From Devosia sp. 66-14 (lineage in GTDB: Bacteria; Pseudomonadota; Alphaproteobacteria; Rhizobiales; Devosiaceae): a DNA stretch of 64,000 bases. The DNA lies in NCBI GenBank assembly GCA_001899085.1, contig MKVB01000006.1:99537-163536 (forward strand), in the 5' to 3' direction. Below, piece by piece: positions 1 to 64,000 of the stretch. Under the pieces are notes generated by a model. It saw only the letters and a program-made list of their open reading frames with translations. It did not search any database and had not been told where the DNA came from. Within the stretch, counting starts at the first letter, position 1; the number at the start of each line of letters is the position of its first letter. The translations under genes were made by a program, and so were the position numbers.

Positions 1-272
1 TCGGCCGGCTTCATCATGTTGGCGGATTTGCCGCCGAACGCCGCGGCAAGCTTCTTCATGCTGACCTCGCAGTCGGAGGGCACCACCACGCAGACCGGCT
101 TGCCGTCGACCTCGGCCATCAGCGTCTTGAACACCTGCTCGGGCGCCTTGCCGAGCGCCGCGGCGGCCTGCAACCCGATGCGCGGCGCATCCGGATCATA
201 GTCATAAGGGAAATGCGTGAAGCCGATGCCGGCTTTGCTCAGAGCGAGAGTCGCCGCTGTGGTCCTGGACAT
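1..272 (-). CDS. ybaK: YbaK/EbsC-type aminoacyl-tRNA deacylase, partial (C-terminus off window)
   Basis: The first 90 codons, read from an ATG at 272, match the start of the YbaK/Cys-tRNA(Pro) deacylase family, which hydrolyses mischarged tRNA in the cytoplasm. Visible family features are an N-terminal helix followed by FTHFPYDYD near residues 18-26 and the motif QVFKTL, whose Lys49 corresponds to the conserved catalytic-site lysine. A CVVVP beta strand follows. The remainder, including the glycine-rich C-terminal strand, lies beyond base 1. It is followed downstream by nothing visible; upstream on the same strand is the MarR gene, 39 bases away. The assignment rests on motif recognition of about half the protein. 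Confidence 0.82.
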   Translation of the reverse strand, partial: MSRTTAATLALSKAGIGFTHFPYDYDPDAPRIGLQAAAALGKAPEQVFKTLMAEVDGKPVCVVVPSDCEVSMKKLAAAFGGKSANMMKPA

Positions 273-311
273 GCCTCAGGGTTACGGCGAGGTGGGCGCC
301 GCGTCCAGCCG

Positions 312-968
312 CTACTTGGCGCCGACCGTCTCACTGCCGGTCGCGTCCGCTTCATCGAGCAGACGGCGGATATTTTCGGCCGAGCGCGCCACGCCGTTCT
401 CGTCGGTGGCCCAGTTCGAGAAGCGCTCGAACAGCGCCGCGAACACCATCAGTTCGTGTTCGTTCCACTGCGCCAGCGCCCGAGCGAAGATCTGCACCTT
501 GTTGCGCCGGACCGCCTCGACGAAGTTGGCGCCCTTGGGGGTCAGCTCGAGGCAGATGCGCCGGGCATCCTGCTGCGAGGCGACGCGCCTGGCATAGCCC
601 CGCTCCACCAGTTCGGAGGTTACCCGGCTGGCGCGCGAGGGGTCGATGGCCAGGCGCTCGGCCACCAGGCCGACCGTCACTTCGGTGATCTCCTCGCCCT
701 TGTGGGCAATCGCACTGATCGCATCGAGGTGACTGACATCGAGGCTGGGGTCCATCTGCGCCATCACCTGGCGGCCGAAGTCCCGGCGCTGGATGGAGCG
801 ACGGACCTTGTGCATCACCGCGTCGATGGCGGCGACGGCCTCTGCCGCATTGGGCGACAAACCAGCCTGCTCCGCCAGCTCCACCATCTCGCGATCGCCG
901 CGCGTCTGGCAGATGGTGGGGAGATCAGGGAATGGTTCGCGGCCGACGCCGCTCTTGCTGCTGGTCAT
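312..968 (-). CDS. MarR family transcriptional regulator
   Basis: The protein is about 218 aa with a MarR-type winged helix. The recognition region VTVGLVAERLAIDPSRASR is followed by the wing residues RRVASQQDARRICLELTPKG, typical of MarR/EmrR repressors. It is divergent from an EmrB/QacA-type exporter and shares a 117-base intergenic region with it, so it most likely represses that exporter and itself and is released by an aromatic ligand. The ATG at 968 is preferred because a -10 element (1004-1009) would place the transcript start near 997. A second internal ATG near 889 could also serve, since the N-terminal 25 residues are not typical of the family. The C-terminus is acidic and probably a dimerisation helix. 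Confidence 0.88.
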   Translation of the reverse strand: MTSSKSGVGREPFPDLPTICQTRGDREMVELAEQAGLSPNAAEAVAAIDAVMHKVRRSIQRRDFGRQVMAQMDPSLDVSHLDAISAIAHKGEEITEVTVGLVAERLAIDPSRASRVTSELVERGYARRVASQQDARRICLELTPKGANFVEAVRRNKVQIFARALAQWNEHELMVFAALFERFSNWATDENGVARSAENIRRLLDEADATGSETVGAK

Positions 969-1003
969 GAGCGTGGCGGTAGCATGAATGCATGCTTCGG
1001 TCA

Positions 1004-1032
1004 ATTATATGCCTATGTCACACAATTGTCGT
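1004..1032 (-). promoter_or_regulatory. marR promoter with operator-like palindrome
   Basis: On the minus strand ACGACA (1032-1027) and a perfect TATAAT (1009-1004) are 17 bases apart. Between them lies CAATT (1002-1006) mirrored by AATTG (1024-1028), and ACAATTGT (1022-1029) is itself a palindrome. A repressor bound here would cover this promoter and the -35 box of the divergent exporter promoter. Confidence 0.6.
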
Positions 1033-1060
1033 TGACATGCATTTGCCCGAGGCACATAAC
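1032..1060 (+). promoter_or_regulatory. Sigma-70 promoter of the exporter gene
   Basis: TTGACA (1032-1037), a 17-base spacer and CATAAC (1055-1060) form a near-consensus housekeeping promoter. A TCGGAGG ribosome site (1074-1080) and ATG at 1086 follow. Its -35 box overlaps the -35 box of the divergent marR promoter. Confidence 0.65.
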
Positions 1061-1085
1061 CCGCGTCCGAGTTTCGGAGGCATCC

Positions 1086-2612
1086 ATGACTGTTGACTCA
1101 TCCCCTGTTCCGGCAGCGGCCGAAGCGCCGGCCCGTCCCGACCGCACGACCTTGCTGGTGTATTTCGGCGCGTTGATCGCGATGTTCATGGCGACACTCG
1201 ACATGCAGATCGTCGTCACCGCATTGCCCACCATTGCGGGCGAGTTGGGCAACCTGCACCTGTTCGGCTGGGTCGGTTCGGCCTACCTGCTCTCGACGGC
1301 TGCCGTGGCGCCGTTCTACGGCAAGCTCGGCGACATGTACGGCCGCAAGAACGTGGTGATGACGGCGATCGTGCTGTTCATCATCGGCTCGGCGGTGTGC
1401 GGCATGGCCTGGTCGATGGAATCGCTGATCGCCGCCCGGGTGTTGCAGGGCATCGGCGGCGGCGGCCTGATGGTGTCGGCCTTCGCCATGATCGGCGAAC
1501 TGTTCGGCCCGCGCGACCGCGCCAAGTATCAGGGTTATTCGTCCGCCGTGTTCGCGCTGAGCTCGATCCTCGGGCCGGTCGCCGGCGGCTACATTACCGA
1601 CATCTTCGGCTGGCGCTGGGTTTTCCTCGTCAACCTGCCGGTGGGCATCATCGTCCTCTGCATCATCGCCGTCGCCATGCAGAGCCGCTTCACCGAGAAG
1701 AAGCACAAGGTCGACTATCTGGGCGGCGTGCTGCTGGCAGTGGCCACCACGGCCATCGTCTACTGGGGTGACCACGTGCTCGACCCGGCCGGGCCGGACC
1801 TGTTGACCTTCGTCCTGCCGGTCATCGGCGTGGGCGCCGCGATCTGGTTCATCATGGTCGAGCGGAGCGCCGAGGAGCCGATCATCCCGCTGCGGCTGTT
1901 CCGCAACCACACGATCAGCATCGTCACCATCGTGTCGCTGATCGCCGGCTCGGTGACGCTGGGGATGTTCTTCTACTTCGCGCTGTATTTCCAGACGCTC
2001 ACCGGCCTCGGACCGGCGGAAGTCGGCTTCCTGTTCCTGCCGGCCTCGGCCACCTCGATGGTGATCTCGATGCTGGCTGGGCGAGTGATCGCCGCGACCG
2101 GCCGGTACAAGTGGATGCCGGTGGCCGCGATGGCGGTCGGCGCGGCGCTGATGGTGGCCTTCACCTTCATCGATGCGCATACGCCCCTCTGGGCGCTGGC
2201 CATCATGATGGCGGTGTTCGGCATCTCCATGGGGCTGCAGTTCCAGGTGCTGATGGTCGCCATCCAGGCTGCGGCGCCGCTCGCCGATATCGGCGCCGCC
2301 ACGGGACTGATCACCCAGGCGCGGACCATCGGCGCTTCGATCGGCCTCGCCATCAACGGCGCGGTGATGACCTTCGCCCTCACCCAGCAGAACGCCACCC
2401 TGCCGGCCGATATCGCGGCGCAACTGCCGGACGGCCTTACCGGCCTCAGCCCGCACATTGCCAGCGCCCTGCCCGAGGCGGCGCGTGACGTGGTGCTGAC
2501 GCATTATGGGGCCGGCATCAATGCGATGTTCCTGTGGGTCGCGGCGCTCTATGTGCTGGCCATGATCTTCACGATCATGCTCCGCGACGTGCAGATCCCG
2601 AAGCGGGCCTGA
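1086..2612 (+). CDS. DHA2 (EmrB/QacA) family MFS drug exporter
   Basis: This 508-aa inner-membrane protein has about 14 hydrophobic segments, as usual for the DHA2 proton-antiport exporters. Family signatures include LDMQIVVTALPTI in helix 1 (motif D1), GKLGDMYGRKNVV (motif A) in the loop after helix 2, RVLQGIGGGG (motif B) and LGPVAGGYITDIFGWRW (motif C, antiporter signature). A GGAGG ribosome site sits 6 bases before the ATG. The family exports hydrophobic drugs or toxic metabolites; the substrate cannot be read from sequence. Divergence from a MarR gene supports inducible expression. No partner membrane-fusion gene (emrA-like) is adjacent, so it either works alone or with a distant partner. 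Confidence 0.9.
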   Translation: MTVDSSPVPAAAEAPARPDRTTLLVYFGALIAMFMATLDMQIVVTALPTIAGELGNLHLFGWVGSAYLLSTAAVAPFYGKLGDMYGRKNVVMTAIVLFIIGSAVCGMAWSMESLIAARVLQGIGGGGLMVSAFAMIGELFGPRDRAKYQGYSSAVFALSSILGPVAGGYITDIFGWRWVFLVNLPVGIIVLCIIAVAMQSRFTEKKHKVDYLGGVLLAVATTAIVYWGDHVLDPAGPDLLTFVLPVIGVGAAIWFIMVERSAEEPIIPLRLFRNHTISIVTIVSLIAGSVTLGMFFYFALYFQTLTGLGPAEVGFLFLPASATSMVISMLAGRVIAATGRYKWMPVAAMAVGAALMVAFTFIDAHTPLWALAIMMAVFGISMGLQFQVLMVAIQAAAPLADIGAATGLITQARTIGASIGLAINGAVMTFALTQQNATLPADIAAQLPDGLTGLSPHIASALPEAARDVVLTHYGAGINAMFLWVAALYVLAMIFTIMLRDVQIPKRA

Positions 2613-2637
2613 CAGGCCTAGCTTTGGCTGAAACAGC

Positions 2638-2663
2638 AAGAGGGGCCCGATGGCCCCTCTTTT
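2638..2663 (+). terminator. Rho-independent terminator after the MFS gene
   Basis: AAGAGGGGCC (2638-2647), loop CGAT and GGCCCCTCTT (2652-2661) make a perfect 10-bp stem ending in TTTT. It lies 26 bases after the exporter stop and could also act on the opposite strand, because the left arm starts with A residues. Confidence 0.88.
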
Positions 2664-2710
2664 GCGTCCCGGCGCAGCGCCGATGAGCCCTCGCCTGCCC
2701 CTGCGGCGTC

Positions 2711-3109
2711 TCAGCTCAGCTCCTCGCGCTGGGCCAGTATTGCCGCCTGCATGAACTCAAGCAGCTGATCGTTCGAGTACGGCTTGGCGAGAATCGGGCG
2801 GTGGCGGTGCCGCTCGGCCACCGCTTCTGGTCCGGATGCCGTGGCAAAGAAGAATGGCACCTCACGCCGGTTGAGATCATCGGCAAGGCCGAAGCAGTCG
2901 GAATCGCCGATCTTCACGTCGAGGATGGCGCAATCAACGTTCCGCAGCGCCACGAGGGCCTGCGCTTCATCCGCGTCACGGCAGACGAACACCTCGGCCG
3001 CTCCCTGATCCAGCAGCAGATCTTCGATCACCACCGCGACAAGAACCTCGTCCTCGAGCACGAGGACGGTTCCGACATTCAATCCATGTGACGGCAGGCT
3101 GGCGAGCAT
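2711..3109 (-). CDS. Stand-alone response regulator receiver protein
   Basis: The protein is 132 aa, almost entirely one CheY-like receiver domain with no output domain. Acidic pocket residues Glu19-Asp20, phospho-acceptor Asp64 (in CAILDVKIGD), Thr90 (FFFATASG) and Lys109 (LAKPYS) are all present, so it should be phosphorylatable. The start at 3109 is chosen because GGAGAG lies 4 bases ahead; a start at 3127 would add six residues. No histidine kinase is nearby. Single-domain receivers of this type in Hyphomicrobiales often act as phosphate sinks or relay partners of HWE/HisKA_2 kinases; that is family inference only. Confidence 0.82.
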   Translation of the reverse strand: MLASLPSHGLNVGTVLVLEDEVLVAVVIEDLLLDQGAAEVFVCRDADEAQALVALRNVDCAILDVKIGDSDCFGLADDLNRREVPFFFATASGPEAVAERHRHRPILAKPYSNDQLLEFMQAAILAQREELS

Positions 3110-3307
3110 CGTGCTCTCCTTTGCCATCCACCCTGCACATCGGAGCCGATGAGGTCGAGCACAAAGCGAGTGAGGCTGTTGTGCGCAAGTAGCTGCTTGT
3201 CGGGACGCAGCAGCTTGGGCGCAATCTGCGAAATGAGTAATGCCTTGGCAGCAACCATTCGCTGTGCAATGAGTTGAATGAGTAAGAAGGCAACGACAGT
3301 TCGCGCG

Positions 3308-3562
3308 ATGGCCGAGAAAACCTACAAGGGCAACGACCTGCAGCGCGGCGAACGCCTCCAGATCATGCTGGAAGCGGATGAGCTGCGCGCACTCGATGAT
3401 TTTCGTTTCGCCAATCGGATGCCCAGCCGGGCCGCCGCGGTGCGCGAGCTGCTGCGCCGCGGACTTGGCGTCGACGGCGTGGTCGTCAATCATGGAGATG
3501 GCTCGTCGAAATCGTTCGGCGTGCTCGACGCGACGCCCCCGGAAGACGGCGCCGAACCTTAG
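3308..3562 (+). CDS. Small ribbon-helix-helix-like protein
   Basis: The product is 84 aa from the ATG at 3308 (94 aa if translated from 3278). The segment [18 protein letters not shown], then [21 protein letters not shown], has the strand-helix-helix pattern of CopG/Arc-type ribbon-helix-helix DNA-binding proteins, with the conserved SRAAAVREL helix. The tail after residue 55 is polar and probably disordered. No toxin gene adjoins it, so an antitoxin role is not supported; a small regulator is more likely. Neither start has a strong ribosome site. Its last four bases overlap the end of the convergent MerR gene. Confidence 0.6.
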
Positions 3563-4074
3563 CCTTCGCGCGCCCGCTCCAGCAGCCGCTTGCAATCCAG
3601 CAGCTCGCGCAGCACATCCGACAGCTTGTCGCGATCAGCCGACGTCAGGCCGGCCGGTTTCGGCTTGAAGCCGGGAAGCCGCAGCCGGGCAGGCGTCGGT
3701 GGGGCCTCGGTCATATCCTCATCGGGGATCGCCTCTGCCTCAGGAGCGAAATCCTCCTCAGGCTCGGCGTCGGCGGGCTGCCGCTCCAGCGCCTCGACCG
3801 GCCGACCTTCGCCAATGCCGATGACATAGCGGATGCCCTGATCCTTCAGGATCCGCTGCACGCCCTTGATGGTGAAGCCCTGATCGTAGAGCAGATGCCG
3901 GATGCCCTTGAGCAGCAGCACATCCTCGGGCCGGTAATAGCGCCGGCCGCCTCCACGTTTCAGCGGTTTGATGGTGGAGAAGCGCGTTTCCCAGAAGCGC
4001 AGCACATGCTGCGGCAGGTCGAGCTCATCGGCCGCTTCGGAGATGGTTCTAAACGCGTCTGGAGACTTGTCCAA
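3559..4074 (-). CDS. MerR family transcriptional regulator
   Basis: The protein is 171 aa. The N-terminal 75 residues form a MerR helix-turn-helix and wing ([25 protein letters not shown], then [14 protein letters not shown]). The usual metal-binding cysteines are absent and the C-terminal half is acidic and low in order, ending in a short coiled helix. It lies 26 bases downstream of ihfA on the same strand; this ihfA-merR pairing is common in Alphaproteobacteria, but the regulator's target is not established. It is the last gene of the yceD-plsX-fabH-ihfA run. Confidence 0.87.
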
Positions 4075-4100
4075 AAGGACTCACCCGCCCGGAAAGAGTC

Positions 4101-4412
4101 TTATTTTCCAGACCGGACCATAGATTTGTTGATCTTGGATTTCAACACGTTGCTGGGTTTGAACACCAGAACCTGACGCGGCAGGATCGGCACCTCCTCG
4201 CCAGTCTTGGGATTACGGCCGATCCGCTCGTTCTTGGAGCGCACCTGAAACGAGCCGAAGGAGGAGAGTTTTACGTTGTGGCCCTCGACCAGGGCATCCC
4301 CGATGAGGTCGAGCACGCGCTCCACCAACTCCGCCGATTCGGTGCGGGACAATCCCACCGCCTCGTAGACCGCCTCCGCCAAGTCCGCTCGCGTGACCGT
4401 TCTCTGCGTCAT
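4101..4412 (-). CDS. ihfA: Integration host factor subunit alpha
   Basis: This 103-aa protein is a typical HU/IHF fold. Landmarks are [20 protein letters not shown] at the N-terminus, [11 protein letters not shown] at the dimer core and [15 protein letters not shown] in the DNA-clamping arm, including the proline that intercalates and kinks DNA. It pairs with IhfB to bend DNA at promoters, recombination sites and the origin. The start at 4412 is preceded by GGAGGGG with good spacing; an upstream in-frame start at 4469 would add an unlikely N-terminus. It follows fabH on the same strand after 169 bases that contain no gene. Confidence 0.95.
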
Positions 4413-4581
4413 GTGCCGCCCCTCCGTTCTTTGCCCAGCTGGATACAGGTGCCCGTCAGGCGCCCCCACCTACGGATTTGTGGCAAAGATTAACGCGGCG
4501 TCACGTCACTGGCAATCTGGCTTGCCAATCAAAGGCGTGAGCCCTTCGGGCGCCAAAAACCGCGCCGAAACGGCCGCTCTG

Positions 4582-5550
4582 CTACCAGCGGATCAGCGAG
4601 GCGCCCCAGGTGAAGCCGCCGCCCATGGCTTCGATCATCACCAGGTCGCCGCGCTTGATGCGCCCATCGGCGACGGCAGTGTGCAGCGCCAGCGGCACCG
4701 AGGCGGCAGAGGTGTTGGCGTGCCGATCGACGGTCACCACTACCTTTTCGGGCGGCAGGCCGAGCTTGACGCCCGCGCCGTCGATGATGCGCTTGTTCGC
4801 CTGGTGCGGCACGAACCAATCGAGATCCTCGATGGTATTGCCGGTGTCCTCGAGCACTTTGTAGACCACGTCGGTGATCATGCCGACGGCGTGCTTGAAG
4901 ACTTCCTTGCCCTCCATGCGGATGTGTCCCATCGACTGCGTCGAGCTGGGGCCACCATCGGTATAGAGCTTATTCCAGTGGTGACCGTCGGAGCGCAGCG
5001 AGGTCGCCAGCACGCCGCGCTCCTCGCCCGCCTTGCCCAGCTCCATCACCACCGCCCCTGCCCCATCGCCGAACAGCACGCAGGTGGTGCGATCGTTCCA
5101 GTCGAGGATGCGCGAGGCGGTTTCGGCGCCGATCACCAGCGCGCGCCGGGCGAGGCCGTTCTTCAGATACGAGTCGGCAGTGGCCACGGCGTAGACGAAG
5201 CCGGAGCACACGGCCTGGATATCGAAGGCCGCGCCGTGATGCATACCCAGCTTCTGCTGCACGACCGCCGCGGTGGCCGGAAAGGTCATATCCGGGGTGG
5301 TGGTCGCGACGACGATCAGGTCGATGTCTTCCACCGAAATGCCGGCGTTCTCCATCGCCTTGCGCCCTGCCGCGGCGGCAAGGTCGGAGGTGTTCTCCCC
5401 CTCGGCCGCGATGTAGCGCTGCTTGATGCCGGTCCGCTGCTGGATCCACTCGTCGGAGGTATCGACGGTCCTGGCCAGTTCGTCATTGGTCACGACACGC
5501 GCCGGGAGATAGGAGCCGACGCTGCGGATAATGGATTTCTTGTCAGTCAC
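4582..5550 (-). CDS. fabH: Beta-ketoacyl-ACP synthase III
   Basis: This 322-aa cytosolic enzyme condenses acetyl-CoA (or another acyl-CoA) with malonyl-ACP to start fatty-acid elongation. The catalytic triad is visible: Cys115 in AVCSGF, His249 in FVPHQANKR and Asn279 in RHANTSAAS. Length and motifs are full. Its ATG overlaps the plsX stop by four bases (ATGA), so the two are translationally coupled, linking initiation of fatty-acid synthesis to acyl-phosphate formation for phospholipids. Confidence 0.96.
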
Positions 5551-6629
5551 GCGGATTTCGCCTCGGTTTCGGGAGCCGGCGCGGCCTCGCTCGAGGGCGC
5601 CACGCTGAGTGTGGGGAAGCGGCGCATGCCTTCACCGATCTTGTCCATGACCCGGCTGCGGGCCATCTCGTAGGCAAGGCTCAGCGCGCCCTTGAAGCCG
5701 ACCTCGTCGGTGCCGCCATGCGACTTGATGACGATGCCGTTGAGGCCGAGGAAGACGCCGCCATTGATGTTGCGGGGGTCAAGCTTGCGACGCAAGGCCT
5801 GCAGCGCCTGGCCGGCGATCGCCGCGCCGAGCATCGAGATGATGTCGGCCTTCAGCGCGTTGCGGATATAGGACCCCACCTGCCGCGCGGTGCCTTCGGC
5901 CGTTTTCAGCGCGATATTGCCGGCGAACCCTTCGGTGACGACCACATCGACCGTGCCCTTGCCGATGTCGTCGCCCTCGACGAAGCCGTGATAGATGAAG
6001 CCCTCGCCGCTGGCGGCGTGCAGGATGCGCGCGGCTTCCTTCACCTCGTCGTGGCCCTTCATCTCTTCGGTGCCGACGTTGAGCAGACCGACGGTGGGGA
6101 GTTCCTGGTCGAACAGCGCCCGCGCCAGGGCGGCACCGAGAATCGAAAAATCGGTCAGCTGCTTGGCGTCGCCGCCCACGGTTGCCCCGACATCGAGCAC
6201 GATGATATCGGTGCGCAGCGTCGGCCAGAGCGCCGCGATCGCCGGCCGCGAGATGCCTTCGATGGGTCTGAGGCAGAAGGTCGCCATGGCCATCAGCGCC
6301 CCGGTATTGCCACCGGAGATCGCCACGTCGGCCTCGCCGTCCTTGACCGATTGAATCGCTGCCCACATCGAAGAGGTGCCGCGCCCCTTGCGCAGCGCCT
6401 GCGAGGGCTTTTCCTCCATCGAGATGACGATGTCGGCATTGACGATGCGCGAGACCTTCCGAAGGTCGGGGAACTCGTCGAGCAACGGCGTCAGCTCGGC
6501 CTCGCGGCCGTGGAAGATGAAGCTGGTGTTCTTGCGCTCGCGCCAGAACAGGCGCGCGCCTTCGATGGCCACGCGCGGGCCCTTGTCGCCGCCCATGGCG
6601 TCAACGGAGATACGGATGGAATCGCTCAT
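5547..6629 (-). CDS. plsX: Phosphate acyltransferase PlsX
   Basis: This 360-aa peripheral membrane enzyme converts acyl-ACP and phosphate to acyl-phosphate, the donor for PlsY in phosphatidic acid synthesis. Signature stretches are [12 protein letters not shown] at the N-terminus, [27 protein letters not shown] and [10 protein letters not shown]. The C-terminal tail is Ala/Pro/Glu-rich. It overlaps fabH by four bases downstream. Upstream, 194 bases separate it from yceD, about half of which is a dispersed repeat, so the two genes may no longer be tightly co-transcribed. Confidence 0.95.
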
Positions 6630-6721
6630 CGCCGCCCGGTCCAGCGTCCCCTGACGGAGACGGGTTTCAACATACTCAAACGCTTACCCCAGACAAGATA
6701 TCACCCCGACGCGTCGGGGGC

Positions 6722-6827
6722 CTAGAGCGCTTCACCGTTTCAGCGAAACGTCGAAACCCTCGAGGCTGTTTGTTTTGTCGCGCTTCCGAGGTGGAAAAGT
6801 CTGCACCTCTTCCTGAAAGCGCTCTAG
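6722..6827. repeat. 106-bp palindromic dispersed repeat (Hyphomicrobiales type)
   Basis: The element has inverted ends: CTAGAGCGCTTCA (6722-6734) against TGAAAGCGCTCTAG (6814-6827), differing by one base. The interior carries CTGTTTGTTTTGTCGCG and TGGAAAAGTCTGCACC, similar to a repeat I recognise from many Rhizobiales intergenic regions. It would fold into a long hairpin. The right end supplies the TAG stop of yceD (6824-6826). A 27-bp hairpin with the same AGCGCTTTCA ends occurs at 63872-63898. Confidence 0.7.
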
Positions 6828-7372
6828 CTCTTGTCCTCGGGAGTCTTGAGGATTTTGAGGCCGGCAAAGGGCAGATCACTTTCGGTATCGCCATCGTCGC
6901 GCAGTGCGCCCACGGTTTCACCCGGCTGGCGCGGATAGGGGTCGAGCGCCAATGACAGGGTTTCGATGATCAGTGCCGACAGGTCGGCCTCGTTGCCCTC
7001 GAAATGGTCCGGCACATCCTCTCCGTCAAGGTCGACGAAGATTTCCGCATCGGCCGGCCCGGCATAGGCCTTCTCGCCGCCAGGCAGAAATACCCGCTCG
7101 ATCGGCTCGACGATCTCCTGGGTCACGGGCTCCAGCGACACCACGCTCGGCTGCACGGTGGTGGCGACCAGGCGGCCGGTGACGCGCATGCCGCCCCGGA
7201 AGCGCACCGCATGCAGTTTGACCTCGAGCTTTTCCACCGCGGTAATGCCCAGCCGATCGGCGATGGCCAGCCGATCGGCCGCGTCCACCACCAGAACCAG
7301 GTCGCGCCCGGCCGCCGGCATCGAATCGAGCCGAATGCTGGCATCGGCAATGCGCACCTGCTGCTCGCTCAT
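6824..7372 (-). CDS. yceD: YceD family protein (DUF177)
   Basis: The protein is 182 aa with the DUF177 layout: a variable N-terminal half, the CxxC-free alphaproteobacterial form, and the conserved block FLPGGEKAYAGPADAEIFVD followed by the core with EADLSALIIETLSLALDPYP. In plants and many bacteria DUF177 proteins are linked to 23S rRNA maturation or to rpmF-plsX operons; the exact biochemical role is unresolved. It overlaps the chaperone gene upstream by four bases and precedes plsX. Its stop codon lies inside the terminal CTAG of the dispersed repeat, which suggests the 3' end was reset by that repeat. Confidence 0.88.
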   Translation of the reverse strand: MSEQQVRIADASIRLDSMPAAGRDLVLVVDAADRLAIADRLGITAVEKLEVKLHAVRFRGGMRVTGRLVATTVQPSVVSLEPVTQEIVEPIERVFLPGGEKAYAGPADAEIFVDLDGEDVPDHFEGNEADLSALIIETLSLALDPYPRQPGETVGALRDDGDTESDLPFAGLKILKTPEDKS

Positions 7373-7896
7373 GCGGCCACCGCCATTTCGATGCGCCCCC
7401 CGGAGATGTCGGCAAGCGACTGGCCGGCGAGGCTGTCATACTGGGTGAACAGATAGGCAGCCAGTTGCGGCGCATGGCCGGCCTCGGCCTCGGCGTAGAC
7501 GTTGCGGCGCAACACCGCCTCGACGCCCGGGCGGTCGTCGCGATCCATCGCCTCGTTAAGGGTGGTCATCAGACCATAGAAGATCTCGCTCATCTTGCGC
7601 ACCTTCTTGGGCACGGCCATGTCCCCTGCCCCCAGCTCGCGCAGCGAGCGGTCCATGTCCTTGAAGAACAGGTCGAACAGCGCCTGGCTGAACTCATGGC
7701 CGGCCTGCTTCTCGACTCTCAGACGCCGAAACAGCAGCGACAGGTGCAGCGAGATCATGTCGAAACGGCCGGTGACCGTGTCGGGAATGCCCCAGTCGGC
7801 ATAGAAGACGGGCTGCCGGGATTGCGCCACAATGGCTGTATAGACGGCATAAACAGCGTCGGAGGACGGGTTTTTCCTGAACAAGTTCAATATCAT
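7369..7896 (-). CDS. Ubiquinol-cytochrome c chaperone (CBP3/UQCC1 family)
   Basis: The 175-aa product carries the CBP3-like domain: YAVYTAIVAQSRQPVFYADW, then the conserved TGRFDMISLHLSLLFRRL, and a helical C-terminus. In mitochondria and Alphaproteobacteria this family helps assemble cytochrome b of the bc1 complex. The ATG at 7896 has GGAG eight bases upstream and is preferred to a GTG at 7905. It overlaps yceD by four bases. The bc1 genes are not in the window; the position ahead of yceD-plsX-fabH is usual for the order. Confidence 0.85.
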   Translation of the reverse strand: MILNLFRKNPSSDAVYAVYTAIVAQSRQPVFYADWGIPDTVTGRFDMISLHLSLLFRRLRVEKQAGHEFSQALFDLFFKDMDRSLRELGAGDMAVPKKVRKMSEIFYGLMTTLNEAMDRDDRPGVEAVLRRNVYAEAEAGHAPQLAAYLFTQYDSLAGQSLADISGGRIEMAVAA

Positions 7897-8056
7897 CAGT
7901 CGCACTCCGCGGTCCTGCGGGACAAGGTGCTGCCGGTGTGGAAGGGTTCGGGCAAGGATGCATGCCAGCTTGCCAGCGGGCGCCTTTGACAGCTACACAG
8001 TGCCCGGCCGACTAAGGCCGTGCTAATAGTAGACAGCGATCGGGAAAGTCAAATTG

Positions 8057-8506
8057 ATGCCTCTGCGCACCGTCACTAACCGCCTGCTCCCGATGACGGC
8101 CGCTGTGCTTGTCAGCCTGTCGCTGGCCGCCTGCGGCAGCGGCATGAGTCTCACGCAGTCCAAGGCCCGCGGTTACGAAATATCCGAAGACGCGGTGGCG
8201 CAGATTCGCGTCGGCCAGAGCGCCGCGCTGGTCACCGCCGTGCTCGGTTCGCCCCAGGTCACCAACTCCTTCGCCACCGAGACCGCCTGGTACTATCTGG
8301 GCGAAAAGGTGCAGCAGACGGCATTCGGCATGGAGCTGAGCAAGGAGCGCACCCTGCTGGTGGTCTACTTCGACAAGAAGAACAAGGTCGTCGATACCGA
8401 GCGCCTCGGCGTCAAGGACGGCAAATCCTTCTCGATCGAAAGCCGCCGTACCCCGTCTTACGGCCAGGACCGCACGTTCCTCGAGTCGATCCTCTCGTCG
8501 ATCTGA
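8057..8506 (+). CDS. bamE: Outer-membrane assembly lipoprotein BamE (SmpA/OmlA)
   Basis: The 149-aa protein begins with a lipoprotein signal whose lipobox is LAAC with Cys26, so it should be lipid-anchored in the outer membrane facing the periplasm. The SmpA/OmlA domain follows: AQIRVGQSAALVTAVLGSP, then TAWYYLGEK and LLVVYFDKKNKVV. BamE is the small lipoprotein that stabilises BamA-BamD in beta-barrel insertion. It is divergent from the chaperone-yceD-plsX run, an arrangement common in this order. The ATG at 8057 is chosen; a TTG three bases earlier is unlikely. Ribosome site is weak (GGGAAAG). Confidence 0.9.
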   Translation: MPLRTVTNRLLPMTAAVLVSLSLAACGSGMSLTQSKARGYEISEDAVAQIRVGQSAALVTAVLGSPQVTNSFATETAWYYLGEKVQQTAFGMELSKERTLLVVYFDKKNKVVDTERLGVKDGKSFSIESRRTPSYGQDRTFLESILSSI

Positions 8507-8754
8507 CGAGGGGGCCCGTCCAGCCAGATCCATCTGATCCCTGCGAGAGAGTGACCCATCCAGCCACGTGCGCGAGGCTCGTGGGTCCTCCGCCAATGCT
8601 GAACTGGCACCCGAATGTGGGGCGCGAGAGAGCCGGAACTCCCTCGGGCGAGGCACGCTGTCTCGGCCCGTCTCCACCGCCGGCTTCGCGGGAATGACGC
8701 AAGTTCCAGCCACCGAGCAACCACCAAGGCAGTGCAGCTCAATCGTGAAACGCC
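8507..8754. other. Non-coding spacer with degenerate repeat remnants
   Basis: No convincing gene lies here. The stretch around 8667-8700 (CCGCCGGCTTCGCGGGAATGACGC) resembles one arm of the palindromic repeat seen complete at 61100-61200. At 8746-8758 TGAAACGCCCTAG resembles the end of the 6722-6827 repeat, and again its CTAG supplies the stop of the adjacent MFS gene. Both are decayed and the call is tentative. Confidence 0.35.
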
Positions 8755-9969
8755 CTAGCCCGGCTGCCCCTCTGCGGCTCCCGGACGAAAGCTCACCCAT
8801 GCCAGCGCCAGGATGGCTACCGCAGCAACCGGGATGGCCAACAGGTTGATGGCTTCCCAGCCGATCAGCTGCAGCAGCAGGCCCGAGGCGATCGAGGCCA
8901 GAGCCATGACCCCGAACACCACCTGTTCGTTGGCCGCCTGCACTTTGGCGGCCTCTTCCGGCCGATAGGCTGCGGCCAGCATGGCGGTTGAGGCGATGAA
9001 TCCGAAATTCCAGCCAACCCCAAGCAGCACCAACGCAATATCGAAGTGAAGCGTGCTGGTGCCGTGCAGATTCGTGCCGGCGGCGAGAAGAATCAGCAGC
9101 AGCCCGATCGCCGCGGTCAGCCTGGCGCCGATACGATGAATGATCGCTCCGGTGATGAAGCTCGGCGCAAACATCGCAACGATGTGCCACTGGATGGCAA
9201 ATGCCGCATCCTCGGTGGTGTGCCCGCAGACATAAACCATGGCCAGCGGCGCCGCGATCATCACCAGCACCATCAGCGAATAGCTGGCCGCGGCGACGAG
9301 CATCGGCACCCAGATGCCGGTGTCGCGCAGCAGCACCCCCAGCGGGCGCCCGGCCTTGCGGTCTTCGGCACGCTTCACCGTGGGCGCCAGGCGGGTCCGG
9401 CTGAGCACCGCGATGGCAAGCAGCGCCAGCAGGCCCATCACCAGGTAAGTCGCGGCAAACTCATGGCCGGGGACCCAACCCTTGGTGTGGGCGCTGATCT
9501 GCGGGCCCAGAAAGCCTGCGACCACCCCGCCGAACAACACCCATGAGATGGCCCGCGACTTGAGCTTGGGCGGCACGCTGTCGGCCGCGGCAAAACGGTA
9601 CTGGTTGGCGAAGGCGGCGGGGATGCCGAACAGCGCGAGCGCCAGGCAGAACAGCCAGAACTGGTCGAGCCAGGCCGACAGCGCCGCCACGAGGCCGGCA
9701 GGGATAGCGATCGAGGCGCCGAGCATCAGCCCTTCCCGCCGTCCGAGCGAATGGATCAGCAGTGCGGCGGGCCCGGTGGCCAGCGCGGTACCGATGATCA
9801 TCAGCGTCACGGGGACGGTGGCGAAGCCCTTGTCGGCAACCATGGTCGCGGCCGTGAGCGAGGCGATCGACATGATGATCGCCTGGTTCGAACCAAGGAT
9901 CGCCTGGGCGACCGCCAGCAGGCCGATATTGCGGAGCGGCGAGCCGATGCCGGAAGCGCGCTCATCCAT
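8755..9969 (-). CDS. MFS transporter
   Basis: This 404-aa inner-membrane protein has 12 predicted helices. It starts at ATG 9969, seven bases after the nusB stop, so it is the last gene of the glyA-nrdR-nusB transcript. A motif A-like loop GRREGLMLGA follows helix 2, and helix-rich halves are joined by the basic loop RTRLAPTVKRAEDRKAGRP. It resembles the YjiJ/arabinose-efflux-like permeases annotated only as MFS; the substrate is unknown. Coupling to nusB is common in this genus-level group. Confidence 0.85.
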   Translation of the reverse strand: MDERASGIGSPLRNIGLLAVAQAILGSNQAIIMSIASLTAATMVADKGFATVPVTLMIIGTALATGPAALLIHSLGRREGLMLGASIAIPAGLVAALSAWLDQFWLFCLALALFGIPAAFANQYRFAAADSVPPKLKSRAISWVLFGGVVAGFLGPQISAHTKGWVPGHEFAATYLVMGLLALLAIAVLSRTRLAPTVKRAEDRKAGRPLGVLLRDTGIWVPMLVAAASYSLMVLVMIAAPLAMVYVCGHTTEDAAFAIQWHIVAMFAPSFITGAIIHRIGARLTAAIGLLLILLAAGTNLHGTSTLHFDIALVLLGVGWNFGFIASTAMLAAAYRPEEAAKVQAANEQVVFGVMALASIASGLLLQLIGWEAINLLAIPVAAVAILALAWVSFRPGAAEGQPG

Positions 9970-9976
9970 GGCGTTG

Positions 9977-10477
9977 CTACCTGGCCTTTGCCGGCTCATC
10001 GTCCCGGCCCGCCGCGCGGGCCACGCCGTCGAGGACGGCGTTGACCATCTTGGGGGCGTCATCCTCGTAGAACGCCTTGGCGACGTCGACATACTCGGTG
10101 ATCACCACGCGCGCCGGGATGTCCTTGCGGCGCAGCAGCTCGAACGCGCCCGCACGGAGGATGGCGCGCAGCGTTGCGTCGATGCGCGGCATCGGCCAGC
10201 CATCGACCAGCGCGTCATCGACCGCGGGGTCGATCTGCAACTGCGCCTTGATCACGCCGGTGACGATCTGGCGGAAGAAATCGGCATCGGCCGGCAGGTA
10301 TTCTTCGCCCTCGACTTCGCGGCCGACATGGATGGCGCTGAACTGGCTCAGCGTGTCCTCGAGCGTCTGGCGGCCGACATCCATCTGGTAGAGCGCCTGG
10401 ACGGCTGCCAGCCGCGCCGCGCCGCGTTGATTGGCGGTGCGGGGAGCTGAGGGATCGCGTGGCTTGGGCTGGGCCAT
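9977..10477 (-). CDS. nusB: Transcription antitermination factor NusB
   Basis: The 166-aa protein has the all-helical NusB fold: RGAARLAAVQALYQMDV at the start of the domain, DATLRAILRAGAFELL in the middle and VVITEYVDVAKAFY near the end. NusB with NusE binds boxA in rRNA leaders to prevent premature termination. A basic N-terminal tail of about 15 residues precedes the domain, as in other Alphaproteobacteria. It lies 84 bases downstream of nrdR, without the riboflavin synthesis genes that commonly sit between them in this class. Confidence 0.94.
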   Translation of the reverse strand: MAQPKPRDPSAPRTANQRGAARLAAVQALYQMDVGRQTLEDTLSQFSAIHVGREVEGEEYLPADADFFRQIVTGVIKAQLQIDPAVDDALVDGWPMPRIDATLRAILRAGAFELLRRKDIPARVVITEYVDVAKAFYEDDAPKMVNAVLDGVARAAGRDDEPAKAR

Positions 10478-10561
10478 ATCTGGAAAGTCATTCTGTTGTG
10501 CGCGCCGCAGCGCGCAAGGTTCTGCCCGCTGGCTTAGCCACTGGGCGCAGGAACCGCAATC

Positions 10562-11041
10562 TCAATCGTCGTGATTGGGCTGGTGGCGCTCGTCATCGCC
10601 AAGCTTGGTGAGGAAGGAGCGGAAATCGTCGGCAGCCGAGAAGTTCTTGTAGACCGAGGCGAAGCGCACGAACGCCACGTCGTCGAGACCCTTCAGCCCC
10701 TCCATGACGAACTCGCCGATCTGGTCGGAGGTGACCTCGACATCGCCGAGGCTCTCGAGCTGGCGCACCACGCCCGAAATCATGCGGTCGACGCGCTCCG
10801 GCTCGACATCGCGCTTGCGCAACGCGGTGCCCACCGAGCGCGCCAGCTTGTCACGATCGAACGGGACCTTGCGGCCGGATTTCTTCACCACCAGCAGTTC
10901 ACGCAACTGCACGCGCTCGAAGGTGGTGAAGCGTCCGCCGCAGCTGGGACAGATCCGGCGGCGGCGGATGGCGTTCGAATCCTCGGTCGGGCGGCTGTCC
11001 TTGACCTGCGTATCGTCGTTTCCGCAATAGGGGCAGCGCAT
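10562..11041 (-). CDS. nrdR: Transcriptional repressor NrdR
   Basis: The 159-aa protein has an N-terminal zinc ribbon with two CxxC pairs ([15 protein letters not shown] and ICPSCGGRF) and an ATP-cone domain from [18 protein letters not shown] onward. NrdR senses nucleotides and represses ribonucleotide reductase genes through NrdR boxes. The start is ATG 11041; an upstream TTG codon is not needed. It sits downstream of glyA as in most Alphaproteobacteria, separated by a palindromic repeat. Confidence 0.95.
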
Positions 11042-11070
11042 CAACTTACCTCGTCAATCACGGGCCAGCG

Positions 11071-11170
11071 CCCCTCACCCGCCCCCGGCCCCTCTTCCCT
11101 CGGGGGAAAAGGAACCAGACTGCGCAGTCGGACGACGGCCAGGGAGCCGTCGCCGCGACCGGATGAGGGG
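11071..11170. repeat. Palindromic intergenic repeat between glyA and nrdR
   Basis: CCCCTCACCCG (11071-11081) is mirrored by CCGGATGAGGGG (11159-11170). Inside are CCCTCGGGGGAAAAGG and a second stem GACGACGGC/GCCGTCGCC. This CCCCTCA...TGAGGGG type is frequent in alphaproteobacterial intergenic DNA. It lies within the glyA-nrdR transcript and could form a large hairpin in the mRNA. Confidence 0.6.
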
Positions 11171-11186
11171 TGCCCAACGCACATCA

Positions 11187-12491
<1,305 letters not shown>

Positions 12492-12845
12492 TTGGCGTCT
12501 CCCGAGGCAGAGGGATTGAGGGCGGTTCGGCTGGCGTGCGTGTAGCACGCCGGCTCCGGCGATTCCAAGCTGAGGACAGCCTGGCAAAGGCAAGGGATCT
12601 GGTGGCGCATGCGGGCTCCCATGGACGATTTCGAGGGGGGTGCCCAGGCGAGCGGCAGCTAGACGTTCGCGTTCCCCGATGGTGCCCCATCTGATCTCGC
12701 CAGTCGCGCGAACGAGGCTGTTATCGCAGACTTGCCGCGGCGTTGAAAGCCCCCGAGCTGTGCCGAGAAAGTGAAGCAACGCGAGGAATGCGCTGCGTGT
12801 TGATTTGCAGGGCTTGCAAACCGCCAATGGGTGGAGAACCCGAAA
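12492..12845. other. 354-base divergent intergenic region, glyA / BA14K gene
   Basis: I see no gene here. A perfect 7-bp hairpin GGCGTGC-GTGTA-GCACGCC (12533-12551) lies 42 bases upstream of the glyA start and would be in its leader. I looked for a glycine-riboswitch core and could not support one. The right end carries GGAG at 12832-12836, the ribosome site of the BA14K gene. Confidence 0.4.
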
Positions 12846-13304
12846 ATGAAGACCTTCATCGCATCAGCCGCCGCAGTCGCCCTCACCGCCCTGCTCGCCA
12901 TCCCCGCCCCCGTCGCTGCCGCATCCTACGGCATGGGGATGGGTGGAGGCATGGGAGGCGGCATGAATGGCGGCATGGGCAGCCAGGGCCAGTACGTCGC
13001 CAACCAGTGCCAGATGCATCCGAACTGGCAAGGCTGCAGCGACTGGCGCCGGAACCACGACCACTGGGGCCAGGCCCAGTACCGGCAATGGTACCGCTGG
13101 AACCACGGTAACCTCGGCAACTTCGCCGCCGGGTTGTTCGGGTTCGCGCTGGGCGCCGCCATTACCGGCAGCATGAATCAGGCCGACCAGGGTTCCGGCT
13201 ACAACACCCATGTCGACCGTTGCGAGGCGCGCTATCGCTCGTACAATCCGCGCACCGACCAGTATCTGGGCACCGACGGGCGCTATCACTTCTGCACCCT
13301 CTGA
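12846..13304 (+). CDS. BA14K family exported protein, first of a tandem pair
   Basis: The 152-aa precursor has a signal peptide ([19 protein letters not shown], cleavage near AAA-SY). After a Gly/Met-rich stretch ([17 protein letters not shown]) comes [20 protein letters not shown], then a hydrophobic segment ([15 protein letters not shown]), and a C-terminal BA14K motif with [20 protein letters not shown] and GRYHFC. BA14K proteins of Brucella are envelope proteins with reported lectin-like, immunoreactive behaviour; the mechanism is unknown. Start ATG 12846 has GGAG nine bases ahead. It is followed by its own terminator and a paralogue. Confidence 0.8.
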
Positions 13305-13317
13305 GGCCTGAACCAGG

Positions 13318-13356
13318 GCGGCCCCGGCCGGCGATGACGCGCGCCGGGGCCGCTTT
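13318..13356 (+). terminator. Terminator between the BA14K paralogues
   Basis: GCGGCCCCGGC (13318-13328) and GCCGGGGCCGC (13343-13353) form an 11-bp stem with a 14-base loop, followed by TTTG. It separates the two paralogues transcriptionally. Confidence 0.75.
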
Positions 13357-13436
13357 GTGAAGCAACCAAAGGCGACCGGGTGGGTTCTCCGAGTCACGCG
13401 TCAGCGCACGCAACAAGAAGACTTGGAGTTCATGAG

Positions 13437-13862
13437 ATGAAGAAACTTGCTTCCGCCATCCTCGCCAGCGGGCTTGCCGGCATCATGATGATCCCGGCAC
13501 CGGCCAGTGCGGCTTCCGTCAAGGTCAACATGGGCCAGCAGCAGCGCTACGTCTCGGAACGCTGTATCGAGCATCCGAACTGGCGCGGTTGCGATGACTG
13601 GCGTCGCAATCACAATCGCTGGGGCTCCAACGACTATCGCAACTGGTACCGCTGGAACCAGCCCAACCTGGGTAATGTCGCCGCCGGCATCTTCGGCTTC
13701 GCGGTCGGCGCGGCGATCGTGGGCAGCATGAACCGCAATGTCGACCGCTATAGCGGCTTTGACAGCCACGTTGCCGCCTGCGAGGCCCGGTATCGGTCGT
13801 ACAACGCCGAAACCGACATGTTCCTCGGCTATGACGGTCGCTATCACCGCTGCAATCTCTGA
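13437..13862 (+). CDS. BA14K family exported protein, second of a tandem pair
   Basis: The 141-aa precursor is clearly paralogous to the gene before it. Its signal peptide (MKKLASAILASGLAGIMMI, cleavage near ASA-AS) is followed by RCIEHPNWRGCDDWRRNHNR, the hydrophobic AAGIFGFAVGAAIVG segment and the C-terminal motif [19 protein letters not shown]. It lacks the Gly/Met-rich stretch of its neighbour. GGAG lies eight bases before ATG 13437. Duplication with loss or gain of the Gly-rich region is the simplest explanation. Four cysteines are conserved between the copies, probably two disulphides. Confidence 0.8.
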   Translation: MKKLASAILASGLAGIMMIPAPASAASVKVNMGQQQRYVSERCIEHPNWRGCDDWRRNHNRWGSNDYRNWYRWNQPNLGNVAAGIFGFAVGAAIVGSMNRNVDRYSGFDSHVAACEARYRSYNAETDMFLGYDGRYHRCNL

Positions 13863-13871
13863 TGCAGCAGC

Positions 13872-13897
13872 AGGGGCGCCATAGCGGCGCCCCTAGC
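13872..13897. terminator. Bidirectional terminator between BA14K gene and sixA
   Basis: AGGGGCGCC (13872-13880), loop ATAGC, GGCGCCCCT (13886-13894). The perfect 9-bp stem sits between convergent genes and overlaps the end of sixA by two bases. Confidence 0.7.
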
Positions 13898-14396
13898 CTT
13901 TGGGCGGCCGCAGGAAATGCACCAGCCGGCCTGAGCCGGGAACGAGATCGGGCCAGGTTTCTAGGTCACAGTCGATGACGGCGATCCCGCCCGTCGGGAA
14001 AGCCCCGAGGTCGCGGTCGCCGCGGGTCAGCAGCCTCGCCGTTTCCTCGGTGGCGCTGTTGTGCCCCACCAGCATCAGCACGCCGACATCGCGCCCCTGC
14101 TCCGCGGCAATCCCCAGATAGTCGTGATCGCGCCGGTCGTAGACCGCGTCGCTCCAGACGATATCGGCTTTCGGCAGGTTTGCCGGCAGATGGGCGATCG
14201 CCAGATCGAGCGTCTCGCGCGTTCGGCGCGCGGTGGAACAGACGATGCGCCCGGGCAGCCAGCCGTGGCTGTTCAATGTCGCCCCGATCCACGCCGCTGC
14301 CGCTATGCCGCGCGTCGCCAGGGGGCGATCGAAGTCGGCCAACCCCGGATCGTCCCAGGCGGATTTGGCGTGACGAACAAGGATCAGGCGGAGCAT
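13893..14396 (-). CDS. sixA: SixA-type phosphohistidine phosphatase
   Basis: This 167-aa member of the histidine phosphatase superfamily has the phosphate pocket LVRHAKSAW (Arg8, His9), the second Arg in STARRTRET and the second His in LVGHNSATEE. SixA-type enzymes dephosphorylate phosphohistidine in HPt domains or phosphotransferase proteins. No phosphorelay partner is adjacent. It is divergent from parC. The assignment to SixA rather than another small RHG phosphatase follows its short length and the DRPLATRG motif. Confidence 0.85.
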   Translation of the reverse strand: MLRLILVRHAKSAWDDPGLADFDRPLATRGIAAAAWIGATLNSHGWLPGRIVCSTARRTRETLDLAIAHLPANLPKADIVWSDAVYDRRDHDYLGIAAEQGRDVGVLMLVGHNSATEETARLLTRGDRDLGAFPTGGIAVIDCDLETWPDLVPGSGRLVHFLRPPKG

Positions 14397-14417
14397 AGGG
14401 CGAACCTAACGTGGCGA

Positions 14418-14578
14418 TGCGCCATCGTAGTCGAAGTCACTGATGGCGCAACCGATAGGGAGGCGGGGTTCTCACCCCGAACTGATCCTCTGGCAGAGGC
14501 CCTAAACTCACGGGGGATGCGGCCTCGCTGCACCCCCGGTTTGAGGCCCCAATCGATATAGTGCGAAAATGATTCGCA
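14418..14578. promoter_or_regulatory. Inverted repeats in the sixA/parC intergenic region
   Basis: Three inverted repeats occupy this spacer: TGCGCCATC (14418-14426) with GATGGCGCA (14442-14450); GGGGT-TCTC-ACCCC (14465-14478); and TGCGAA-AATGA-TTCGCA (14562-14578), ending 16 bases before the parC start. The last is a 17-bp dyad of a size fitting a dimeric repressor such as a Fur-family protein. No regulator is demonstrated. Confidence 0.4.
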
Positions 14579-14594
14579 TGACTGAGACCACCCG

Positions 14595-16874
14595 ATGAGC
14601 GACGATCCCGACACCCTGCCGCCCGATGGCGAGAACAAGCAGGTCGTAGATCTCCGCGAGGCGCTCGAGGAGCGCTACCTCTCCTACGCCCTTTCCACCA
14701 TCACGCAGCGCGCCCTGCCCGATGCGCGAGACGGCCTGAAGCCGGTGCATCGCCGCATCCTGCACGCCATGCGTCTGCTCAGGCTCGATCCGGGCGGCGC
14801 GTACAAGAAGTCGGCCAAGGTGGTCGGCGACGTGATCGGTAGCTTCCACCCGCACGGCGACCAGTCGATCTACGACGCCATGGTCCGCCTGGCGCAGGAT
14901 TTCGCCATGCGCTACCCGCTGGTCGACGGCCAGGGGAACTTCGGCAATATCGACGGCGACGGCGCGGCGGCCTATCGCTATACCGAAGCGCGCATGACCG
15001 AGGTGGCCTCACGGCTGCTCGAGGGCATCGGCGAGAACGCCGTCGATTTCAAGCCGACCTATGACGGCGCCACCGACGAACCCTCGGTGCTGCCGGCGAA
15101 CTTCCCGAACCTGCTGGCCAACGGCTCGACCGGCATCGCCGTCGGCATGGCCACGTCGATCCCGCCGCACAACGTGGACGAGATCTGCGATGCGGCGCTG
15201 CACCTGATCAATAACGGCCGCGACGCCACCACCACCGCCGACCTGATGCACTACATCCCCGGGCCGGATTTTCCGACCGGCGGCATCCTGGTCGAGAGCC
15301 AGGCCTCGATCCTCAACTCCTACGAAACCGGTCGCGGTTCATTCCGGCTGCGGGCTCGCTGGGAACGCGAGGACAAGGGGCGCGGCGTCTACCAGATCGT
15401 CGTCACTGAGATCCCCTATGGGGTGCAGAAGTCCAAGCTGGTCGAAAAGATCGCCGAGCTGCTGCTCAACAAGAAGCTGCCGCTGCTCAAGGACATCCGC
15501 GACGAGAGCGCCGACGACGTGCGCCTGGTGATCGAGCCGCGCGCCGGCACGGTCGATCCGGCGATCCTGATGGAGCAGCTGTTCAAGCTGAGCGATCTCG
15601 AGCAGCGCATCTCGCTCAACATGAACGTCCTCGATCGCGGAGTGGTGCCGCGGGTGATGAGCCTCAAGGAGGCGATCGTCGCCTGGCTCGAGCACCGCAA
15701 GGACGTGCTGGTGCGCCGCACCAACAACCGACTGGCCGAAATCGCCCGGCGGCTCGAAGTGCTCGACGGCTATATCGTCGCCTATCTCAACCTCGACGAG
15801 GTGATCCGCATCATCCGCGAGGAGGACGATGCCAAGGCTTCGCTGATGGCGACGTTCAGCCTCAGCGACGTGCAGGCCGAAGCCATCCTCAACATGCGGC
15901 TGCGCTCGTTGCGCAAGCTCGAGGAAATCGAGCTCCGCAACGAGCACAAGACGCTCAGCGAGGAGCAGGCGCATCTCAACGCGCTCATCGCTTCGGACAA
16001 ACGGCAGTGGGGCGAGATCGCCAAGCAGATCGCCGACCTCAAGAAGGCCTACCCCAAGTTCGAAAAGGACGGCGTGACGCGCCACCCGCTGTGGGGCCGC
16101 AAGACCGACTTTGCCGAGGCAATGAATATCGACCACGAGGAAGTGGCGACGCAGATGATCGAGCGCGAGCCGATCACCGTGATCCTCTCCGAGAAGGGCT
16201 GGATCCGCTCGATGCGCGGCCACACCACCGAGATCGACGACAAAGGCTTCAAGACCGGTGACCGGCTGAAGCTGTTCATCCACGCCCAGACCACCGACAA
16301 GCTGCTGCTGCTCACCACCGGGGGCAAGGTGTTCACGCTGGCCGGCGACCGCCTGCCCGGCGGCCGCAGCCAGGGAGAGCCGGTGCGGCTGATGGTCGAT
16401 ATCGAGGAAGGCCAGGACCTGGTCGACCTGTTCGTCTACCGTCCCGGCCGCAAGCGGGTTATCGCTTCGCGCAAGGGCGACGGCTTCGTCGTCGCCGAGG
16501 ATGAGCTGATCGCCAATACCCGCAAGGGCAAGCAGGTGCTGAACGTTTCCGACACCGAGGAGGCGCGGCTGATCGCGCCGGTCGAGGGCGACATGCTCGC
16601 GGTGATCGGCGAGAACCGCAAGATGGTGGTGTTCCCGCTCGACCAGCTCCCCGAGATGAGCCGCGGCAAGGGCGTTCGGCTGCAGAAATACAAGGATGGC
16701 GGCCTCAGCGACCTCAAGACCTTCCCCTCCGGCGTCGGTCTCACCTGGACCGACTCCTCTGGCCGCACCTACACCAAGGCGATGGCCGAACTGACCGAGT
16801 GGCTCGCCGAACGCGCCTCCGCAGGGCGGCAGCCGCCGACGGGCTTCCCGCGCAATAACAGGTTCGTCGGATAG
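14595..16874 (+). CDS. parC: DNA topoisomerase IV subunit A
   Basis: This 759-aa protein is the breakage-reunion subunit that decatenates daughter chromosomes with ParE. Catalytic Tyr129 lies in AYRYTEARM. The quinolone-determining region reads [13 protein letters not shown], so the position usually Ser80 in E. coli ParC is Gln90 here. The C-terminal part has the beta-pinwheel blades but no complete GyrA-box, and length favours ParC over GyrA. parE is not in the window. The stop codon overlaps the GTG start of the next gene by one base. Confidence 0.95.
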
Positions 16875-17761
16875 TGCCTCGACGCGATTGCGTGCTGTTC
16901 GTCACGCACCGCTGGAGTCCCAGCATCGCCGCTCACTATCAGCGGCTCAAGCAACAGGCCGGCAGCGTGCTCGACGTGCTGCTGGTCTACCAGGTAGCGC
17001 CGTCAGCGCCTGTCCCCGCAACCGCCAGGGCAGACGTGGTGGTCAGCCTGGCGGAGATCGCCGCCGCCTTTCCGCGCCGCTTCGCCGAGGGCGGCGAAGC
17101 GTGGGCATTCCATTGCGCCGACCTCGTCTGGATGACGGCGGCCGGCAAGGCGCCGGTAGCCGGCTACGATCGGGTATGGGTACTCGAGTATGACGTCGAT
17201 TTCAGCGGCGACTGGGCGACGTTCTTTCGACCGGCGCTGGCATATGATGGCGACCTGCTGGGCATCGACCTGAGGCCGCTGAGCGTGACGCCGTACTGGT
17301 GGAACGCCGACGGATACCGACAGCCCAAGGGCCTGGCGGAACCGTTGATCGGCTTCTTTCCCGCCGTTCGTGTCAGTCGGGCTCTCATCGATGCCTACCG
17401 CGCCCGGCTCGATACCGAAGACTGGGCGGGGCATTTCGAGATGGTGTTGCCGTCCTTCGCTGCATCGAAGGGCTTTTCAGTGCGCGAGATCGGCGGCGAC
17501 ACCGACCATACCCCGGCCGAGCGGCGGCAGCTGCACTACACAACACCGCGCATGGTGGGCAAGGCGGCAGCCACTTTCACCTTCCGCCCGCCCCGATCGT
17601 TTCGCTATTTCGTCGAGTCGCCGCAGGCTTTTTCGCGGCGCGACCAACTCTATCATCCGATCAAGACCGACTTGCCGCTGGCCGATCGCATCGCCTTCAG
17701 CTGGAAGAAAGCTGGTGATCATTGGGTGATTTTGCGCAACCGTTTGCTAGGACGCGCGTAG
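16874..17761 (+). CDS. Unrecognised protein with DxD-like motif, paralogue 1
   Basis: The 295-aa protein starts at a GTG that overlaps the parC stop by one base, so translation is probably coupled. It has no signal peptide or clear membrane segment. It is homologous over its whole length to the next gene. Shared blocks include LFVTHRWSPSIAAHYQRLK, the motif VLEYDVDFSGDW (about residues 99-110), GHFEMVLPS, PAERRQLHY and a YHPIK block near the end. The DVD within EYDVDFSGDW resembles the DxD metal/nucleotide-sugar site of GT-A glycosyltransferases, and the beta-alpha start fits such a fold. A glycan-modifying role is inference only. Confidence 0.6.
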   Translation: MPRRDCVLFVTHRWSPSIAAHYQRLKQQAGSVLDVLLVYQVAPSAPVPATARADVVVSLAEIAAAFPRRFAEGGEAWAFHCADLVWMTAAGKAPVAGYDRVWVLEYDVDFSGDWATFFRPALAYDGDLLGIDLRPLSVTPYWWNADGYRQPKGLAEPLIGFFPAVRVSRALIDAYRARLDTEDWAGHFEMVLPSFAASKGFSVREIGGDTDHTPAERRQLHYTTPRMVGKAAATFTFRPPRSFRYFVESPQAFSRRDQLYHPIKTDLPLADRIAFSWKKAGDHWVILRNRLLGRA

Positions 17762-17773
17762 CAGAAAGCCGAG

Positions 17774-18712
17774 ATGCAACGAAACGTGAATGAGAGCCGC
17801 GAGACGACCGACCCAAAGGCGCGCGATTGCGCGACGTTCGTCACGCATATCTGGACACCGGAAGTCGCCGAGCACTACGCGCGGCTGCAGCGTGAGGCGG
17901 GACCGGTGCTCGACGTGTTCCTCGTCTACCAGCAGGGGGCCGAGGAGCAGACGCTGCCCCAGGGCATGCAGCCCGACCTGGTGGTGCGCATGGCCGACAG
18001 CGCCCAGCACTTCCCGCTGCGCTACGAGGAGTTTCTCGAACGCCCGAACCCGTGGGGCTATGTCGACCTCGTCTGGCTGACGGCGTTTCTGTCGCCGCGA
18101 CTCGCGGCCTATGAGCGGTTCTGGCTGGTCGAATATGACGTCGACTTTTCCGGCGATTGGGCGAAGTTCTTCGGCGCGGCAGCGACCTATGCCGGAGACC
18201 TGCTGACGACGCGCATCCGGCCGCTGAGCGCCGATCCGACCTTCCACTTCGCCCCGATCTACCGCCAGCCGGCCTCGGCCCCAGCCGACCCCCTGCTGGT
18301 CTTCATGCCGATCTCGCGCGTCTCCCGGCGCCTGCTCGATCACTATCGCCTGACGCTGTTGCAGCCCGGCTGGCATGGGCATTTCGAAATGATCCTGCCC
18401 TCGATGGCGCGGGCCGACGGCTTCCTCGTGGCGGAGATCGGCGGCCATGATGCCCAGGCCCCGGCCGAGCGCCGCGGACTGCACTATGACGGCACGTTCG
18501 CCGAACTCCAGTCGATGAAGACCACGCACGCCTACCGGCCGCCGCGCGGGTTCCGCTATTACGGAGCTGCCCCGCATCGCTTTCGCCAGCCCGACCGCAT
18601 CTATCACCCGATCAAGGTCGGCATGAGCCTGCGCCGGCGGCTGCACATGCGTTGGCTGCCGCAGCTGCAGCAGTTGCGGGCGTTCTCGCGCTGGCTGCGG
18701 GGAAAGCGCTGA
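17774..18712 (+). CDS. Unrecognised protein with DxD-like motif, paralogue 2
   Basis: The 312-aa protein is the tandem paralogue of the gene 12 bases upstream. It shares TFVTHIWTPEVAEHYARLQ, AGPVLDVFLVYQ, LVEYDVDFSGDWAKFF, GHFEMILPSMA, PAERRGLHY, RPPRGFRYYG and IYHPIKVG. The C-terminus is strongly basic (a QLQQLRAFSRWLRGKR tail), perhaps for membrane contact. The two genes probably arose by duplication after parC and may form a heteromer or act on successive substrates. The family was not recognised with certainty. It converges on bpt with three bases between the stops. Confidence 0.6.
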   Translation: MQRNVNESRETTDPKARDCATFVTHIWTPEVAEHYARLQREAGPVLDVFLVYQQGAEEQTLPQGMQPDLVVRMADSAQHFPLRYEEFLERPNPWGYVDLVWLTAFLSPRLAAYERFWLVEYDVDFSGDWAKFFGAAATYAGDLLTTRIRPLSADPTFHFAPIYRQPASAPADPLLVFMPISRVSRRLLDHYRLTLLQPGWHGHFEMILPSMARADGFLVAEIGGHDAQAPAERRGLHYDGTFAELQSMKTTHAYRPPRGFRYYGAAPHRFRQPDRIYHPIKVGMSLRRRLHMRWLPQLQQLRAFSRWLRGKR

Positions 18713-18715
18713 GGC

Positions 18716-19444
18716 TTACTCGAGCCGACGCCAGCCCAACGGGCCGCGCTGCACTTCGAGCGGACGGAACTGGCCTTTGTAGGCCATCTTGGGCGAGTCC
18801 TTCACCCAGTAGCCGAGATAGACGTAGGTGAGCGCCGCCAGCTTCACCTGCTCGATGTGATCGAGGATCAGCAGGTTGCCGAGCCCGCGCTTGTCGAGCA
18901 GCGGATCGTAGAAGCTGTAGACCATCGACAGGCCGTCGGGCATCACGTCGGTCAGCGCAACGGCGACCAGCGGCCGCTGCGGGTGCGAGGTCAGCCGGTA
19001 CTCCACCACCACGGTCTGCACCGGGGTGTCCTCGACCATGTACTCGTAGTCGACGAAGCTCATCTGGGTCATGCCGCCGCCGGCATGGCGGGCATCGAGA
19101 TAGCGCTTGAACAGCGCAAACTGCTCGGCGGTGGCCCGCGGCTGGCAGACCTCCACCGCGATATCGGCATTGGCCTTGAGGATGCGGCGATAGCGCGCCG
19201 ACGGCGCGAATTCCTGCGCCACAATGCGGACCGATTGACAGGCCGAACAGCCGTCACAGGCGGGGCGATAGATCAGGTTCTGGCTGCGCCGGAAGCCGTT
19301 GTCGCTCAACAGGTGATGGAGCGAGGACGCACGGCGGCCGGTGAGGTGGGTGAAGAGCTTACGTTCCTGACGACCCGGCAGATACGGACATGGCATGGCC
19401 GCGGTAAGGAAGAGCTGGGTGTTCTCGGGCGTCTGATCGGTCAT
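18716..19444 (-). CDS. bpt: Aspartate/glutamate leucyltransferase (Bpt)
   Basis: The 242-aa enzyme transfers leucine from Leu-tRNA to proteins with N-terminal Asp or Glu, marking them for ClpS/ClpAP degradation in the N-degron pathway. Hallmarks are CPYLPGRQERKLFTHL, the RPACDGCSACQSVRI cysteine region, and the C-terminal GYWVKDSPKMAYKGQFRP acetyltransferase-like core. Length matches bacterial Bpt rather than eukaryotic Ate1. Confidence 0.92.
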   Translation of the reverse strand: MTDQTPENTQLFLTAAMPCPYLPGRQERKLFTHLTGRRASSLHHLLSDNGFRRSQNLIYRPACDGCSACQSVRIVAQEFAPSARYRRILKANADIAVEVCQPRATAEQFALFKRYLDARHAGGGMTQMSFVDYEYMVEDTPVQTVVVEYRLTSHPQRPLVAVALTDVMPDGLSMVYSFYDPLLDKRGLGNLLILDHIEQVKLAALTYVYLGYWVKDSPKMAYKGQFRPLEVQRGPLGWRRLE

Positions 19445-19525
19445 CGTCGTCCTTCGAGCGATGCCCAGAGGATAGACGCGACCCGAGGGCCCGGCAATGG
19501 CCCATCATGCCTCAGCGCACCGGGA

Positions 19526-20017
19526 TCAGGCGTTGTGCATGCCGCCGGAGCGCCAGAAACGCTGCATGGGCGAACGGCGCAGCATCAGAGTGCCGACGAC
19601 CAGGTCGTGCAGCATCTGCTGGCGCGGCGTGAACAGCGCGAACAGGATGGAGAACGGCCAGGAAATCCACACCGTCACCCAGAACAGGATCGGGTGGATG
19701 AGGATGCTCCAGCCGTTGAGCGGCGTGCCGCGCACCGGGGTCAGCACGATATCCATCATCTGCATGCCGACGGTGCCGCGCATCGGCGAGCCGAGGGTCG
19801 CGGCATAATAGCCGAGGATGGCCACCGGAATGATGATCGGCAGGGCCAGCAGCCCGAGCCCCAGCGTCACGATGCCGAAAATGCCGCCAACCAGCAGCGC
19901 GGCGATGGTGATGAAGGTGATGATCACGCAGTCGATCAGCCACGCCGCGGCACGGCGCAGCAACACGCCATCGAACAGTTCCGGCGCGTTGGACGGGTCG
20001 GGAAGGTGGTCGTTCAT
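19526..20017 (-). CDS. RDD family membrane protein
   Basis: The product is 163 aa from ATG 20017 (an ATG at 20035 would add six residues; neither has a strong ribosome site). The RDD pattern is visible: LRRAAAWLIDCVIITF, a second long hydrophobic segment (ALLVGGIFGIVTLGL then LLALPIIIPVAILGYY), GTVGMQMMDI and TPRQQMLHDLVVGT. Three to four membrane spans are likely. The family function is unclear; some members are Na+/H+ antiporters. Nothing adjacent suggests a substrate. Confidence 0.82.
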   Translation of the reverse strand: MNDHLPDPSNAPELFDGVLLRRAAAWLIDCVIITFITIAALLVGGIFGIVTLGLGLLALPIIIPVAILGYYAATLGSPMRGTVGMQMMDIVLTPVRGTPLNGWSILIHPILFWVTVWISWPFSILFALFTPRQQMLHDLVVGTLMLRRSPMQRFWRSGGMHNA

Positions 20018-20155
20018 GGTGGTGCCCTGGTTCATGACCAACAAATGGGGACCATGAGGTCGCACACAAGTGGGAACGCGAAAAATCCGTCGGCCCCGGC
20101 GGCGGCGCCATTGCGTCCGTTGGCGATTTGCGCGGGCCGGTGCTAGGCAATCGAC

Positions 20156-20602
20156 ATGGATGCCGACATCTTTGAGCTTGACCGCTCGAGCATCGCCATA
20201 CCCCTGCACCTGCGGTCGGTGCGGTACGACGCCGGCCGCCACCCCGGCGCGTCCGCTGAGCGCAGTGTGGCGGGAGGCGCCAACTGCCAGCTTTATGCGT
20301 ATGCGGTGCTTGAGCATCACGGCTTCACGCTGCCCGGCCTGCGCTCGCGCGAGCTGTGGCTCGATCGCGATCACACGGCCATGGTGGATCACATGCAGCC
20401 GCTCGACCTGGTGCTCGTTCACGACAATCCCGACAGCTGGGGCGCCCATGTCGGGTTGTGCGTCGGCGGGACAAATGTCCTCCATCTGTCGCGGAAGATC
20501 GGCGTTCCGGCGATCGAGACGCTCGCCGCGCTGCAGGAGCGCGCCGAGTACCGTTTCCTGATCGGGTTCAAGCGCCCGTTGCGCCGCGCTGAAATCGGCT
20601 AG
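20156..20602 (+). CDS. NlpC/P60-like cysteine peptidase fold protein
   Basis: The 148-aa cytosolic protein (no signal peptide) has the residue order of NlpC/P60 proteins: Cys44 in VAGGANCQLYAYAVL, His98 in SWGAHVGLCVG and His110 in NVLHLSRK, fitting a Cys-His-His triad. Without a secretion signal a peptidoglycan target is doubtful; cytosolic homologues hydrolyse or transfer on small amides. The gene ends in a four-base overlap with the convergent hemB, so the two transcripts run into each other. Confidence 0.65.
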   Translation: MDADIFELDRSSIAIPLHLRSVRYDAGRHPGASAERSVAGGANCQLYAYAVLEHHGFTLPGLRSRELWLDRDHTAMVDHMQPLDLVLVHDNPDSWGAHVGLCVGGTNVLHLSRKIGVPAIETLAALQERAEYRFLIGFKRPLRRAEIG

Positions 20603-21612
20603 GCGTTGAGCAACCGGGCTGCTTCAAGGGCAAAGTATGTCAGTACGCCGTCGCACCCTGCCCGCTTGAACGCCATGAGGCTTTCCATCATCGCCCCCTC
20701 GCCGTTGATCGCCCCCGCCGCCGCGGCGAACCGGATCATCGCGTACTCGCCCGACACCTGGTAGGCGAACAGCGGCACGTCGAAGGCGTCGCTGCAGCGC
20801 TGGATGATATCGAGGTAAGGCATGCCGGGCTTCACCATCACCATGTCGGCGCCCTCGGCAATATCCTGCGCCACCTCGCGCATGGCCTCGTCCGAGTTGG
20901 CGTAGTCGAGCTGGTAGGTGCGCTTGTCGCCGACAAGCCGGCTGCCCGAGCCTACCGCCTCGCGGAACGGACCGTAATAGACCGAGGCGAACTTGGCCGA
21001 GTAGGCCATGATGGCGACATGATCGAAGCCCTCGCCGTCGAGCGCCCGGCGGATGGCGGCGACCCGACCATCCATCATGTCGGAAGGGGCAATGATGTCG
21101 GCCCCTGCCCTCGCCTGCATCAGCGCGGCCTTGACCATGGCCTCGACCGTCTCGTCGTTGAGAATCTCGCCATCGCGGACCAGCCCGTCCTGGCCGTCAG
21201 ACGAGTACTCGTCGAGCGCCACGTCGGTGATGAGGCCGATGTCGATGCCGGCATCGCGGATGGCGCGTACCGCCTGCCCGGTCAGATTGTCCGGGTTCCA
21301 CGCCTCGTTGCCATCGGCGTTGCGGCGATCGTCCTGCGTGTTGGGGAACAGCGCCAGGGCCGGGATGCCTTCCGCCGCGGCGGCCCTCGCCGCCTCGACC
21401 ACGAGGTCGACGCTCAGCCGCTCGACGCCGGGCAAGGTGCGAATGGCGGTGCGCTCGTTATGCCCGTCGATGACGAATAGCGGCCAGATCAGGTCATGCG
21501 GGGTGAGCACGGTCTCGCGGACCATGTTGCGCATCCAGCCGGTACGACGCAGCCGTCGCTGGCGCCGCCCTCCCAGGAAGCTCATGTCGTGCTTGGGCCA
21601 GTTCGTGCTCAT
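20599..21612 (-). CDS. hemB: Delta-aminolevulinic acid dehydratase (porphobilinogen synthase)
   Basis: The 337-aa enzyme condenses two 5-aminolevulinate molecules to porphobilinogen in haem synthesis. Schiff-base lysines are Lys207 (MAYSAKFAS) and Lys261 (MVKPGMPYLD). The metal region reads DVALDEYSSDGQDG, with Asp/Ala instead of the three cysteines of zinc enzymes, so it is the magnesium type known from Pseudomonas and Rhizobiales. The basic, Arg-rich N-terminal arm (GGRRQRRLRRTGWMRNMV) is the usual octamer arm. It is divergent from the DUF6163-ldtR-ldtP genes. Confidence 0.96.
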   Translation of the reverse strand: MSTNWPKHDMSFLGGRRQRRLRRTGWMRNMVRETVLTPHDLIWPLFVIDGHNERTAIRTLPGVERLSVDLVVEAARAAAAEGIPALALFPNTQDDRRNADGNEAWNPDNLTGQAVRAIRDAGIDIGLITDVALDEYSSDGQDGLVRDGEILNDETVEAMVKAALMQARAGADIIAPSDMMDGRVAAIRRALDGEGFDHVAIMAYSAKFASVYYGPFREAVGSGSRLVGDKRTYQLDYANSDEAMREVAQDIAEGADMVMVKPGMPYLDIIQRCSDAFDVPLFAYQVSGEYAMIRFAAAAGAINGEGAMMESLMAFKRAGCDGVLTYFALEAARLLNA

Positions 21613-21787
21613 GGGTCACTCCGCCGGAGCCTGCCGCCATCGGGCGCTCCGCATTCTCATTGTCGCGCCTCGGAACCGGTCTGCGACCTTGGCCGACGCA
21701 TCCAGATCGCCGCGCTTCTATCAGCCGCCGGCGGCTCGCGCCAAGGCTGCGCTTGTCGCACTCACCCATCCGCGCTATCCACGCCCT

Positions 21788-22171
21788 ATGGATTTGAAGA
21801 GCGAACTTGCCGGGCGCTATCTCAGGATCATCGCGATCGTCGCGCTGCTGCTGGGGCTCGCCGATGCGTCGCGCCTGCTCGGCGTTTCGTCCGGGGCGGT
21901 CAGCCCGATTGCGCAGCTCGGACCCACCGGTTTCGCGTTCCTCATGGTGTTCTGCCTCGCCCGCCTGTTCGCCGCGGTCGGCCTCTGGTTGCGCGCCAGC
22001 TGGGGTGCGGTGCTGCTGGTCGGGGCCACGGTGGTGGAACTGGCGCTCTATCTCGGCGGCGTGCCGGGCGTCGAAATCGGTGCCTTCGGCTTCGCCCTGC
22101 GGCTGCTGATGGTAGGCGGTATCGCGGTGCTGTTCTTCCTCAGCTTCCGCCTGCGCCGCGCCCACGACTGA
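21788..22171 (+). CDS. DUF6163 family membrane protein
   Basis: The 127-aa protein has four hydrophobic segments: IIAIVALLLGLADASRLLG, FAFLMVFCLARLFAAVGLW, GAVLLVGATVVELALYL and LMVGGIAVLFFLSFRLR. It matches the small membrane protein found beside hemB and ldtR in Hyphomicrobiales and named only as DUF6163. Start ATG 21788 is chosen by family length; a much longer upstream reading frame lacks support. No function is known; its conserved position suggests a link to envelope or LdtR control. Confidence 0.75.
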   Translation: MDLKSELAGRYLRIIAIVALLLGLADASRLLGVSSGAVSPIAQLGPTGFAFLMVFCLARLFAAVGLWLRASWGAVLLVGATVVELALYLGGVPGVEIGAFGFALRLLMVGGIAVLFFLSFRLRRAHD

Positions 22172-22262
22172 GCCCTCGCCGGGGCCGGTAACGGACGATT
22201 CAGGTTACAATTTTCTGACCTGCGGTTACCTCTCGTAAAGCCAAATTCCTGAACTTTTTCCG

Positions 22263-22299
22263 TAAGATAGTTTTAAGTCTACGGCTTAAGGCGATCTTA
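22263..22299. promoter_or_regulatory. Nested 37-bp inverted repeat upstream of ldtR
   Basis: Two perfect inverted repeats share one centre (22281): TAAGAT (22263-22268) with ATCTTA (22294-22299), and TTAAG (22273-22277) with CTTAA (22285-22289). The centre is 91 bases before the ldtR ATG. It is A+T-rich against a GC-rich background. A dimeric MarR-type protein such as LdtR could bind each dyad; a leader hairpin is the alternative. Confidence 0.55.
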
Positions 22300-22371
22300 T
22301 TTGGGCCCCCGTAGTTTGGGGCCTATGAGACGCGAAGAAATCGCGCAAGACGACAGGACAGTGAGGCAACA

Positions 22372-22881
22372 ATGGCAATCAAATCCAACGCCGCAGAGGC
22401 AATGGTTCCGGAAGAAGCCCAGGGGCTGAAGCCGCTCTACCTAGAAGCCGTCAGCCGTGTCGAACGGCTCCATCGCCGGCTGCTCGACCTGATCAAGGAC
22501 GAGTTCGACCGGATGGGCTGGGATGACATCAATCCGGTCCAGGCGCTGCTGATGTTCAACATCGGCGATGCCGAGATGACCGCCGGCGAGCTCCGCTCGC
22601 GTGGCTACTATCTCGGCTCGAACGTCTCGTACAATCTCAAGAAGCTGGTCGAGACCGGTTACATCTTCCAGGAGCGTTCGCGTTCCGACCGCCGCTCGGT
22701 CCGCATCCGTCTCACCCCCAAGGGCGAGGAAGTGGCCGAGGTGATCGACGAACTCTATGATCGCCACCTCAAGTCGATCGAAAAGGTCGGCGGCCTCAAC
22801 GGCGAAACCTTCGAGGGCCTCAACAAGGCACTCGGCCGCCTGGAGCGCTTCTGGGTCGACCAGATCCTCTACAAGCTCTGA
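22372..22881 (+). CDS. ldtR: MarR-type regulator LdtR
   Basis: The 169-aa protein is a winged-helix MarR protein with the features of LdtR: VQALLMFNIGDAEMTAGELR, the recognition region YLGSNVSYNLKKLVETGY and the wing QERSRSDRRSVRIRLTPKG. In Liberibacter and Sinorhizobium LdtR activates an L,D-transpeptidase gene and affects osmotic tolerance and motility. The same transpeptidase (ldtP) follows here. GAGG lies five bases before the ATG. The upstream nested palindrome is a candidate site of autoregulation. Confidence 0.9.
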   Translation: MAIKSNAAEAMVPEEAQGLKPLYLEAVSRVERLHRRLLDLIKDEFDRMGWDDINPVQALLMFNIGDAEMTAGELRSRGYYLGSNVSYNLKKLVETGYIFQERSRSDRRSVRIRLTPKGEEVAEVIDELYDRHLKSIEKVGGLNGETFEGLNKALGRLERFWVDQILYKL

Positions 22882-22942
22882 TCCCGGCAGGGCTCGGCCC
22901 TGTCTCCAACCAGTGTGGCATCCTTGCCACAGCAGGTTGAGC

Positions 22943-22972
22943 AAACGCCGGCCTTAAGCCGGCGTTTCTTAT
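22943..22972 (+). terminator. Terminator between ldtR and ldtP
   Basis: AAACGCCGGC (22943-22952), loop CTTAA, GCCGGCGTTT (22958-22967), then CTTATTT. The stem is perfect over 10 bp. ldtR and ldtP are therefore probably separate transcripts. Confidence 0.85.
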
Positions 22973-23151
22973 TTACGCCCAGAATTCCGCTATGCATCGA
23001 AACAATTGCAGGCTGATCCTCGTCACTGCAAGTCCCTTGGTTTTGTGCGTTCAAACGGCCGGCAGTTCACACCTGCTTGACCGCGTTGGAGCCATCCTGG
23101 GGGCGATGCTATGAGGGACAACCTCTCGGAATGGCGACTTTGGGTGAATTG

Positions 23152-24417
23152 ATGCGGCTGAATCGACGGAACCTCCTCACCTCCATGGCGGCCATGAGCG
23201 CCGGTCTGGCGATGCCGGCAATCGTGCGAGCCGAGGACAATAATTTCTGGGACTCCCTCAACAAGGAGAACCGGATCAAGAATGTCGACCAGGCCGGCAA
23301 CACCGCCACCGCCAAGAGCCTTGTCGATACGATCGAGCCGATCCTCAGCTACGACACCTCGTACAACCTGCAGCTCGCCATCCAGAACTACGAGGCGTTC
23401 ATCGCCGCCAATGGCAGCTGGGAAGCGCCGACGCGCGAGACCTTCGGGCTGAAGCTCGGTGTGTCGCGCCGCGCCGCCGCGCTGCTGAAGCGCCGCCTGA
23501 TGATCAACGGCGACATGCCGCTGGAAAAGCGCGTTAGCGACGAGTTCGACGCCGGCCTCGACGCCGCAGTGCGACTGTTCCAGGCCCGCCATGGCCTCGT
23601 CATCAACGGCGCGGTGGATGAAGCGACCTTCTATGCGCTGTCGGTGCCGGCCGATTACCGGCTCAACCAGCTGCGGTTAAACGCCCAGCGCATCGACCAG
23701 TGGGCCTCGGCGCTGTCCGACCGCTATGTCGTGGTGAATATTCCGGCTGCCATGGTCGAGGCGGTCGAGGGTGCGCAGGTGGTGCAGCGCCACAACTCGG
23801 TGGTCGGCAAGGTCGATCGCGCCACCCCGATCCTCAACTCCAAGATCTTTCAGGTGAAGTTCAATCCTTACTGGACGGTGCCCAAGAGCATCATCGAGAA
23901 GGATATGATCAAGTACATGAACGAGGATCCGGAATACCTGACCAAATTCCGCATCCGCATCTTCGACGGCAAGGGCAACGAGATCCCGCCGACGGCGATC
24001 AACTGGCAGACCACCGAAGCAGTGAAGTACACCTTCCGGCAGGACCCGGGCGGCGAAAACTCGATGGGGCACTGCAAGATCGACTTCTACAACAAGTACG
24101 ACGTCTACATGCACGACACGCCGCAGAAGGCGCTGTTCGGCGAGAACGCCCGCTTCCATTCCTCGGGCTGCATGCGCTGCGAGAATATCGAGGAACTGGT
24201 GGCCTGGCTGCTGCGCGACAATGGCGGCGGCTGGACCCCAGAAAGCGTGATGGCGGCGTGGGAACAGGGCATGCGCGAGGACATCAAACTCGACGTGCAG
24301 ATCCCCATCCATACCACCTACATCACCGCCTGGGCCAACCGGCAGGGCACGGTGAGCTTCCGCGACGACGTCTATCAGTTCGACGCGCAGGGCATCGTCA
24401 ACTTCGCACAAGGCTGA
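23152..24417 (+). CDS. ldtP: L,D-transpeptidase LdtP (YkuD domain)
   Basis: From ATG 23152 the protein is 421 aa. It opens with a twin-arginine signal (MRLNRRNLLTSMAAMSAGLA), a possible peptidoglycan-binding region around DAGLDAAVRLFQARHGLVIN, and a YkuD domain with catalytic Cys340 in HSSGCMRCEN and His336. It makes 3-3 cross-links in peptidoglycan or anchors proteins, in the periplasm. ATG 23131 is an alternative start adding seven residues before the arginine pair. LdtR regulation is inferred from the conserved neighbourhood. Position of the Cys motif and length fit the long alphaproteobacterial LdtP group. Confidence 0.9.
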   Translation: MRLNRRNLLTSMAAMSAGLAMPAIVRAEDNNFWDSLNKENRIKNVDQAGNTATAKSLVDTIEPILSYDTSYNLQLAIQNYEAFIAANGSWEAPTRETFGLKLGVSRRAAALLKRRLMINGDMPLEKRVSDEFDAGLDAAVRLFQARHGLVINGAVDEATFYALSVPADYRLNQLRLNAQRIDQWASALSDRYVVVNIPAAMVEAVEGAQVVQRHNSVVGKVDRATPILNSKIFQVKFNPYWTVPKSIIEKDMIKYMNEDPEYLTKFRIRIFDGKGNEIPPTAINWQTTEAVKYTFRQDPGGENSMGHCKIDFYNKYDVYMHDTPQKALFGENARFHSSGCMRCENIEELVAWLLRDNGGGWTPESVMAAWEQGMREDIKLDVQIPIHTTYITAWANRQGTVSFRDDVYQFDAQGIVNFAQG

Positions 24418-24422
24418 TCGAG

Positions 24423-24662
24423 ATGGCCGGCCCCGACGACAATCGTCCGGCCGGCCGTGTCCTTTTCGAGTTCGTGCAGGTCGGACAGCAGATGCGCGTC
24501 GCCGCCATCGACGAGGCTACCGGCACCGAAGTGGTGGTCATCACCCCATTGAGCGCGACCCCGTTCCAGATGCGGTCGCTGGCGCTGAGCAAGCTCCGGC
24601 GCAAGCTGGGCGGCGACGAACCACCGCCACCGTCGGGCTCCAAGCCGGCGAAGTACGCTTAG
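24423..24662 (+). CDS. Small conserved protein (DUF6898-like)
   Basis: This 79-aa protein starts five bases after the ldtP stop and is probably co-transcribed with it. It has the pattern GRVLFEFVQVGQQMRVAAID then EATGTEVVVITP, followed by a basic helix (ALSKLRRKLG) and a Pro-rich tail. The pattern matches small hypothetical proteins of Hyphomicrobiales named DUF6898; function unknown. The compact beta-rich start suggests a small folded domain. Confidence 0.6.
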   Translation: MAGPDDNRPAGRVLFEFVQVGQQMRVAAIDEATGTEVVVITPLSATPFQMRSLALSKLRRKLGGDEPPPPSGSKPAKYA

Positions 24663-24733
24663 CGTCCGCGGAGGGGATTGGCGTCCCCGGCCTCGCAAAC
24701 TCCCCCATCCGCCTACGTCGAGTAACGCCGGGC

Positions 24734-25381
24734 TCAGTCGGCCGGGCCGGCGAACAGGATGAGATTGCCGTCCGGATCGCGAACAATGAAGTTCCGGGCG
24801 TGCCACGGCTCGCTGCGCAGTTCGCGAAAGAAAGCTACGCCGGACGACTGGAACTCGAGGAAGAGCTGCTTGATCTCGGCTGCCGTGTCCACGGTGATCG
24901 AGGCGGACAGCAGTTGCTGGCGCTCGCGCACGTCCCCCATGAATACCGGCTCGCCGACATACCTCAGGCAAAGCCGCGCCCGGTCGCGCACGACCAGGCC
25001 GTAATACGGCGGATCGCCGTAGAGAAAGTCGATGGCGAAGCCGAGCTTCGAGGTGAAGAACGCGCACGATGCGTGGATGTCAGCGACGTAAAGCACGGCC
25101 TCCGTACCGCTGAGGACGGTAGTTCCGATCGGCTGTTTGACTTGCTTGCCCATGGCTGCAGTTCCTGTCTTGAGCGCCTGCCAGCCACTGAAACCCAACC
25201 GGCGAGCGACAAGCTCCTGCGCGTCGCTCAGCTTGAACGCCGCCTCCAGCACCTGATGATCATCAAGGTGCCGGAATCTGGGCAACGCAGCTCTGATCTC
25301 GGCGGCGACCGGGTGATACCGCTCGCGGTGCCAGCGCAGATATTGCTTGGCCTGCTTCTTCAGGTTTTCGAGGTTCGGCAT
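24734..25381 (-). CDS. VOC (glyoxalase/bleomycin-resistance) fold protein with N-terminal helical domain
   Basis: The 215-aa protein has an N-terminal helical region (NLENLKKQAKQYLRWHRERY and the ankyrin-like AQELVARRLGFSGWQALK), then a VOC domain from residue 90 (GTEAVLYVADIHASCAFFTS, KLGFAIDFLYGDPPYYGLV, FIVRDPDGNLILF). The same two-part design occurs in proteins annotated as bleomycin-resistance or glyoxalase-like. Which metal ligands are used is unclear, so enzymatic activity is uncertain. It converges on the ldtP transcript. Confidence 0.8.
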   Translation of the reverse strand: MPNLENLKKQAKQYLRWHRERYHPVAAEIRAALPRFRHLDDHQVLEAAFKLSDAQELVARRLGFSGWQALKTGTAAMGKQVKQPIGTTVLSGTEAVLYVADIHASCAFFTSKLGFAIDFLYGDPPYYGLVVRDRARLCLRYVGEPVFMGDVRERQQLLSASITVDTAAEIKQLFLEFQSSGVAFFRELRSEPWHARNFIVRDPDGNLILFAGPAD

Positions 25382-25499
25382 GGGCGCAACTACGGTTTAC
25401 ACATCGTAGGTGGGCATTGCCCCTTCGGCCTCGGCCGATGCGCCCCACTGCAGCGGCCACATGATGTCCGGACCGACAGAGGCTGTCAACGGCGCCTCC

Positions 25500-25967
25500 C
25501 TAATGCCCCATCACGTAGACCTTGAGGTTCTCCAACGACGACCGGAGGCCGGCGTCGTGGTCCTCCTTGCTGATGCCGGGCGGCACATCCTCGGCGAGGA
25601 AGATGACGCGGGTGCCGCCTTCGGCCGGTTCGAGGTCCCAGACCATGCGCATGGTGCCGGCAAAGGCGGGATCATCGCTTCGGAAGCGCACCAGTTGCAC
25701 GACCCGTTGGCCGGGCACCAGTTCGGCGAACTCGGATTCGACGACATCGGTATCGGCGGTGGTCTTGCCGTGGCCGGGTGTGCCGTAATGCAGCGCCAGG
25801 CGAAGGGCGCCACCGGGACGGGGCTCGAACTCGAGGATTTCGCCGGTCATGCCCTCGGGGGGCAGCCAGGCCAGCAACGCCTCGGCATCAATGAAGGCCC
25901 CATAGATCGTCTCGGCAGGAGCGGCGATGATCAGCGATGCCGTGTCGATACGCAGGTGATCCGCCAT
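25500..25967 (-). CDS. SRPBCC/AHSA1-type ligand-binding protein
   Basis: The 155-aa protein has the START/AHSA1 pattern: SLIIAAPAETIYGAFIDAEA, LLAWLPPEGMTGEILEFEPR in the first half, and the terminal helix DHDAGLRSSLENLKVYV. Such proteins form a hydrophobic cup binding small ligands and some act as aromatase/cyclase-like catalysts. ATG 25967 is preceded by GGAGAAACC. Its partner gene is not evident; the VOC gene lies 118 bases downstream on the same strand. Confidence 0.8.
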   Translation of the reverse strand: MADHLRIDTASLIIAAPAETIYGAFIDAEALLAWLPPEGMTGEILEFEPRPGGALRLALHYGTPGHGKTTADTDVVESEFAELVPGQRVVQLVRFRSDDPAFAGTMRMVWDLEPAEGGTRVIFLAEDVPPGISKEDHDAGLRSSLENLKVYVMGH

Positions 25968-26011
25968 TGTCGGTTTCTCCCCAGCTGCAACGCGCCAGCC
26001 GCGTCGTTGGA

Positions 26012-26734
26012 TCAAATCTCGGGCTTCGATACCAGTTCGACGAATGTATCGCGGATCGCCGGTGGTTCCAGCTGCCTCGTCATCCATACATGCATGTCGA
26101 GGAAATGCCCGGTCAGCCTGAAAGCGTCGGCTACATCATCGGGGGTGGGATCGGCATATCCAACGAGGAAGGGCGGCAGTCGCAGCAGCCGACTGAGATA
26201 GGGCTCCGCCGCGGCGCGGCTGACGGCTCGCCCCGATTTCGGCGACACGTGGCTGAGGTCACGGATTACCCCGGTTGCGGCGCAGCTCGAAAGGTCGAGA
26301 CCAAAGCCGAGTTCGTCGAGCAGGATCAGTTCGAACCGGGCCACCGAAGCGCCGAGTTCGAGCGGTGTGCCCTCCTGGTCGAGAATGCGGATGGCGATGC
26401 CGAGCAGCCGATCGTGCGGATCGCGTTCCGGCAGCAGCCGCAGGTGCTCGCAGACGATCTGGCTGGCATAGAGCTTCAGCCGGTCGGCGATCAGACCGGC
26501 GGCACGGGCTTCCAGCAACTCCAGCGTGAAGGTGCCCAGATGTTCTTCGAGCCGGGCGCGCCAGCTCACCTGCACAGAGTTTCCGGGCTGCAGGGTAGCG
26601 GCGAGCTTGGATGAGCGGCCGCCGCGGATCAATCCGAGCTGCCGGCCCCTGCCCTCGACCATCACCTCGGCGATGACGCTCGACTCGCCGTGGCGGCGGA
26701 CACCGACAATGAGCCCCTCACCGTCCCACTGCAT
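26012..26734 (-). CDS. recO: DNA repair protein RecO
   Basis: The 240-aa recombination mediator loads RecA onto SSB-coated DNA with RecR. The N-terminal OB fold (GLIVGVRRHGESSVIAEVM, GLIRGGRSSKLAATLQPGN) and the helical C-terminal domain with RFELILLDELGFGLDLSSC are present. As in other Alphaproteobacteria the four-cysteine zinc site is incomplete. It is the last gene of the rpoZ-to-recO run, 24 bases after era. Confidence 0.93.
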   Translation of the reverse strand: MQWDGEGLIVGVRRHGESSVIAEVMVEGRGRQLGLIRGGRSSKLAATLQPGNSVQVSWRARLEEHLGTFTLELLEARAAGLIADRLKLYASQIVCEHLRLLPERDPHDRLLGIAIRILDQEGTPLELGASVARFELILLDELGFGLDLSSCAATGVIRDLSHVSPKSGRAVSRAAAEPYLSRLLRLPPFLVGYADPTPDDVADAFRLTGHFLDMHVWMTRQLEPPAIRDTFVELVSKPEI

Positions 26735-26758
26735 GGACCGTCACGCCTCGGCGCGTCC

Positions 26759-27709
26759 TCACTTCTGGTGCGGGTACTCCAGCCCCATCTCGCGATAGCG
26801 CTCGGGGTCATCGCCCCATTTCTCGCGGACCTTAACGAAGATGAACAGGTGCACCGGCACCTCGAAGATCTCCATCAGCTCCTTGCGCGCCTCGGCGCCG
26901 ATCGCCTTGATGGTCTGTCCCCCGGCGCCCAGCACGATCTTCTTGTGGGTGTCGCGGGTGACGTAGATCACCTGGTCGATGCGGTATGAGCCATCCTTGT
27001 TGATGGTGAACTTCTCGCCCTCGACCGTGGCGTTGTAGGGGATCTCATCATGGACGCGCAGGAACAGCTTCTCGCGCGTCACCTCGGCGGCGGTGATCTG
27101 CAGCGTCAGGTCGGTGAGCTGGTCCTCGGGGAAATGCCAGGGCCCGAGCGGGATGCGCTCGAGCGCCCAGTTGAGAAAATCGGCGACCCCGCTGCCGGTC
27201 AGGGCCGAGATCATGAAGGTCTGTTCAAAGCGCAGCCGGCCGTTGAGGTCTTCGGCGAGCTTCAGCAGCTTTTCCGGCTTGATCAGGTCGACCTTGTTGA
27301 GCACCAGCACCTTGGGGTGCGGAACGTTTTCGAGCCCCTGCAGTAGGGCCTCGATGTCCGGTGTGACGCCGCGCTCGGCGTCGACGATCAGGGCGACGAG
27401 ATCTGCGTCGCCCGCGCCGGTCCAGGCGGCCTCCACCATCGCCCGGTCGAGCCGGCGCCGGGGTGCGAAGATGCCGGGCGTGTCGATGAAGACGATCTGG
27501 CCGTCGCCCTCGGTCACCACGCCGCGGATCATCGAGCGCGTCGTCTGCGCCTTGTGGGTGACGATCGACACTTTCGTGCCGACCAGGGCGTTGAGCAGCG
27601 TCGACTTGCCGGCGTTCGGCGCCCCGACCAAAGCGACGAAGCCGCAGCGGGTGTTCTCACCGGCCACCGGCAGTTCGGCAGCCTCGGGCATTTCGTTCTT
27701 GTCGGTCAT
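26759..27709 (-). CDS. era: GTPase Era
   Basis: The 316-aa GTPase assists 16S rRNA processing and 30S assembly. G1 is GAPNAGKST (residues 29-37), G3 DTPG, G4 NKVD, and the C-terminal KH domain carries IVLGAGGQTIKAIGAEARKE. The first 20 residues are an extra acidic arm. It overlaps rnc by four bases, coupling the GTPase with the RNase that processes the same rRNA. Confidence 0.96.
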   Translation of the reverse strand: MTDKNEMPEAAELPVAGENTRCGFVALVGAPNAGKSTLLNALVGTKVSIVTHKAQTTRSMIRGVVTEGDGQIVFIDTPGIFAPRRRLDRAMVEAAWTGAGDADLVALIVDAERGVTPDIEALLQGLENVPHPKVLVLNKVDLIKPEKLLKLAEDLNGRLRFEQTFMISALTGSGVADFLNWALERIPLGPWHFPEDQLTDLTLQITAAEVTREKLFLRVHDEIPYNATVEGEKFTINKDGSYRIDQVIYVTRDTHKKIVLGAGGQTIKAIGAEARKELMEIFEVPVHLFIFVKVREKWGDDPERYREMGLEYPHQK

Positions 27710-28410
27710 ATCGTGTCGCGCCAGACCTTCTCACGAATGAGGAAGGCTTCGGCGGCCTTGTGCTCGGCGAGCTTCTTGGAGGGGCCGGTGGCGGTGATGG
27801 CGGGGAAATTGCCCAACCGCACGGCAATGGTGAATTCCGGCGCGTGGTCGGGGCCGGTACGTTCGATCTCGGCGTAATGCGGCGGCTCGAGGCCCCTGCC
27901 CTGCGCCCACTCCTGCAGCGTGGTCTTGGGGTCGGCGCGCACATGGCCGGCGTGATCAAGCTGATCGCCGAACAGTCGCTCGACGATCTCGTAGGCCTGT
28001 CCCAGCCCGCCATCGCAGAAGATTGCGCCGATCACCGCTTCGGCGATGTCGCCGAGGATGGCGTCCTTGTTGGCGCCGCCGGTCCGCGCCTCGCTGTCGC
28101 CCAGGTTCATCTCGGAGCCGAGGTCCAGCTGCCGCGCGATGGCGGCGCAGGTTTCCTTGCGCACCAGGGTGTTCAGCGAGCGCGACAGCTCACCTTCATT
28201 GGCCTTGGGCATGCGGCGATACAGCATGTCGGCCACGACCAGGCCGAGCACACGATCGCCGAGGAACTCGAGCCGCTGGTAAGAGCGCTCGATGCGCTTG
28301 CCGGGCGAGACGGCGCTGGAATGGGTCAGCGCGCGGTCGAGCAGGTCCGGATCGGCGAAGCGATATCCCAGACGAGCCTCGAGCTTTTCGTGCGAACGCC
28401 CCTTCCCCAT
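27706..28410 (-). CDS. rnc: Ribonuclease III
   Basis: The 234-aa endonuclease cuts double-stranded RNA in rRNA precursors and regulatory duplexes. The signature QRLEFLGDRVLGLVVADML and the second acidic site GDIAEAVIGAIF are present, with a C-terminal dsRNA-binding domain (TTLQEWAQGRGL to GPSKKLAEHKAAEAFL). ATG 28410 shares one base with the lepB stop (TGATG), so it is translationally coupled; longer N-termini would run inside lepB. Confidence 0.95.
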   Translation of the reverse strand: MGKGRSHEKLEARLGYRFADPDLLDRALTHSSAVSPGKRIERSYQRLEFLGDRVLGLVVADMLYRRMPKANEGELSRSLNTLVRKETCAAIARQLDLGSEMNLGDSEARTGGANKDAILGDIAEAVIGAIFCDGGLGQAYEIVERLFGDQLDHAGHVRADPKTTLQEWAQGRGLEPPHYAEIERTGPDHAPEFTIAVRLGNFPAITATGPSKKLAEHKAAEAFLIREKVWRDTI

Positions 28411-29174
28411 CAGTTCACGGACTGGAACATCCGGTCCCAACGGACGTTGGCCGGCCATTCCCAGAGCTGCCACGGCGGCAGGTTGTTCTTGATCGAGAAG
28501 AAGCGCGCCTCGGCCTTGCCGATGAGGTTGTCGAGCGGCACGTAGCCCACCTGGTTCAGCACGCGGCTATCGGCGGAGCGATCGCGGTTGTCGCCCATCA
28601 TGAAGAAGTGCCCGGCCGGAACGACATACTCGGCGGTGTTGTCGAGCTGCTGGTCGTCGGAGATTTCCTGGATGGTGTGCTTGACGCCGTTGGGCAGCGT
28701 CTCGGTGTAGACGGTCACCGGAACGGTGGTCATGTAGCTGTCGGTATCCTCGGCGGTGCCGATCTGCTCACGTTCGACCATGGTGTCGTTGATATAGAGG
28801 CGCCCCGCCTTCATCTGGATGCGATCGCCGGGCATGCCGATGACGCGCTTGATATAGTCCTCGTTGGTGATCTCGTTGCGGAACACCGCGACATCGCCGC
28901 GCTGCGGCTCGCTGCCGAAGAGGCGGCCGTTGAACGGCAGCGCGATCGGGAACGAGTACTTGCCGAAGCCCCAGACCCATTTGTTGGCAACGAAATAGTC
29001 GCCGATCATCAGCGTCTGCTGCATCGAGGCGGTGGGGATCGAGAACGGCTGGTAGAGGAACGTGCGGAAAATCAGGGCGATCGCCAGCGCCTCGATGATC
29101 ACGATGATCGTTTCGAGCAGCTCGTTCTTCTTTTTGCCGGCCTTGGCTTCGGCTTTCGACATGGACTGGCTCAT
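28410..29174 (-). CDS. lepB: Signal peptidase I
   Basis: The 254-aa inner-membrane protease removes signal peptides from Sec and Tat substrates. A membrane anchor (TIIVIIEALAIALIFRTFL) precedes nucleophile Ser50 in IPTASMQQTL and general base Lys109 in DYIKRVIGMPGDR; GHFFMMGDNRDRSADSR is box E. It lies between acpS and rnc as usual for the class. Confidence 0.96.
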   Translation of the reverse strand: MSQSMSKAEAKAGKKKNELLETIIVIIEALAIALIFRTFLYQPFSIPTASMQQTLMIGDYFVANKWVWGFGKYSFPIALPFNGRLFGSEPQRGDVAVFRNEITNEDYIKRVIGMPGDRIQMKAGRLYINDTMVEREQIGTAEDTDSYMTTVPVTVYTETLPNGVKHTIQEISDDQQLDNTAEYVVPAGHFFMMGDNRDRSADSRVLNQVGYVPLDNLIGKAEARFFSIKNNLPPWQLWEWPANVRWDRMFQSVN

Positions 29175-29204
29175 TTCTCGCCTCTACCCCTGGGGGTCAA
29201 GTGG

Positions 29205-29624
29205 TTATGGGAGGGCCGCCGCCTGGTCAACCGGCAGCGCCTCGATAATGACGAACGCCTGGGCCATGCCGCCGTCGTCGGTAATGGTCAGGTGGATATG
29301 TGGCTTGTGGCCGGCCGGAACAAGCCGCTCCAGGATGCGGGCAGCGCCATTGGTCAACTTCATGGTCGGCTTGCCCGAAGGGAGATTCACGACGCCCATG
29401 TCGCGCCAATAAACGCCGAAACTAAGGCCGGTTCCCAGCGCTTTCGAGCAGGCTTCCTTGGCCGCGAAGCGCTTGGCGTAGGACGCGGCGCGCTGCGCCC
29501 GCCGGTCCGATTTCTGCCGCTCGAGTTCGGTGAAGATCCGATGGGTGAAGCGGTCGCCATAGCGCTCCAGGGTCTTTTCGACCCGCCTGATGTCGCACAG
29601 GTCGTTCCCGAGGCCGATAATCAT
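29205..29624 (-). CDS. acpS: Holo-ACP synthase
   Basis: The 139-aa enzyme transfers 4'-phosphopantetheine from CoA to acyl carrier protein. Metal-binding residues lie in [16 protein letters not shown] (Asp8) and in [15 protein letters not shown]. Start ATG 29624 overlaps the pyrE stop by four bases. Length and motifs are full. Confidence 0.95.
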
Positions 29625-30205
29625 GACAGCCCCCTCGATCCCGGCTTGACCGCCGGGATGGCCGCGAGTTCGGGCGGCAAGGCATCGGCGGGATAGGCCG
29701 GCACCTTGTACTGCACCAGCGAGACCAGCGGCACGCCGACCTCCGCCTCGCCGGCCGAGCGATCGATCAGGCACGCCGCCGCCACGACATCGGACCCGGT
29801 CTTCCTGATCGCCTCGATGCATTCGCGGATGGATATGCCGGTGGAGACGATATCCTCAACGATGATCACTTTCTCGCCGGGCTGCAGCTCGAAGCCCCGG
29901 CGCAGCTCGAACTTGCCCTCGACCCGCTCAGTGTAGATCGCCGGCACGCCCAGGTGACGCGCGGTCTCGTAGCCTGGAATGATGCCGCCAACCGCCGGAG
30001 AGACGATCTGGCTGACGTCGCCATAGCCTTCGGCACGAATCTTCTGTGCCAGGGCGCGGCAGAGCTTCTCGGCTCTGGCCGGGTGCATGAACACCTTGGC
30101 CTTCTGCAGGAAGATCGGCGAACGGAGGCCCGAGGAGAGGATGAAGTGCCCCTCGAGCAATGCGCCGCTCTCACGGAACAGGTCCAGTACTTCGTCGGTG
30201 GTCAC
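29621..30205 (-). CDS. pyrE: Orotate phosphoribosyltransferase
   Basis: The 194-aa enzyme makes orotidine 5'-phosphate from orotate and PRPP in pyrimidine synthesis. The PRPP motif is [18 protein letters not shown]. The start is a GTG at 30205: GAGGAG lies five bases upstream and the GTGA overlaps the rel stop by four bases. It overlaps acpS at its other end, so rel, pyrE and acpS form one coupled unit. Confidence 0.95.
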
Positions 30206-32475
30206 GCGGGCTCCTCTTGCCGTTCTGGCGCAGTCCATTCCAGCCGGTCCAGCGACCGGGCCTCGGCGACACTGGCGCGCTGTACGTCCGAAATCCCGGC
30301 CGTCAGCTTCAGCGAGTTCAGCACGTCGGTGAGCTGGGCGAGATCCCGGACCTCGATCTGGAAAATGAACCGATGGAAATCAGGCGATTCCATGCGCATG
30401 ACCAGATTATGAATGTTGGCCTCGCAGGCCGCAATCACCGTGGAGATCTGCGCCAGCGATCCGGGCTTGTTCTGCGCCTGCATCGAGATGACGCAGGGGT
30501 GGTCGTGCTCCTCGCGCCCCGCCAGGTCCCAGCGAACGTCGATCCAGGCGACATCGCTGTCGTAAAGCTCCGAAAGGGCGTCGGAGTGGATCGGGTAGAT
30601 GGTGATCGGGGTATCGGGCGTCATGATGCCGACCAGCCGATCGCCGGGCACCACGCCCTCAGGCGAAACCTCGACGCGGGTGTTGAAATCGAGCTGGGTC
30701 AGCGCTGCCTTGGCGCGGGGACCCGAGCGCGGATTGCCCGGGACACGGAAGCGGAACTCGTCGGTCGCCTTGAGGGCGAACCAGCCCTCGGCCTTGTCGG
30801 GCACCGGCAGGTCGATCTTCTTGCGCCGGCGCTTGATCCCCTTCACCTCCATGACCTGGGTGTCGAGGTCCTCGCCACCAATCTTGCCCTCGCCGAGCGC
30901 AATCAGCAGCTCGCGCTTGCTGGGTTGCCCCAGCCCCTCGGCCAGCGCCTTGAACTCGCCATCGTCAAGGCCGGTGCCTTCGCGCTCGAGCAGGATCGAG
31001 ACCATGTGCTCGCCCAGGGCATAGGCGCGCGCCTGCGCCTGCTGACGCACGGCGCGGCGGATGGCGGCGCGGGCCTTGCCGGTGGCGGCGATGGTCTCCC
31101 AGTTGCTGGGCGGCAGGTGGTTCTGGTCGCGGATGATCTCGACTTCGTCACCCGAACGCAGCTGCGTCACCAGCGGCACGATCTGCCCGTTGATCTTGGC
31201 GCCGACGCAGGTGTCGCCGATATCGGTGTGCAGCGCATAGGCGAAATCGATCGGGGTGGCGCCGCGCGGCAGCGCGATCAGCCGGCCGCGCGGGGTGAAG
31301 CAGAACACCTGGTCCTGGAACAGCTCGAGCTTGGTGTATTCGAGGAAGTCCTCGGTCGAGGAGCCGGCCGTCAGGTGGCTGATGGTCGAACGCAGCCAGA
31401 CGAAGGCCTTGCTCTCATTCTCGATCTTGTGGATGTCGGTGGCGCCCTCCTTGTAGAGGGCGTGCGCGGCAATGCCGAGCTCGGCGATGCGGTGCATCTC
31501 CTCGGTGCGGATCTGCAGCTCGGCGCGCTGCCGCCCTACCCCGACAATGGTGGTGTGGATGGAGCGGTAGTCATTGTGCTTGGGGACCGAGATATAGTCC
31601 TTGAAGCGGCCGGGCACGACCTTCCAGTTGGTGTGGACGATCCCCAGCGCCTTGTAGCAATCGGCCACCGTGGGGACGATCACCCGGAAGCCGATCATGT
31701 CCGACAGCTGCTCCAGCGCGATCTGCTTGCGCTCGATCTTGGTGAAGATCGACCACGGCGACTTCACCCGCGCCGACACCCTGGCATCGATGCCGTCGCC
31801 CTTCAGCTTCTCGCTGAGCTCGGTCTTGATGGTCTTGATGGTGTCGGCAAATTCCGACTTCATCTCGCCGAGCCGGTCGGTGATCGCCTGGTAGTGATCC
31901 GGCTGCAGCACGCGGAAAGCCAGGTCCTCGAGCTCCTGGCGCATGTCCTGCATGCCCATGCGGCCGGCGAGCGGCGCATAGATATCCATGGTCTCGGTGG
32001 CAATGCGCTTGCGCTTGTTCTCGGGCATGAAATCGAGCGTGCGCATGTTGTGCAGCCGGTCGGCGAGCTTGACCAGCAACACCCGCACATCGGCCGAGAT
32101 GGCCAGCAGCAGCTTCCTGAGATTTTCGGCCTGCGCTTCCTCGCGCGTCACCAGTTGCAGTCGATCGATCTTGGTCAGCCCGTCGACGATGGCGCCGATC
32201 TCGGGGCCGAACAGCTGGTCGATCTCGGCACGCGTCGCATCGGTGTCTTCGATGGTGTCGTGCAGTAACGCCACGGCGATCGAGGCGTCGTCGAGCTTCA
32301 GATCGGTGAGGATGGCGGCGACTTCGAGCGGGTGGGCGAAGTACGGGTCGCCCGAGGCGCGCTTCTGCGTGCCATGCTTCTGCATGGCATAGACATAGGC
32401 CTTGTTGAGCAGCGCCTCGTCGGTATTGGGGTTGTAGGCCTGCACCCGTTCGACGAGTTCGTACTGACGCATCAT
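30202..32475 (-). CDS. rsh: Bifunctional (p)ppGpp synthetase/hydrolase
   Basis: The 757-aa RelA/SpoT homologue sets ppGpp levels in the stringent response. The HD hydrolase site is intact (His72-Asp73 in [10 protein letters not shown], with His34 and His48). The synthetase has [13 protein letters not shown] and [17 protein letters not shown]; the C-terminal half has a TGS domain ([19 protein letters not shown]) and an ACT domain near the end. Both activities are therefore expected, as for the single Rsh of Alphaproteobacteria. Two adjacent ATGs (32475 and 32472) could serve. It precedes pyrE with a four-base overlap. Confidence 0.95.
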
Positions 32476-32609
32476 AGGGTTACCGCACTCTCCTACGCGG
32501 CCCCGCCTCGGCGGCTTACGTCCCAACGGCGCGAGATTGCCCGGAAACGTCGCATGACATTTCCTGATCCCGCTCGAGCGAGTATGTAAACAGGAAACGC
32601 TTGGCAAAC

Positions 32610-32640
32610 AAAAAAGCGCCGGGCGGAAACGCCCGACGCC
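32610..32640 (-). terminator. Terminator downstream of rpoZ
   Basis: On the minus strand GGCGTCGGGCG, loop TTTC and CGCCCGGCGC are followed by TTTTTT (32615-32610). The stem has one mismatch. It lies between rpoZ and rel, so part of rpoZ transcription should end here although rel follows on the same strand. Confidence 0.8.
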
Positions 32641-32671
32641 TCAAGACTATATATGCGAGATCAGGCGGCGA

Positions 32672-33040
32672 TCAATCGTCGCGACGCTCGGGCGGCGCGA
32701 GAGATTCGATGCCGCGCAGCAGCTCGTCTTCCGAGATCGTGTCGAAAGTGTCGCTGTCCTCGTCGGCATTGGCATCGAGGAGCGGCGCTGCGTGCTTCTC
32801 GGGCTCGTCGACCTCGACGTATTTCTGCAGCGAGTGGATCAGGTCTTCGCGCAGGTCTTCGGGAGAAATGGTGCCATCGCCGATCTCGCGCAGCGCCACG
32901 ACAGGGTTCTTGTCGTTGTCGCGGTCGACCGTAATGGACGAGCCGGCCGAGATCATGCGAGCGCGGTGCGCGGACATCAGCACGAGATCGAACCGGTTCT
33001 CGATCTTTTCAATGCAGTCTTCGACGGTGACGCGGGCCAC
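32672..33040 (-). CDS. rpoZ: RNA polymerase omega subunit
   Basis: The 122-aa protein starts with the omega signature [20 protein letters not shown], then [10 protein letters not shown] and [18 protein letters not shown]. Omega binds the beta' C-terminus and aids polymerase assembly. The C-terminal 60 residues are strongly acidic, as in other Alphaproteobacteria. It lies upstream of rel, the usual omega-ppGpp neighbour. Confidence 0.95.
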
Positions 33041-33386
33041 GTACGTCTCCAGGATGTTGTGGGATCAAGCGGTCCTCATACACGAGCGAACCGGTGGGCA
33101 CAAGGTTCTCGGTCCCGGTACACAAGAGCGTGTTTTTACCACAGCCGCGTGCTGTCTACGCAGTTTTTGTTTCGTGTGACGAAACAATGGGTTGCGCTCC
33201 CACCCCGAAACCCGACCGGCTCCGTCCAAATTTATGGGGATTGCAAATTCCCGGGATTAAGCGCGTATTCCGAACTTAGGGAGCGGACCACGCCTTAAAT
33301 AGGCTACCCTTCGATCCTAGCGGTAAGCCAACGATAGTTTATGCCGGGCAGCCTGAGAGGCCGGCCGCCCGGTCAGGAGAATAGGC
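33041..33386. other. 346-base divergent spacer with a 21-bp palindrome
   Basis: No gene was found. At 33167-33187 TTGTTTCGT, spacer GTG and ACGAAACAA form a perfect 9-bp inverted repeat, between rpoZ (minus) and the NYN gene (plus). It has no uridine run on either side suitable for termination, so an operator is the better guess. A ribosome site GGAG (33376-33379) precedes the NYN ATG. Confidence 0.5.
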
Positions 33387-33998
33387 ATGTCAATTGATCC
33401 GCGCGAGAAGACCGTTCTCTTCATCGATGGGGCCAATCTGTACGCGACCAGCAAGGCCATCGGCGTCGACATAGACTACCGACGACTGCTCGCCGAGTTC
33501 CAGTCCAAGGCCTACCTGCTTCGCGCTTACTATTACACCGCCCTGGTCGAGGACCAGGAATACTCCTCGATCCGGCCACTCATCGACTGGCTCGACTATA
33601 ACGGCTTCACCGTCGTCACCAAGCCGGCCAAGGAGTTCACCGACGCGTCCGGACGTCGCAAGATCAAGGGCAACATGGACATCGAACTCACGGTCGATGC
33701 CCTCGAGATGAGCCAGTACTATGACCACCTGGTGCTGTTCTCGGGCGACGGGGATTTCACCGCGCTGGTGGCGGCGCTGCAGCGCAAGGGCAAGCGCGTC
33801 ACCGTGGTCTCGACGCTCACCACGCCGACGCCGATGATCGCCGACGACCTGCGTCGGCAGGCAGATTTCTTCATGGACGTGGCCGACCTCGCCAAGATCG
33901 TCGGGCGTACGCCGCCGGTCGATCGCACCGCGCCGCATGTGGAACGGAGCGCGCCGGTTGACCGCACCATGGCGACCGTGGACCCTAAGGGAAGCTGA
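33387..33998 (+). CDS. NYN domain protein (LabA/DUF88 family)
   Basis: The 203-aa protein has a PIN-like NYN nuclease fold. Acidic residues are in VLFIDGANLYATSK, the central KGNMDIELTVDALEMSQ and LVLFSGDGDFTALV, the standard metal-binding set. The domain ends near residue 170; the tail repeats APxxRTxP-like units (VDRTAPHVERSAPVDRT). NYN proteins are thought to cut RNA; the LabA name comes from the cyanobacterial clock. Position beside rpoZ and a uracil-DNA glycosylase is conserved in the order. Confidence 0.88.
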   Translation: MSIDPREKTVLFIDGANLYATSKAIGVDIDYRRLLAEFQSKAYLLRAYYYTALVEDQEYSSIRPLIDWLDYNGFTVVTKPAKEFTDASGRRKIKGNMDIELTVDALEMSQYYDHLVLFSGDGDFTALVAALQRKGKRVTVVSTLTTPTPMIADDLRRQADFFMDVADLAKIVGRTPPVDRTAPHVERSAPVDRTMATVDPKGS

Positions 33999-34018
33999 GT
34001 CCCTCCCTTGCCTGATGG

Positions 34019-34660
34019 TTGCCATTGCCTGAGACCAACCCGCCGCACGATTGTCCGCGTTGCCCCCGCCTCGTGGCGTTCCGCCACGATAACCAGCGGA
34101 CCTATCCGGATTTCTTCAACGGGCCGGTGCCCACCTGGGGCGACGCGCATCCGGGGCTGATGATCGTCGGCCTCGCACCGGGTCTGAAGGGCGCCAACCG
34201 GACCGGCCGTCCGTTCACCGGCGATTATGCCGGCGACCTGCTCTACGCCACGCTTGAAAAGTTCGGCCTCGCAACAGGCCACTACCAGCAGCGACCCGAT
34301 GACGGGCTCGAGCTGCAGAACGTGCTCATCGCCAATGCGGTGCGCTGCGTGCCGCCGCAGAACAAGCCGACAGGCGACGAAATCAAGACCTGCCGACCAT
34401 TCCTCGGCGCCGCCATCGAGCACCACCAACCCCGCGCTTTTCTGGCGCTCGGGCGCATCGCGCACGATTCCCTGTTGTCGACACTGGGCGAGAAACGCTC
34501 GAAATTCGCATTCGGGCACGGCGCCGAGCACCGGCTCAGCAGCGGCGCCACGCTGTTCGATAGCTACCATTGCTCGCGCTACAACACGAATACCGGGGTG
34601 CTGACCACGGCGATGTTCGAGGACGTGGTGGGGCGGGCGGCGGAGGCGATCCGCAGCTAG
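34019..34660 (+). CDS. Uracil-DNA glycosylase, family 5 (UdgB-like)
   Basis: The 213-aa protein has iron-sulphur-type cysteines in DCPRCPRLV and later in RCVPPQNKPTGDEIKTC, the family 5 motif GLAPGLKGANRTGRPFTGDY and the C-terminal SYHCSRYNTNTG. Family 5 enzymes lack the usual polar Asp/Asn in motif A and excise uracil, hypoxanthine and other deaminated bases. No ATG is available; TTG at 34019 or 34025 must start it and no clear ribosome site is visible. Confidence 0.87.
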   Translation: MPLPETNPPHDCPRCPRLVAFRHDNQRTYPDFFNGPVPTWGDAHPGLMIVGLAPGLKGANRTGRPFTGDYAGDLLYATLEKFGLATGHYQQRPDDGLELQNVLIANAVRCVPPQNKPTGDEIKTCRPFLGAAIEHHQPRAFLALGRIAHDSLLSTLGEKRSKFAFGHGAEHRLSSGATLFDSYHCSRYNTNTGVLTTAMFEDVVGRAAEAIRS

Positions 34661-34755
34661 GCCTGCTGCCGGTCCCGCACCTCCGTTGACATCTGCAGAT
34701 GCCGGATGACAACCTTGTCACATAGTTTTCTCAGCACCTTCAAAGGGAAGCGCCC

Positions 34756-35646
34756 ATGCATGCCGCAAAGACCGGACTGACGATGTTGGTCGCCTCGTTC
34801 GCCCTGGTGGCCGCAACGATGGCGCAGGCAGAGACGGTGAGCGAGGTGACCGTGATGAACGGTGCGCGCGCCGTGCCGGCCACCGTCGTCGTTCCGGATG
34901 GCGAAGGCCCCTTCCCCGCAGTGGTGATGAACCACGGCCACGGCGGCGGCCGCCAGGAAGGCGGCGGTTTCACCCGCCTCGCCAAGGCGCTGGCCGACGC
35001 CGGCATCCTTACCATCCGCATGGATTTCCCCGGCAGCGGCGACAGCAAGGAACCCTTCACCGAGGGTTACCTGACGAACATGATCTCGGACTCGAATGCC
35101 AGCCTCGCCTATCTCCTGGCGAACTTTCCAGCCGACCCCGCCCGCCTGGGCATTCTCGGTTACAGCATGGGCGGGCGCATCGCGCTCACCATCGGCGAGA
35201 CGGAAGGTAACCCGTATAAGGCGATGGGCCTGCTCGCCCCGTCGGCCAATCCCGGCAAGGATCTGCTGCTGTTCTTTGCAGGTGGCTCGGAAGCCGAATA
35301 TGAGCGGCTCTATGCCGAAGCCTCGAGCGACAAGGGCTATGCCGACTACACCACCATGTTCGGGCAGCAGCAGAAGCTGAGCAAGCAGTGGTTCGATGAA
35401 TTGCTGGCTTCCAAGCCGCTCGAGAGCATCAGCGCCTACAAGGGCGCCATGCTGGTGGTCCATGGCGACAAGGACGTGGTGATCAAGCCGGCCGAGAACG
35501 AAGCTGTCATCGCCGCCTACCCTGCCGCCTCGATCGTCCTCGTCCCCGAAGCCGACCATGGCTATGGCTTTTACAGCGACCAGCCCGAGGTCAGCGCTCT
35601 GGTGGAAAGCTCGTTTGCGACGTTCTTCAGCGAAGCGCTGAAATAG
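34756..35646 (+). CDS. Exported alpha/beta hydrolase
   Basis: The 296-aa precursor has a signal peptide (TGLTMLVASFALVAATMA, cleavage at AQA-ET). The mature alpha/beta hydrolase has the oxyanion strand MNHGHGGGR, nucleophile Ser in LGYSMGGRI, and candidate Asp (HGDKDVVIK) and His (ADHGYG). It resembles dienelactone hydrolase/peptidase-like serine hydrolases; the periplasmic substrate is unknown. All triad residues are present, unlike the hydrolase-like gene at 39587. Confidence 0.83.
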   Translation: MHAAKTGLTMLVASFALVAATMAQAETVSEVTVMNGARAVPATVVVPDGEGPFPAVVMNHGHGGGRQEGGGFTRLAKALADAGILTIRMDFPGSGDSKEPFTEGYLTNMISDSNASLAYLLANFPADPARLGILGYSMGGRIALTIGETEGNPYKAMGLLAPSANPGKDLLLFFAGGSEAEYERLYAEASSDKGYADYTTMFGQQQKLSKQWFDELLASKPLESISAYKGAMLVVHGDKDVVIKPAENEAVIAAYPAASIVLVPEADHGYGFYSDQPEVSALVESSFATFFSEALK

Positions 35647-35673
35647 CTCCCGACGAGAGGTTCGGCGCGGGGC

Positions 35674-36165
35674 CTACCCCCGCCCGCCTTCTTTCATGAT
35701 CCGCGACTTGTCGCGGTTCCAGTCGCGGTTGCGCTCGGTTTCGCGCTTGTCGAAGCTTTTCTTGCCCTTACCGACACCGATCAGCAGCTTGGCGCGTCCC
35801 TGCTCGTTGAAGTAGAGCTTCATCGGCACGATGGTGTTGCCGGCGCGTTCGACGTCCTGGCTGAGCCGCGCCAGTTCCTTCTTCTTGACCAGCAGCTTAC
35901 GCGGCCGCTTTTCTTCGTGGTTGAAGCGGTTCGCCTGCAGGTATTCAGGGATGTGAGCGTTGATCAGCCACAGTTCACCGCGCTCCGGCGACGCATAGGC
36001 CTCGGTGATCTGGGCCTTGCCGGTGCGCAGCGACTTCACTTCGGTGCCAGTCAGCACGATGCCGGCCTCGAGCGTATCGGTGATCTCATAGTCGTAGCGG
36101 GCCCGGCGGTTCTCCGCGATCGGGCCGGTGACGATCATCGCCGGTTTGTTGGGTGTCTTGGCCAT
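35674..36165 (-). CDS. smpB: SsrA-binding protein SmpB
   Basis: The 163-aa protein escorts tmRNA to stalled ribosomes. The OB core is visible: [48 protein letters not shown], and a basic tail ([18 protein letters not shown]) that enters the mRNA channel. It follows dapA on the same strand. The tmRNA gene is not in the window. Confidence 0.95.
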
Positions 36166-36247
36166 GGTTTCCAGCGAGCAGTGATCAGAATAGCGAATAG
36201 CCAGGGGGCAGGTCGCGAAGCGCCTCCCCTACTCGCTACTCACTCAC

Positions 36248-37129
36248 TTAGTTGGGCAGCAGCCCCGCGTGCGACAAGGCCGCGTCGATCGCCTTCTCGT
36301 TGTCCTTCGACACCGGGATCACCGGCAGACGGAATTCATTGCGGCAAAGCCCGAGTCTGGCGGCCGCGTATTTGACGCCGCCGGGATTGTTCTCGAGGAA
36401 CAGGGCCTTATGCAGCGGGAACAGCTTGTCCTGCAGCGCCAGCGCTTCGGCGTAGTCGCCCTGCTGGCAGGCGTTCTGGAACAGCGCACCGAGACGCGGC
36501 GCCACATTGGAGGTCACGGAAATACAGCCATGGCCACCATGGGCGTTGAAACCGAGCGCCGTGACATCCTCGCCCGAGAGCAGGATGAACTCGGCCCCCA
36601 GCCGCATTCGCTGCGCGCTGGCCCGCTCCATGTTGGCCGTCGCATCCTTGACGCCGATGATGTTCGGATGTGCTTCGCGGAGGCGGACGATGGTATCGAC
36701 CGTGAGGTCGACAACAGTGCGGCCCGGCACCGAGTAGAGCACGATGGGCAGCGCGGTGGCCGAGGCCACCGCGGAGAAGTGCTGAAACAGCCCCTCCTGG
36801 GTGGGCTTGTTGTAGTAGGGCACGACCGACAATACGGCGTCGGCGCCGACGTCCTCGGCGAAGCGGGCAAGCGACACGGCTTCGGCGGTCGAGTTCGAAC
36901 CGGCGCCGGCGACCACCGGCACGCGCCTGGCCGTCACCTCGACGCAGATCTCGATGACCCGACGATGCTCTTCGTGGCTGACGGTCGGGCTCTCGCCGGT
37001 GGTGCCGACCGGCACAAGCCCATGCGAGCCCTCGTTGATTTGCCAATCGACGAAGTTGCTGAAGGCTTTCTCATCCAGCGCCCCGTTCGCGAACGGAGTG
37101 ATGAGCGCTGTGATCGAACCTCGCAACAT
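36248..37129 (-). CDS. dapA: 4-hydroxy-tetrahydrodipicolinate synthase
   Basis: The 293-aa TIM-barrel enzyme condenses pyruvate and aspartate semialdehyde, the first step of the diaminopimelate/lysine branch. Schiff-base Lys161 is in [10 protein letters not shown], Tyr132 in LYSVPGRT and the Thr pair in VGTTGESPT. It is followed by smpB after 82 bases containing short AGTAGCGAGTAG-type repeats. Confidence 0.96.
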
Positions 37130-37417
37130 TTCGGGTCAGTTCCTGTCGTATGGGCGCCGCCCCTTGGCGGTCGCGATTGTGGTTGGCGGGCCGTATGGCC
37201 AAAATGTGGCCACATCCCGATCATCGGGGGGCCATAGTCGCGCACCATAGTTTCTCTCGTGCGGCGCGACAAGCAAGCTGTCGCTGGAGGGCGTGACGCA
37301 CACCCACAAGGACCGAGTGGCTAACCAAACGTTCACGCACCGCGTGCAAGCTTGGGGCACTGCAAGGGTGGGGGCACCTTGTTGGACTTCGTATCGCGGA
37401 CCAACAGGACGGTTACC

Positions 37418-39523
37418 ATGGTTGTTGCGAGGGGCGCGGGCCGCCTGATCGCTACAGGAGTTGTCGCCCTTGGCGTGCTCGGCGCAGCAATGCTGCCGAT
37501 CCTCTTGTCACGCGCCAACGACTCGACCAGTGCCGACGTGGTGGTGCCAGTCGCCCGCCAACCGCTGGCACCTGCAGTGCAGGCCTCGCTGGTCGACCCC
37601 GTCACCACCGGTTCGATCGAGAACAAGGCACCGGCGAGCGCGCCTGTCGCGTCCGGCAAGTTCACCCAGGCGCTTGAACTGCTCAGCGACGGCAAGCAGC
37701 CGGAGGCGTATGAGCTGGCGCGTGGCCTCACCAACACAGCGGAGCGTCGCGCCGTGCAATGGGCGGCGATCTATTACGGCAATGGTGGTGTGCCTGCCGC
37801 CTCGGTGCAGCGCTTCATGGCCGATGCGCCGGATTTCGCCACCGGCGCCGTGTTCAGGACCCGGCTTGAGCAGGCCCTGATGCGCGAGAATGCCGATGGC
37901 CCGACGCTGATCAAGCAACTGGGCGGCGCCATGCCCAACACGCTCACGGCGCAGGTCGCGCTGGCCCAGGCCTATCTGGCGAGTGGCCAGAAGGATCGCG
38001 CCACTCGCATCGCCCGCTCCATCTGGACCGAGAACTTTCTCGACAAGGCCACCGAGGCCAGCGTGCTGGACAAGCTGGGCAGCCTCATCGATCGAGACGC
38101 GCATTGGGCTCGTGCCGTGCACCTGATGATGCACGATCGCGCCAGCGGCGTTGAGCGACTGATGCAGTACATGACACCGGCGCAGAAGTCCCTGGCGGTC
38201 GCCCGCAATGCCGTGTCGCGCAACGCCAAGGACGCCAAGAAGCTGCTCGACGCAGTCGATCCTTCGATGCGCAGCGATTCGGTCTATCAGTTCAGCCGGG
38301 CGCAGCGGGCCCGGCAGTTCGAACTGTGGGACGACGCGATCAACTGGCTCGACAAGGCCAAGGGCATCCCGCCCGACGCCGAGGAGTTCTGGTACGAGCG
38401 CCGAGCCCTCGCCCGCCAGCTGCTGGCGCTGGGCGAGGTGAAGCGCGCCTATCGCGCTGCCGACGGCTACCGCGAAGGTCCGGAAGGCCGGCTGGTTGAA
38501 GCGCATTTCCACGCCGGCTGGATTGCGCTGGCGTTTCTCAAGGATGCCAAAGCCGCCGCGCCGCATTTCGAGGAGATGACGAAACACTCGACGCTGCCGG
38601 ACTCCGTCACGCAGGCCAATTACTGGCTTGGTCGCGCCCGACAGGCGCTGGGCGACGAGGCGGGCGCCAAGGAGGCGTTCAGCAAGGCGGCCGCCTTCGG
38701 AACGATCTATTATGGCCAGCTGGCCCGCTCGGCCCTCGGCGAGACGTCGACCGAACTGCGCGATATGCCGGCCTGGAAGGAGGCCGAGGCCGGCTTCGAG
38801 AGCCGCGAACTGGTGCGCGCCGTGCGGGCCCTGGCCGATAACGGCCACAAGGAACTGGCGATTCCCCTGCTCCGCAGCTTCGCCGACAGTTTCACCGACG
38901 GCGCCGACCTGCTGCTCGCGGCGCGCCTCGCCCAGACGCTCGAAGCCCACCACCTGGCCATTGCCATCGCCGATACCGCGGAGAAGCGCGGCATCCCGCT
39001 CGACCTGTTCAACTTCCCCAAGGACGGCCTGCCCAGCACCAAGCTGGCGTCGATGGACCATGCCGCGATCTACGCCATTACCCGGCAGGAGAGCCGCTTC
39101 CAGGTCGATGCGATCTCATCGGCCGGCGCGCGCGGCCTGATGCAGCTGATGCCGGCGACCGCCAAGGAGACGGCCGGCAAGCTTGGGGTCAAGTATTCCG
39201 CCAGCCGCCTGACCAGCGATGCCGAGTACAACGCCCTGCTCGGCTCCACCTATCTCAAGGCGCAGCTCGAACGCTTCGACGGCTCGCTGCTGCTTGCCGC
39301 CGCCGCCTACAACGCCGGCGCCGGCAATGCCCGCAAATGGCTGAACACCTTCGGCGACCCGCGCTCGGAGGCGATCGATCCGGTAGTATGGGTGGAACTG
39401 ATCCCGGTGCAGGAAACGCGCACTTATGTGAAGCGGGTGCTGGGCAATTACCTGGTTTACCGGGCACGGCTCGGCAAGGACGACCTCAGCATTGGCGAAG
39501 CGCTGCGCAAGATCCCCGGCTGA
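37418..39523 (+). CDS. Soluble lytic murein transglycosylase
   Basis: The 701-aa periplasmic enzyme starts at ATG 37418, preceded by AGGAC at good spacing. A membrane/signal segment (LIATGVVALGVLGAAMLPIL) precedes a large helical superhelix (about residues 60-530) like the Slt70 doughnut. The C-terminal SLT domain has catalytic Glu in ITRQESRFQVDAISSAGARG and the GLMQLMPATA and AYNAGAGNA motifs. It cleaves glycan strands to anhydromuropeptides. It is divergent from dapA. The 288-base spacer contains TGGCC-AAAATGT-GGCCA (37197-37213) of unknown use. Confidence 0.92.
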   Translation: MVVARGAGRLIATGVVALGVLGAAMLPILLSRANDSTSADVVVPVARQPLAPAVQASLVDPVTTGSIENKAPASAPVASGKFTQALELLSDGKQPEAYELARGLTNTAERRAVQWAAIYYGNGGVPAASVQRFMADAPDFATGAVFRTRLEQALMRENADGPTLIKQLGGAMPNTLTAQVALAQAYLASGQKDRATRIARSIWTENFLDKATEASVLDKLGSLIDRDAHWARAVHLMMHDRASGVERLMQYMTPAQKSLAVARNAVSRNAKDAKKLLDAVDPSMRSDSVYQFSRAQRARQFELWDDAINWLDKAKGIPPDAEEFWYERRALARQLLALGEVKRAYRAADGYREGPEGRLVEAHFHAGWIALAFLKDAKAAAPHFEEMTKHSTLPDSVTQANYWLGRARQALGDEAGAKEAFSKAAAFGTIYYGQLARSALGETSTELRDMPAWKEAEAGFESRELVRAVRALADNGHKELAIPLLRSFADSFTDGADLLLAARLAQTLEAHHLAIAIADTAEKRGIPLDLFNFPKDGLPSTKLASMDHAAIYAITRQESRFQVDAISSAGARGLMQLMPATAKETAGKLGVKYSASRLTSDAEYNALLGSTYLKAQLERFDGSLLLAAAAYNAGAGNARKWLNTFGDPRSEAIDPVVWVELIPVQETRTYVKRVLGNYLVYRARLGKDDLSIGEALRKIPG

Positions 39524-39586
39524 CCGACAACAGGTGGGAACAGCGCAGCCGGTACTTGGGACGTCGCGAAAGTCTGCTATTGCTCG

Positions 39587-40531
39587 ATGATGTTCTCCCG
39601 CCCGCGCTCACTTCCGGATGATCATCGCAGCTTCGCCACCCTGCCGGTGACGCGCTATACTATCGGGCCAGCCGATGAGCAGGTGGCGGTGCACGTCTCG
39701 GGACGCCTCGCCGTAGGGCGCATACCGCTGGTCTGCGTGCCCGGCTATCAGCGCAACATGAGCGATTTCTCGGATTTTGCGAACCACTTCCATCGCGTCT
39801 ATGGCGACGATTGGCCGGTGGTTCTGATCGATCTCAAGGGGCGCGGTCGCTCCTCCGACCGAACCGACAAATCCCGCTATATCTCGACCGTCGATGCGCT
39901 CGACCTGATCCAGGTGCTGGCGGCGCTGGCCGTCGATGGCGCTATCTTCGTCGGCCAGGGCTATGGCGGCCAGGTGGTGATGGCGCTCGCCGCGGAGCGT
40001 CCGAACTTCGTTACCGGCGCCGTCCTCGTTGATGCCGGTCCGGTCTCCGATCCGCGCGGCCTCGTCCGTCTGCGCAACAACCTCAGGGACCTCGAGGGCA
40101 ACCGCTCCGAAGCGGGCTTTCGCACCATGGCGCGGCGCATGCTGGCGCCGGACTATCCGGCTGCAACGGAGGGGCTGCTCGATGTGCTCGCGGCCCGCAC
40201 CCACTATCTCGACAAGCGCAACCGGGTGCGGGCCCTGTTCGATCCGCACCTCACGGCGCTGCTCGAAGCCTTCGAGCACGACGATATCCTCGTGCCGCAA
40301 TGGCAGCTTTACGAGGCGCTGGCCAATTCGCCATTGCTGCTGATGCGGACACAACTAACCGAGCAGGTGCGCCGCGAGACCTTCGAGGAGATGCTGCGCC
40401 GCCGGCGCGATGCCGAGGGCTATGTGATCGAGGGCACCGGTTCCCCTGCCCTGCTCAACACCGCCGAAGATGTCGGCCCGATCGCCGAGTTCGTCCGGGG
40501 CCTGCTCAAGCGTCGCGCCAAGGCCGCCTGA
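39587..40531 (+). CDS. Alpha/beta hydrolase-fold protein lacking catalytic Ser and His
   Basis: The 314-aa protein has an alpha/beta-hydrolase layout: PLVCVPGYQRNMSDFSDFA (oxyanion strand), VVLIDLKGRGRSSDRTDKS, and a nucleophile elbow reading FVGQGYGGQ, where Gly125 replaces the usual serine. Near the C-terminus the expected histidine segment reads EGTGSPALLNTAEDV, with Ser instead of His. If this alignment is right, it cannot work as a serine hydrolase and may be a binding or scaffolding pseudoenzyme, or use another residue. It follows the lytic transglycosylase by 63 bases. Confidence 0.75.
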   Translation: MMFSRPRSLPDDHRSFATLPVTRYTIGPADEQVAVHVSGRLAVGRIPLVCVPGYQRNMSDFSDFANHFHRVYGDDWPVVLIDLKGRGRSSDRTDKSRYISTVDALDLIQVLAALAVDGAIFVGQGYGGQVVMALAAERPNFVTGAVLVDAGPVSDPRGLVRLRNNLRDLEGNRSEAGFRTMARRMLAPDYPAATEGLLDVLAARTHYLDKRNRVRALFDPHLTALLEAFEHDDILVPQWQLYEALANSPLLLMRTQLTEQVRRETFEEMLRRRRDAEGYVIEGTGSPALLNTAEDVGPIAEFVRGLLKRRAKAA

Positions 40532-40536
40532 AAGGC

Positions 40537-41907
40537 CTAGCTGCCCGCAGCCTTTTTGGCGCTCGCCATCGCCGCGGCGATTTCTCGCGCCTGTTCGCGC
40601 CAGTGCTCGCGGCTGATCCGCCCGGCAATGCCCAGATGCGCCTCGATCCAGCCGGCATTTTCATCGGTCAGATCGGCGATCTGATCGAAATGGTACAGGC
40701 CCAGTCGGTTCAGCGCCGTCTCGATGATCGGCAGAATGCCGATGACATGAGTCAGATCGTCCTTGGCGCCCAGGCGCGGACCGGCCAGACCGTCGGGCTT
40801 TCCCGGCGGCTCGTCGCCCCCTGCGGCGACTGCCAGCTTTACCGCCATCGCCGCCGACGACACAGCGGCACCCGAGGCGAGCACGGCCTCGTCGGCGGCA
40901 ATTTCGGGCAGCTCGACGCGGCGGGTCCTGGCCGAACTGGTACGACGCGGCGACCAGTTGCCTTCGATCGCCCGCATCGCGGCCGCCTCATCGTCCTCGA
41001 TGGTCGGATCAGGTGCTGTAGCGGCAATCGGAAGCGCAGCACTCTCAACCGCGTCAGGCCCGGCAGCTTCTGCGGCCTCCGAGGGGGCAGAGACGTCAGC
41101 GGGACTATCCTGCGGCCGTGCAACCTCGACAGCCACGTTCAAGGCAGCAAGGCCCGCGCTCTCGTCGTCGGCCGCAGCGGGCTCGTGGAGGGGCTCGTGC
41201 TGCGCCACATCGGCAATGATGTCATCCGTGATCACCGACGACTGCATTGTCTCAGGCATGTCATCGCTGGCCGCATCGGTCGTTGGATCTGCAACACTCA
41301 CGGCAACTGTCTCGGCCTCTTCAGTTTCCACTGGAGGCGTCGGGACGGTTGCGCTTCCCTGCCCGGGCTCGACCGCCGCCTTCTCGAGCGGGAATGGAAT
41401 GACCTCAGCGCTGGCGCCTGTGGCAACCGGAGCGGGCGTCGCCGTCGCTGCGGTGCGGGGGTGAGCTATGACGCGACCCGACGTGGTGGCGCCGGCGACG
41501 CGGGCCGGCCCCATCGGCTCGGCCGGCTTCAGCACAGGAGCACCGGGCAGCGGCGCGATACGGGGAATGTGGACCGCCGTCCCCACAGCGCCGGGCTTGT
41601 CGCCGGCCAACGCCAGCAAGGCTTCGGTAAAATCGGGTGCCGGGATATCGGCCGGGGCTGTCGGCGCCGGCGTCCGCACGACTTCGCCGATCACCGGCGC
41701 CGCGACCAGGGCGGGTGCCTCGACGACCTGCGGGGCCAGATCCGCCGGCGTTGGCGCTGCGCTCGCGGCAATCGCAGCCGACGGCGCTACTTTCGGTCGA
41801 ACCAACCTCTGCGCAAGCAAACGCGCCAAGGACCCGATAGTGGCTCCGCCGAGGAACGCCACCAGCAGCAGCATGGCGATCTCGAGCAGGTGGGCAGGAT
41901 TCAGCAT
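40537..41907 (-). CDS. Membrane-anchored Ala/Pro-rich protein with helix-hairpin-helix-like C-terminus
   Basis: The 456-aa protein has one N-terminal membrane helix (HLLEIAMLLLVAFLGGATIG), a long low-complexity Ala/Pro/Glu region (about residues 45-385) and a C-terminal domain LTHVIGILPIIETALNRLG then LYHFDQIADLTDENAGWIEA. That domain matches the H3TH-like module of COG3743 proteins, but the usual KGIGP turn is changed (VIGILP). Position 10 bases after the 37-aa gene and on one strand with the OmpA/BON gene makes it the third gene of an operon. DNA binding is not shown; the module may be used for protein contacts. Confidence 0.75.
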   Translation of the reverse strand: MLNPAHLLEIAMLLLVAFLGGATIGSLARLLAQRLVRPKVAPSAAIAASAAPTPADLAPQVVEAPALVAAPVIGEVVRTPAPTAPADIPAPDFTEALLALAGDKPGAVGTAVHIPRIAPLPGAPVLKPAEPMGPARVAGATTSGRVIAHPRTAATATPAPVATGASAEVIPFPLEKAAVEPGQGSATVPTPPVETEEAETVAVSVADPTTDAASDDMPETMQSSVITDDIIADVAQHEPLHEPAAADDESAGLAALNVAVEVARPQDSPADVSAPSEAAEAAGPDAVESAALPIAATAPDPTIEDDEAAAMRAIEGNWSPRRTSSARTRRVELPEIAADEAVLASGAAVSSAAMAVKLAVAAGGDEPPGKPDGLAGPRLGAKDDLTHVIGILPIIETALNRLGLYHFDQIADLTDENAGWIEAHLGIAGRISREHWREQAREIAAAMASAKKAAGS

Positions 41908-41917
41908 GGCCGCCGCC

Positions 41918-42031
41918 TCACCCCTTGCGCTTGCCGAGCGACAACCACCCGGTTCCGAGACCGACAAGCGCGGCGCCGAGCACGAACGGCCAGTAGATCT
42001 CGAGCAGGTACGTCAACGAATCCAGGGTCAT
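41918..42031 (-). CDS. 37-residue single-span membrane protein
   Basis: The short frame between the two large genes encodes MTLDSLTYLLEIYWPFVLGA then ALVGLGTGWLSLGKRKG. It has one membrane helix (about residues 12-31) and a basic cytoplasmic end (KRKG), so the orientation is probably N-out. It starts 9 bases after the OmpA/BON stop and ends 10 bases before the next start. Tight packing and clean topology argue for a real gene. No family is recognised. The nearest functional analogy is the small membrane partners ArfB/ArfC of mycobacterial OmpATb. Confidence 0.7.
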   Translation of the reverse strand: MTLDSLTYLLEIYWPFVLGAALVGLGTGWLSLGKRKG

Positions 42032-42040
42032 CGCGTCTCG

Positions 42041-45000
42041 CTACTCGTCGGCCAGGGTGAACACGATGCGACGGTTCGCCTGCTTGCCGGCCCGGGTTTC
42101 GTTGCTTGCGATCGGCAGGCTCTCGCCGTAGCCGATGGCGTAGAGACGTTCCGGACCGATGCCGCGCAGGATCAGCGCATCGACAACCGCTTCGGCACGG
42201 GACACCGACAATGCCAGGTTGGCCTCGTCCTCGCCGTCGGAGTCCGTGTGACCTTCGACATTGACGGTCGCTTCCGGACACAGGGCCAGGTCGCCCGCCA
42301 GCTCGTCAATCACGGGCAGCGACTCCTCGGCCATCCTGGCACTGCCAGACTGGAAGGTGATGGCATTGCGGGCGGCAAGCGCGCCGACCTTGTCGCGACA
42401 GACATCGAGGGGCGGCAGCAGCGTCACGCTGGTTTCCCACTGATCGAGCGCCGGCACCGCGGCAAGCGCGGTCAGCGCCGCCTGCCTGGTCGCTTCGGTT
42501 TCGGCGCGGCCGATGAATACCCATTTGTCGCCGTCGAGCCCGAACTCGCCATCGGCCAGCAGGCTCAGGGCACGGCTGCCGGCATCGGCGCTGGTGATGA
42601 AATCCGCCGGCAAGTCGGGGTTGATGGCGAGGCCTTCCGACGGCTCCGCACCGGCGATCACCGCCAGATGGCGGCGCATCGGTTCAGCCGGCACTGCCCC
42701 GGAAAAGACCACGGCCCCGCCGATCGCCTTCCTGGCGTCGAACAGATAGTTGCGCGCAACGGGGGTGACCGCTTCGGTCGCCACTGCCGCGACGTCATCG
42801 GCGGGTTGCGGGTCCGCCGGGGCAGCCTCAGCCGGTTCCGCTGGCGGTACCGGCTCGGCTGGATCGACGGCTGCCGGTTCATCCGCGGGTACCGCATCCT
42901 CTGCCACGTCAGCGGCACTCGAGTCGTCTGCTGCCGGGGTGTCTGCAGCTGCAATGTCGCCCGGCTGATCAGCAGCTGCAGCGGTTTCCGCTGGCTGCTC
43001 GGTGGCGGCCTCGGCAGTCTGCTCCACCGGGGCGGGCTCGGCTGCGGCCGGCTGTGTCGGCTCGGCGAGCGCCTGGGTCCAGCGGGCGCCGCCATCGGAG
43101 GCCGTCGCCAGCGCTGCCCGCGCCGCCTCGGCATCAGCCGGCGTCAACGGCTGCCCCGACAGCGACCAGCCTTTGCCGTCATACTTCACCTCACCGCTTT
43201 CAAGCCGCAGCAGGGCGTCGAGACCAGCGAGCGAGTCCGGGATAAAGCCTTGCGGCTCGCCTGAGCCGACAAGCGTCGTATCGCTGGCAACCTTGCCCGC
43301 GCGCACAACCGCAAAGCGGCGCACCTGCTCGGTCGGGACGTAACCGGAAAACGTCACGCTGCCGTCGGCGGCCTTGGTGGCCGACCAGACGAATGGCGTA
43401 ACCACCGGCGCCGCATCGGCGGCCTGTATGGCGACGTGCCAGGCCGAGACATCAGTCGCAGCGCGCAGTCCCGTTTCGACGGCATAGCGAGCGGTAGTGG
43501 TCGGCAACTTGCCGGTCAGCGACCAGTTGCCTGCCGATAGCGCCAGCGTGCCCTCGTCCATTGCCAGCAGGGCATCGAGCCCGGCGATCGACGCCGGGAT
43601 GAAGCCTTCCGGCGCACCGGCGCCGAGCGCCGTTCCATCGACGACTGCGCTTCCCGCATGCCCGGCGAGGTAGCGCTTCAACTGTTCGGTCGGCACGAAG
43701 CCGCCAAAGGTGACGGTGCCATTGGCCGATTTCTGCGCGCGCCAGACATAGGGATCGACCACCGGCAGTGCCGCAACCTTTGCCGCACCAGGCAGACTGA
43801 CCGCATAGGTCCAGCCGGCCGAGCGAAGACCGGTGGAGGCGAAGGCCGACTCGGCGGCGAACGCCTCTTGCGGGGTGTCGACGGCACCGCTGAGGCTCCA
43901 GCTGGCGCCATCATAGCTCACCTTGCCACTGTCGAGCAGCGCCAGGACGCCAAGCGCCTTCACCGCCGCCGCCTCGAAGTCGGCCGGATTGCCGTCGGCG
44001 ATGACCATGGTATCGGTGGCGGTCGGCAGTTGCCCAAGCAGCGCCTTCCGAACCGCAGCGCTCGGCACATAGCCCGACAGCGTGAATTGTCCGGCCGCCG
44101 TCTTCTCGGCTGCAAAGGTGAATGGTGTCGCCAAAGGCGGCTTGATGACCATACCAGCGAGGATGAGTCCCTGCGGCGCGCCGAGTTCGAGCCGCGTCTC
44201 GATGGCCGTGAAGTCGGCGACGGTTGCCGCCCGGCCTTCCACCGATATGACGGTGCCCTGGATCGACGCCTGACCTTCGCTCATCCGGCGCAACGTCTCG
44301 ATGACGAAGTCGACGCCTGACTCGAAGCGTTCCGGTGCCCCGCGCCCCAGTTCCAGGCCGGCCGCATCGACATTGTCCAGCGCTTCCAGCCGATCGCGCA
44401 GCGCCGCGTCCGGAACGAAGCCATCCAGCACGATGCCCGCCGGGCCGCGCTCGGCGCTCAGCCAATACTCGGCGACCTGCGGCGGCCCCAGCGTTACGGC
44501 AGTGCCCGAGGGGGTCATCGCGACCCGCACCGTTTCAGCAGTCGCCGTATCGGCAGGAGAGCCCGCCAGTGTTGAAGTATCGCCGGAGATATTGGCGCTA
44601 CCACTCTCCAGCTTCAGCAAATTCTGCACCAGCAGCTTGGCGGATTGAGCGAAACCAGCGGGAGCGCCTGAAGCGAGAACGAGGCTGGTGGACACCGTCC
44701 CGGCGGGAGCCAGCGCTTCGAGCTCGCGGACCAGCTCGTCGCTCGGCGTGGCGCCGGACAGAGTCAGTCGCCGGCCGTCATACTCCGCGTGCCACTCGAA
44801 TGGCGACCGCAAAGCCGGCTGCACTTCCCGATATGCCAGCTTTACCGACGCCGGCAGTTCGAGAGCGGCCACGCCTTCGAGATCCTCATAGGCCTCGGCC
44901 GACCTGGCTCGCCCGGAGATGGTCAAGTCCAGATCCGCGAGGGCGACCTCGCCTTCGTCGAGCTGGCTCGCATAGCGGAGCGCGTAGCGCGCCGCAGCAA

Positions 45001-45454
45001 TCCAGGCTGCACGATTTGGAGCGCCCGACATCGGACGGGTCTCGTCCCGCATCCCCGCGCCGGCGGCGGAAAGAATCGCAGCGCGCGCCTCCTCGTCCGG
45101 GACGCCGCCGGTCAAGGTGACGACCCCGCCGCTGACGGTAGCAATAAGTGGAAACGGGCTCACATACTCGGCGAGCACCGCGTTCGACGTCACCGAGCGC
45201 ACGCCATGCACAGCGGCAACCCTGGCGACGGCTTCATCGATCATGGCCTGGGTGGTTGCGGTGCCGGTGATGGTGGCATCGCGCATGTTGAAGCTGACTG
45301 CGGCCCACTCGTGCTCCGCGTCGGCGAGGACGGCTTCCGAACGTGCCGCGAGGTCGGGCTGGACGGCGTTGCCGCTCGTCGCGATAGCAGCGGCCGTACC
45401 GCCGATAACCGTGACGAAGGCTGGTACGCCCCAGCGCAGGAAAATGCCGCTCAT
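42041..45454 (-). CDS. Giant BON/OmpA repeat protein, inner-membrane anchored
   Basis: The 1137-aa protein begins with a membrane helix (residues 8-26), then a BON-like domain (45-95). Repeats of about 115 residues begin near 98, 217, 328, 443, 567, 686 and, after an acidic Ala/Pro linker (797-900), 901. The repeat consensus is PFxWxAxKxxxGxVTFSGYVP ... GAPEGFIxxxxAGLDALL ... WSLSG. An OmpA-like peptidoglycan-binding domain closes it (1031-1135: EGHTDSDGEDEANLALS, SRAEAV, ANRRIVF); Cys1019 and Cys1059 may form a disulphide. It likely links the inner membrane to peptidoglycan. It heads an operon with two further membrane proteins. Confidence 0.85.
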   Translation of the reverse strand: MSGIFLRWGVPAFVTVIGGTAAAIATSGNAVQPDLAARSEAVLADAEHEWAAVSFNMRDATITGTATTQAMIDEAVARVAAVHGVRSVTSNAVLAEYVSPFPLIATVSGGVVTLTGGVPDEEARAAILSAAGAGMRDETRPMSGAPNRAAWIAAARYALRYASQLDEGEVALADLDLTISGRARSAEAYEDLEGVAALELPASVKLAYREVQPALRSPFEWHAEYDGRRLTLSGATPSDELVRELEALAPAGTVSTSLVLASGAPAGFAQSAKLLVQNLLKLESGSANISGDTSTLAGSPADTATAETVRVAMTPSGTAVTLGPPQVAEYWLSAERGPAGIVLDGFVPDAALRDRLEALDNVDAAGLELGRGAPERFESGVDFVIETLRRMSEGQASIQGTVISVEGRAATVADFTAIETRLELGAPQGLILAGMVIKPPLATPFTFAAEKTAAGQFTLSGYVPSAAVRKALLGQLPTATDTMVIADGNPADFEAAAVKALGVLALLDSGKVSYDGASWSLSGAVDTPQEAFAAESAFASTGLRSAGWTYAVSLPGAAKVAALPVVDPYVWRAQKSANGTVTFGGFVPTEQLKRYLAGHAGSAVVDGTALGAGAPEGFIPASIAGLDALLAMDEGTLALSAGNWSLTGKLPTTTARYAVETGLRAATDVSAWHVAIQAADAAPVVTPFVWSATKAADGSVTFSGYVPTEQVRRFAVVRAGKVASDTTLVGSGEPQGFIPDSLAGLDALLRLESGEVKYDGKGWSLSGQPLTPADAEAARAALATASDGGARWTQALAEPTQPAAAEPAPVEQTAEAATEQPAETAAAADQPGDIAAADTPAADDSSAADVAEDAVPADEPAAVDPAEPVPPAEPAEAAPADPQPADDVAAVATEAVTPVARNYLFDARKAIGGAVVFSGAVPAEPMRRHLAVIAGAEPSEGLAINPDLPADFITSADAGSRALSLLADGEFGLDGDKWVFIGRAETEATRQAALTALAAVPALDQWETSVTLLPPLDVCRDKVGALAARNAITFQSGSARMAEESLPVIDELAGDLALCPEATVNVEGHTDSDGEDEANLALSVSRAEAVVDALILRGIGPERLYAIGYGESLPIASNETRAGKQANRRIVFTLADE

Positions 45455-45621
45455 GCCGCCCCCGGATCAATCAAAACTGCCGGCGCGACGCCGACGACGA
45501 GCCATAGCGCCAATCACTGAATCGGAGAAGTGCGTCAACGCCACTGACAATTACCGAATGTCAGGATGAACGGATAAATGAGGCCAAATGAACGAAACCT
45601 GACGGCTTCGTGATCAGTGCC

Positions 45622-45657
45622 AAAAAACAGAAAGGCCCGGCTGACGCCGGGCCTTTC
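45622..45657 (-). terminator. Terminator of the porin gene
   Basis: On the minus strand GAAAGGCCCGGC, loop GTCA, GCCGGGCCTTTC and then TGTTTTTT. The 12-bp stem is perfect, 23 bases after the porin stop. It insulates the downstream OmpA/BON operon from strong porin transcription. Confidence 0.92.
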
Positions 45658-45679
45658 CAATCCGATTGGGCCGTAAGGC

Positions 45680-47065
45680 TTACTCGAAGGTCTTCTTGAA
45701 CTCGGATTCGATCTTGTAGCCGACATCCGGGAGCGACGGGTTGCTCGTGGTACCGACGGTGCCCTTGATCGAGGCGGTGTAACCACCACCCGGAGCCCAA
45801 TCCAGCTTGGCCGAACCGTAGACCGAGTCCCAAACCGGAGCCACGTCGTCGTTCACGTAGCCGATTTCGCCGGTGAGGGTGATCGTCTCGGTGACAGCAG
45901 CCGAAACGCCTGCCGCAACCTGGTACGAGTCCGAACCGATCGAGTCGTTGTGGAACCAACGAGCACCAAGGTTCAGCGTCACGCCTTCCGAAACGGTCAC
46001 GCCGACCGAGCCAGCCGCACCGTAATCGGTACCGCCGCCCAGACCGTCGTCCACTGCTTCGAAGGCAGCGGCGATGGTGAACATGTCGAAGGTAGCCGAA
46101 GCCGACGCCAGAACGTTCCAGTAGTCGGTGCTTGCGAGGTCGTCATGGCCATAAGCACCAGCCAGCACGACCTTGAAGTTGTCGAACGTGCCAGCGAAGC
46201 CGGCATGCAGACCCCAGGCTTCGACGTCGCCATCCAGCACGCCAGCGGCAGCGCCGGTGATGTGAGCCGAGATGCCTTCGCCAGCGTAGGCGATCACGCC
46301 GACAGCAGTACCAGCACCGCCGTTAGCATTGTCGTCGTCGAGGTTCTCGAGGCCGGCGCTGACGGTGAAGCCGTTGCCGAGGTCGGACTTGACCTGGATG
46401 ACCATGCCGCCGTCACCGAGGCCATCGCCACCGGAAAGCGGACCCCAGCTCACGCCCTTGTCGACGTCAGCAGAGTTGAAGAGGTCAAGCCACGTCAGGG
46501 GCTCGTCGTCGCCCTTGTTCATGATCGAGCCCTTCTTGCCCGCCATGATCACGGTCGAGTCGCCGATCGAGACATAGGCTTCGTCGAGAACAACCGAACC
46601 CGGACCAGAGATCGGGTTGCCGTTGATATCGAGACCGCCGTCACCGGTGGTCGAACCGCCGTAGTACTTCACGCCTTCGTTATCAACGCGGGCGTCGGTC
46701 ACCTGCTTCAGCTTCAGCACGGCCTTGGCCGGACCAAAGTCGGAGTCGGCAGTTGCGACGAACTTGATCCATGCGTCGAAGCGCGAGCGCCAGTCATTGG
46801 AACCGTTGCCGCCAATGCCAACACCAACGCCGCCATCGGCCGGGGTCGGGATGGTCACGGCGTCGGCGAAGTCACCCCAGGTGAACTTGTACTTCACTTC
46901 ACCGGTGATCTGCAGGCAGTTGGTGTCGGACGAAATCGTCAGACCCGACAGGCCCAGAGCGTCGCAAACGTCAAGCGACGTCAGAACGCCGAGATCGGCC
47001 GCAAAGGCGCCGGTCGAGAGACCCGCTGCCGCCACAGAACCCAGAAGAAGGCTCCTGATTTTCAT
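45680..47065 (-). CDS. Porin (Porin_2 family)
   Basis: The 461-aa precursor has a signal peptide (MKIRSLLLGSVAAAGLSTGA, cleavage AFA-AD). The mature N-terminus with VCDALGLSGLTISSDTNCLQ and ITGEVKYKFTWGD is typical of the Brucella Omp2/Rhizobiales Porin_2 group; two cysteines probably form a disulphide. Alternating strands fill the protein, which ends KKTFE rather than in phenylalanine itself. It should form a trimeric 16-strand barrel. GGAGG lies six bases before the ATG, and a strong terminator follows, fitting an abundant protein. Confidence 0.92.
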   Translation of the reverse strand: MKIRSLLLGSVAAAGLSTGAFAADLGVLTSLDVCDALGLSGLTISSDTNCLQITGEVKYKFTWGDFADAVTIPTPADGGVGVGIGGNGSNDWRSRFDAWIKFVATADSDFGPAKAVLKLKQVTDARVDNEGVKYYGGSTTGDGGLDINGNPISGPGSVVLDEAYVSIGDSTVIMAGKKGSIMNKGDDEPLTWLDLFNSADVDKGVSWGPLSGGDGLGDGGMVIQVKSDLGNGFTVSAGLENLDDDNANGGAGTAVGVIAYAGEGISAHITGAAAGVLDGDVEAWGLHAGFAGTFDNFKVVLAGAYGHDDLASTDYWNVLASASATFDMFTIAAAFEAVDDGLGGGTDYGAAGSVGVTVSEGVTLNLGARWFHNDSIGSDSYQVAAGVSAAVTETITLTGEIGYVNDDVAPVWDSVYGSAKLDWAPGGGYTASIKGTVGTTSNPSLPDVGYKIESEFKKTFE

Positions 47066-47119
47066 TATTGACCTCCAAAGTCAGTCATTCGTTTTTGCCA
47101 GTTGCCCGGCGGCTTGTCG

Positions 47120-47158
47120 AAACGCGACCACACTCTTGTGTGTGTTGCCGTCGCGTTT
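47120..47158 (-). promoter_or_regulatory. Leader hairpin upstream of the porin gene
   Basis: AAACGCGAC (47120-47128) pairs with GTCGCGTTT (47150-47158); inside, CACAC (47129-47133) pairs with GTGTG (47138-47142) around loop TCTT. The structure is 55 bases from the porin ATG. A possible promoter TTGCGC-N16-TAGAGT (47226-47199, minus strand) would put it in a 5' leader of about 125 bases. Confidence 0.5.
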
Positions 47159-47357
47159 GCGACCGACAAACGATCCCATGCATGGATTCGCATTAGCCAC
47201 TCTACGCAGGAGTTCGGGAGGCGCAATCGCAGAATGGCTGAATTGGGGCAGCGCCAAGGTGGTTGCGGATCGCCTGTTGCAAATTCGGCACAGGTTTGGA
47301 AACCGACCATTAACACTTGCGGCCGACGAGCCGCCCGCGAGCCTCGAAAGCCGGTTT

Positions 47358-49115
47358 CTAGCTCAAAAGCTCGGGGTGGAGTTGCCGCCAGACGGCCATG
47401 TGCGCCGAGTGGTTAGCCGCGCCTTCGTCACGAGACCAGTCATCGTATTGGGCCTCGGACTGAACAGGCGCGTGCAGCGCGTCATCCCACGCAGCGCCGC
47501 AGAAGGCCAGCAGAGGCTCGGCCAGAACCTGCCGATCAGCCATCAGGGCACCCACGTCCACGTCATGGATGAAGCCCGGGAACCGAGCGTGCCAATCCGC
47601 CATCAGTTGCGCATAGGCCGCATGATAGCCGCGCAGTTCGGCGAGGTCGTTGGCGTACTCGAACCCGGCGCCGGTGAGGAGTTTCTCGAATATGGCGACA
47701 CGGTGCTCTGCTGCAGGCCGAACACAATGGATGATCCGGGCGTGGGGAAGAGCGAGACGGATGAACCCCAGATGGTAGAGGTTGGACGGCATGGTATCGA
47801 TGGCGCGCTTGCCGTCGGCGACCGACCTTCCGGCCTCCTCGATATAGGCGCGCCCCAGCGCCGCAAAGCGCTCGGGGGCAATCATGGACAACGGGGCCCC
47901 ATTCGCCTCCCGCATCAGTTCGCGCACCAGCCGGCCCATGGTTGGAAGTTCCCCGGCACCAGCGAGCCGTGGGTGAGATGAAAGAAGCTTCTCGAGTGTG
48001 GTTTTGCCCGAGCGCGGCAAGCCGACAATGAAGATCGGACTCGCCTCAGAAGTGGCGGCCAGCGGCATCTCCTCAACCTCCCGGAAGCGCGCAACAGTCG
48101 ATTTCATGAACTCGACCTCGCGACTCAAGGAGAACGCGACACGCTGCCGCTGCAGTCGATTTGCCTCGATGAATGCCGCGACGGATTCGGTGTGATCGCC
48201 GAGGTCAGCCAGAGCCTTGCCCAGCGCAAAGCCGGCAAAGATGCGATCTTCAGTGGCAACGCGGTCCGAGTTGAACACAGCCGCCATGGCCTCCACGGCG
48301 CCGTCGCGCTGCCGATAGCGAACGGAGACGGCTCGTTGAAGATGCGCTTCGCCATAGGCCGGCCTCAGGGCAAGGGCGCGATCGAAGCCGGAGACCGCCC
48401 TTTGCAGATCCCCGCGGGCGTAGAGGGCGCGGGCCCGCTGCAGATGGAGCGCGGCCTCGTCGGGGAGAACGATCAACCCGCTGTCAAGCAGGGCCACAGC
48501 CTCATCTGCGCGGCCCTGGTCGATCAGGATGAATGCGAGACTGGTGTAGGCTTCAGCATAGTCGGGCCGCAGCTTGATCGCCTGGCGGTAGGACGCCTCC
48601 GCCGCGAAATGATCTCCTGCCTGGCGAAGGGCGCCCGCCAATCTGAAATGAAACACAGCTTCAGTTGGTCGTATCTCGGTGGCACGGCGATATGCCTCTG
48701 CCGCATCGTCGAAGCTGCCTGACGCGCGAAGCGCCAAGCCAAGATTCGAATGGGCTTCCGCCGATGTCGGATTCGTCGACACGGCCCGACGAAACACCTC
48801 CACCGCCTCATCGTTGCGCCCCGCCCTGGTCAGCGCCACGCCCATATTGCCCAGGTATTGGGCGTTCGATGGCTCTTGCTTCAGCGCCACAGCAATGTGG
48901 CGGATGGCGGCGGTCGTTTCGCCCTGCTGCAACTGCGTGAGGCCGAACAGGTGGTTGGCTGCGGGATGGCTGTCGTCGCGGCGCAGGATCTGCCGGTAGA
49001 GGTCTGCCGCTTCACCGCCGCGGCCGGCCTGGTGCAATTCCATGCCGAGCCGAAGCAGGCTCTCGACGGTCGGACTTTGCGACTGGCTGCGAGGGGGACG
49101 ACGGGAGGAGGACAT
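47358..49115 (-). CDS. TPR-repeat sulfotransferase-like protein
   Basis: The 585-aa protein has about eight tetratricopeptide repeats (residues 15-290; for example AHSNLGLALRASGSFDDAAE) and a C-terminal sulfotransferase domain. The PAPS 5'-phosphosulphate loop is IFIVGLPRSGKTTLEKLLSS. The 3'-phosphate motif reads IHCVRPAAEHRVAIFEKLL, which departs from the usual RHPxDxxLS, so activity is uncertain. Such TPR-sulfotransferases are common in Alphaproteobacteria without known substrates. A similar domain occurs at 49994. Confidence 0.8.
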   Translation of the reverse strand: MSSSRRPPRSQSQSPTVESLLRLGMELHQAGRGGEAADLYRQILRRDDSHPAANHLFGLTQLQQGETTAAIRHIAVALKQEPSNAQYLGNMGVALTRAGRNDEAVEVFRRAVSTNPTSAEAHSNLGLALRASGSFDDAAEAYRRATEIRPTEAVFHFRLAGALRQAGDHFAAEASYRQAIKLRPDYAEAYTSLAFILIDQGRADEAVALLDSGLIVLPDEAALHLQRARALYARGDLQRAVSGFDRALALRPAYGEAHLQRAVSVRYRQRDGAVEAMAAVFNSDRVATEDRIFAGFALGKALADLGDHTESVAAFIEANRLQRQRVAFSLSREVEFMKSTVARFREVEEMPLAATSEASPIFIVGLPRSGKTTLEKLLSSHPRLAGAGELPTMGRLVRELMREANGAPLSMIAPERFAALGRAYIEEAGRSVADGKRAIDTMPSNLYHLGFIRLALPHARIIHCVRPAAEHRVAIFEKLLTGAGFEYANDLAELRGYHAAYAQLMADWHARFPGFIHDVDVGALMADRQVLAEPLLAFCGAAWDDALHAPVQSEAQYDDWSRDEGAANHSAHMAVWRQLHPELLS

Positions 49116-49194
49116 TGGTCCTTGCTAATGGCTGCCTTGCCTATGCCGCAAGTCCTCGTCCATATGACGGCAAACTAGGGCGGGAAAGCAGAAA

Positions 49195-49938
49195 ATGACA
49201 GACGGCAAGGTGGCGGTGGTGACCGGCGCGACCTCGGGAATTGGTCGGGCGACGGCGATCGGGCTGGGGAAAGCCGGTTATCGAGTGGCGATTCTGGGGC
49301 GGCGTGAGTCTGAACTGGCGGAGACGGCCCGACTCAGCGGCGCCAGCTATAGTGGCGTCTGCGACGTTACCGATCCGGCAGCGGTGCATCGCTACTTCAC
49401 CGATCTCAAGGCGAAGCTGGGTCGCGTGGATGTGGTGTTCAACAATGCCGGCCGCTTTGCGCCACAAGCCAGCTTCGGCGACACCGATATCGCGACCTGG
49501 CAGGGCATGGTCGACGTAAACCTCAACGGCGCGTTCTACGTGGCGCGTGAGGCGTTCCGGGCGATGCGGGACCAGGCCCCCCAGGGGGGCCGGATCATCA
49601 ACAACGGTTCGATCTCGGCTTATGTGCCGCGACCGGGCGCTGCCGCTTACACGGCGACCAAGCACGCGATCACCGGGTTGACCAAGGCGATCTCGCTGGA
49701 CGGGCGGGCCTTCAGCATCGCCTGCGGACAGATCGACATCGGCAATACTGCCACCGACATGACAGCCAGGATGACCACCGGGTCGCTGCAGGCCAACGGC
49801 ACGATGGAGCCCGAGCCAACTTTCGACGTGCAGCACGTAGTGGATGCGATCCTCTACATGAGTGGGCTGCCGCTCGAGGCGAACGTGCAGTTCATGACTG
49901 TCATGGCCACTACAATGCCGTATATCGGCCGCGGATAG
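49195..49938 (+). CDS. Short-chain dehydrogenase/reductase
   Basis: The 247-aa SDR has the nucleotide motif TGATSGIG (residues 11-18), NNAG, catalytic Ser in NNGSISAY and YTATK active site. GRRESE at the end of the second strand suggests NADP(H) preference. The substrate cannot be told. It lies between two sulfotransferase-like genes, divergent from the first by 79 bases and 55 bases ahead of the second on the same strand. Confidence 0.9.
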
Positions 49939-49993
49939 CCCTATTCGGTCACATGGCTTCCGCAGCCGATCCACACACTTGCCGAGATGTCAG

Positions 49994-51655
49994 ATGACTG
50001 AGCTTGCCTTGCAAGACGAAACGCTATTTGCCCCCATCGCGGGGCTTCGCGATTTCAGCGTGGACGGCGACAGGTACTACAGAATGCTCGCCGAGTCGGA
50101 TGATCCCATATTGTCGGTCGGTGGAATTCTCGGACTCATCGAACGAGACGCCGTCCAACACGGAGACCTGCCGCGGCTGCGCGAGCTATGTCGACACGGC
50201 GCGGTTCGACGGCGCGCCTTCAACCACTTCACCCGATTGAGCGACCATATCCTCGCGGCAGAAGTGGCTGCCTTGGGGCCGGATACAGTCAAGGACCTGG
50301 AGAAGGCCAGTATCGAGGCTCGTTCCCGGAACGACAACGGCAAGCAGCGAGATGTTGAGATCGCCAAGTATCTCGCTTGGGGCGAGGTTGGCATGTTGCG
50401 CAACGCCGCCACCTCGGCCGAACTCGTTGAGGGGTGGCGCGGCACGGTGCAAATTCTGGCCAAAGCCGTCGCCGTGCGACCAGACGACCCCAAGGCGTTC
50501 TCGGCGCTTGCGACGACGCTGGAAAGCGCGAGGCGATACGATCTTCTCGAGTATGCGTTGGCGCAAGCGGTTGGCATCGAAATGCTGGAGCTGCAGGCGG
50601 ACGTATTCAGGGCCGGAGTCCGTCTGGCCGCCGGAGATGCCGAGGGGTGTCTTTCCCAGCTGAAGGAGTTCGAAGATCGCGGACGTGCAGCGCGCCGGCA
50701 ATACTCCATCGGCGCGGCAGGTGAGCAACTCAGGGCAAAAGCTCACTACAAGCTCGGGCGCTATCGAGAGGCGTTCAGAAGCTACGCCAGCATGAACACG
50801 ATTGACGCGGCATCGTTCGAGCCGACCAGTTACATCGCAGACTGCCTGGCTCGGAACGCGCAGGCAGTGCCTCCCCTTCCAGCCCTGGACCGCCCCAATT
50901 ACGTGATGATGCTCGGGTTCCCCAGGTCGGGAACGACGATGCTGGAGAATGCTTTGGCCGCACACCCTCGCGTCGAAACGTTCGAGGAGGTTCCATCGAT
51001 ACACGCGACGACGAGCTACATCGACCGGGGAAACAAGGGCCAAACAGAGCACGAACCTCGCAGCGCCGCGCTCTACCTCGAGGCTCGTGAACGCTATTTT
51101 TCCGCGCTCGATCGCCTACGGCAGAAGAATGGCGCCGATACCTATGTCGACAAGCTGCCGATACGTTCTTTGATTGCTCCATTCATGAAGCACCTGATCC
51201 CCAGCCAACGCTTCATCTTTTCGATCCGGCATCCCTACGACGTCGCACTCAGCTGCTTTCAGCAGCGCTTCGGCGCAAATCCGGCAATGGCGAACTTTCT
51301 CAACCTGCTGGACACTATCCGGATTTACGACCTCACCATGACTGAATGGTTCAAAGTCCATTCGCTCGACGACCCGTCGGTTCACTATGTGAGGTACGAT
51401 GACCTTGTCACCGACTTTGAAACCGTCATGCGGAGCACGCTAGGGTTCCTGGGACTGGACTGGAATCCAGCGGTGCTCGAATTTGCCGAACGAGCAAGCG
51501 AGCGCGCCAATCGCACCCCAAGCTATCAGAAGGTGCGCCAAGGCTTGTCGCTCGGCGTCCAGACCTATTGGCGCAACTACGACTTCCTGTTCACGCAGGC
51601 CGAGGCAGCGCCCCTGACCAAATGGGCTAAATTCTTCGGCTACGAGACGTTCTAG
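49994..51655 (+). CDS. Sulfotransferase family protein with helical N-terminus
   Basis: The 553-aa protein (ATG 49994; a TTG at 49979 is possible) has an N-terminal helical region with TPR-like spacing and a C-terminal sulfotransferase domain: YVMMLGFPRSGTTMLENALA (5' loop) and RFIFSIRHPYDVALSCFQQR (3' motif with the conserved RHPxDVALS). Both PAPS sites are intact, unlike its neighbour. Its codon and base usage are less GC-rich than surrounding genes, which may mark later acquisition. It overlaps the convergent nagA by four bases. Confidence 0.82.
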   Translation: MTELALQDETLFAPIAGLRDFSVDGDRYYRMLAESDDPILSVGGILGLIERDAVQHGDLPRLRELCRHGAVRRRAFNHFTRLSDHILAAEVAALGPDTVKDLEKASIEARSRNDNGKQRDVEIAKYLAWGEVGMLRNAATSAELVEGWRGTVQILAKAVAVRPDDPKAFSALATTLESARRYDLLEYALAQAVGIEMLELQADVFRAGVRLAAGDAEGCLSQLKEFEDRGRAARRQYSIGAAGEQLRAKAHYKLGRYREAFRSYASMNTIDAASFEPTSYIADCLARNAQAVPPLPALDRPNYVMMLGFPRSGTTMLENALAAHPRVETFEEVPSIHATTSYIDRGNKGQTEHEPRSAALYLEARERYFSALDRLRQKNGADTYVDKLPIRSLIAPFMKHLIPSQRFIFSIRHPYDVALSCFQQRFGANPAMANFLNLLDTIRIYDLTMTEWFKVHSLDDPSVHYVRYDDLVTDFETVMRSTLGFLGLDWNPAVLEFAERASERANRTPSYQKVRQGLSLGVQTYWRNYDFLFTQAEAAPLTKWAKFFGYETF

Positions 51656-52809
51656 GCGGCCCCGTACACCCTCTCCCCCGCAATCCAGGTCGAACGCACC
51701 TTCAGATCGTCGCTGAGCACGGCGAAGTCACCGCGAGCACCCTGGGTCAGATGGCCGCGATCGGCTTCGGCGTGGATGGCGCGGGCGGGGTAGAGGCTCG
51801 CCATGCGCAGCGCCTCGTCGAGCGGCACGCCGATGGTCTGGTGGACGTAGCGAATGGCGTCGATCATGGCGAGATCGGCGCCGGCGAGGGTGCCGTCTGC
51901 GAGGCGCAGGGCGCCGTCCTTGCGGTAGACGGTGCGGCCGGTGAGCTCGAACTCGGTCCAGTCCGTGCCGGTGATCGACATGGCGTCGGAGACGAGGAAA
52001 ATCTGGCTCGGCCCCCGCTTGGCGCGCAGCGCAATGCCGATCGAGGCCGGGTGCACGTGGATGCCGTCGGCGATGAGGCCGGCATCGAGTCCCGGCAGGT
52101 CGAGTACGGCGCCAACCAGGCCCGGTTCGCGATTGCCGATCTGGCTCTGGGCGTTGAACAGGTGCGTCGCCATCGAGGCTCCGGCCTCGACGGCAGCGGC
52201 AACCTGCACATAGGTGGCGTCGGAATGGCCGATACTGACGACGATGCCGGCCGCCGCGAGGCGGGAAATCTGCTCGGGGCCAACGGTTTCCGCGGCGACG
52301 GTAATGAGGAGAGTCGGCAGTGCGCGCTTGGCAGCGAGAAGCCGCTGCAGGTCGGCTTCGTCCATCGGGCGGATCAGTGCCGGATCGTGTGCCCCCTTGC
52401 GGGCGATGGACAAATGCGGGCCCTCGAGATGGAGGCCGAGGAAGCCAGGGACATGCTGGTCTGTCGCGGTGACACCGGCGGCGATGACGGCCTCGTTCTT
52501 GGGCACCGTGTCGGTGATCAGCGTCGGCAGGCAACCGGTACAGCCGAACTGCGCCAAGGTGGCGCAGATGGTGCGGATCGCATCGAGCGTCGGGGTGTCG
52601 TTGAGCAGAGCGCCACCGGCGCCGTTGACCTGCAGATCGAGGAAACCGGGAACGATCATGGCGCCATCGGCGGGAACGCGGATGGCATCGGTCGGCGAAT
52701 CCGCGGCGATCAGGCCTTCGACCTTGCCGTCAGCGACCACCAGCGCCATGTGGTCGTGCCACTCGGCGCCGTCGAAGATGCGGGCTCCGGTGAAGGCTTG
52801 CTTGGCCAT
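51652..52809 (-). CDS. nagA: N-acetylglucosamine-6-phosphate deacetylase
   Basis: The 385-aa amidohydrolase has PGFLDLQVNGAGG (residues near 55-67), the metal Glu in LGLHLEGPH, His in VSIGHSDATY and THLFNAQSQ, and catalytic Asp in LVSDAMSITG. It converts GlcNAc-6-P to glucosamine-6-P. ATG 52809 has GGAGA six bases before. It is the third gene after gntR and the SIS gene, separated from the latter by 91 bases. Confidence 0.94.
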   Translation of the reverse strand: MAKQAFTGARIFDGAEWHDHMALVVADGKVEGLIAADSPTDAIRVPADGAMIVPGFLDLQVNGAGGALLNDTPTLDAIRTICATLAQFGCTGCLPTLITDTVPKNEAVIAAGVTATDQHVPGFLGLHLEGPHLSIARKGAHDPALIRPMDEADLQRLLAAKRALPTLLITVAAETVGPEQISRLAAAGIVVSIGHSDATYVQVAAAVEAGASMATHLFNAQSQIGNREPGLVGAVLDLPGLDAGLIADGIHVHPASIGIALRAKRGPSQIFLVSDAMSITGTDWTEFELTGRTVYRKDGALRLADGTLAGADLAMIDAIRYVHQTIGVPLDEALRMASLYPARAIHAEADRGHLTQGARGDFAVLSDDLKVRSTWIAGERVYGAA

Positions 52810-52900
52810 AGTCTGTCTCCGAGTGTTTTGGCCGCCCCCAACTCCCGAGGGGGGCGACATCCTGTTCCGAACGTTCCCGAACGCAGGCCGTCGAGGCGGG

Positions 52901-53950
52901 TTAGATGGTTTCCGTGACCTTCTTGAGGTGCGGCGGACGGTCCGGATCGAAGCCGCGGCGACGGCTCAGGGCTTCGACGAAACCGTAGAAGCTGACGATC
53001 AGCGCCAGGGCGTCGGTGATGGCATGGCCGGAAGCGGCAAAGGGCAGCCGTTCAGCGCTCTGGGCATTGACCGAGGTGATGAAGACGCGGGCGCCCTGCC
53101 CGGCCAGCCGTTCGGCGACTTCGGCGACCGAGGCCTCGGCGGCGTCGCGGGCGGCGAGGGCCAGTACCGGGAAATGGTGCTCGACGATGCGGGCCGGGCC
53201 ATGAATGACCTCGGCAGCGCTGTAGGCCTCGGCGTGGATGCCGCAGGTTTCCTTGAACTTGAGCGCCGCTTCGCTGGCGATGGCAAGCGCAGGACCGCGA
53301 CCCAGGACGTAGAGCGACTGATGCTGGTCGAGCGCGCCCAGCAGCGGCGACCAGTCGCAATGCACGGCCTGTTCGAGAACCTCAGGCAGTGAGTCGAGAG
53401 CGGCCAGCAGCGCCTTGTCTTCCAACCAGTTTCCCACGAGTCCAAGCCCGGCCACGACCGACGCGACAAAGGTCTTGGTGGCGGCGACCGACTTCTCCTC
53501 GCCCGAGCGAAGCGCGATGGTCTGATCCGAGGCCCGGGCGAGCGGCGAATCCGGCGTGTTGGTCAGCGCGAAGGTCAACGCGCCATTCTTCTTCGCCGAC
53601 TGGGTCATGCCGACGATGTCGGGGCTCTTGCCCGACTGCGAGATGGCGATGGCGGCGGTGCCGCTGAGCTTCAGCTCCCGGCCATAGATCGAATAGACCG
53701 AGGGGCCGACCGAGGCGACCGGCACGCCAGCCAACAGCTCGATGGAGTATTTGAGGAACGAAGAGGCGTGGTCGGAGGAGCCGCGCGCGATGGTGACGAT
53801 GGCGGTGGGGTCGGCAGCGCGGAGCGCCTTGCCGGCGGCGACGAAGTCGGCCTTGCCCTCCGACAGCAGGCGGGCGATCGCCGACGGGGTCTCTTCGACT
53901 TCCTGGCGCATGTAGCTGGCGTTGGCGGCTGTGGTCACGGCATCACTCAC
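52901..53950 (-). CDS. SIS-domain aldose/ketose isomerase, probable glucosamine-6-P deaminase (NagB-II type)
   Basis: The 349-aa protein has two SIS domains: TIARGSSDHASSFLKY and IAISQSGKSPDIVGM in the first, YVLGRGPALAIASEAALKFK in the second, ending in the catalytic-lobe-like PHLKKVTETI. It lacks the glutaminase half of GlmS, so it should deaminate or isomerise sugar phosphate rather than make it. In this operon it probably converts glucosamine-6-P to fructose-6-P and ammonia. It starts 9 bases after gntR stops. Confidence 0.9.
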   Translation of the reverse strand: MSDAVTTAANASYMRQEVEETPSAIARLLSEGKADFVAAGKALRAADPTAIVTIARGSSDHASSFLKYSIELLAGVPVASVGPSVYSIYGRELKLSGTAAIAISQSGKSPDIVGMTQSAKKNGALTFALTNTPDSPLARASDQTIALRSGEEKSVAATKTFVASVVAGLGLVGNWLEDKALLAALDSLPEVLEQAVHCDWSPLLGALDQHQSLYVLGRGPALAIASEAALKFKETCGIHAEAYSAAEVIHGPARIVEHHFPVLALAARDAAEASVAEVAERLAGQGARVFITSVNAQSAERLPFAASGHAITDALALIVSFYGFVEALSRRRGFDPDRPPHLKKVTETI

Positions 53951-53959
53951 GGTTTGCGA

Positions 53960-54733
53960 TCATTTGCGGGCGGCGTCACCGACTCTGAGCTCGGCGACGA
54001 AATCATAGGTGTCGCCGCGATAGACCGAGCGGGTCAGTTCTACAACTTTCCCCGAGGGAAGGTAGGCGACCCGTTCGATGTGGAGCGCGGCGGCTCCAGG
54101 GGGAATCTCGAGCAGACGGGCATCGTCCTCATCGAGGTTGGCGGCCCGGATGCGCTGGATAGCACGGACCGGCCGGTTGCCGGTCTTTTCGAGATGCGAG
54201 TAGAGCGAGGAGCCGACCGAGGCCGGATCGGGCAGCGTCGCTGCCGACAGCGCGGCACGTTCGATGGCGAGCGGCATATCGCCTGAAAGACGCAGCCGCT
54301 CGACGCGGGCGACCTGCTCGCCCGGCGACAGACCCAGGATCATGGTCTCCTCGGGCGAGGGATCATAGATGCCACGGTCGAGCCAGATGGCGCGCACGGC
54401 CATGCCGCGCCGCGCCATATCCTCGGTGAACGAGGTGAGCTGACTCAGCGATTGCTCGACGCGGTTCTGATGTTGGGCAACGAAGGTCCCCGAGCCGTGG
54501 CGCTGAATCAGCACGCCATCGCGCACCAGATGCTGCACGGCCTTGCGCACGGTGACGCGTGAGACTTCGACCCGCGCGGCCAGATCGCGCTCCGAAGGGA
54601 GCGCATCGCCGGGCTTGATGGCGCCCCGCGCCACCGCGTCCTCGATCCAGCGCTTCAGCTGCAGGTAAAGCGGACCACCCTGCGGCAGGATGATGGCTTG
54701 GGCACTGAACAGGGCATTGCTGTTGCTGGTCAA
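53960..54733 (-). CDS. GntR/HutC family regulator of amino-sugar use
   Basis: The 257-aa protein has an N-terminal GntR winged helix (LYLQLKRWIEDAVARGAI, ALPSERDLAARVEVSRVTVR) and a C-terminal UTRA ligand domain (residues 100-250). It resembles NagR/DasR regulators, whose effector is a phosphorylated amino sugar. As first gene of the nagA operon it probably represses itself; an inverted repeat lies inside its promoter. Confidence 0.9.
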   Translation of the reverse strand: MTSNSNALFSAQAIILPQGGPLYLQLKRWIEDAVARGAIKPGDALPSERDLAARVEVSRVTVRKAVQHLVRDGVLIQRHGSGTFVAQHQNRVEQSLSQLTSFTEDMARRGMAVRAIWLDRGIYDPSPEETMILGLSPGEQVARVERLRLSGDMPLAIERAALSAATLPDPASVGSSLYSHLEKTGNRPVRAIQRIRAANLDEDDARLLEIPPGAAALHIERVAYLPSGKVVELTRSVYRGDTYDFVAELRVGDAARK

Positions 54734-54814
54734 TCACCGATCCCGGACCAGACCACCCTGCTCCGCTCGGCCTTGTCGTGGCCGATCGCAGGATGACGTT
54801 CTTCGTTGCTCGCT

Positions 54815-54842
54815 ATAATACCAATAAAAGACCATTGGCCAA
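54815..54842 (-). promoter_or_regulatory. gntR promoter with internal operator-like dyad
   Basis: On the minus strand TTGGCC (54842-54837), a 16-base spacer and TATTAT (54820-54815) form a promoter. The dyad CCAAT (54821-54825) and ATTGG (54834-54838) fills the spacer. Binding there would block initiation. The remaining divergent spacer to 55008 has no gene. Confidence 0.55.
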
Positions 54843-55008
54843 GCGGTTTCTGGCCTCGCGCCATGATCTCCCTGTGAGATCGGTCCCACAGGAGGGCTTC
54901 GTCCGCGGCGCGGCTCGACAAGTGGTATTTTTTTGGCATTATGCAATCGAGGGCTTTTGGCCTCCCGCCAAGGCGAAGCCCGGAGCGGTGTCTCATCAGG
55001 AGTCTGAC

Positions 55009-56058
55009 GTGAGCGTTCGTGTACTTGTGGCGGGTCTGGGTAATATGGGGCGGAGCCACGCCCTGGCCTATCACCGGCACCCGGGGTTCGAGATCATCGG
55101 ACTGGTGAACCGGCGCACGCCCGAGCTCGAGCCAGAGCTGGCCGGTTACACGGTGCGATCCGACTATGCCGGTGCGCTGCAGGAGCTGAAGCCGGAGCTC
55201 GTCTCGATCAACACCTATACCGACACCCACTCCGACTACGCGGTGATGGCGCTGGAACAGGGCGCGCATGTTTTCGTCGAAAAGCCGCTGGCGATGACGG
55301 TGGCCGATGCGGAGCGCGTCGTGGCGGCAGCCAGGGCCAATGGGCGGAAGCTGGTCGTCGGCTATATCCTCAGGCACCACCCGAGCTGGATCCGGTTCAT
55401 CGATGAAGCGCGCAAGCTCGGCGGTCCGTACGCCTTCCGCCTCAACCTCAACCAGCAATCGAGCGGCGCGAACTGGCGGACGCACAAGACGCTGATGGAG
55501 GCGACATCGCCGATCGTCGATTGCGGTGTGCATTATGTCGATGTGATGTGCCAGATCACCGATGCGAGGCCCGTGGAGGTCCGCGGCATGGGGGTAAGGC
55601 TTTCGGACGAGATTGCGCCCGATATGTACAATTACGGCGCGCTGCAGGTGCTGTTCGAAGATGGTTCGCGCGGCTGGTACGAGGCAGCGTGGGGACCGAT
55701 GGTTTCGGAGAACGCGTTCTTCATCAAGGACGTGATGAGCCCCAACGGTGCGGTGTCGATCGTCATGGAGCCGGGGGCCCGCTCCGACGATCTCGATACG
55801 CACACCCGTACCGACCAGATTCGGGTGCACCGGGCGGCGCTCACTGCCGATGGGGCCTTTGCCAATTCCGACGAGTACATCTCGATGCAGGGGGAGCCGC
55901 ATCACGATGCGCTGTGCGCCCGCGAGCAGGACTATGTCTATCGCGCCATCGTCGAAGATATCGACCTGAGCCGGCACATGAACGACGCGGTGCAGTCGCT
56001 GCGAATCTGCATCGCCGCAGACGAGAGCATCCGTAGCGGACTGGCGGTGAAGCTGTAA
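55009..56058 (+). CDS. Gfo/Idh/MocA family oxidoreductase
   Basis: The 349-aa protein starts at a GTG (55009) with AGGAG six bases before. The Rossmann motif is VLVAGLGNMGRSHALAYHRH, and the family EKPLAM lysine-proline motif and a His in DCGVHYVDVM follow. NAD(P)-dependent oxidation of a sugar or sugar derivative is expected. Divergence from gntR-SIS-nagA suggests a step on amino sugars or related glycosides such as GlcNAc oxidation or 1,6-anhydro sugars, but the sequence does not fix the substrate. Confidence 0.87.
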   Translation: MSVRVLVAGLGNMGRSHALAYHRHPGFEIIGLVNRRTPELEPELAGYTVRSDYAGALQELKPELVSINTYTDTHSDYAVMALEQGAHVFVEKPLAMTVADAERVVAAARANGRKLVVGYILRHHPSWIRFIDEARKLGGPYAFRLNLNQQSSGANWRTHKTLMEATSPIVDCGVHYVDVMCQITDARPVEVRGMGVRLSDEIAPDMYNYGALQVLFEDGSRGWYEAAWGPMVSENAFFIKDVMSPNGAVSIVMEPGARSDDLDTHTRTDQIRVHRAALTADGAFANSDEYISMQGEPHHDALCAREQDYVYRAIVEDIDLSRHMNDAVQSLRICIAADESIRSGLAVKL

Positions 56059-56101
56059 CGCCCGAGAGCGGGGGCCGGCGCTGGGCCAGCCCCTCCTCCC
56101 G

Positions 56102-56881
56102 TTACATCGCCGGCAGGATGGCGATGTCGCGGACATCGCCCTCGATCGCCAGATCAACCGTCTTGGTGGCCGCGCCGGTCTCGAGATTGACCGTATGGAG
56201 CGCGCCGCCTGTCGCGAGGTAGGCGGTGTTGGTGAGGTCGGCAGTCGCAGCGATGTCGAAGGCATAGGTGGCGCCGGTGACACCGAGGGCGCCGCGAGTG
56301 GCGAGAACGCCGTCGTTGGGCGTGGTCTGCTGCAGGAGGCCGAGCTTGGTGTCGATGTCGTACATCGCGGTCTTTTCGGGCTTGCCCACCGAGTTCGTGT
56401 ACGCGACCGCCACGACGCTGGCGGTGGCTGCGGCGTTGGCATCGGCGGCATCGAAGTTCAGCTTGCCGTCAACGGTGGTCATGCCGTCGTCGACATTGGC
56501 GCGGAGGTTGGTGCCGTCTGAGCCGACGATGCGGAGACGGTCGGCGACAGGGTTGAAATCGACACTGGCGGAGACGCCGGCCGCCAGCTTTTCGGACAAC
56601 ATGCTCTTCACCGTGGCAGCGCCGCTTGTGAGATCGATGATGACGACCGAACCGTCGGCAGCGACGCCATAAAGGGCATTGTCGGCGGGGCGGACATCGA
56701 TGCCCAGCAGGCTGTCGACGCCGCTAACGTCCACCGAAGCGCCGGTGGCGCCGGTTTCGGTGTCGAAACTGACAAGGGTCTTGTCACCGACGAGGGCGAC
56801 GGCCGGGGCGGCAAGGGCCGCGGCGGGCAGTACGGCAAAGCCGATGGCGGCGAGGGCGACGAGAGAGGTGCGGGCAGTCAT
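56102..56881 (-). CDS. Exported DUF4394 protein
   Basis: The 259-aa precursor has a signal peptide (SLVALAAIGFAVLPAAALA then APAV). The mature part is a DUF4394 beta-propeller-like domain: LLGIDVRPADNALYGVA, SVDFNPVADRLRIVGSDG and NLRANVDDG, then VAYTNS and YDIDTKLGLLQQ. DUF4394 proteins occur beside ECF sigma/anti-sigma genes, as here; function unknown. Its upstream region carries a TGCATCC element matching one upstream of the divergent sigma gene, so it is likely a target of that sigma factor. Confidence 0.85.
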   Translation of the reverse strand: MTARTSLVALAAIGFAVLPAAALAAPAVALVGDKTLVSFDTETGATGASVDVSGVDSLLGIDVRPADNALYGVAADGSVVIIDLTSGAATVKSMLSEKLAAGVSASVDFNPVADRLRIVGSDGTNLRANVDDGMTTVDGKLNFDAADANAAATASVVAVAYTNSVGKPEKTAMYDIDTKLGLLQQTTPNDGVLATRGALGVTGATYAFDIAATADLTNTAYLATGGALHTVNLETGAATKTVDLAIEGDVRDIAILPAM

Positions 56882-56949
56882 GGATGTCTCCTTGGCTTTT
56901 CGTCTCTTTGAGGAGCAGCGGCGAGATGTTTCTCGGCGCTCTCACAGGG

Positions 56950-56979
56950 ACTACCCGCGGCGATTGGCCCTTGGATGCA
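56950..56979 (-). promoter_or_regulatory. Probable ECF-sigma promoter of the DUF4394 gene
   Basis: On the minus strand TGCATCC (56979-56973), an 18-base spacer and GTAGT (56954-56950). The same TGCATCC hexamer-plus-one occurs in mirror image for the sigma gene. The transcript would start about 62 bases before the ATG. Confidence 0.55.
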
Positions 56980-57003
56980 GCGCGCGGAAAAACTTTCGTG
57001 CGT

Positions 57004-57032
57004 TGCATCCGAGTGGACGGATCGCGTGTAAT
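57004..57032 (+). promoter_or_regulatory. Probable autoregulatory ECF-sigma promoter
   Basis: TGCATCC (57004-57010), a 17-base spacer and GTAAT (57028-57032) lie just upstream of the sigma gene. Transcription would begin near 57039, giving a very short leader that still holds GGAG (57041-57044) for the GTG start at 57051. Confidence 0.55.
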
Positions 57033-57050
57033 CGTCGAATGGAGCACACG

Positions 57051-57602
57051 GTGAGCGACATCCGACAGGCCATCACCCCGGAAACCCTGCTGGCGCGCGT
57101 CGCCAAGGCGGAGCGTGCGGCGCTGGCGGCGTTGTTCGAGAGCGAGGCGGGACGGCTGCTCGCAGTGGCGCGGCGAATCGTCAGGCGGAGCGACCTTGCC
57201 GAGGAAGTGGTACAGGAGACGTTTGTTGCGGTTTGGCAGCGGGCCGGGCAGTTCGACCCGGCGCGAGGCAGCGCACGCGGCTGGCTGACGACGATGGTGC
57301 GCAACCGGGCGCTGAACCTGCTGCGCGACGGCGGGCGACTGGAATTCCATGACGCAACGACGCTGGAAGCGATGAGCGCCCGCGAGCACGACGCGGTTTC
57401 GGCGTTCCAGACGCTGCCGGACAGTGAAGGGCTGAAGCATTGCCTCGAGCAGCTGGATGAGCCGAAAAGGCGCGCCGTGCTGCTGACTTACGTTGTCGGG
57501 ATGAGCAATGGCGAGGTGGCGGAACGGCTGGCCGTGCCGTTGGGCACTGCCAAATCGTGGATACGACGCTCCATCGCAGCGCTGCAGGAGTGCCTGAGAT
57601 GA
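57051..57602 (+). CDS. ECF RNA polymerase sigma factor (SigK-like)
   Basis: The 183-aa sigma factor has region 2 (residues about 20-85: ALFESEAGRLLAVARRIVRR, VVQETFVAVWQRAGQFDP, RGWLTTMVRNRALNLLR) and region 4 (CLEQLDEPKRRAVLLTYV, GMSNGEVAERLAVPLGTAKS). GTG 57051 is preferred because GGAG lies six bases upstream; ATG 57039 would add four residues. Its stop overlaps the anti-sigma ATG (ATGA), so both are made in fixed ratio. The similar RpoE/SigK groups respond to envelope or oxidative stress; the signal here is unknown. Confidence 0.9.
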   Translation: MSDIRQAITPETLLARVAKAERAALAALFESEAGRLLAVARRIVRRSDLAEEVVQETFVAVWQRAGQFDPARGSARGWLTTMVRNRALNLLRDGGRLEFHDATTLEAMSAREHDAVSAFQTLPDSEGLKHCLEQLDEPKRRAVLLTYVVGMSNGEVAERLAVPLGTAKSWIRRSIAALQECLR

Positions 57603-58276
57603 GCGCCGCATTTGACGAGCAGGTCGGCGATTACGTGCTGGGGCTGCTGGACGGCGCCGACCTCGCGGCGTTCGAGGCGCAACTCGATCGTGACCCTGGA
57701 TTGGCAGAGCGGGTGGCGATGCTGCGGGGCAGAATGCAGGCGCTGGACGACACGGTGATCCCTGCCGACGTGCCGAGCGGCTTGTGGAAGCGGATCGAGG
57801 CGGAACTGGAACCGACGGCGGCCCTCGCCCCGGCGAGCCGCGCCCAGATGCGCCAGCAGAGCTGGCTGCTGGCCGCGAGCATCGTGATTGCCGCAGGTAT
57901 CGGCTTTGTCGCCGGCCAGCAGTTCAGCAAACCGGCCCAGCCGGTGGTGATCGCGGTGCTGGTGTCAGATGATGCGACCCCCGGAGCGATCGTCGAGGCC
58001 TTCGCCAACAACAGCGTGCACATCGTACCGCTCGAGGCATTCGACGTGCCGGCCGGCAAGGTGCTCGAAGTCTGGACCAAGCCAAACGAGGAGATCGGAG
58101 CGGTGTCGCTGGGGCGCTTCGCGCAATCGCAGGAAATCGTGCTGGATGGCGCGACGCTGCCATTGCCGCAGGCCGGACAGCTCTACGAGATCACTCTCGA
58201 GGATGCGCCGGGTTCGCCGACCGGCAAGCCGACAGGTCCGATCCTGGCCAAGGGGTTGGCGCGATCGCCGATCTGA
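57599..58276 (+). CDS. RskA-type anti-sigma factor
   Basis: The 225-aa membrane protein has an N-terminal anti-sigma domain (FDEQVGDYVLGLLDGADLAA), one membrane helix (residues 88-108: SWLLAASIVIAAGIGFVAGQ) and a periplasmic RskA domain ending in GQLYEITLEDAPGSPTGKPT. It has no HxxxCxxC zinc motif. It should hold the sigma factor at the membrane until proteolysis or redox change releases it. Start ATG 57599 overlaps the sigma stop. Confidence 0.9.
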   Translation: MSAAFDEQVGDYVLGLLDGADLAAFEAQLDRDPGLAERVAMLRGRMQALDDTVIPADVPSGLWKRIEAELEPTAALAPASRAQMRQQSWLLAASIVIAAGIGFVAGQQFSKPAQPVVIAVLVSDDATPGAIVEAFANNSVHIVPLEAFDVPAGKVLEVWTKPNEEIGAVSLGRFAQSQEIVLDGATLPLPQAGQLYEITLEDAPGSPTGKPTGPILAKGLARSPI

Positions 58277-58341
58277 GCACTACCCAGCCGGCAACCGCGT
58301 GCTAACATGTCAGCCGACACTCACTCCAAGCGGCTGATTTC

Positions 58342-59163
58342 ATGCGCATTATCGATACGCACCTGCACCTGATCTACCCTGACAGGTTCTCCTATCCATG
58401 GCTGAGCGGCGCCCCGGCGATCAACAGGCCATGGCATGTCGAGAGCTACTGGGCCGAGGCTGCCCCCCTGGGGGTCGAGGCGGCCCTTCATATGGAGGTG
58501 GACGTTGCGGAACCGCAGATCGCCGATGAGACCGCATTCGTCTTGGGGCTCGATCGGGTCATCGGGGCGATCGCCAACGGGCGGCCGGAGCATGCGGATT
58601 TCGAGCGTCACCTCGAGAGGATGCAGGCGCTCGGGCGGGTCAAGGGGATACGGCGCCTGCTGCAGGGCCAGCCGGCTGAACTGAGCCAGACGCAGACCTT
58701 CATCGACAGCATCCGGTTGCTGCCGCGTTACGGGATGAACTTCGATATCTGCGTGAAGTCGCACGAACTGATGCTGGCGCCGCCGCTGATCGAAGCGTGT
58801 CCCGAGACGCAGTTCGTGCTCGACCACTGCGGCAACCCCAAGATCGCCGAGCGCGAATGGGAGAGCTGGACGACGCGCATGGAGCGGGTGGCCGAACTGC
58901 CGAACGTGGTGTGCAAGGTGTCGGGGATCCTGGCCAATGTCGACGATACCTGGACGGTGGATACGATCCGGCCCTATGTCGAGTTCGTCATCGAGACGTT
59001 CGGCTGGGACCGCGTCGTGTGGGGCAGCGACCATCCGGTGGTGACGCTGTTCGCGGACCTGACCAAATGGGTGAATGCAAGCCGCGAGATCGTGGCCGGC
59101 GCGAGCCAAGTGGAACAGGAGAAGCTGTTCTCGGCGAACGCGGAACGCATCTACCGACTGTAG
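58342..59163 (+). CDS. Amidohydrolase (Amidohydro_2, lactonase-like)
   Basis: The 273-aa TIM-barrel protein has the metal motif IDTHLHLIYPDRFSYPWL, FVLDHCGNP, and VVWGSDHPV. It resembles sugar-lactone and 2-pyrone-4,6-dicarboxylate lactonases. Its likely role is hydrolysis of a small lactone, but no partner dehydrogenase is adjacent. It lies 65 bases after the anti-sigma gene and may be on its own transcript. Confidence 0.85.
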   Translation: MRIIDTHLHLIYPDRFSYPWLSGAPAINRPWHVESYWAEAAPLGVEAALHMEVDVAEPQIADETAFVLGLDRVIGAIANGRPEHADFERHLERMQALGRVKGIRRLLQGQPAELSQTQTFIDSIRLLPRYGMNFDICVKSHELMLAPPLIEACPETQFVLDHCGNPKIAEREWESWTTRMERVAELPNVVCKVSGILANVDDTWTVDTIRPYVEFVIETFGWDRVVWGSDHPVVTLFADLTKWVNASREIVAGASQVEQEKLFSANAERIYRL

Positions 59164-59231
59164 ATGCGGCAGCATCAGTGTGATTTGACGCATCGCAATC
59201 TGCTGTGCTCCAGTGTCCCGCGAGGGGGAGC

Positions 59232-59411
59232 ATGGGGCACGGCAGTCGATCATTTGTCGAACTGAGACATCGGCGCACGATCCTCATCGCAGCACTGGTC
59301 CTGATCGGCGTTTGTCTGTTTGCCGCGACCGTCGGGCTGTCGTTCTGCGTGCCGTTGTCGGTCGACGACGAAAATGGCTCCAGCGAAGAACTGGATCTGC
59401 TCGCTCGGTAA
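59232..59411 (+). CDS. Putative small membrane protein
   Basis: A 59-aa frame with GAGGGGG directly ahead of its ATG. It has a basic start, one membrane helix (TILIAALVLIGVCLFAATVG) and an acidic tail (DDENGSSEELDLL). No family is recognised; the topology would put the tail in the periplasm. Ribosome site and topology support it; lack of homology knowledge limits confidence. Confidence 0.45.
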   Translation: MGHGSRSFVELRHRRTILIAALVLIGVCLFAATVGLSFCVPLSVDDENGSSEELDLLAR

Positions 59412-59530
59412 CTTGAGGCACGGGCGGGGCGCCGGTGCCGCATCTTAGCTTTCCGGACTTTACCTCATCGTTCACCTCTTGCCGCCATGCCCGGCTTCGT
59501 CTTTGCTCTCGATGAGGGAGGACTTCGGCA

Positions 59531-61072
59531 ATGGCGGGACAACCGCATTTCGTCATCGTGGGCGGCGGGACGGCCGGGTGGATCGCGGCCTTCATCATCC
59601 AGGACTCGATCAAGCGCCTGAAGCTCGATGCCAGGCTGAGCGTCGTGGAGTCGAGCAAGATCCCGACCGTGGGGGTGGGCGAAGCGACGACCGCCGCGTT
59701 CCATGTCTTCCTGACGCATTTCGGCATCGACATCTTCGAGTTCTTCCGCAAGACGGAAGCGACCTACAAGCTCGGCATCCGGCACGAAGACTGGCGGCGC
59801 AAGGGCTATACCTATTACGGGCCGATCGATGATCCGCATGCGGTGGCGCGGCCACCGGCGGGAGCGCCGTCCGACTATCTCAACGTCTATGCGGTGTCGG
59901 TGAACGAGCCGGTTCAGGACATGCACCTGTTCGGGCCGCTGCTGAAGCAGAAGAAGGCGCCCTGGGCGCAGAAGGCGGACGGCTCGCTGATCCCTCTGGG
60001 GCCGTTCCTGCCGGCCTATCATTTCGACCAGTCGCTGGTGGGAAAATTCCTCAAGGAGAAGTCCAGCGGCGTCGAGATCGTCGACAACGTACTGACCGGA
60101 GTGGAACGGCACGGCGAGACGGGTGACGTTACGGCCCTCGTGTTCGAGGACGGACAAAAGCTCGAGGGCGACTTCTTCATCGATGCGACCGGGTTTCGCA
60201 AACGCCTGATCGTCGGCGAAATGCAGGCGCCATGGATCTCCTACCAGCACGAACTGCCGGTGAACCGCGCCCTGCCCTTCTGGCTGCCGGTTGAGCCGGG
60301 CGAGGAGATCGCCAACTACACTCGTGCCTGGGCGCAGGAAGCGGGCTGGATGTGGCAGATCCCGACACAGTACCGATATGGCTGCGGCTACGTTTACTCG
60401 GACGAGTTCCGGACGCCTGACGAGGCGCATGCCGAGGTGGAGCGGGTGCTGGGGCGCAAGATCGAGGTGCGCGGCGACATCCAGTTCAAGATCGGGCGCC
60501 TCGAGAAGGCATGGATCAACAATGTCGTGGCGGTCGGATTGAGCTCGAGTTTCCTCGAACCACTCGAGTCGACCTCGATCCATGGCACGATCGTGCAGAT
60601 GATGATGTTCGCCGGGCAGTACCTGCGCGATCCCGCCAAGATGGGGCAGCCGCTGCGGGATGACTACAATCGGCGCGTCGGGCGACAGGTCGACGACTTC
60701 AGGACGTTCGTGAACACCCACTACATGACCGAGCGCGACGATACGCCGTTCTGGCGCGAAGTGCGGGCCAACCGCATCCATCCGGAGACCAGGCAGCGGC
60801 TGGAGCGCTGGAAGGTCGAGATGCCGCGGCGCGAGCATTTTGCCGACTACCTGTTCGGACTGCCGCATGTGGAAACCCAGTTGCACTATCCGGTGCTGGA
60901 TGGGCTCGGCCTGCTCGATCCGGCGGTGGCAAAGGCCGAGATGGCGCGCGACCCCAAACTGAGGAAGTTCGCACGCGAAACGCATGCCGGACTGGTGAAG
61001 GAATACAGGCAGGCCGCCGCCAAGGCGCTGGGGCATGCGGCGTTTCTGGAGGTGGTTCGGGGGATGGGCTAG
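59531..61072 (+). CDS. Flavin-dependent tryptophan halogenase family protein
   Basis: The 513-aa protein has the FAD motif VIVGGGTAGWIAA, the halogenase motif WMWQIP (residues 273-278), Lys80 in ATYKLGIRHEDW at the catalytic lysine position, and Glu346 in FLEPLESTS. All hallmarks of an active halogenase are present. The family chlorinates or brominates tryptophan or other indole and phenol substrates with FADH2. No flavin reductase or biosynthetic gene is adjacent, and the TonB receptor that often accompanies such genes is absent. Confidence 0.9.
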   Translation: MAGQPHFVIVGGGTAGWIAAFIIQDSIKRLKLDARLSVVESSKIPTVGVGEATTAAFHVFLTHFGIDIFEFFRKTEATYKLGIRHEDWRRKGYTYYGPIDDPHAVARPPAGAPSDYLNVYAVSVNEPVQDMHLFGPLLKQKKAPWAQKADGSLIPLGPFLPAYHFDQSLVGKFLKEKSSGVEIVDNVLTGVERHGETGDVTALVFEDGQKLEGDFFIDATGFRKRLIVGEMQAPWISYQHELPVNRALPFWLPVEPGEEIANYTRAWAQEAGWMWQIPTQYRYGCGYVYSDEFRTPDEAHAEVERVLGRKIEVRGDIQFKIGRLEKAWINNVVAVGLSSSFLEPLESTSIHGTIVQMMMFAGQYLRDPAKMGQPLRDDYNRRVGRQVDDFRTFVNTHYMTERDDTPFWREVRANRIHPETRQRLERWKVEMPRREHFADYLFGLPHVETQLHYPVLDGLGLLDPAVAKAEMARDPKLRKFARETHAGLVKEYRQAAAKALGHAAFLEVVRGMG

Positions 61073-61099
61073 CCGTACCGCCCGCGCGACAATCCTCGA

Positions 61100-61200
61100 T
61101 GTCATCCCGGCGGAGGCCGGGATCCATCCTGAGATGTCGCGGTCTTTTGCGCGAAAGCCGAAATGTCCCAGGATGGGCCCCGGCCTTCGCCGGGGTGACA
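61100..61200. repeat. 101-bp palindromic intergenic repeat
   Basis: The ends are inverted: TGTCATCCCGGCGGAGGCCG (61100-61119) mirrors the complement of CGGCCTTCGCCGGGGTGACA (61181-61200), and the similarity continues through CCATCCTG/CAGGATGG. This is a common alphaproteobacterial repeat type (GTCATCCCGGC...GCCGGGGTGAC). It lies after the halogenase stop and could end its transcript. Confidence 0.75.
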
Positions 61201-61255
61201 CTGTGGGTGGGTGAGACGGTGCCCAAAGGCCCCCCGCTCCTCCGCCAGGCCGGGG

Positions 61256-61645
61256 CTACAGACTGTAGTTCAGTTCGTAGTGCACCGTCTTGTCGTGCTC
61301 GGCGGCGTAGCTCCCCTGCCCTGTGATCCCCTGCAGATCGCCGGTGCCGGAGCCCTGAACAATCTGCCACTTGCTGGCGGCCACGCCGTTGGTCCAGTCG
61401 CCGACCTCATAGATGATGAACTGGCCGGATTTGCCGTCGAGCGTACCCGCCATGACCAGATAGCCGGCATAGTGGCAGGTCTCGGCGGTGGGGTACTGCA
61501 TCAGATAGCGACCGGGCCCGGTGGCTTCTATGTCCCCATGCATGACGATATCGATCTTTGCCTCGGTCGATTTCAGCGGCGTCGCTTCGTGATACGGCTT
61601 CTCGTCCCAGTTGTTGTGCAGAATCGTGCCTTTGGCGGTCTTCAT
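61256..61645 (-). CDS. DUF3224 domain protein
   Basis: The 129-aa protein shows the DUF3224 (allene-oxide-cyclase-like barrel) pattern: a TILHNNWDEKPYH start, VMHGDIEATGPGRYLMQYP, HYAGYLVMAGTLDGKSGQFI and an end with GSGTGDLQGITGQGSY. AGGAG lies six bases before ATG 61645. Homologues are small, secreted-looking or cytosolic barrels of unknown role; no signal peptide is seen here. Confidence 0.87.
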   Translation of the reverse strand: MKTAKGTILHNNWDEKPYHEATPLKSTEAKIDIVMHGDIEATGPGRYLMQYPTAETCHYAGYLVMAGTLDGKSGQFIIYEVGDWTNGVAASKWQIVQGSGTGDLQGITGQGSYAAEHDKTVHYELNYSL

Positions 61646-61727
61646 GGTTTGCTCCTTGCTTGGACGAGGAGCCTAGCGGGCGGTGACCGCAGGGAATTGT
61701 AGTTTCGCGACACAAGGAGATCGGTGG

Positions 61728-62051
61728 ATGATCCTGCGCCAATGGTCGGCCCGTATCCGTACCGCGGATGAAGCACGCTACGTGGCCTATATCGAGGAGA
61801 CCGGCGCCGCGCATTACGCCGCGACGCAGGGCAATCTGGGGTTCCAGATCCTTACCAGCGCCGGGGCCGACGGGCTGAGCACGGTGACGACGCTCAGCTG
61901 GTGGACCGATATCGAGGCAGTGAAACGGTTTGCCGGAGACGATTATCAGCGGGCGCAGTAATACCCAGAGGACGATGCCTTTCTGGTGGAAAGGACCGAG
62001 TTCGTGCAGCACCACCTGGTGCGGACATCGCAGATGAGCGGCGTGCACTGA
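61728..62051 (+). pseudogene. Antibiotic-biosynthesis-monooxygenase-like gene with an in-frame TAA
   Basis: The frame starts at ATG 61728 after AAGGAG and encodes MILRQWSARIRTADEARYVA and later SWWTDIEAVKRFAGDDYQRA, a ferredoxin-like ABM pattern. A TAA at 61959-61961 stops it at 77 residues. The same frame continues for 29 codons (YPEDDAFLVERTEFVQHHLV) to TGA 62049-62051, four bases before the AraC ATG. Homologues normally read through with a Tyr at this point, so a TAC/TAT-to-TAA change is likely. A truncated but functional product cannot be excluded. Confidence 0.65.
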
Positions 62052-62055
62052 CGCC

Positions 62056-62877
62056 ATGCGGCAGAACGATCCCAAACCGGTCGATCCGGCCGTGAAGCCG
62101 GCGCGCGGGCTGCTGCACAAGCGAACCAGCTTCGAGCATTTCGAGCTGACCCGTTTTTCGCCGTCGGACGACCTCGGCGAGTGGGTCGAGCACCACTGGA
62201 TGATCCTCTACGACCTGGGGACCCGGCCGCCCTACACGCAGCGCAATCTCAGCCACCCCAACCAGCACGTGGTGATCGACTCGCGCGGCGAGACCGGGAT
62301 TTTCGGGGCCGCGACCGGTGTTTTCGAGACGACGCTGAGCGGCACAGGGCGCGTCTTCGCGACGAAGTTCTGGCCAGGAGCGTTCCGGCCGTTCTTCGGG
62401 CGAGCGGTGAGCGCGCTAAGCGACAGCTGGGTGCCGGTCGAGACGGTGTTCTCGCGGACATCGGCAGAGCTGCAGCACGAATTCGCCGGCCTCAACGATC
62501 CTCTGGGCATGGCGGAGCGGATGGAAGACCTGGTTCGCGCGCGGTTGCCGAAGCCGGACGAGAAGGCGAGCCTCGCAAGGCGGATCGTGCAGTTCGCCGA
62601 GGCCAACCTCGAACTGGTGTCAGCCGGAGAACTGGCCGGCGCGTTCGGACTGGGGCTCAGGGCCCTGCAGCGGCTGTTCGACGAGTATGTCGGGGCCTCG
62701 CCCAAATGGGTGATCGACCGCTACCGGATGCTGGAAGCGGTGGAAACCCTGAATGCCGGTGCTCCGAACAGCCTGACGGACCTCGCATATCGGCTTGGCT
62801 ATTTCGATCAGGCGGCGTTCAATCATGCGTTCGAGAAGCTCACCGGCGCACCGCCCAAGGCGTTTCTCGCACCATAG
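62056..62877 (+). CDS. AraC family transcriptional regulator
   Basis: The 273-aa regulator has an N-terminal AraC-type ligand domain (FSPSDDLGEWVEHHWMILYD; SHPNQHVVIDSRG) and a C-terminal double helix-turn-helix: ELVSAGELAGAFGLGLRALQ then SLTDLAYRLGYFDQAAFNHA and TGAPPKAF. It begins four bases after the broken ABM-like gene and may have regulated it. Target genes are not evident. Confidence 0.88.
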   Translation: MRQNDPKPVDPAVKPARGLLHKRTSFEHFELTRFSPSDDLGEWVEHHWMILYDLGTRPPYTQRNLSHPNQHVVIDSRGETGIFGAATGVFETTLSGTGRVFATKFWPGAFRPFFGRAVSALSDSWVPVETVFSRTSAELQHEFAGLNDPLGMAERMEDLVRARLPKPDEKASLARRIVQFAEANLELVSAGELAGAFGLGLRALQRLFDEYVGASPKWVIDRYRMLEAVETLNAGAPNSLTDLAYRLGYFDQAAFNHAFEKLTGAPPKAFLAP

Positions 62878-62900
62878 GCGTTCCTCGGGGAAGGATGATC

Positions 62901-63338
62901 ATGACCTCGCCATTCGACAGCTGGCTGTTCTGGGCGCTGCTTTCCGCGGTGTTTGCGGCCATGACGGCGATCTTTGCCAAGATCGGCATCGAGAACATCG
63001 ACAGCGATTTCGCCACGCTGATCCGCACCGGCGTGATCATCGTGGTGCTGGCGGGGATCGTTCTGGCGCTGGGCAAGTTCCAACCGCTGGACACGATCTC
63101 GGGCAAGACCTGGCTGTTCCTGGTGCTGTCAGGGCTGGCGACCGGCGCTTCGTGGCTGGCGTATTTCCGGGCGTTGAAGCTTGGACAGGCGGCCGAGGTG
63201 GCCCCGATCGACAAGCTCAGCGTGGTTCTGGTGGCGATCTTCGGCGTGTTGTTCCTGGGGGAGAAGCTGACGCTGCAGAGCTGGATCGGCGTCGGTCTGA
63301 TCGCCGTTGGTGCAGTGACGCTCGCCTGGAAGATCTGA
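62901..63338 (+). CDS. Half-size EamA/DMT transporter
   Basis: The 145-aa protein has five membrane segments and a single EamA module (FAAMTAIFAKIGIENIDSDF, LIRTGVIIVVLAGIVL, WLAYFRALKLGQAAEVAPID, VLVAIFGVLFLGEKL). Two copies would be needed for a normal ten-helix transporter, so a homodimer is likely. ATG 62901 follows GGGGAAGG; ATG 62895 is possible. Substrate unknown. Confidence 0.88.
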   Translation: MTSPFDSWLFWALLSAVFAAMTAIFAKIGIENIDSDFATLIRTGVIIVVLAGIVLALGKFQPLDTISGKTWLFLVLSGLATGASWLAYFRALKLGQAAEVAPIDKLSVVLVAIFGVLFLGEKLTLQSWIGVGLIAVGAVTLAWKI

Positions 63339-63421
63339 GCGCGCTGCAGGCAGCCCCTGGAAGATGACCAAACCCGAGCCTCCCTTGCAGGAGGCCGGGT
63401 GGGACTGCCTGCTCTGTCGGC

Positions 63422-63859
63422 CTAATGCTGGCTATGCATGCCGCCGGGTTCGGAGATTTCCTGCAGCGCATGGGCGCTGGCGCGGCCCGAGTCGGCGAGG
63501 GCGACATCGCCCAGCGAGATCATGCCGATGAGCCGCTTCTCGCGGCTGAGCACCGGCAGTCGGCGGATCTTGAACTCGGCCATCTGCTCGGAGACTTCGG
63601 ACAGTTCCTCGTCTTCGTAGCACCAGCGGGGGCTGGAACTCATGACCTGGCGGACGCGCGTCTCGGGGCCCATGCCCTCGGCCACGGCACGGATGCAGAT
63701 GTCCCGATCGGTGATCATGCCGACCAGCCGGTCGTTCTCACCCACCGGCAGTGCGCCGGCATCGATCTCACGCAGGGTACGCGCGACGGAGCGGATGGTA
63801 TCATCGGGCGAGCAGAGCTCGACATCGGTGCTCATGCATTCGCTGACTTTCATGGCCAT
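63422..63859 (-). CDS. Tandem CBS-domain protein
   Basis: The 145-aa protein is two CBS motifs back to back: VSECMSTDVELCSPDDTIRS then LVGMITDRDICIRAVAEGM, and VRQVMSSSPRWCYEDEELSE then LIGMISLGDVALADSG. Such stand-alone CBS pairs bind adenine nucleotides and act as energy sensors for partners that are not in the window. GGGAGAATGGCC overlaps its start. A hairpin lies 13 bases upstream. Confidence 0.9.
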   Translation of the reverse strand: MAMKVSECMSTDVELCSPDDTIRSVARTLREIDAGALPVGENDRLVGMITDRDICIRAVAEGMGPETRVRQVMSSSPRWCYEDEELSEVSEQMAEFKIRRLPVLSREKRLIGMISLGDVALADSGRASAHALQEISEPGGMHSQH

Positions 63860-63871
63860 TCTCCCTGTTGG

Positions 63872-63898
63872 AGCGCTTTCAGGGCTTTTGAAAGCGCT
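63872..63898. repeat. 27-bp hairpin related to the 6722-6827 repeat
   Basis: AGCGCTTTCA (63872-63881), loop GGGCTTT, TGAAAGCGCT (63889-63898): perfect 10-bp arms. The arms equal the ends of the 106-bp repeat at 6722-6827, so this may be its internally deleted form. It lies just upstream of the CBS gene. The rest to 64000 shows no gene. Confidence 0.6.
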
Positions 63899-64000
63899 GC
63901 TGCGGGGACGGCGGGGCGCCGCCCCTGCGGGAAGAATGCAGCAGGGGTCGGAGAGTTCAGCGCATCGGCTGAAACAGATTTCCCTCAGGCAGTATCGTAG

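Follow-up and report, generated by a model that had tools for sequence, protein, structure and literature searches.

ArfA of Mycobacterium tuberculosis (Rv0899, OmpATb) is encoded together with further membrane proteins in the ArfABC operon and consists of an N-terminal membrane helix, one double-BON unit and a C-terminal OmpA domain. Its role has been debated as that of a porin, an acid factor or an ammonia factor (passages of PMC3816664), and its central domain contains six strands and three helices (passages of PMC6151718). Rv0899-like proteins have been reported from nitrogen-fixing and nitrogen-metabolizing bacteria (Marassi 2011, cited in passages of PMC3816664); these are probably members, in rhizobial relatives, of the family described here. 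DolP and BonA likewise carry BON domains, two each, and have an envelope role, but are outer-membrane lipoproteins. We know of no OmpA domain or membrane-helix partners for either of them. Passages of a study on aluminium in Rhizobium phaseoli describe a main protein with a single BON domain and name three further induced BON proteins.

Here, a set of three genes from Devosia sp. 66-14 was compared with these systems. We favour, with modest confidence, the reading that the three genes encode one inner-membrane assembly holding a variable-length periplasmic arm that grips peptidoglycan. Rv0899-like proteins in nitrogen-fixing bacteria were already published, whereas the membrane-helix module apparently shared by the two smaller proteins, the occurrence of a similar helix behind BON/OmpA genes outside the order Hyphomicrobiales, and the joint absence of the anchor and the partners are new here.

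Gene set and conservation

The genes for a BON/OmpA protein (protein 1), a membrane peptide (protein 2) and a membrane/helix-hairpin-helix (HhH) protein (protein 3) lie on the minus strand (Table 1) and are separated by 9 bases (42032-42040) and 10 bases (41908-41917); coordinates, strand and spacings had all been given correctly in the original prediction. Judged from spacing and conservation, the three genes probably form an operon; a scan for sigma-70-type promoters returned none. The three genes remain neighbours in the Devosia family, and the same holds for at least 14 of the 24 further Hyphomicrobiales families sampled. In a strict automatic test both downstream partners were present in 38 of 51 unit-bearing rows (27 of 34 from the Devosia family and 11 of 17 from other families), so the linkage of the three genes exceeds chance, and the homologues in Hyphomicrobiales were found linked rather than scattered. 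The set often adjoins housekeeping genes and its presence is wide in the order. In R. leguminosarum, NYN and rpoZ correspond to RL1504 and RL1505 according to passages of a paper on attachment, which contain no phenotype for counterparts of the three genes.

Table 1. Features of the three-gene set and its upstream flank; positions refer to the window (the whole 64,000-nucleotide stretch of DNA that was analysed)
Feature	Position	Strand	Size or residues	Basis
Protein 1 gene, ArfA/Rv0899-related BON-repeat/OmpA protein	42041..45454	-	1137 aa	
N-terminal helix, predicted inner-membrane anchor	45329..45454	-	residues 1-42	conservation; low-confidence helix 6-42
First single BON	45164..45322	-	residues 45-97	Pfam BON best stretch 54-93; predicted strands and helix
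Unit 1	44816..45160	-	residues 99-213	
Unit 2	44477..44806	-	residues 217-326	
Unit 3	44135..44473	-	residues 328-440	
Unit 4	43766..44134	-	residues 441-563	
Unit 5	43406..43759	-	residues 566-683	
Unit 6	43061..43402	-	residues 685-798	
Low-complexity linker, predicted disordered	42761..43042	-	residues 805-898	pLDDT < 50
Unit 7	42407..42754	-	residues 901-1016	
OmpA-type domain	42041..42412	-	residues 1015-1137	Pfam match, orthologue alignment
Protein 2 gene, single predicted membrane helix, G24xxxG28W29	41918..42031	-	37 aa	
Protein 3 gene, membrane helix, long low-complexity linker, HhH tail	40537..41907	-	456 aa	
Membrane-helix module of protein 3, G21xxxG25	41818..41886	-	about residues 8-30	
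HhH/H3TH tail of protein 3, hairpin GILPI	40570..40797	-	residues 371-446	
Terminator-like hairpin 3' of upstream porin gene	45628..45659	-		14-pair stem, T run, place

Protein 1 and its kinship with ArfA

Rv0899 was the best solved sequence for the whole of protein 1, and both of its cysteines aligned with C1019 and C1059. The NCBIfam ArfA model NF051434 matched protein 1 over four stretches (E 9.5e-15, 54.9 bits, below its cut-off of 81); in the genome search at E 1e-6 it had no match in the source genome, and across the class it matched only 3 of 142 genomes at this threshold, none of them above the cut-off, and none of 14 control genomes, so the group extends well beyond what this model captures. 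A profile of the units found Rv0899 chains first, weakly (E 0.007). The OmpA domain alone was equally near to YiaD (E 4.3e-17) and Rv0899 (E 2.5e-17), and YiaD also gave the best NCBIfam model (102.5 bits).

Pfam models of BON (47.4 bits, cut-off 27) and OmpA (63 bits, cut-off 27.2) matched protein 1, and C1019, C1059, D1071 and R1086 of the OmpA-type domain were invariant in 15 orthologues, in line with the peptidoglycan-type domain that had been predicted; D1071 and R1086 presumably occupy the positions that bind wall peptide in other OmpA domains. In the structure model (pTM 0.39), every one of the seven units has six predicted strands and three predicted helices, the same count as the ArfA central domain, and the units look like multiplied copies of the ArfA-type double-BON unit. 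The resemblance to ArfA stated in the original prediction was supported, whereas the repeats, taken there as a difference from ArfA, turned out to resemble multiplied units of the ArfA type. The differences are of number and addition: ArfA has one unit, while protein 1 has seven full units, an extra N-terminal BON and a long linker, and a range of one to eight units was counted in 42 of the 45 relatives that were scored. The N-terminal helix named in the same prediction was recovered at low confidence (residues 6-42, with pLDDT near 50 for the first 30 residues) and with a conserved pattern: among 15 orthologues, V16, G19 and T20 never varied and P11 hardly did.

Given this kinship, the genes could instead encode an ArfABC-type system for acid or nitrogen stress, with proteins 2 and 3 as functional counterparts of ArfB and ArfC. 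For ArfA, permeability or ammonia release at low pH has been reported. The relation of protein 1 to Rv0899 and the joining of three genes, two of them for further membrane proteins, agree with this explanation, as do the ammonia secretion at low pH and the Rv0899-like proteins of nitrogen-fixing and nitrogen-metabolizing bacteria described in PMC3816664 (passages), but that review treats ArfA's own role as disputed, and a set so widely present in the order and so often adjoining housekeeping genes suggests no special stress; we consider this explanation unlikely. It is quite unlikely that protein 1 acts as an outer-membrane lipid-side factor, its units binding phospholipid or oligomerising at the division site and its OmpA domain only holding the protein in the wall. 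Such a role would follow the DolP BON domain, which binds anionic phospholipid and guides DolP to the division site (passages of PMC7806268), and BonA, a divisome-localized decamer (abstract of PMC8406262). However, the N-terminal stretch of protein 1 has no cysteine and hence no lipobox, seven ArfA-type double-BON units and an OmpA domain are present rather than exactly two BON domains, and the unit profile, which gave 6 matches up to E 5, picked up no chain named DolP or BonA.

Proteins 2 and 3

Protein 2 was called by pattern. Its 37-residue gene is under protein-level selection; a chance open reading frame was ruled out by a pooled pN/pS of 0.29 (all pairs, 7 sequences), compared with 1.53 and 2.17 in the other two frames. 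The helices of proteins 2 and 3 aligned with an hhalign probability of 90.4 (E 1.4e-6), and their in-register similarity over 8 loci, which were hand-chosen and trimmed to a common register, was matched by none of 5000 shuffles. These sequence comparisons suggest that a membrane-helix module with a GxxxG pair is common to genes 2 and 3. G24 was invariant in 28 picked protein-2 peptides, as were G21 and G25 in 18 picked protein-3 helices; the C side was richer in K/R in 22 of these peptides (poorer in 2) and in all 18 helices. The N flank of the protein 1 helix carried 22 K/R and no D/E in 14 sequences; against the favoured reading, many K/R (27) also stood in the C flank, though D/E were still more numerous there (33).

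The tail of protein 3 had no Pfam match; NCBIfam models of HhH-tailed proteins matched it below their cut-offs (e.g. S2, residues 370-446), and it was predicted as a compact helical domain (pLDDT 91.4). The H3TH tail that had been proposed as binding DNA or protein is thus present; its DNA option is less likely and disfavoured, because the hairpin is eroded (GILPI, where many relatives have GIGPK) and departs from the canonical GxGxK, and binding to protein is more likely in this clade. Protein-O from the RC-LH1 complex of Dinoroseobacter shibae (PDB 8YY9) also has an N-terminal membrane part, a long flexible linker and a C-terminal HhH tail, and was matched by the protein 3 profile at E 2.5e-38, mostly from the tail; unlike protein 3, it has a disulfide-closed helix-turn-helix as membrane part, belongs to a photosynthetic complex and is encoded between nuoE and nuoF. 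Protein-O sits in its membrane complex through its N-terminal helices, an observation counted for the assembly reading. The function of the alphaproteobacterial HhH-tail group has been termed obscure (PMC12079452), and the gene set gives a genetic context to one of its members.

It would also be conceivable, though very unlikely, that genes 2 and 3 are linked to gene 1 by genome order only and have a role of their own, protein 3 being a member of the HhH-tail group without a wall role. The HhH tail is indeed widespread (models of NuoE, ribosomal S2, ribosomal L21 and the phasin PhaH, PDB chains, and one other place of this genome) and the surrounding local gene order is also conserved in the kin of Devosia; against this, the set is intact in 6 of the 38 linked loci that have no lytic transglycosylase or alpha/beta hydrolase gene within the stretch examined, and in six loci from outside Hyphomicrobiales a similar membrane helix is encoded 3' of BON/OmpA genes. 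The Rgs polar-growth proteins of Sinorhizobium meliloti, compared by reported domain content alone, are likewise envelope proteins of which several are well conserved in Hyphomicrobiales, and were disfavoured as relatives, the domains reported for RgsA-RgsS in section 11 of PMC7327166 being IalB, M15 peptidase, apolipoprotein-like, TPR/Sel1 and SPOR, none BON or OmpA, with no occurrence of the word OmpA in that paper.

Proposed assembly

In the inner-membrane assembly that we favour, the N-terminal helix (N in, C out) would anchor protein 1 in the inner membrane, one BON together with seven ArfA-type double-BON units would span the periplasm, and the C-terminal OmpA domain would grip peptidoglycan; the number of units would determine how far the arm reaches. 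The related helices of proteins 2 and 3 would be oriented the other way (N out, C in) and may pack in the same membrane through the faces that carry the conserved GxxxG, probably with each other as well as with the helix of protein 1, and protein 3 would carry a cytoplasmic, flexibly tethered HhH head that more likely binds protein than DNA. Such a complex might serve a mechanical or spacing role.

Where protein 1 was unanchored, 4 of 9 loci lacked both partners, compared with none of the 31 anchored loci (Fisher p 0.0014, 40 loci) in a test that was devised post hoc, with classes assigned by eye and loci related by descent. The partners were still both present in 5 of the 9 unanchored loci, and also in L150, a tenth unanchored locus that the count does not include; therefore they cannot always pack against the protein 1 helix. 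A bolder and doubtful extension of the favoured assembly is a two-sided envelope ruler, in which duplicated GxxxG helices would couple the cytoplasmic HhH head to the unit-counted, peptidoglycan-gripping arm and the tuberculosis acid-response operon ArfABC would be the one-unit form of the same ancient system as this widespread alphaproteobacterial wall tether.

With a common related set in an order of soil bacteria that are mostly harmless, the ArfA question would become testable outside a pathogen, and the naturally varying arms (one to eight units) and the two small partners with conserved glycines would aid such tests.

Upstream porin and plasmid records

Because a terminator-like hairpin lies 3' of the upstream porin gene and may set that gene apart from the other three, the porin was disfavoured as an operon member; the scan found 2 terminator-like sites in the window, no more than the 2.7 expected by chance from shuffles. 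A plasmid search returned 39 records, of which 37 cover 9-12% of the query, roughly the extent of the OmpA domain. The other two, from Paroceanicella and Rhizobium lusitanum, cover 20%, and the Paroceanicella record carries a two-gene form.

Linkage of the three genes

The original prediction of one tight gene row was borne out: the BON/OmpA protein (protein 1, 1137 residues), the 37-residue peptide (protein 2) and the helix-hairpin-helix (HhH)-tailed membrane protein (protein 3, 456 residues) are encoded by three consecutive, closely spaced genes (table).

Positions of the gene set and of neighbouring features in the window
Feature	Position	Strand	Spacer or location
Gene 1	45454-42041	minus	
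Gene 2	42031-41918	minus	9-base gap after gene 1
Gene 3	41907-40537	minus	10-base gap after gene 2
Terminator-like hairpin	45659-45628		behind the porin gene end
TPR + sulfotransferase protein	47358-49115		upstream of the porin gene
Housekeeping cluster	27706-37129		upstream of the transglycosylase gene

Linkage was scored in 58 loci of the Hyphomicrobiales, chosen for their matches from 48 of 61 genomes, with the own genome (G000), G002 (short contig), G005, G013, G021, G038–G041, G044, G052, G058 and G059 absent from the test; six loci in which the automatic test saw no gene with units (L080, L135, L137, L140, L142, L143) were dropped, two rows (L139, L144) were cut by a contig end, and some genomes contributed two rows. 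The strict test detected the peptide and the HhH protein in 42 of 51 rows each and the two together in 38, of which 27 are among the 34 Devosia-family rows and 11 among the 17 rows from other families; the gene order which had been put forward for checking is thus kept in most of the Hyphomicrobiales rows tested. Reading by eye added L060, L072, L073 and L145 and brought the rows with both partners to 42 of 51; L052 and L078 carry the peptide with a membrane protein that has no HhH tail, only the peptide was found in L147 and only the HhH protein in L141, and neither partner in L059, L067, L075 and L082, a further miss being one row of L149, a split-gene fragment. A median of 9.5 bases separates protein 1 from the peptide. 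Outside the Devosia family, reading by eye showed both partners in 14 of the 24 genomes, from 14 different families (G037, G042, G043, G045, G046, G047, G049, G050, G051, G053, G055, G056, G057, G060); G048 and G054 have one or both partners missing, and the remaining eight lay outside the locus comparison. Because 6 of the 38 rows with both partners, some of them on short contigs, show neither a transglycosylase nor a hydrolase gene nearby in the examined stretch, the set is seemingly not kept by local gene order alone. Protein 1 of L149 (1-15789) lies in two overlapping frames and protein 3 of L050 (7024-8200) is split over two, each as after a frameshift or an assembly error.

Protein 1

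Pfam BON and OmpA both scored over cut-off in protein 1, whose layout is an N-terminal helix, a first BON domain, six units, a linker and a seventh unit, each unit being a repeat of ~115 residues that looks like the double-BON unit of ArfA. A unit profile, iterated on the same set of relatives in which units were then counted, gave seven matches of 82–106 bits each in protein 1 and, with partial matches below 15 bits left out, one to eight full units in 42 of 45 scored relatives (no unit in L118 and L119; two fragments of 8–9 bits only in L080). An AlphaFold2 model built with 15 orthologues (mean pLDDT 79.5, pTM 0.39) has six strands and three helices per unit and does not fix the mutual placement of the units; this predicted count equals that of the central domain of Rv0899 (ArfA of Mycobacterium tuberculosis), given as six strands and three helices (PMC6151718).

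The likeness to ArfA, which the original prediction noted while setting the repeats apart, was supported by the OmpA cysteines and the predicted build of the units and fell short at the NCBIfam ArfA model, which matched four stretches (E = 9.5e-15) but scored 54.9 bits where its cut-off is 81. Rv0899 (PDB 2l26) was the top solved sequence for the whole protein (E = 1.1e-16), in an alignment that takes in the OmpA domain, both cysteines included, and, at 6.7 bits, some of the first unit. The OmpA domain alone was equally near to YiaD (E = 4.3e-17 vs 2.5e-17 for Rv0899), and YiaD was the top NCBIfam model for protein 1 (102.5 bits, below its cut-off); with the unit profile the Rv0899 chains ranked first, yet at an E-value of just 0.007. 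On account of the equal nearness of YiaD, the unit E-value and the missed ArfA cut-off, protein 1 is called here, from its sequence, an ArfA relative whose units are multiplied, and is not formally counted under the NCBIfam ArfA model.

Proteins 2 and 3

Pooled over all pairs of seven sequences, pN/pS of gene 2 was 0.29 vs 1.53 and 2.17 in the two other frames, which shows this 37-residue frame to be a true gene. Among 28 peptides picked out of the loci, G24 never varies, while G28 and W29 each occur in at least 90%. Protein 3 consists of a membrane helix (G21 and G25 unchanged in all 18 picked sequences), a linker of highly variable length and an HhH tail. Across L043–L066 the linker runs from tens to several hundred residues, and both protein ends are conserved. 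The fold of the tail was predicted confidently (pLDDT 91.4, pTM 0.81), and many relatives have GIGPK as its hairpin, where the window protein and its close kin have GILPI; such a tail was also matched at one other place in the own genome (E = 2e-9), and matches to the NCBIfam NuoE, ribosomal S2, ribosomal L21 and phasin PhaH models were all below cut-off. Against the PDB, the protein-3 profile hit two chains (9wqv_a, E = 4e-40; 8yy9_O, E = 2.5e-38), in alignments carried mostly by the tail. The latter represents protein-O in the RC-LH1 complex of Dinoroseobacter shibae, a protein of which the N-terminal membrane part is placed between reaction centre and antenna, linker and tail are reported as not seen, and the function of such tail domains is termed 'obscure' (PMC12079452).

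The membrane helices of proteins 2 and 3 matched in a profile comparison (probability 90.4, E = 1.4e-6), and their ungapped similarity, high at zero shift only, was reached by none of 5000 shuffles (z 10.5) in eight of 12 loci outside the Devosia family (L069, L071, L072, L073, L076, L077, L079, L081), selected and trimmed by hand to the common register of both proteins, a choice that favours the result. Genes 2 and 3 thus look related at the sequence level, and a tandem duplication is the simpler reading; a shared pattern under common constraint is a possible alternative for the helix likeness. From the charges, the N terminus of protein 1 and the C termini of proteins 2 and 3 are predicted to lie inside; for protein 1 the prediction is less clear, as K/R are frequent on its C flank too.

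Related loci outside the Hyphomicrobiales

OmpA matches were obtained in 52 of 142 genomes of the Alphaproteobacteria at E 1e-15, mostly to the OmpA domain only. From these 17 loci were picked by eye, those without a partner receiving a partner search only; in four (L116, L117, L118, L119) the BON/OmpA gene adjoins one for a membrane protein whose N-terminal helix is similar, and such a partner was not found in the others of the 17. A profile built on the N-terminal module, with L116, L118, L119 and a plasmid sequence from Paroceanicella among its members, matched 14 of the 142 genomes at E 1e-4, part of them through the query's own sequences; matches below 1e-12 came from the own genome, the source genomes G082, G125 and G196 and two new ones, G130 (of the Hyphomicrobiales, at a contig end) and G140, with eight further matches weaker than 1e-12. 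A similar-helix membrane protein lies downstream in G140 (L093) and on the plasmid (L133) too, which brings the loci with such a helix outside the order to six (L093, L116, L117, L118, L119, L133); the tail behind the helix has an HhH in L117 and lacks one in L116 and L133. A two-gene form may predate the three-gene form.

Possible joint loss of anchor and partners

By eye, protein 1 was classed in the 40 loci L043–L082 as anchored with an N-terminal BON domain (31) or unanchored (nine). The unanchored class has a signal-peptide-like start and no N-terminal BON (L057–L061, L063, L067, L075, L082). Both partners are missing in four of the nine (L059, L067, L075, L082) vs none of the 31 (Fisher p 0.0014, in a test made after the data were seen, which ignores descent and excludes 18 later loci). 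Against the proposed membrane assembly stand the five unanchored loci that keep both partners, and the later locus L150, outside the Fisher test, likewise combines an unanchored protein 1 with both partners.

Proposed function

On the best reading, protein 1 would be a membrane-held arm that grips peptidoglycan, the small helices of proteins 2 and 3 would stabilise it, and protein 3 would add a cytoplasmic head for a putative partner; the odds of this reading rest on the gene set, the units and the cysteines. In mycobacterial ArfABC, ArfB and ArfC are small membrane proteins. Rv0899-like proteins of nitrogen-fixation bacteria are credited to Marassi 2011 in a review (PMC3816664), so a tie between this family and rhizobia is already in print. 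The same review treats the roles of ArfA in acid adaptation and ammonia release as contested (PMC3816664), and BON proteins can bind phospholipid (PMC7806268) or act at the divisome (PMC8406262), as described for DolP and BonA. Among the papers listed by searches of the open literature, none was recognisable as a description of the gene set, of the membrane helix shared by proteins 2 and 3 or of the unit series.

Surroundings of the gene set

The own genome (5.72 Mb) is of Devosia kinship, its named matches belonging to Devosia species and to metagenome genomes akin to them. In it a porin gene is the upstream neighbour of the set, and a terminator scan, whose sites are no commoner than in shuffles, placed a hairpin behind its end; a sigma-70-type promoter scan, which says little for this bacterial group, found none. 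Downstream of the set and convergent to it lie an alpha/beta hydrolase and a lytic transglycosylase gene. The TPR and sulfotransferase protein (Pfam TPR, Sulfotransfer_3) has magnetosome MamA as its top NCBIfam match, below cut-off. The housekeeping cluster, named by reading of translations, holds frames resembling rnc, lepB, acpS, pyrE, relA/spoT, an NYN gene, uracil-DNA glycosylase, smpB and dapA; in R. leguminosarum, RL1504 and RL1505 are given as the NYN gene and rpoZ. No tRNA genes were found within the 64-kb window. GC skew lies between about -0.05 and 0.03 before about 52000 and is positive, at 0.05 to 0.14 per 2 kb, from about 52000 to 64000.
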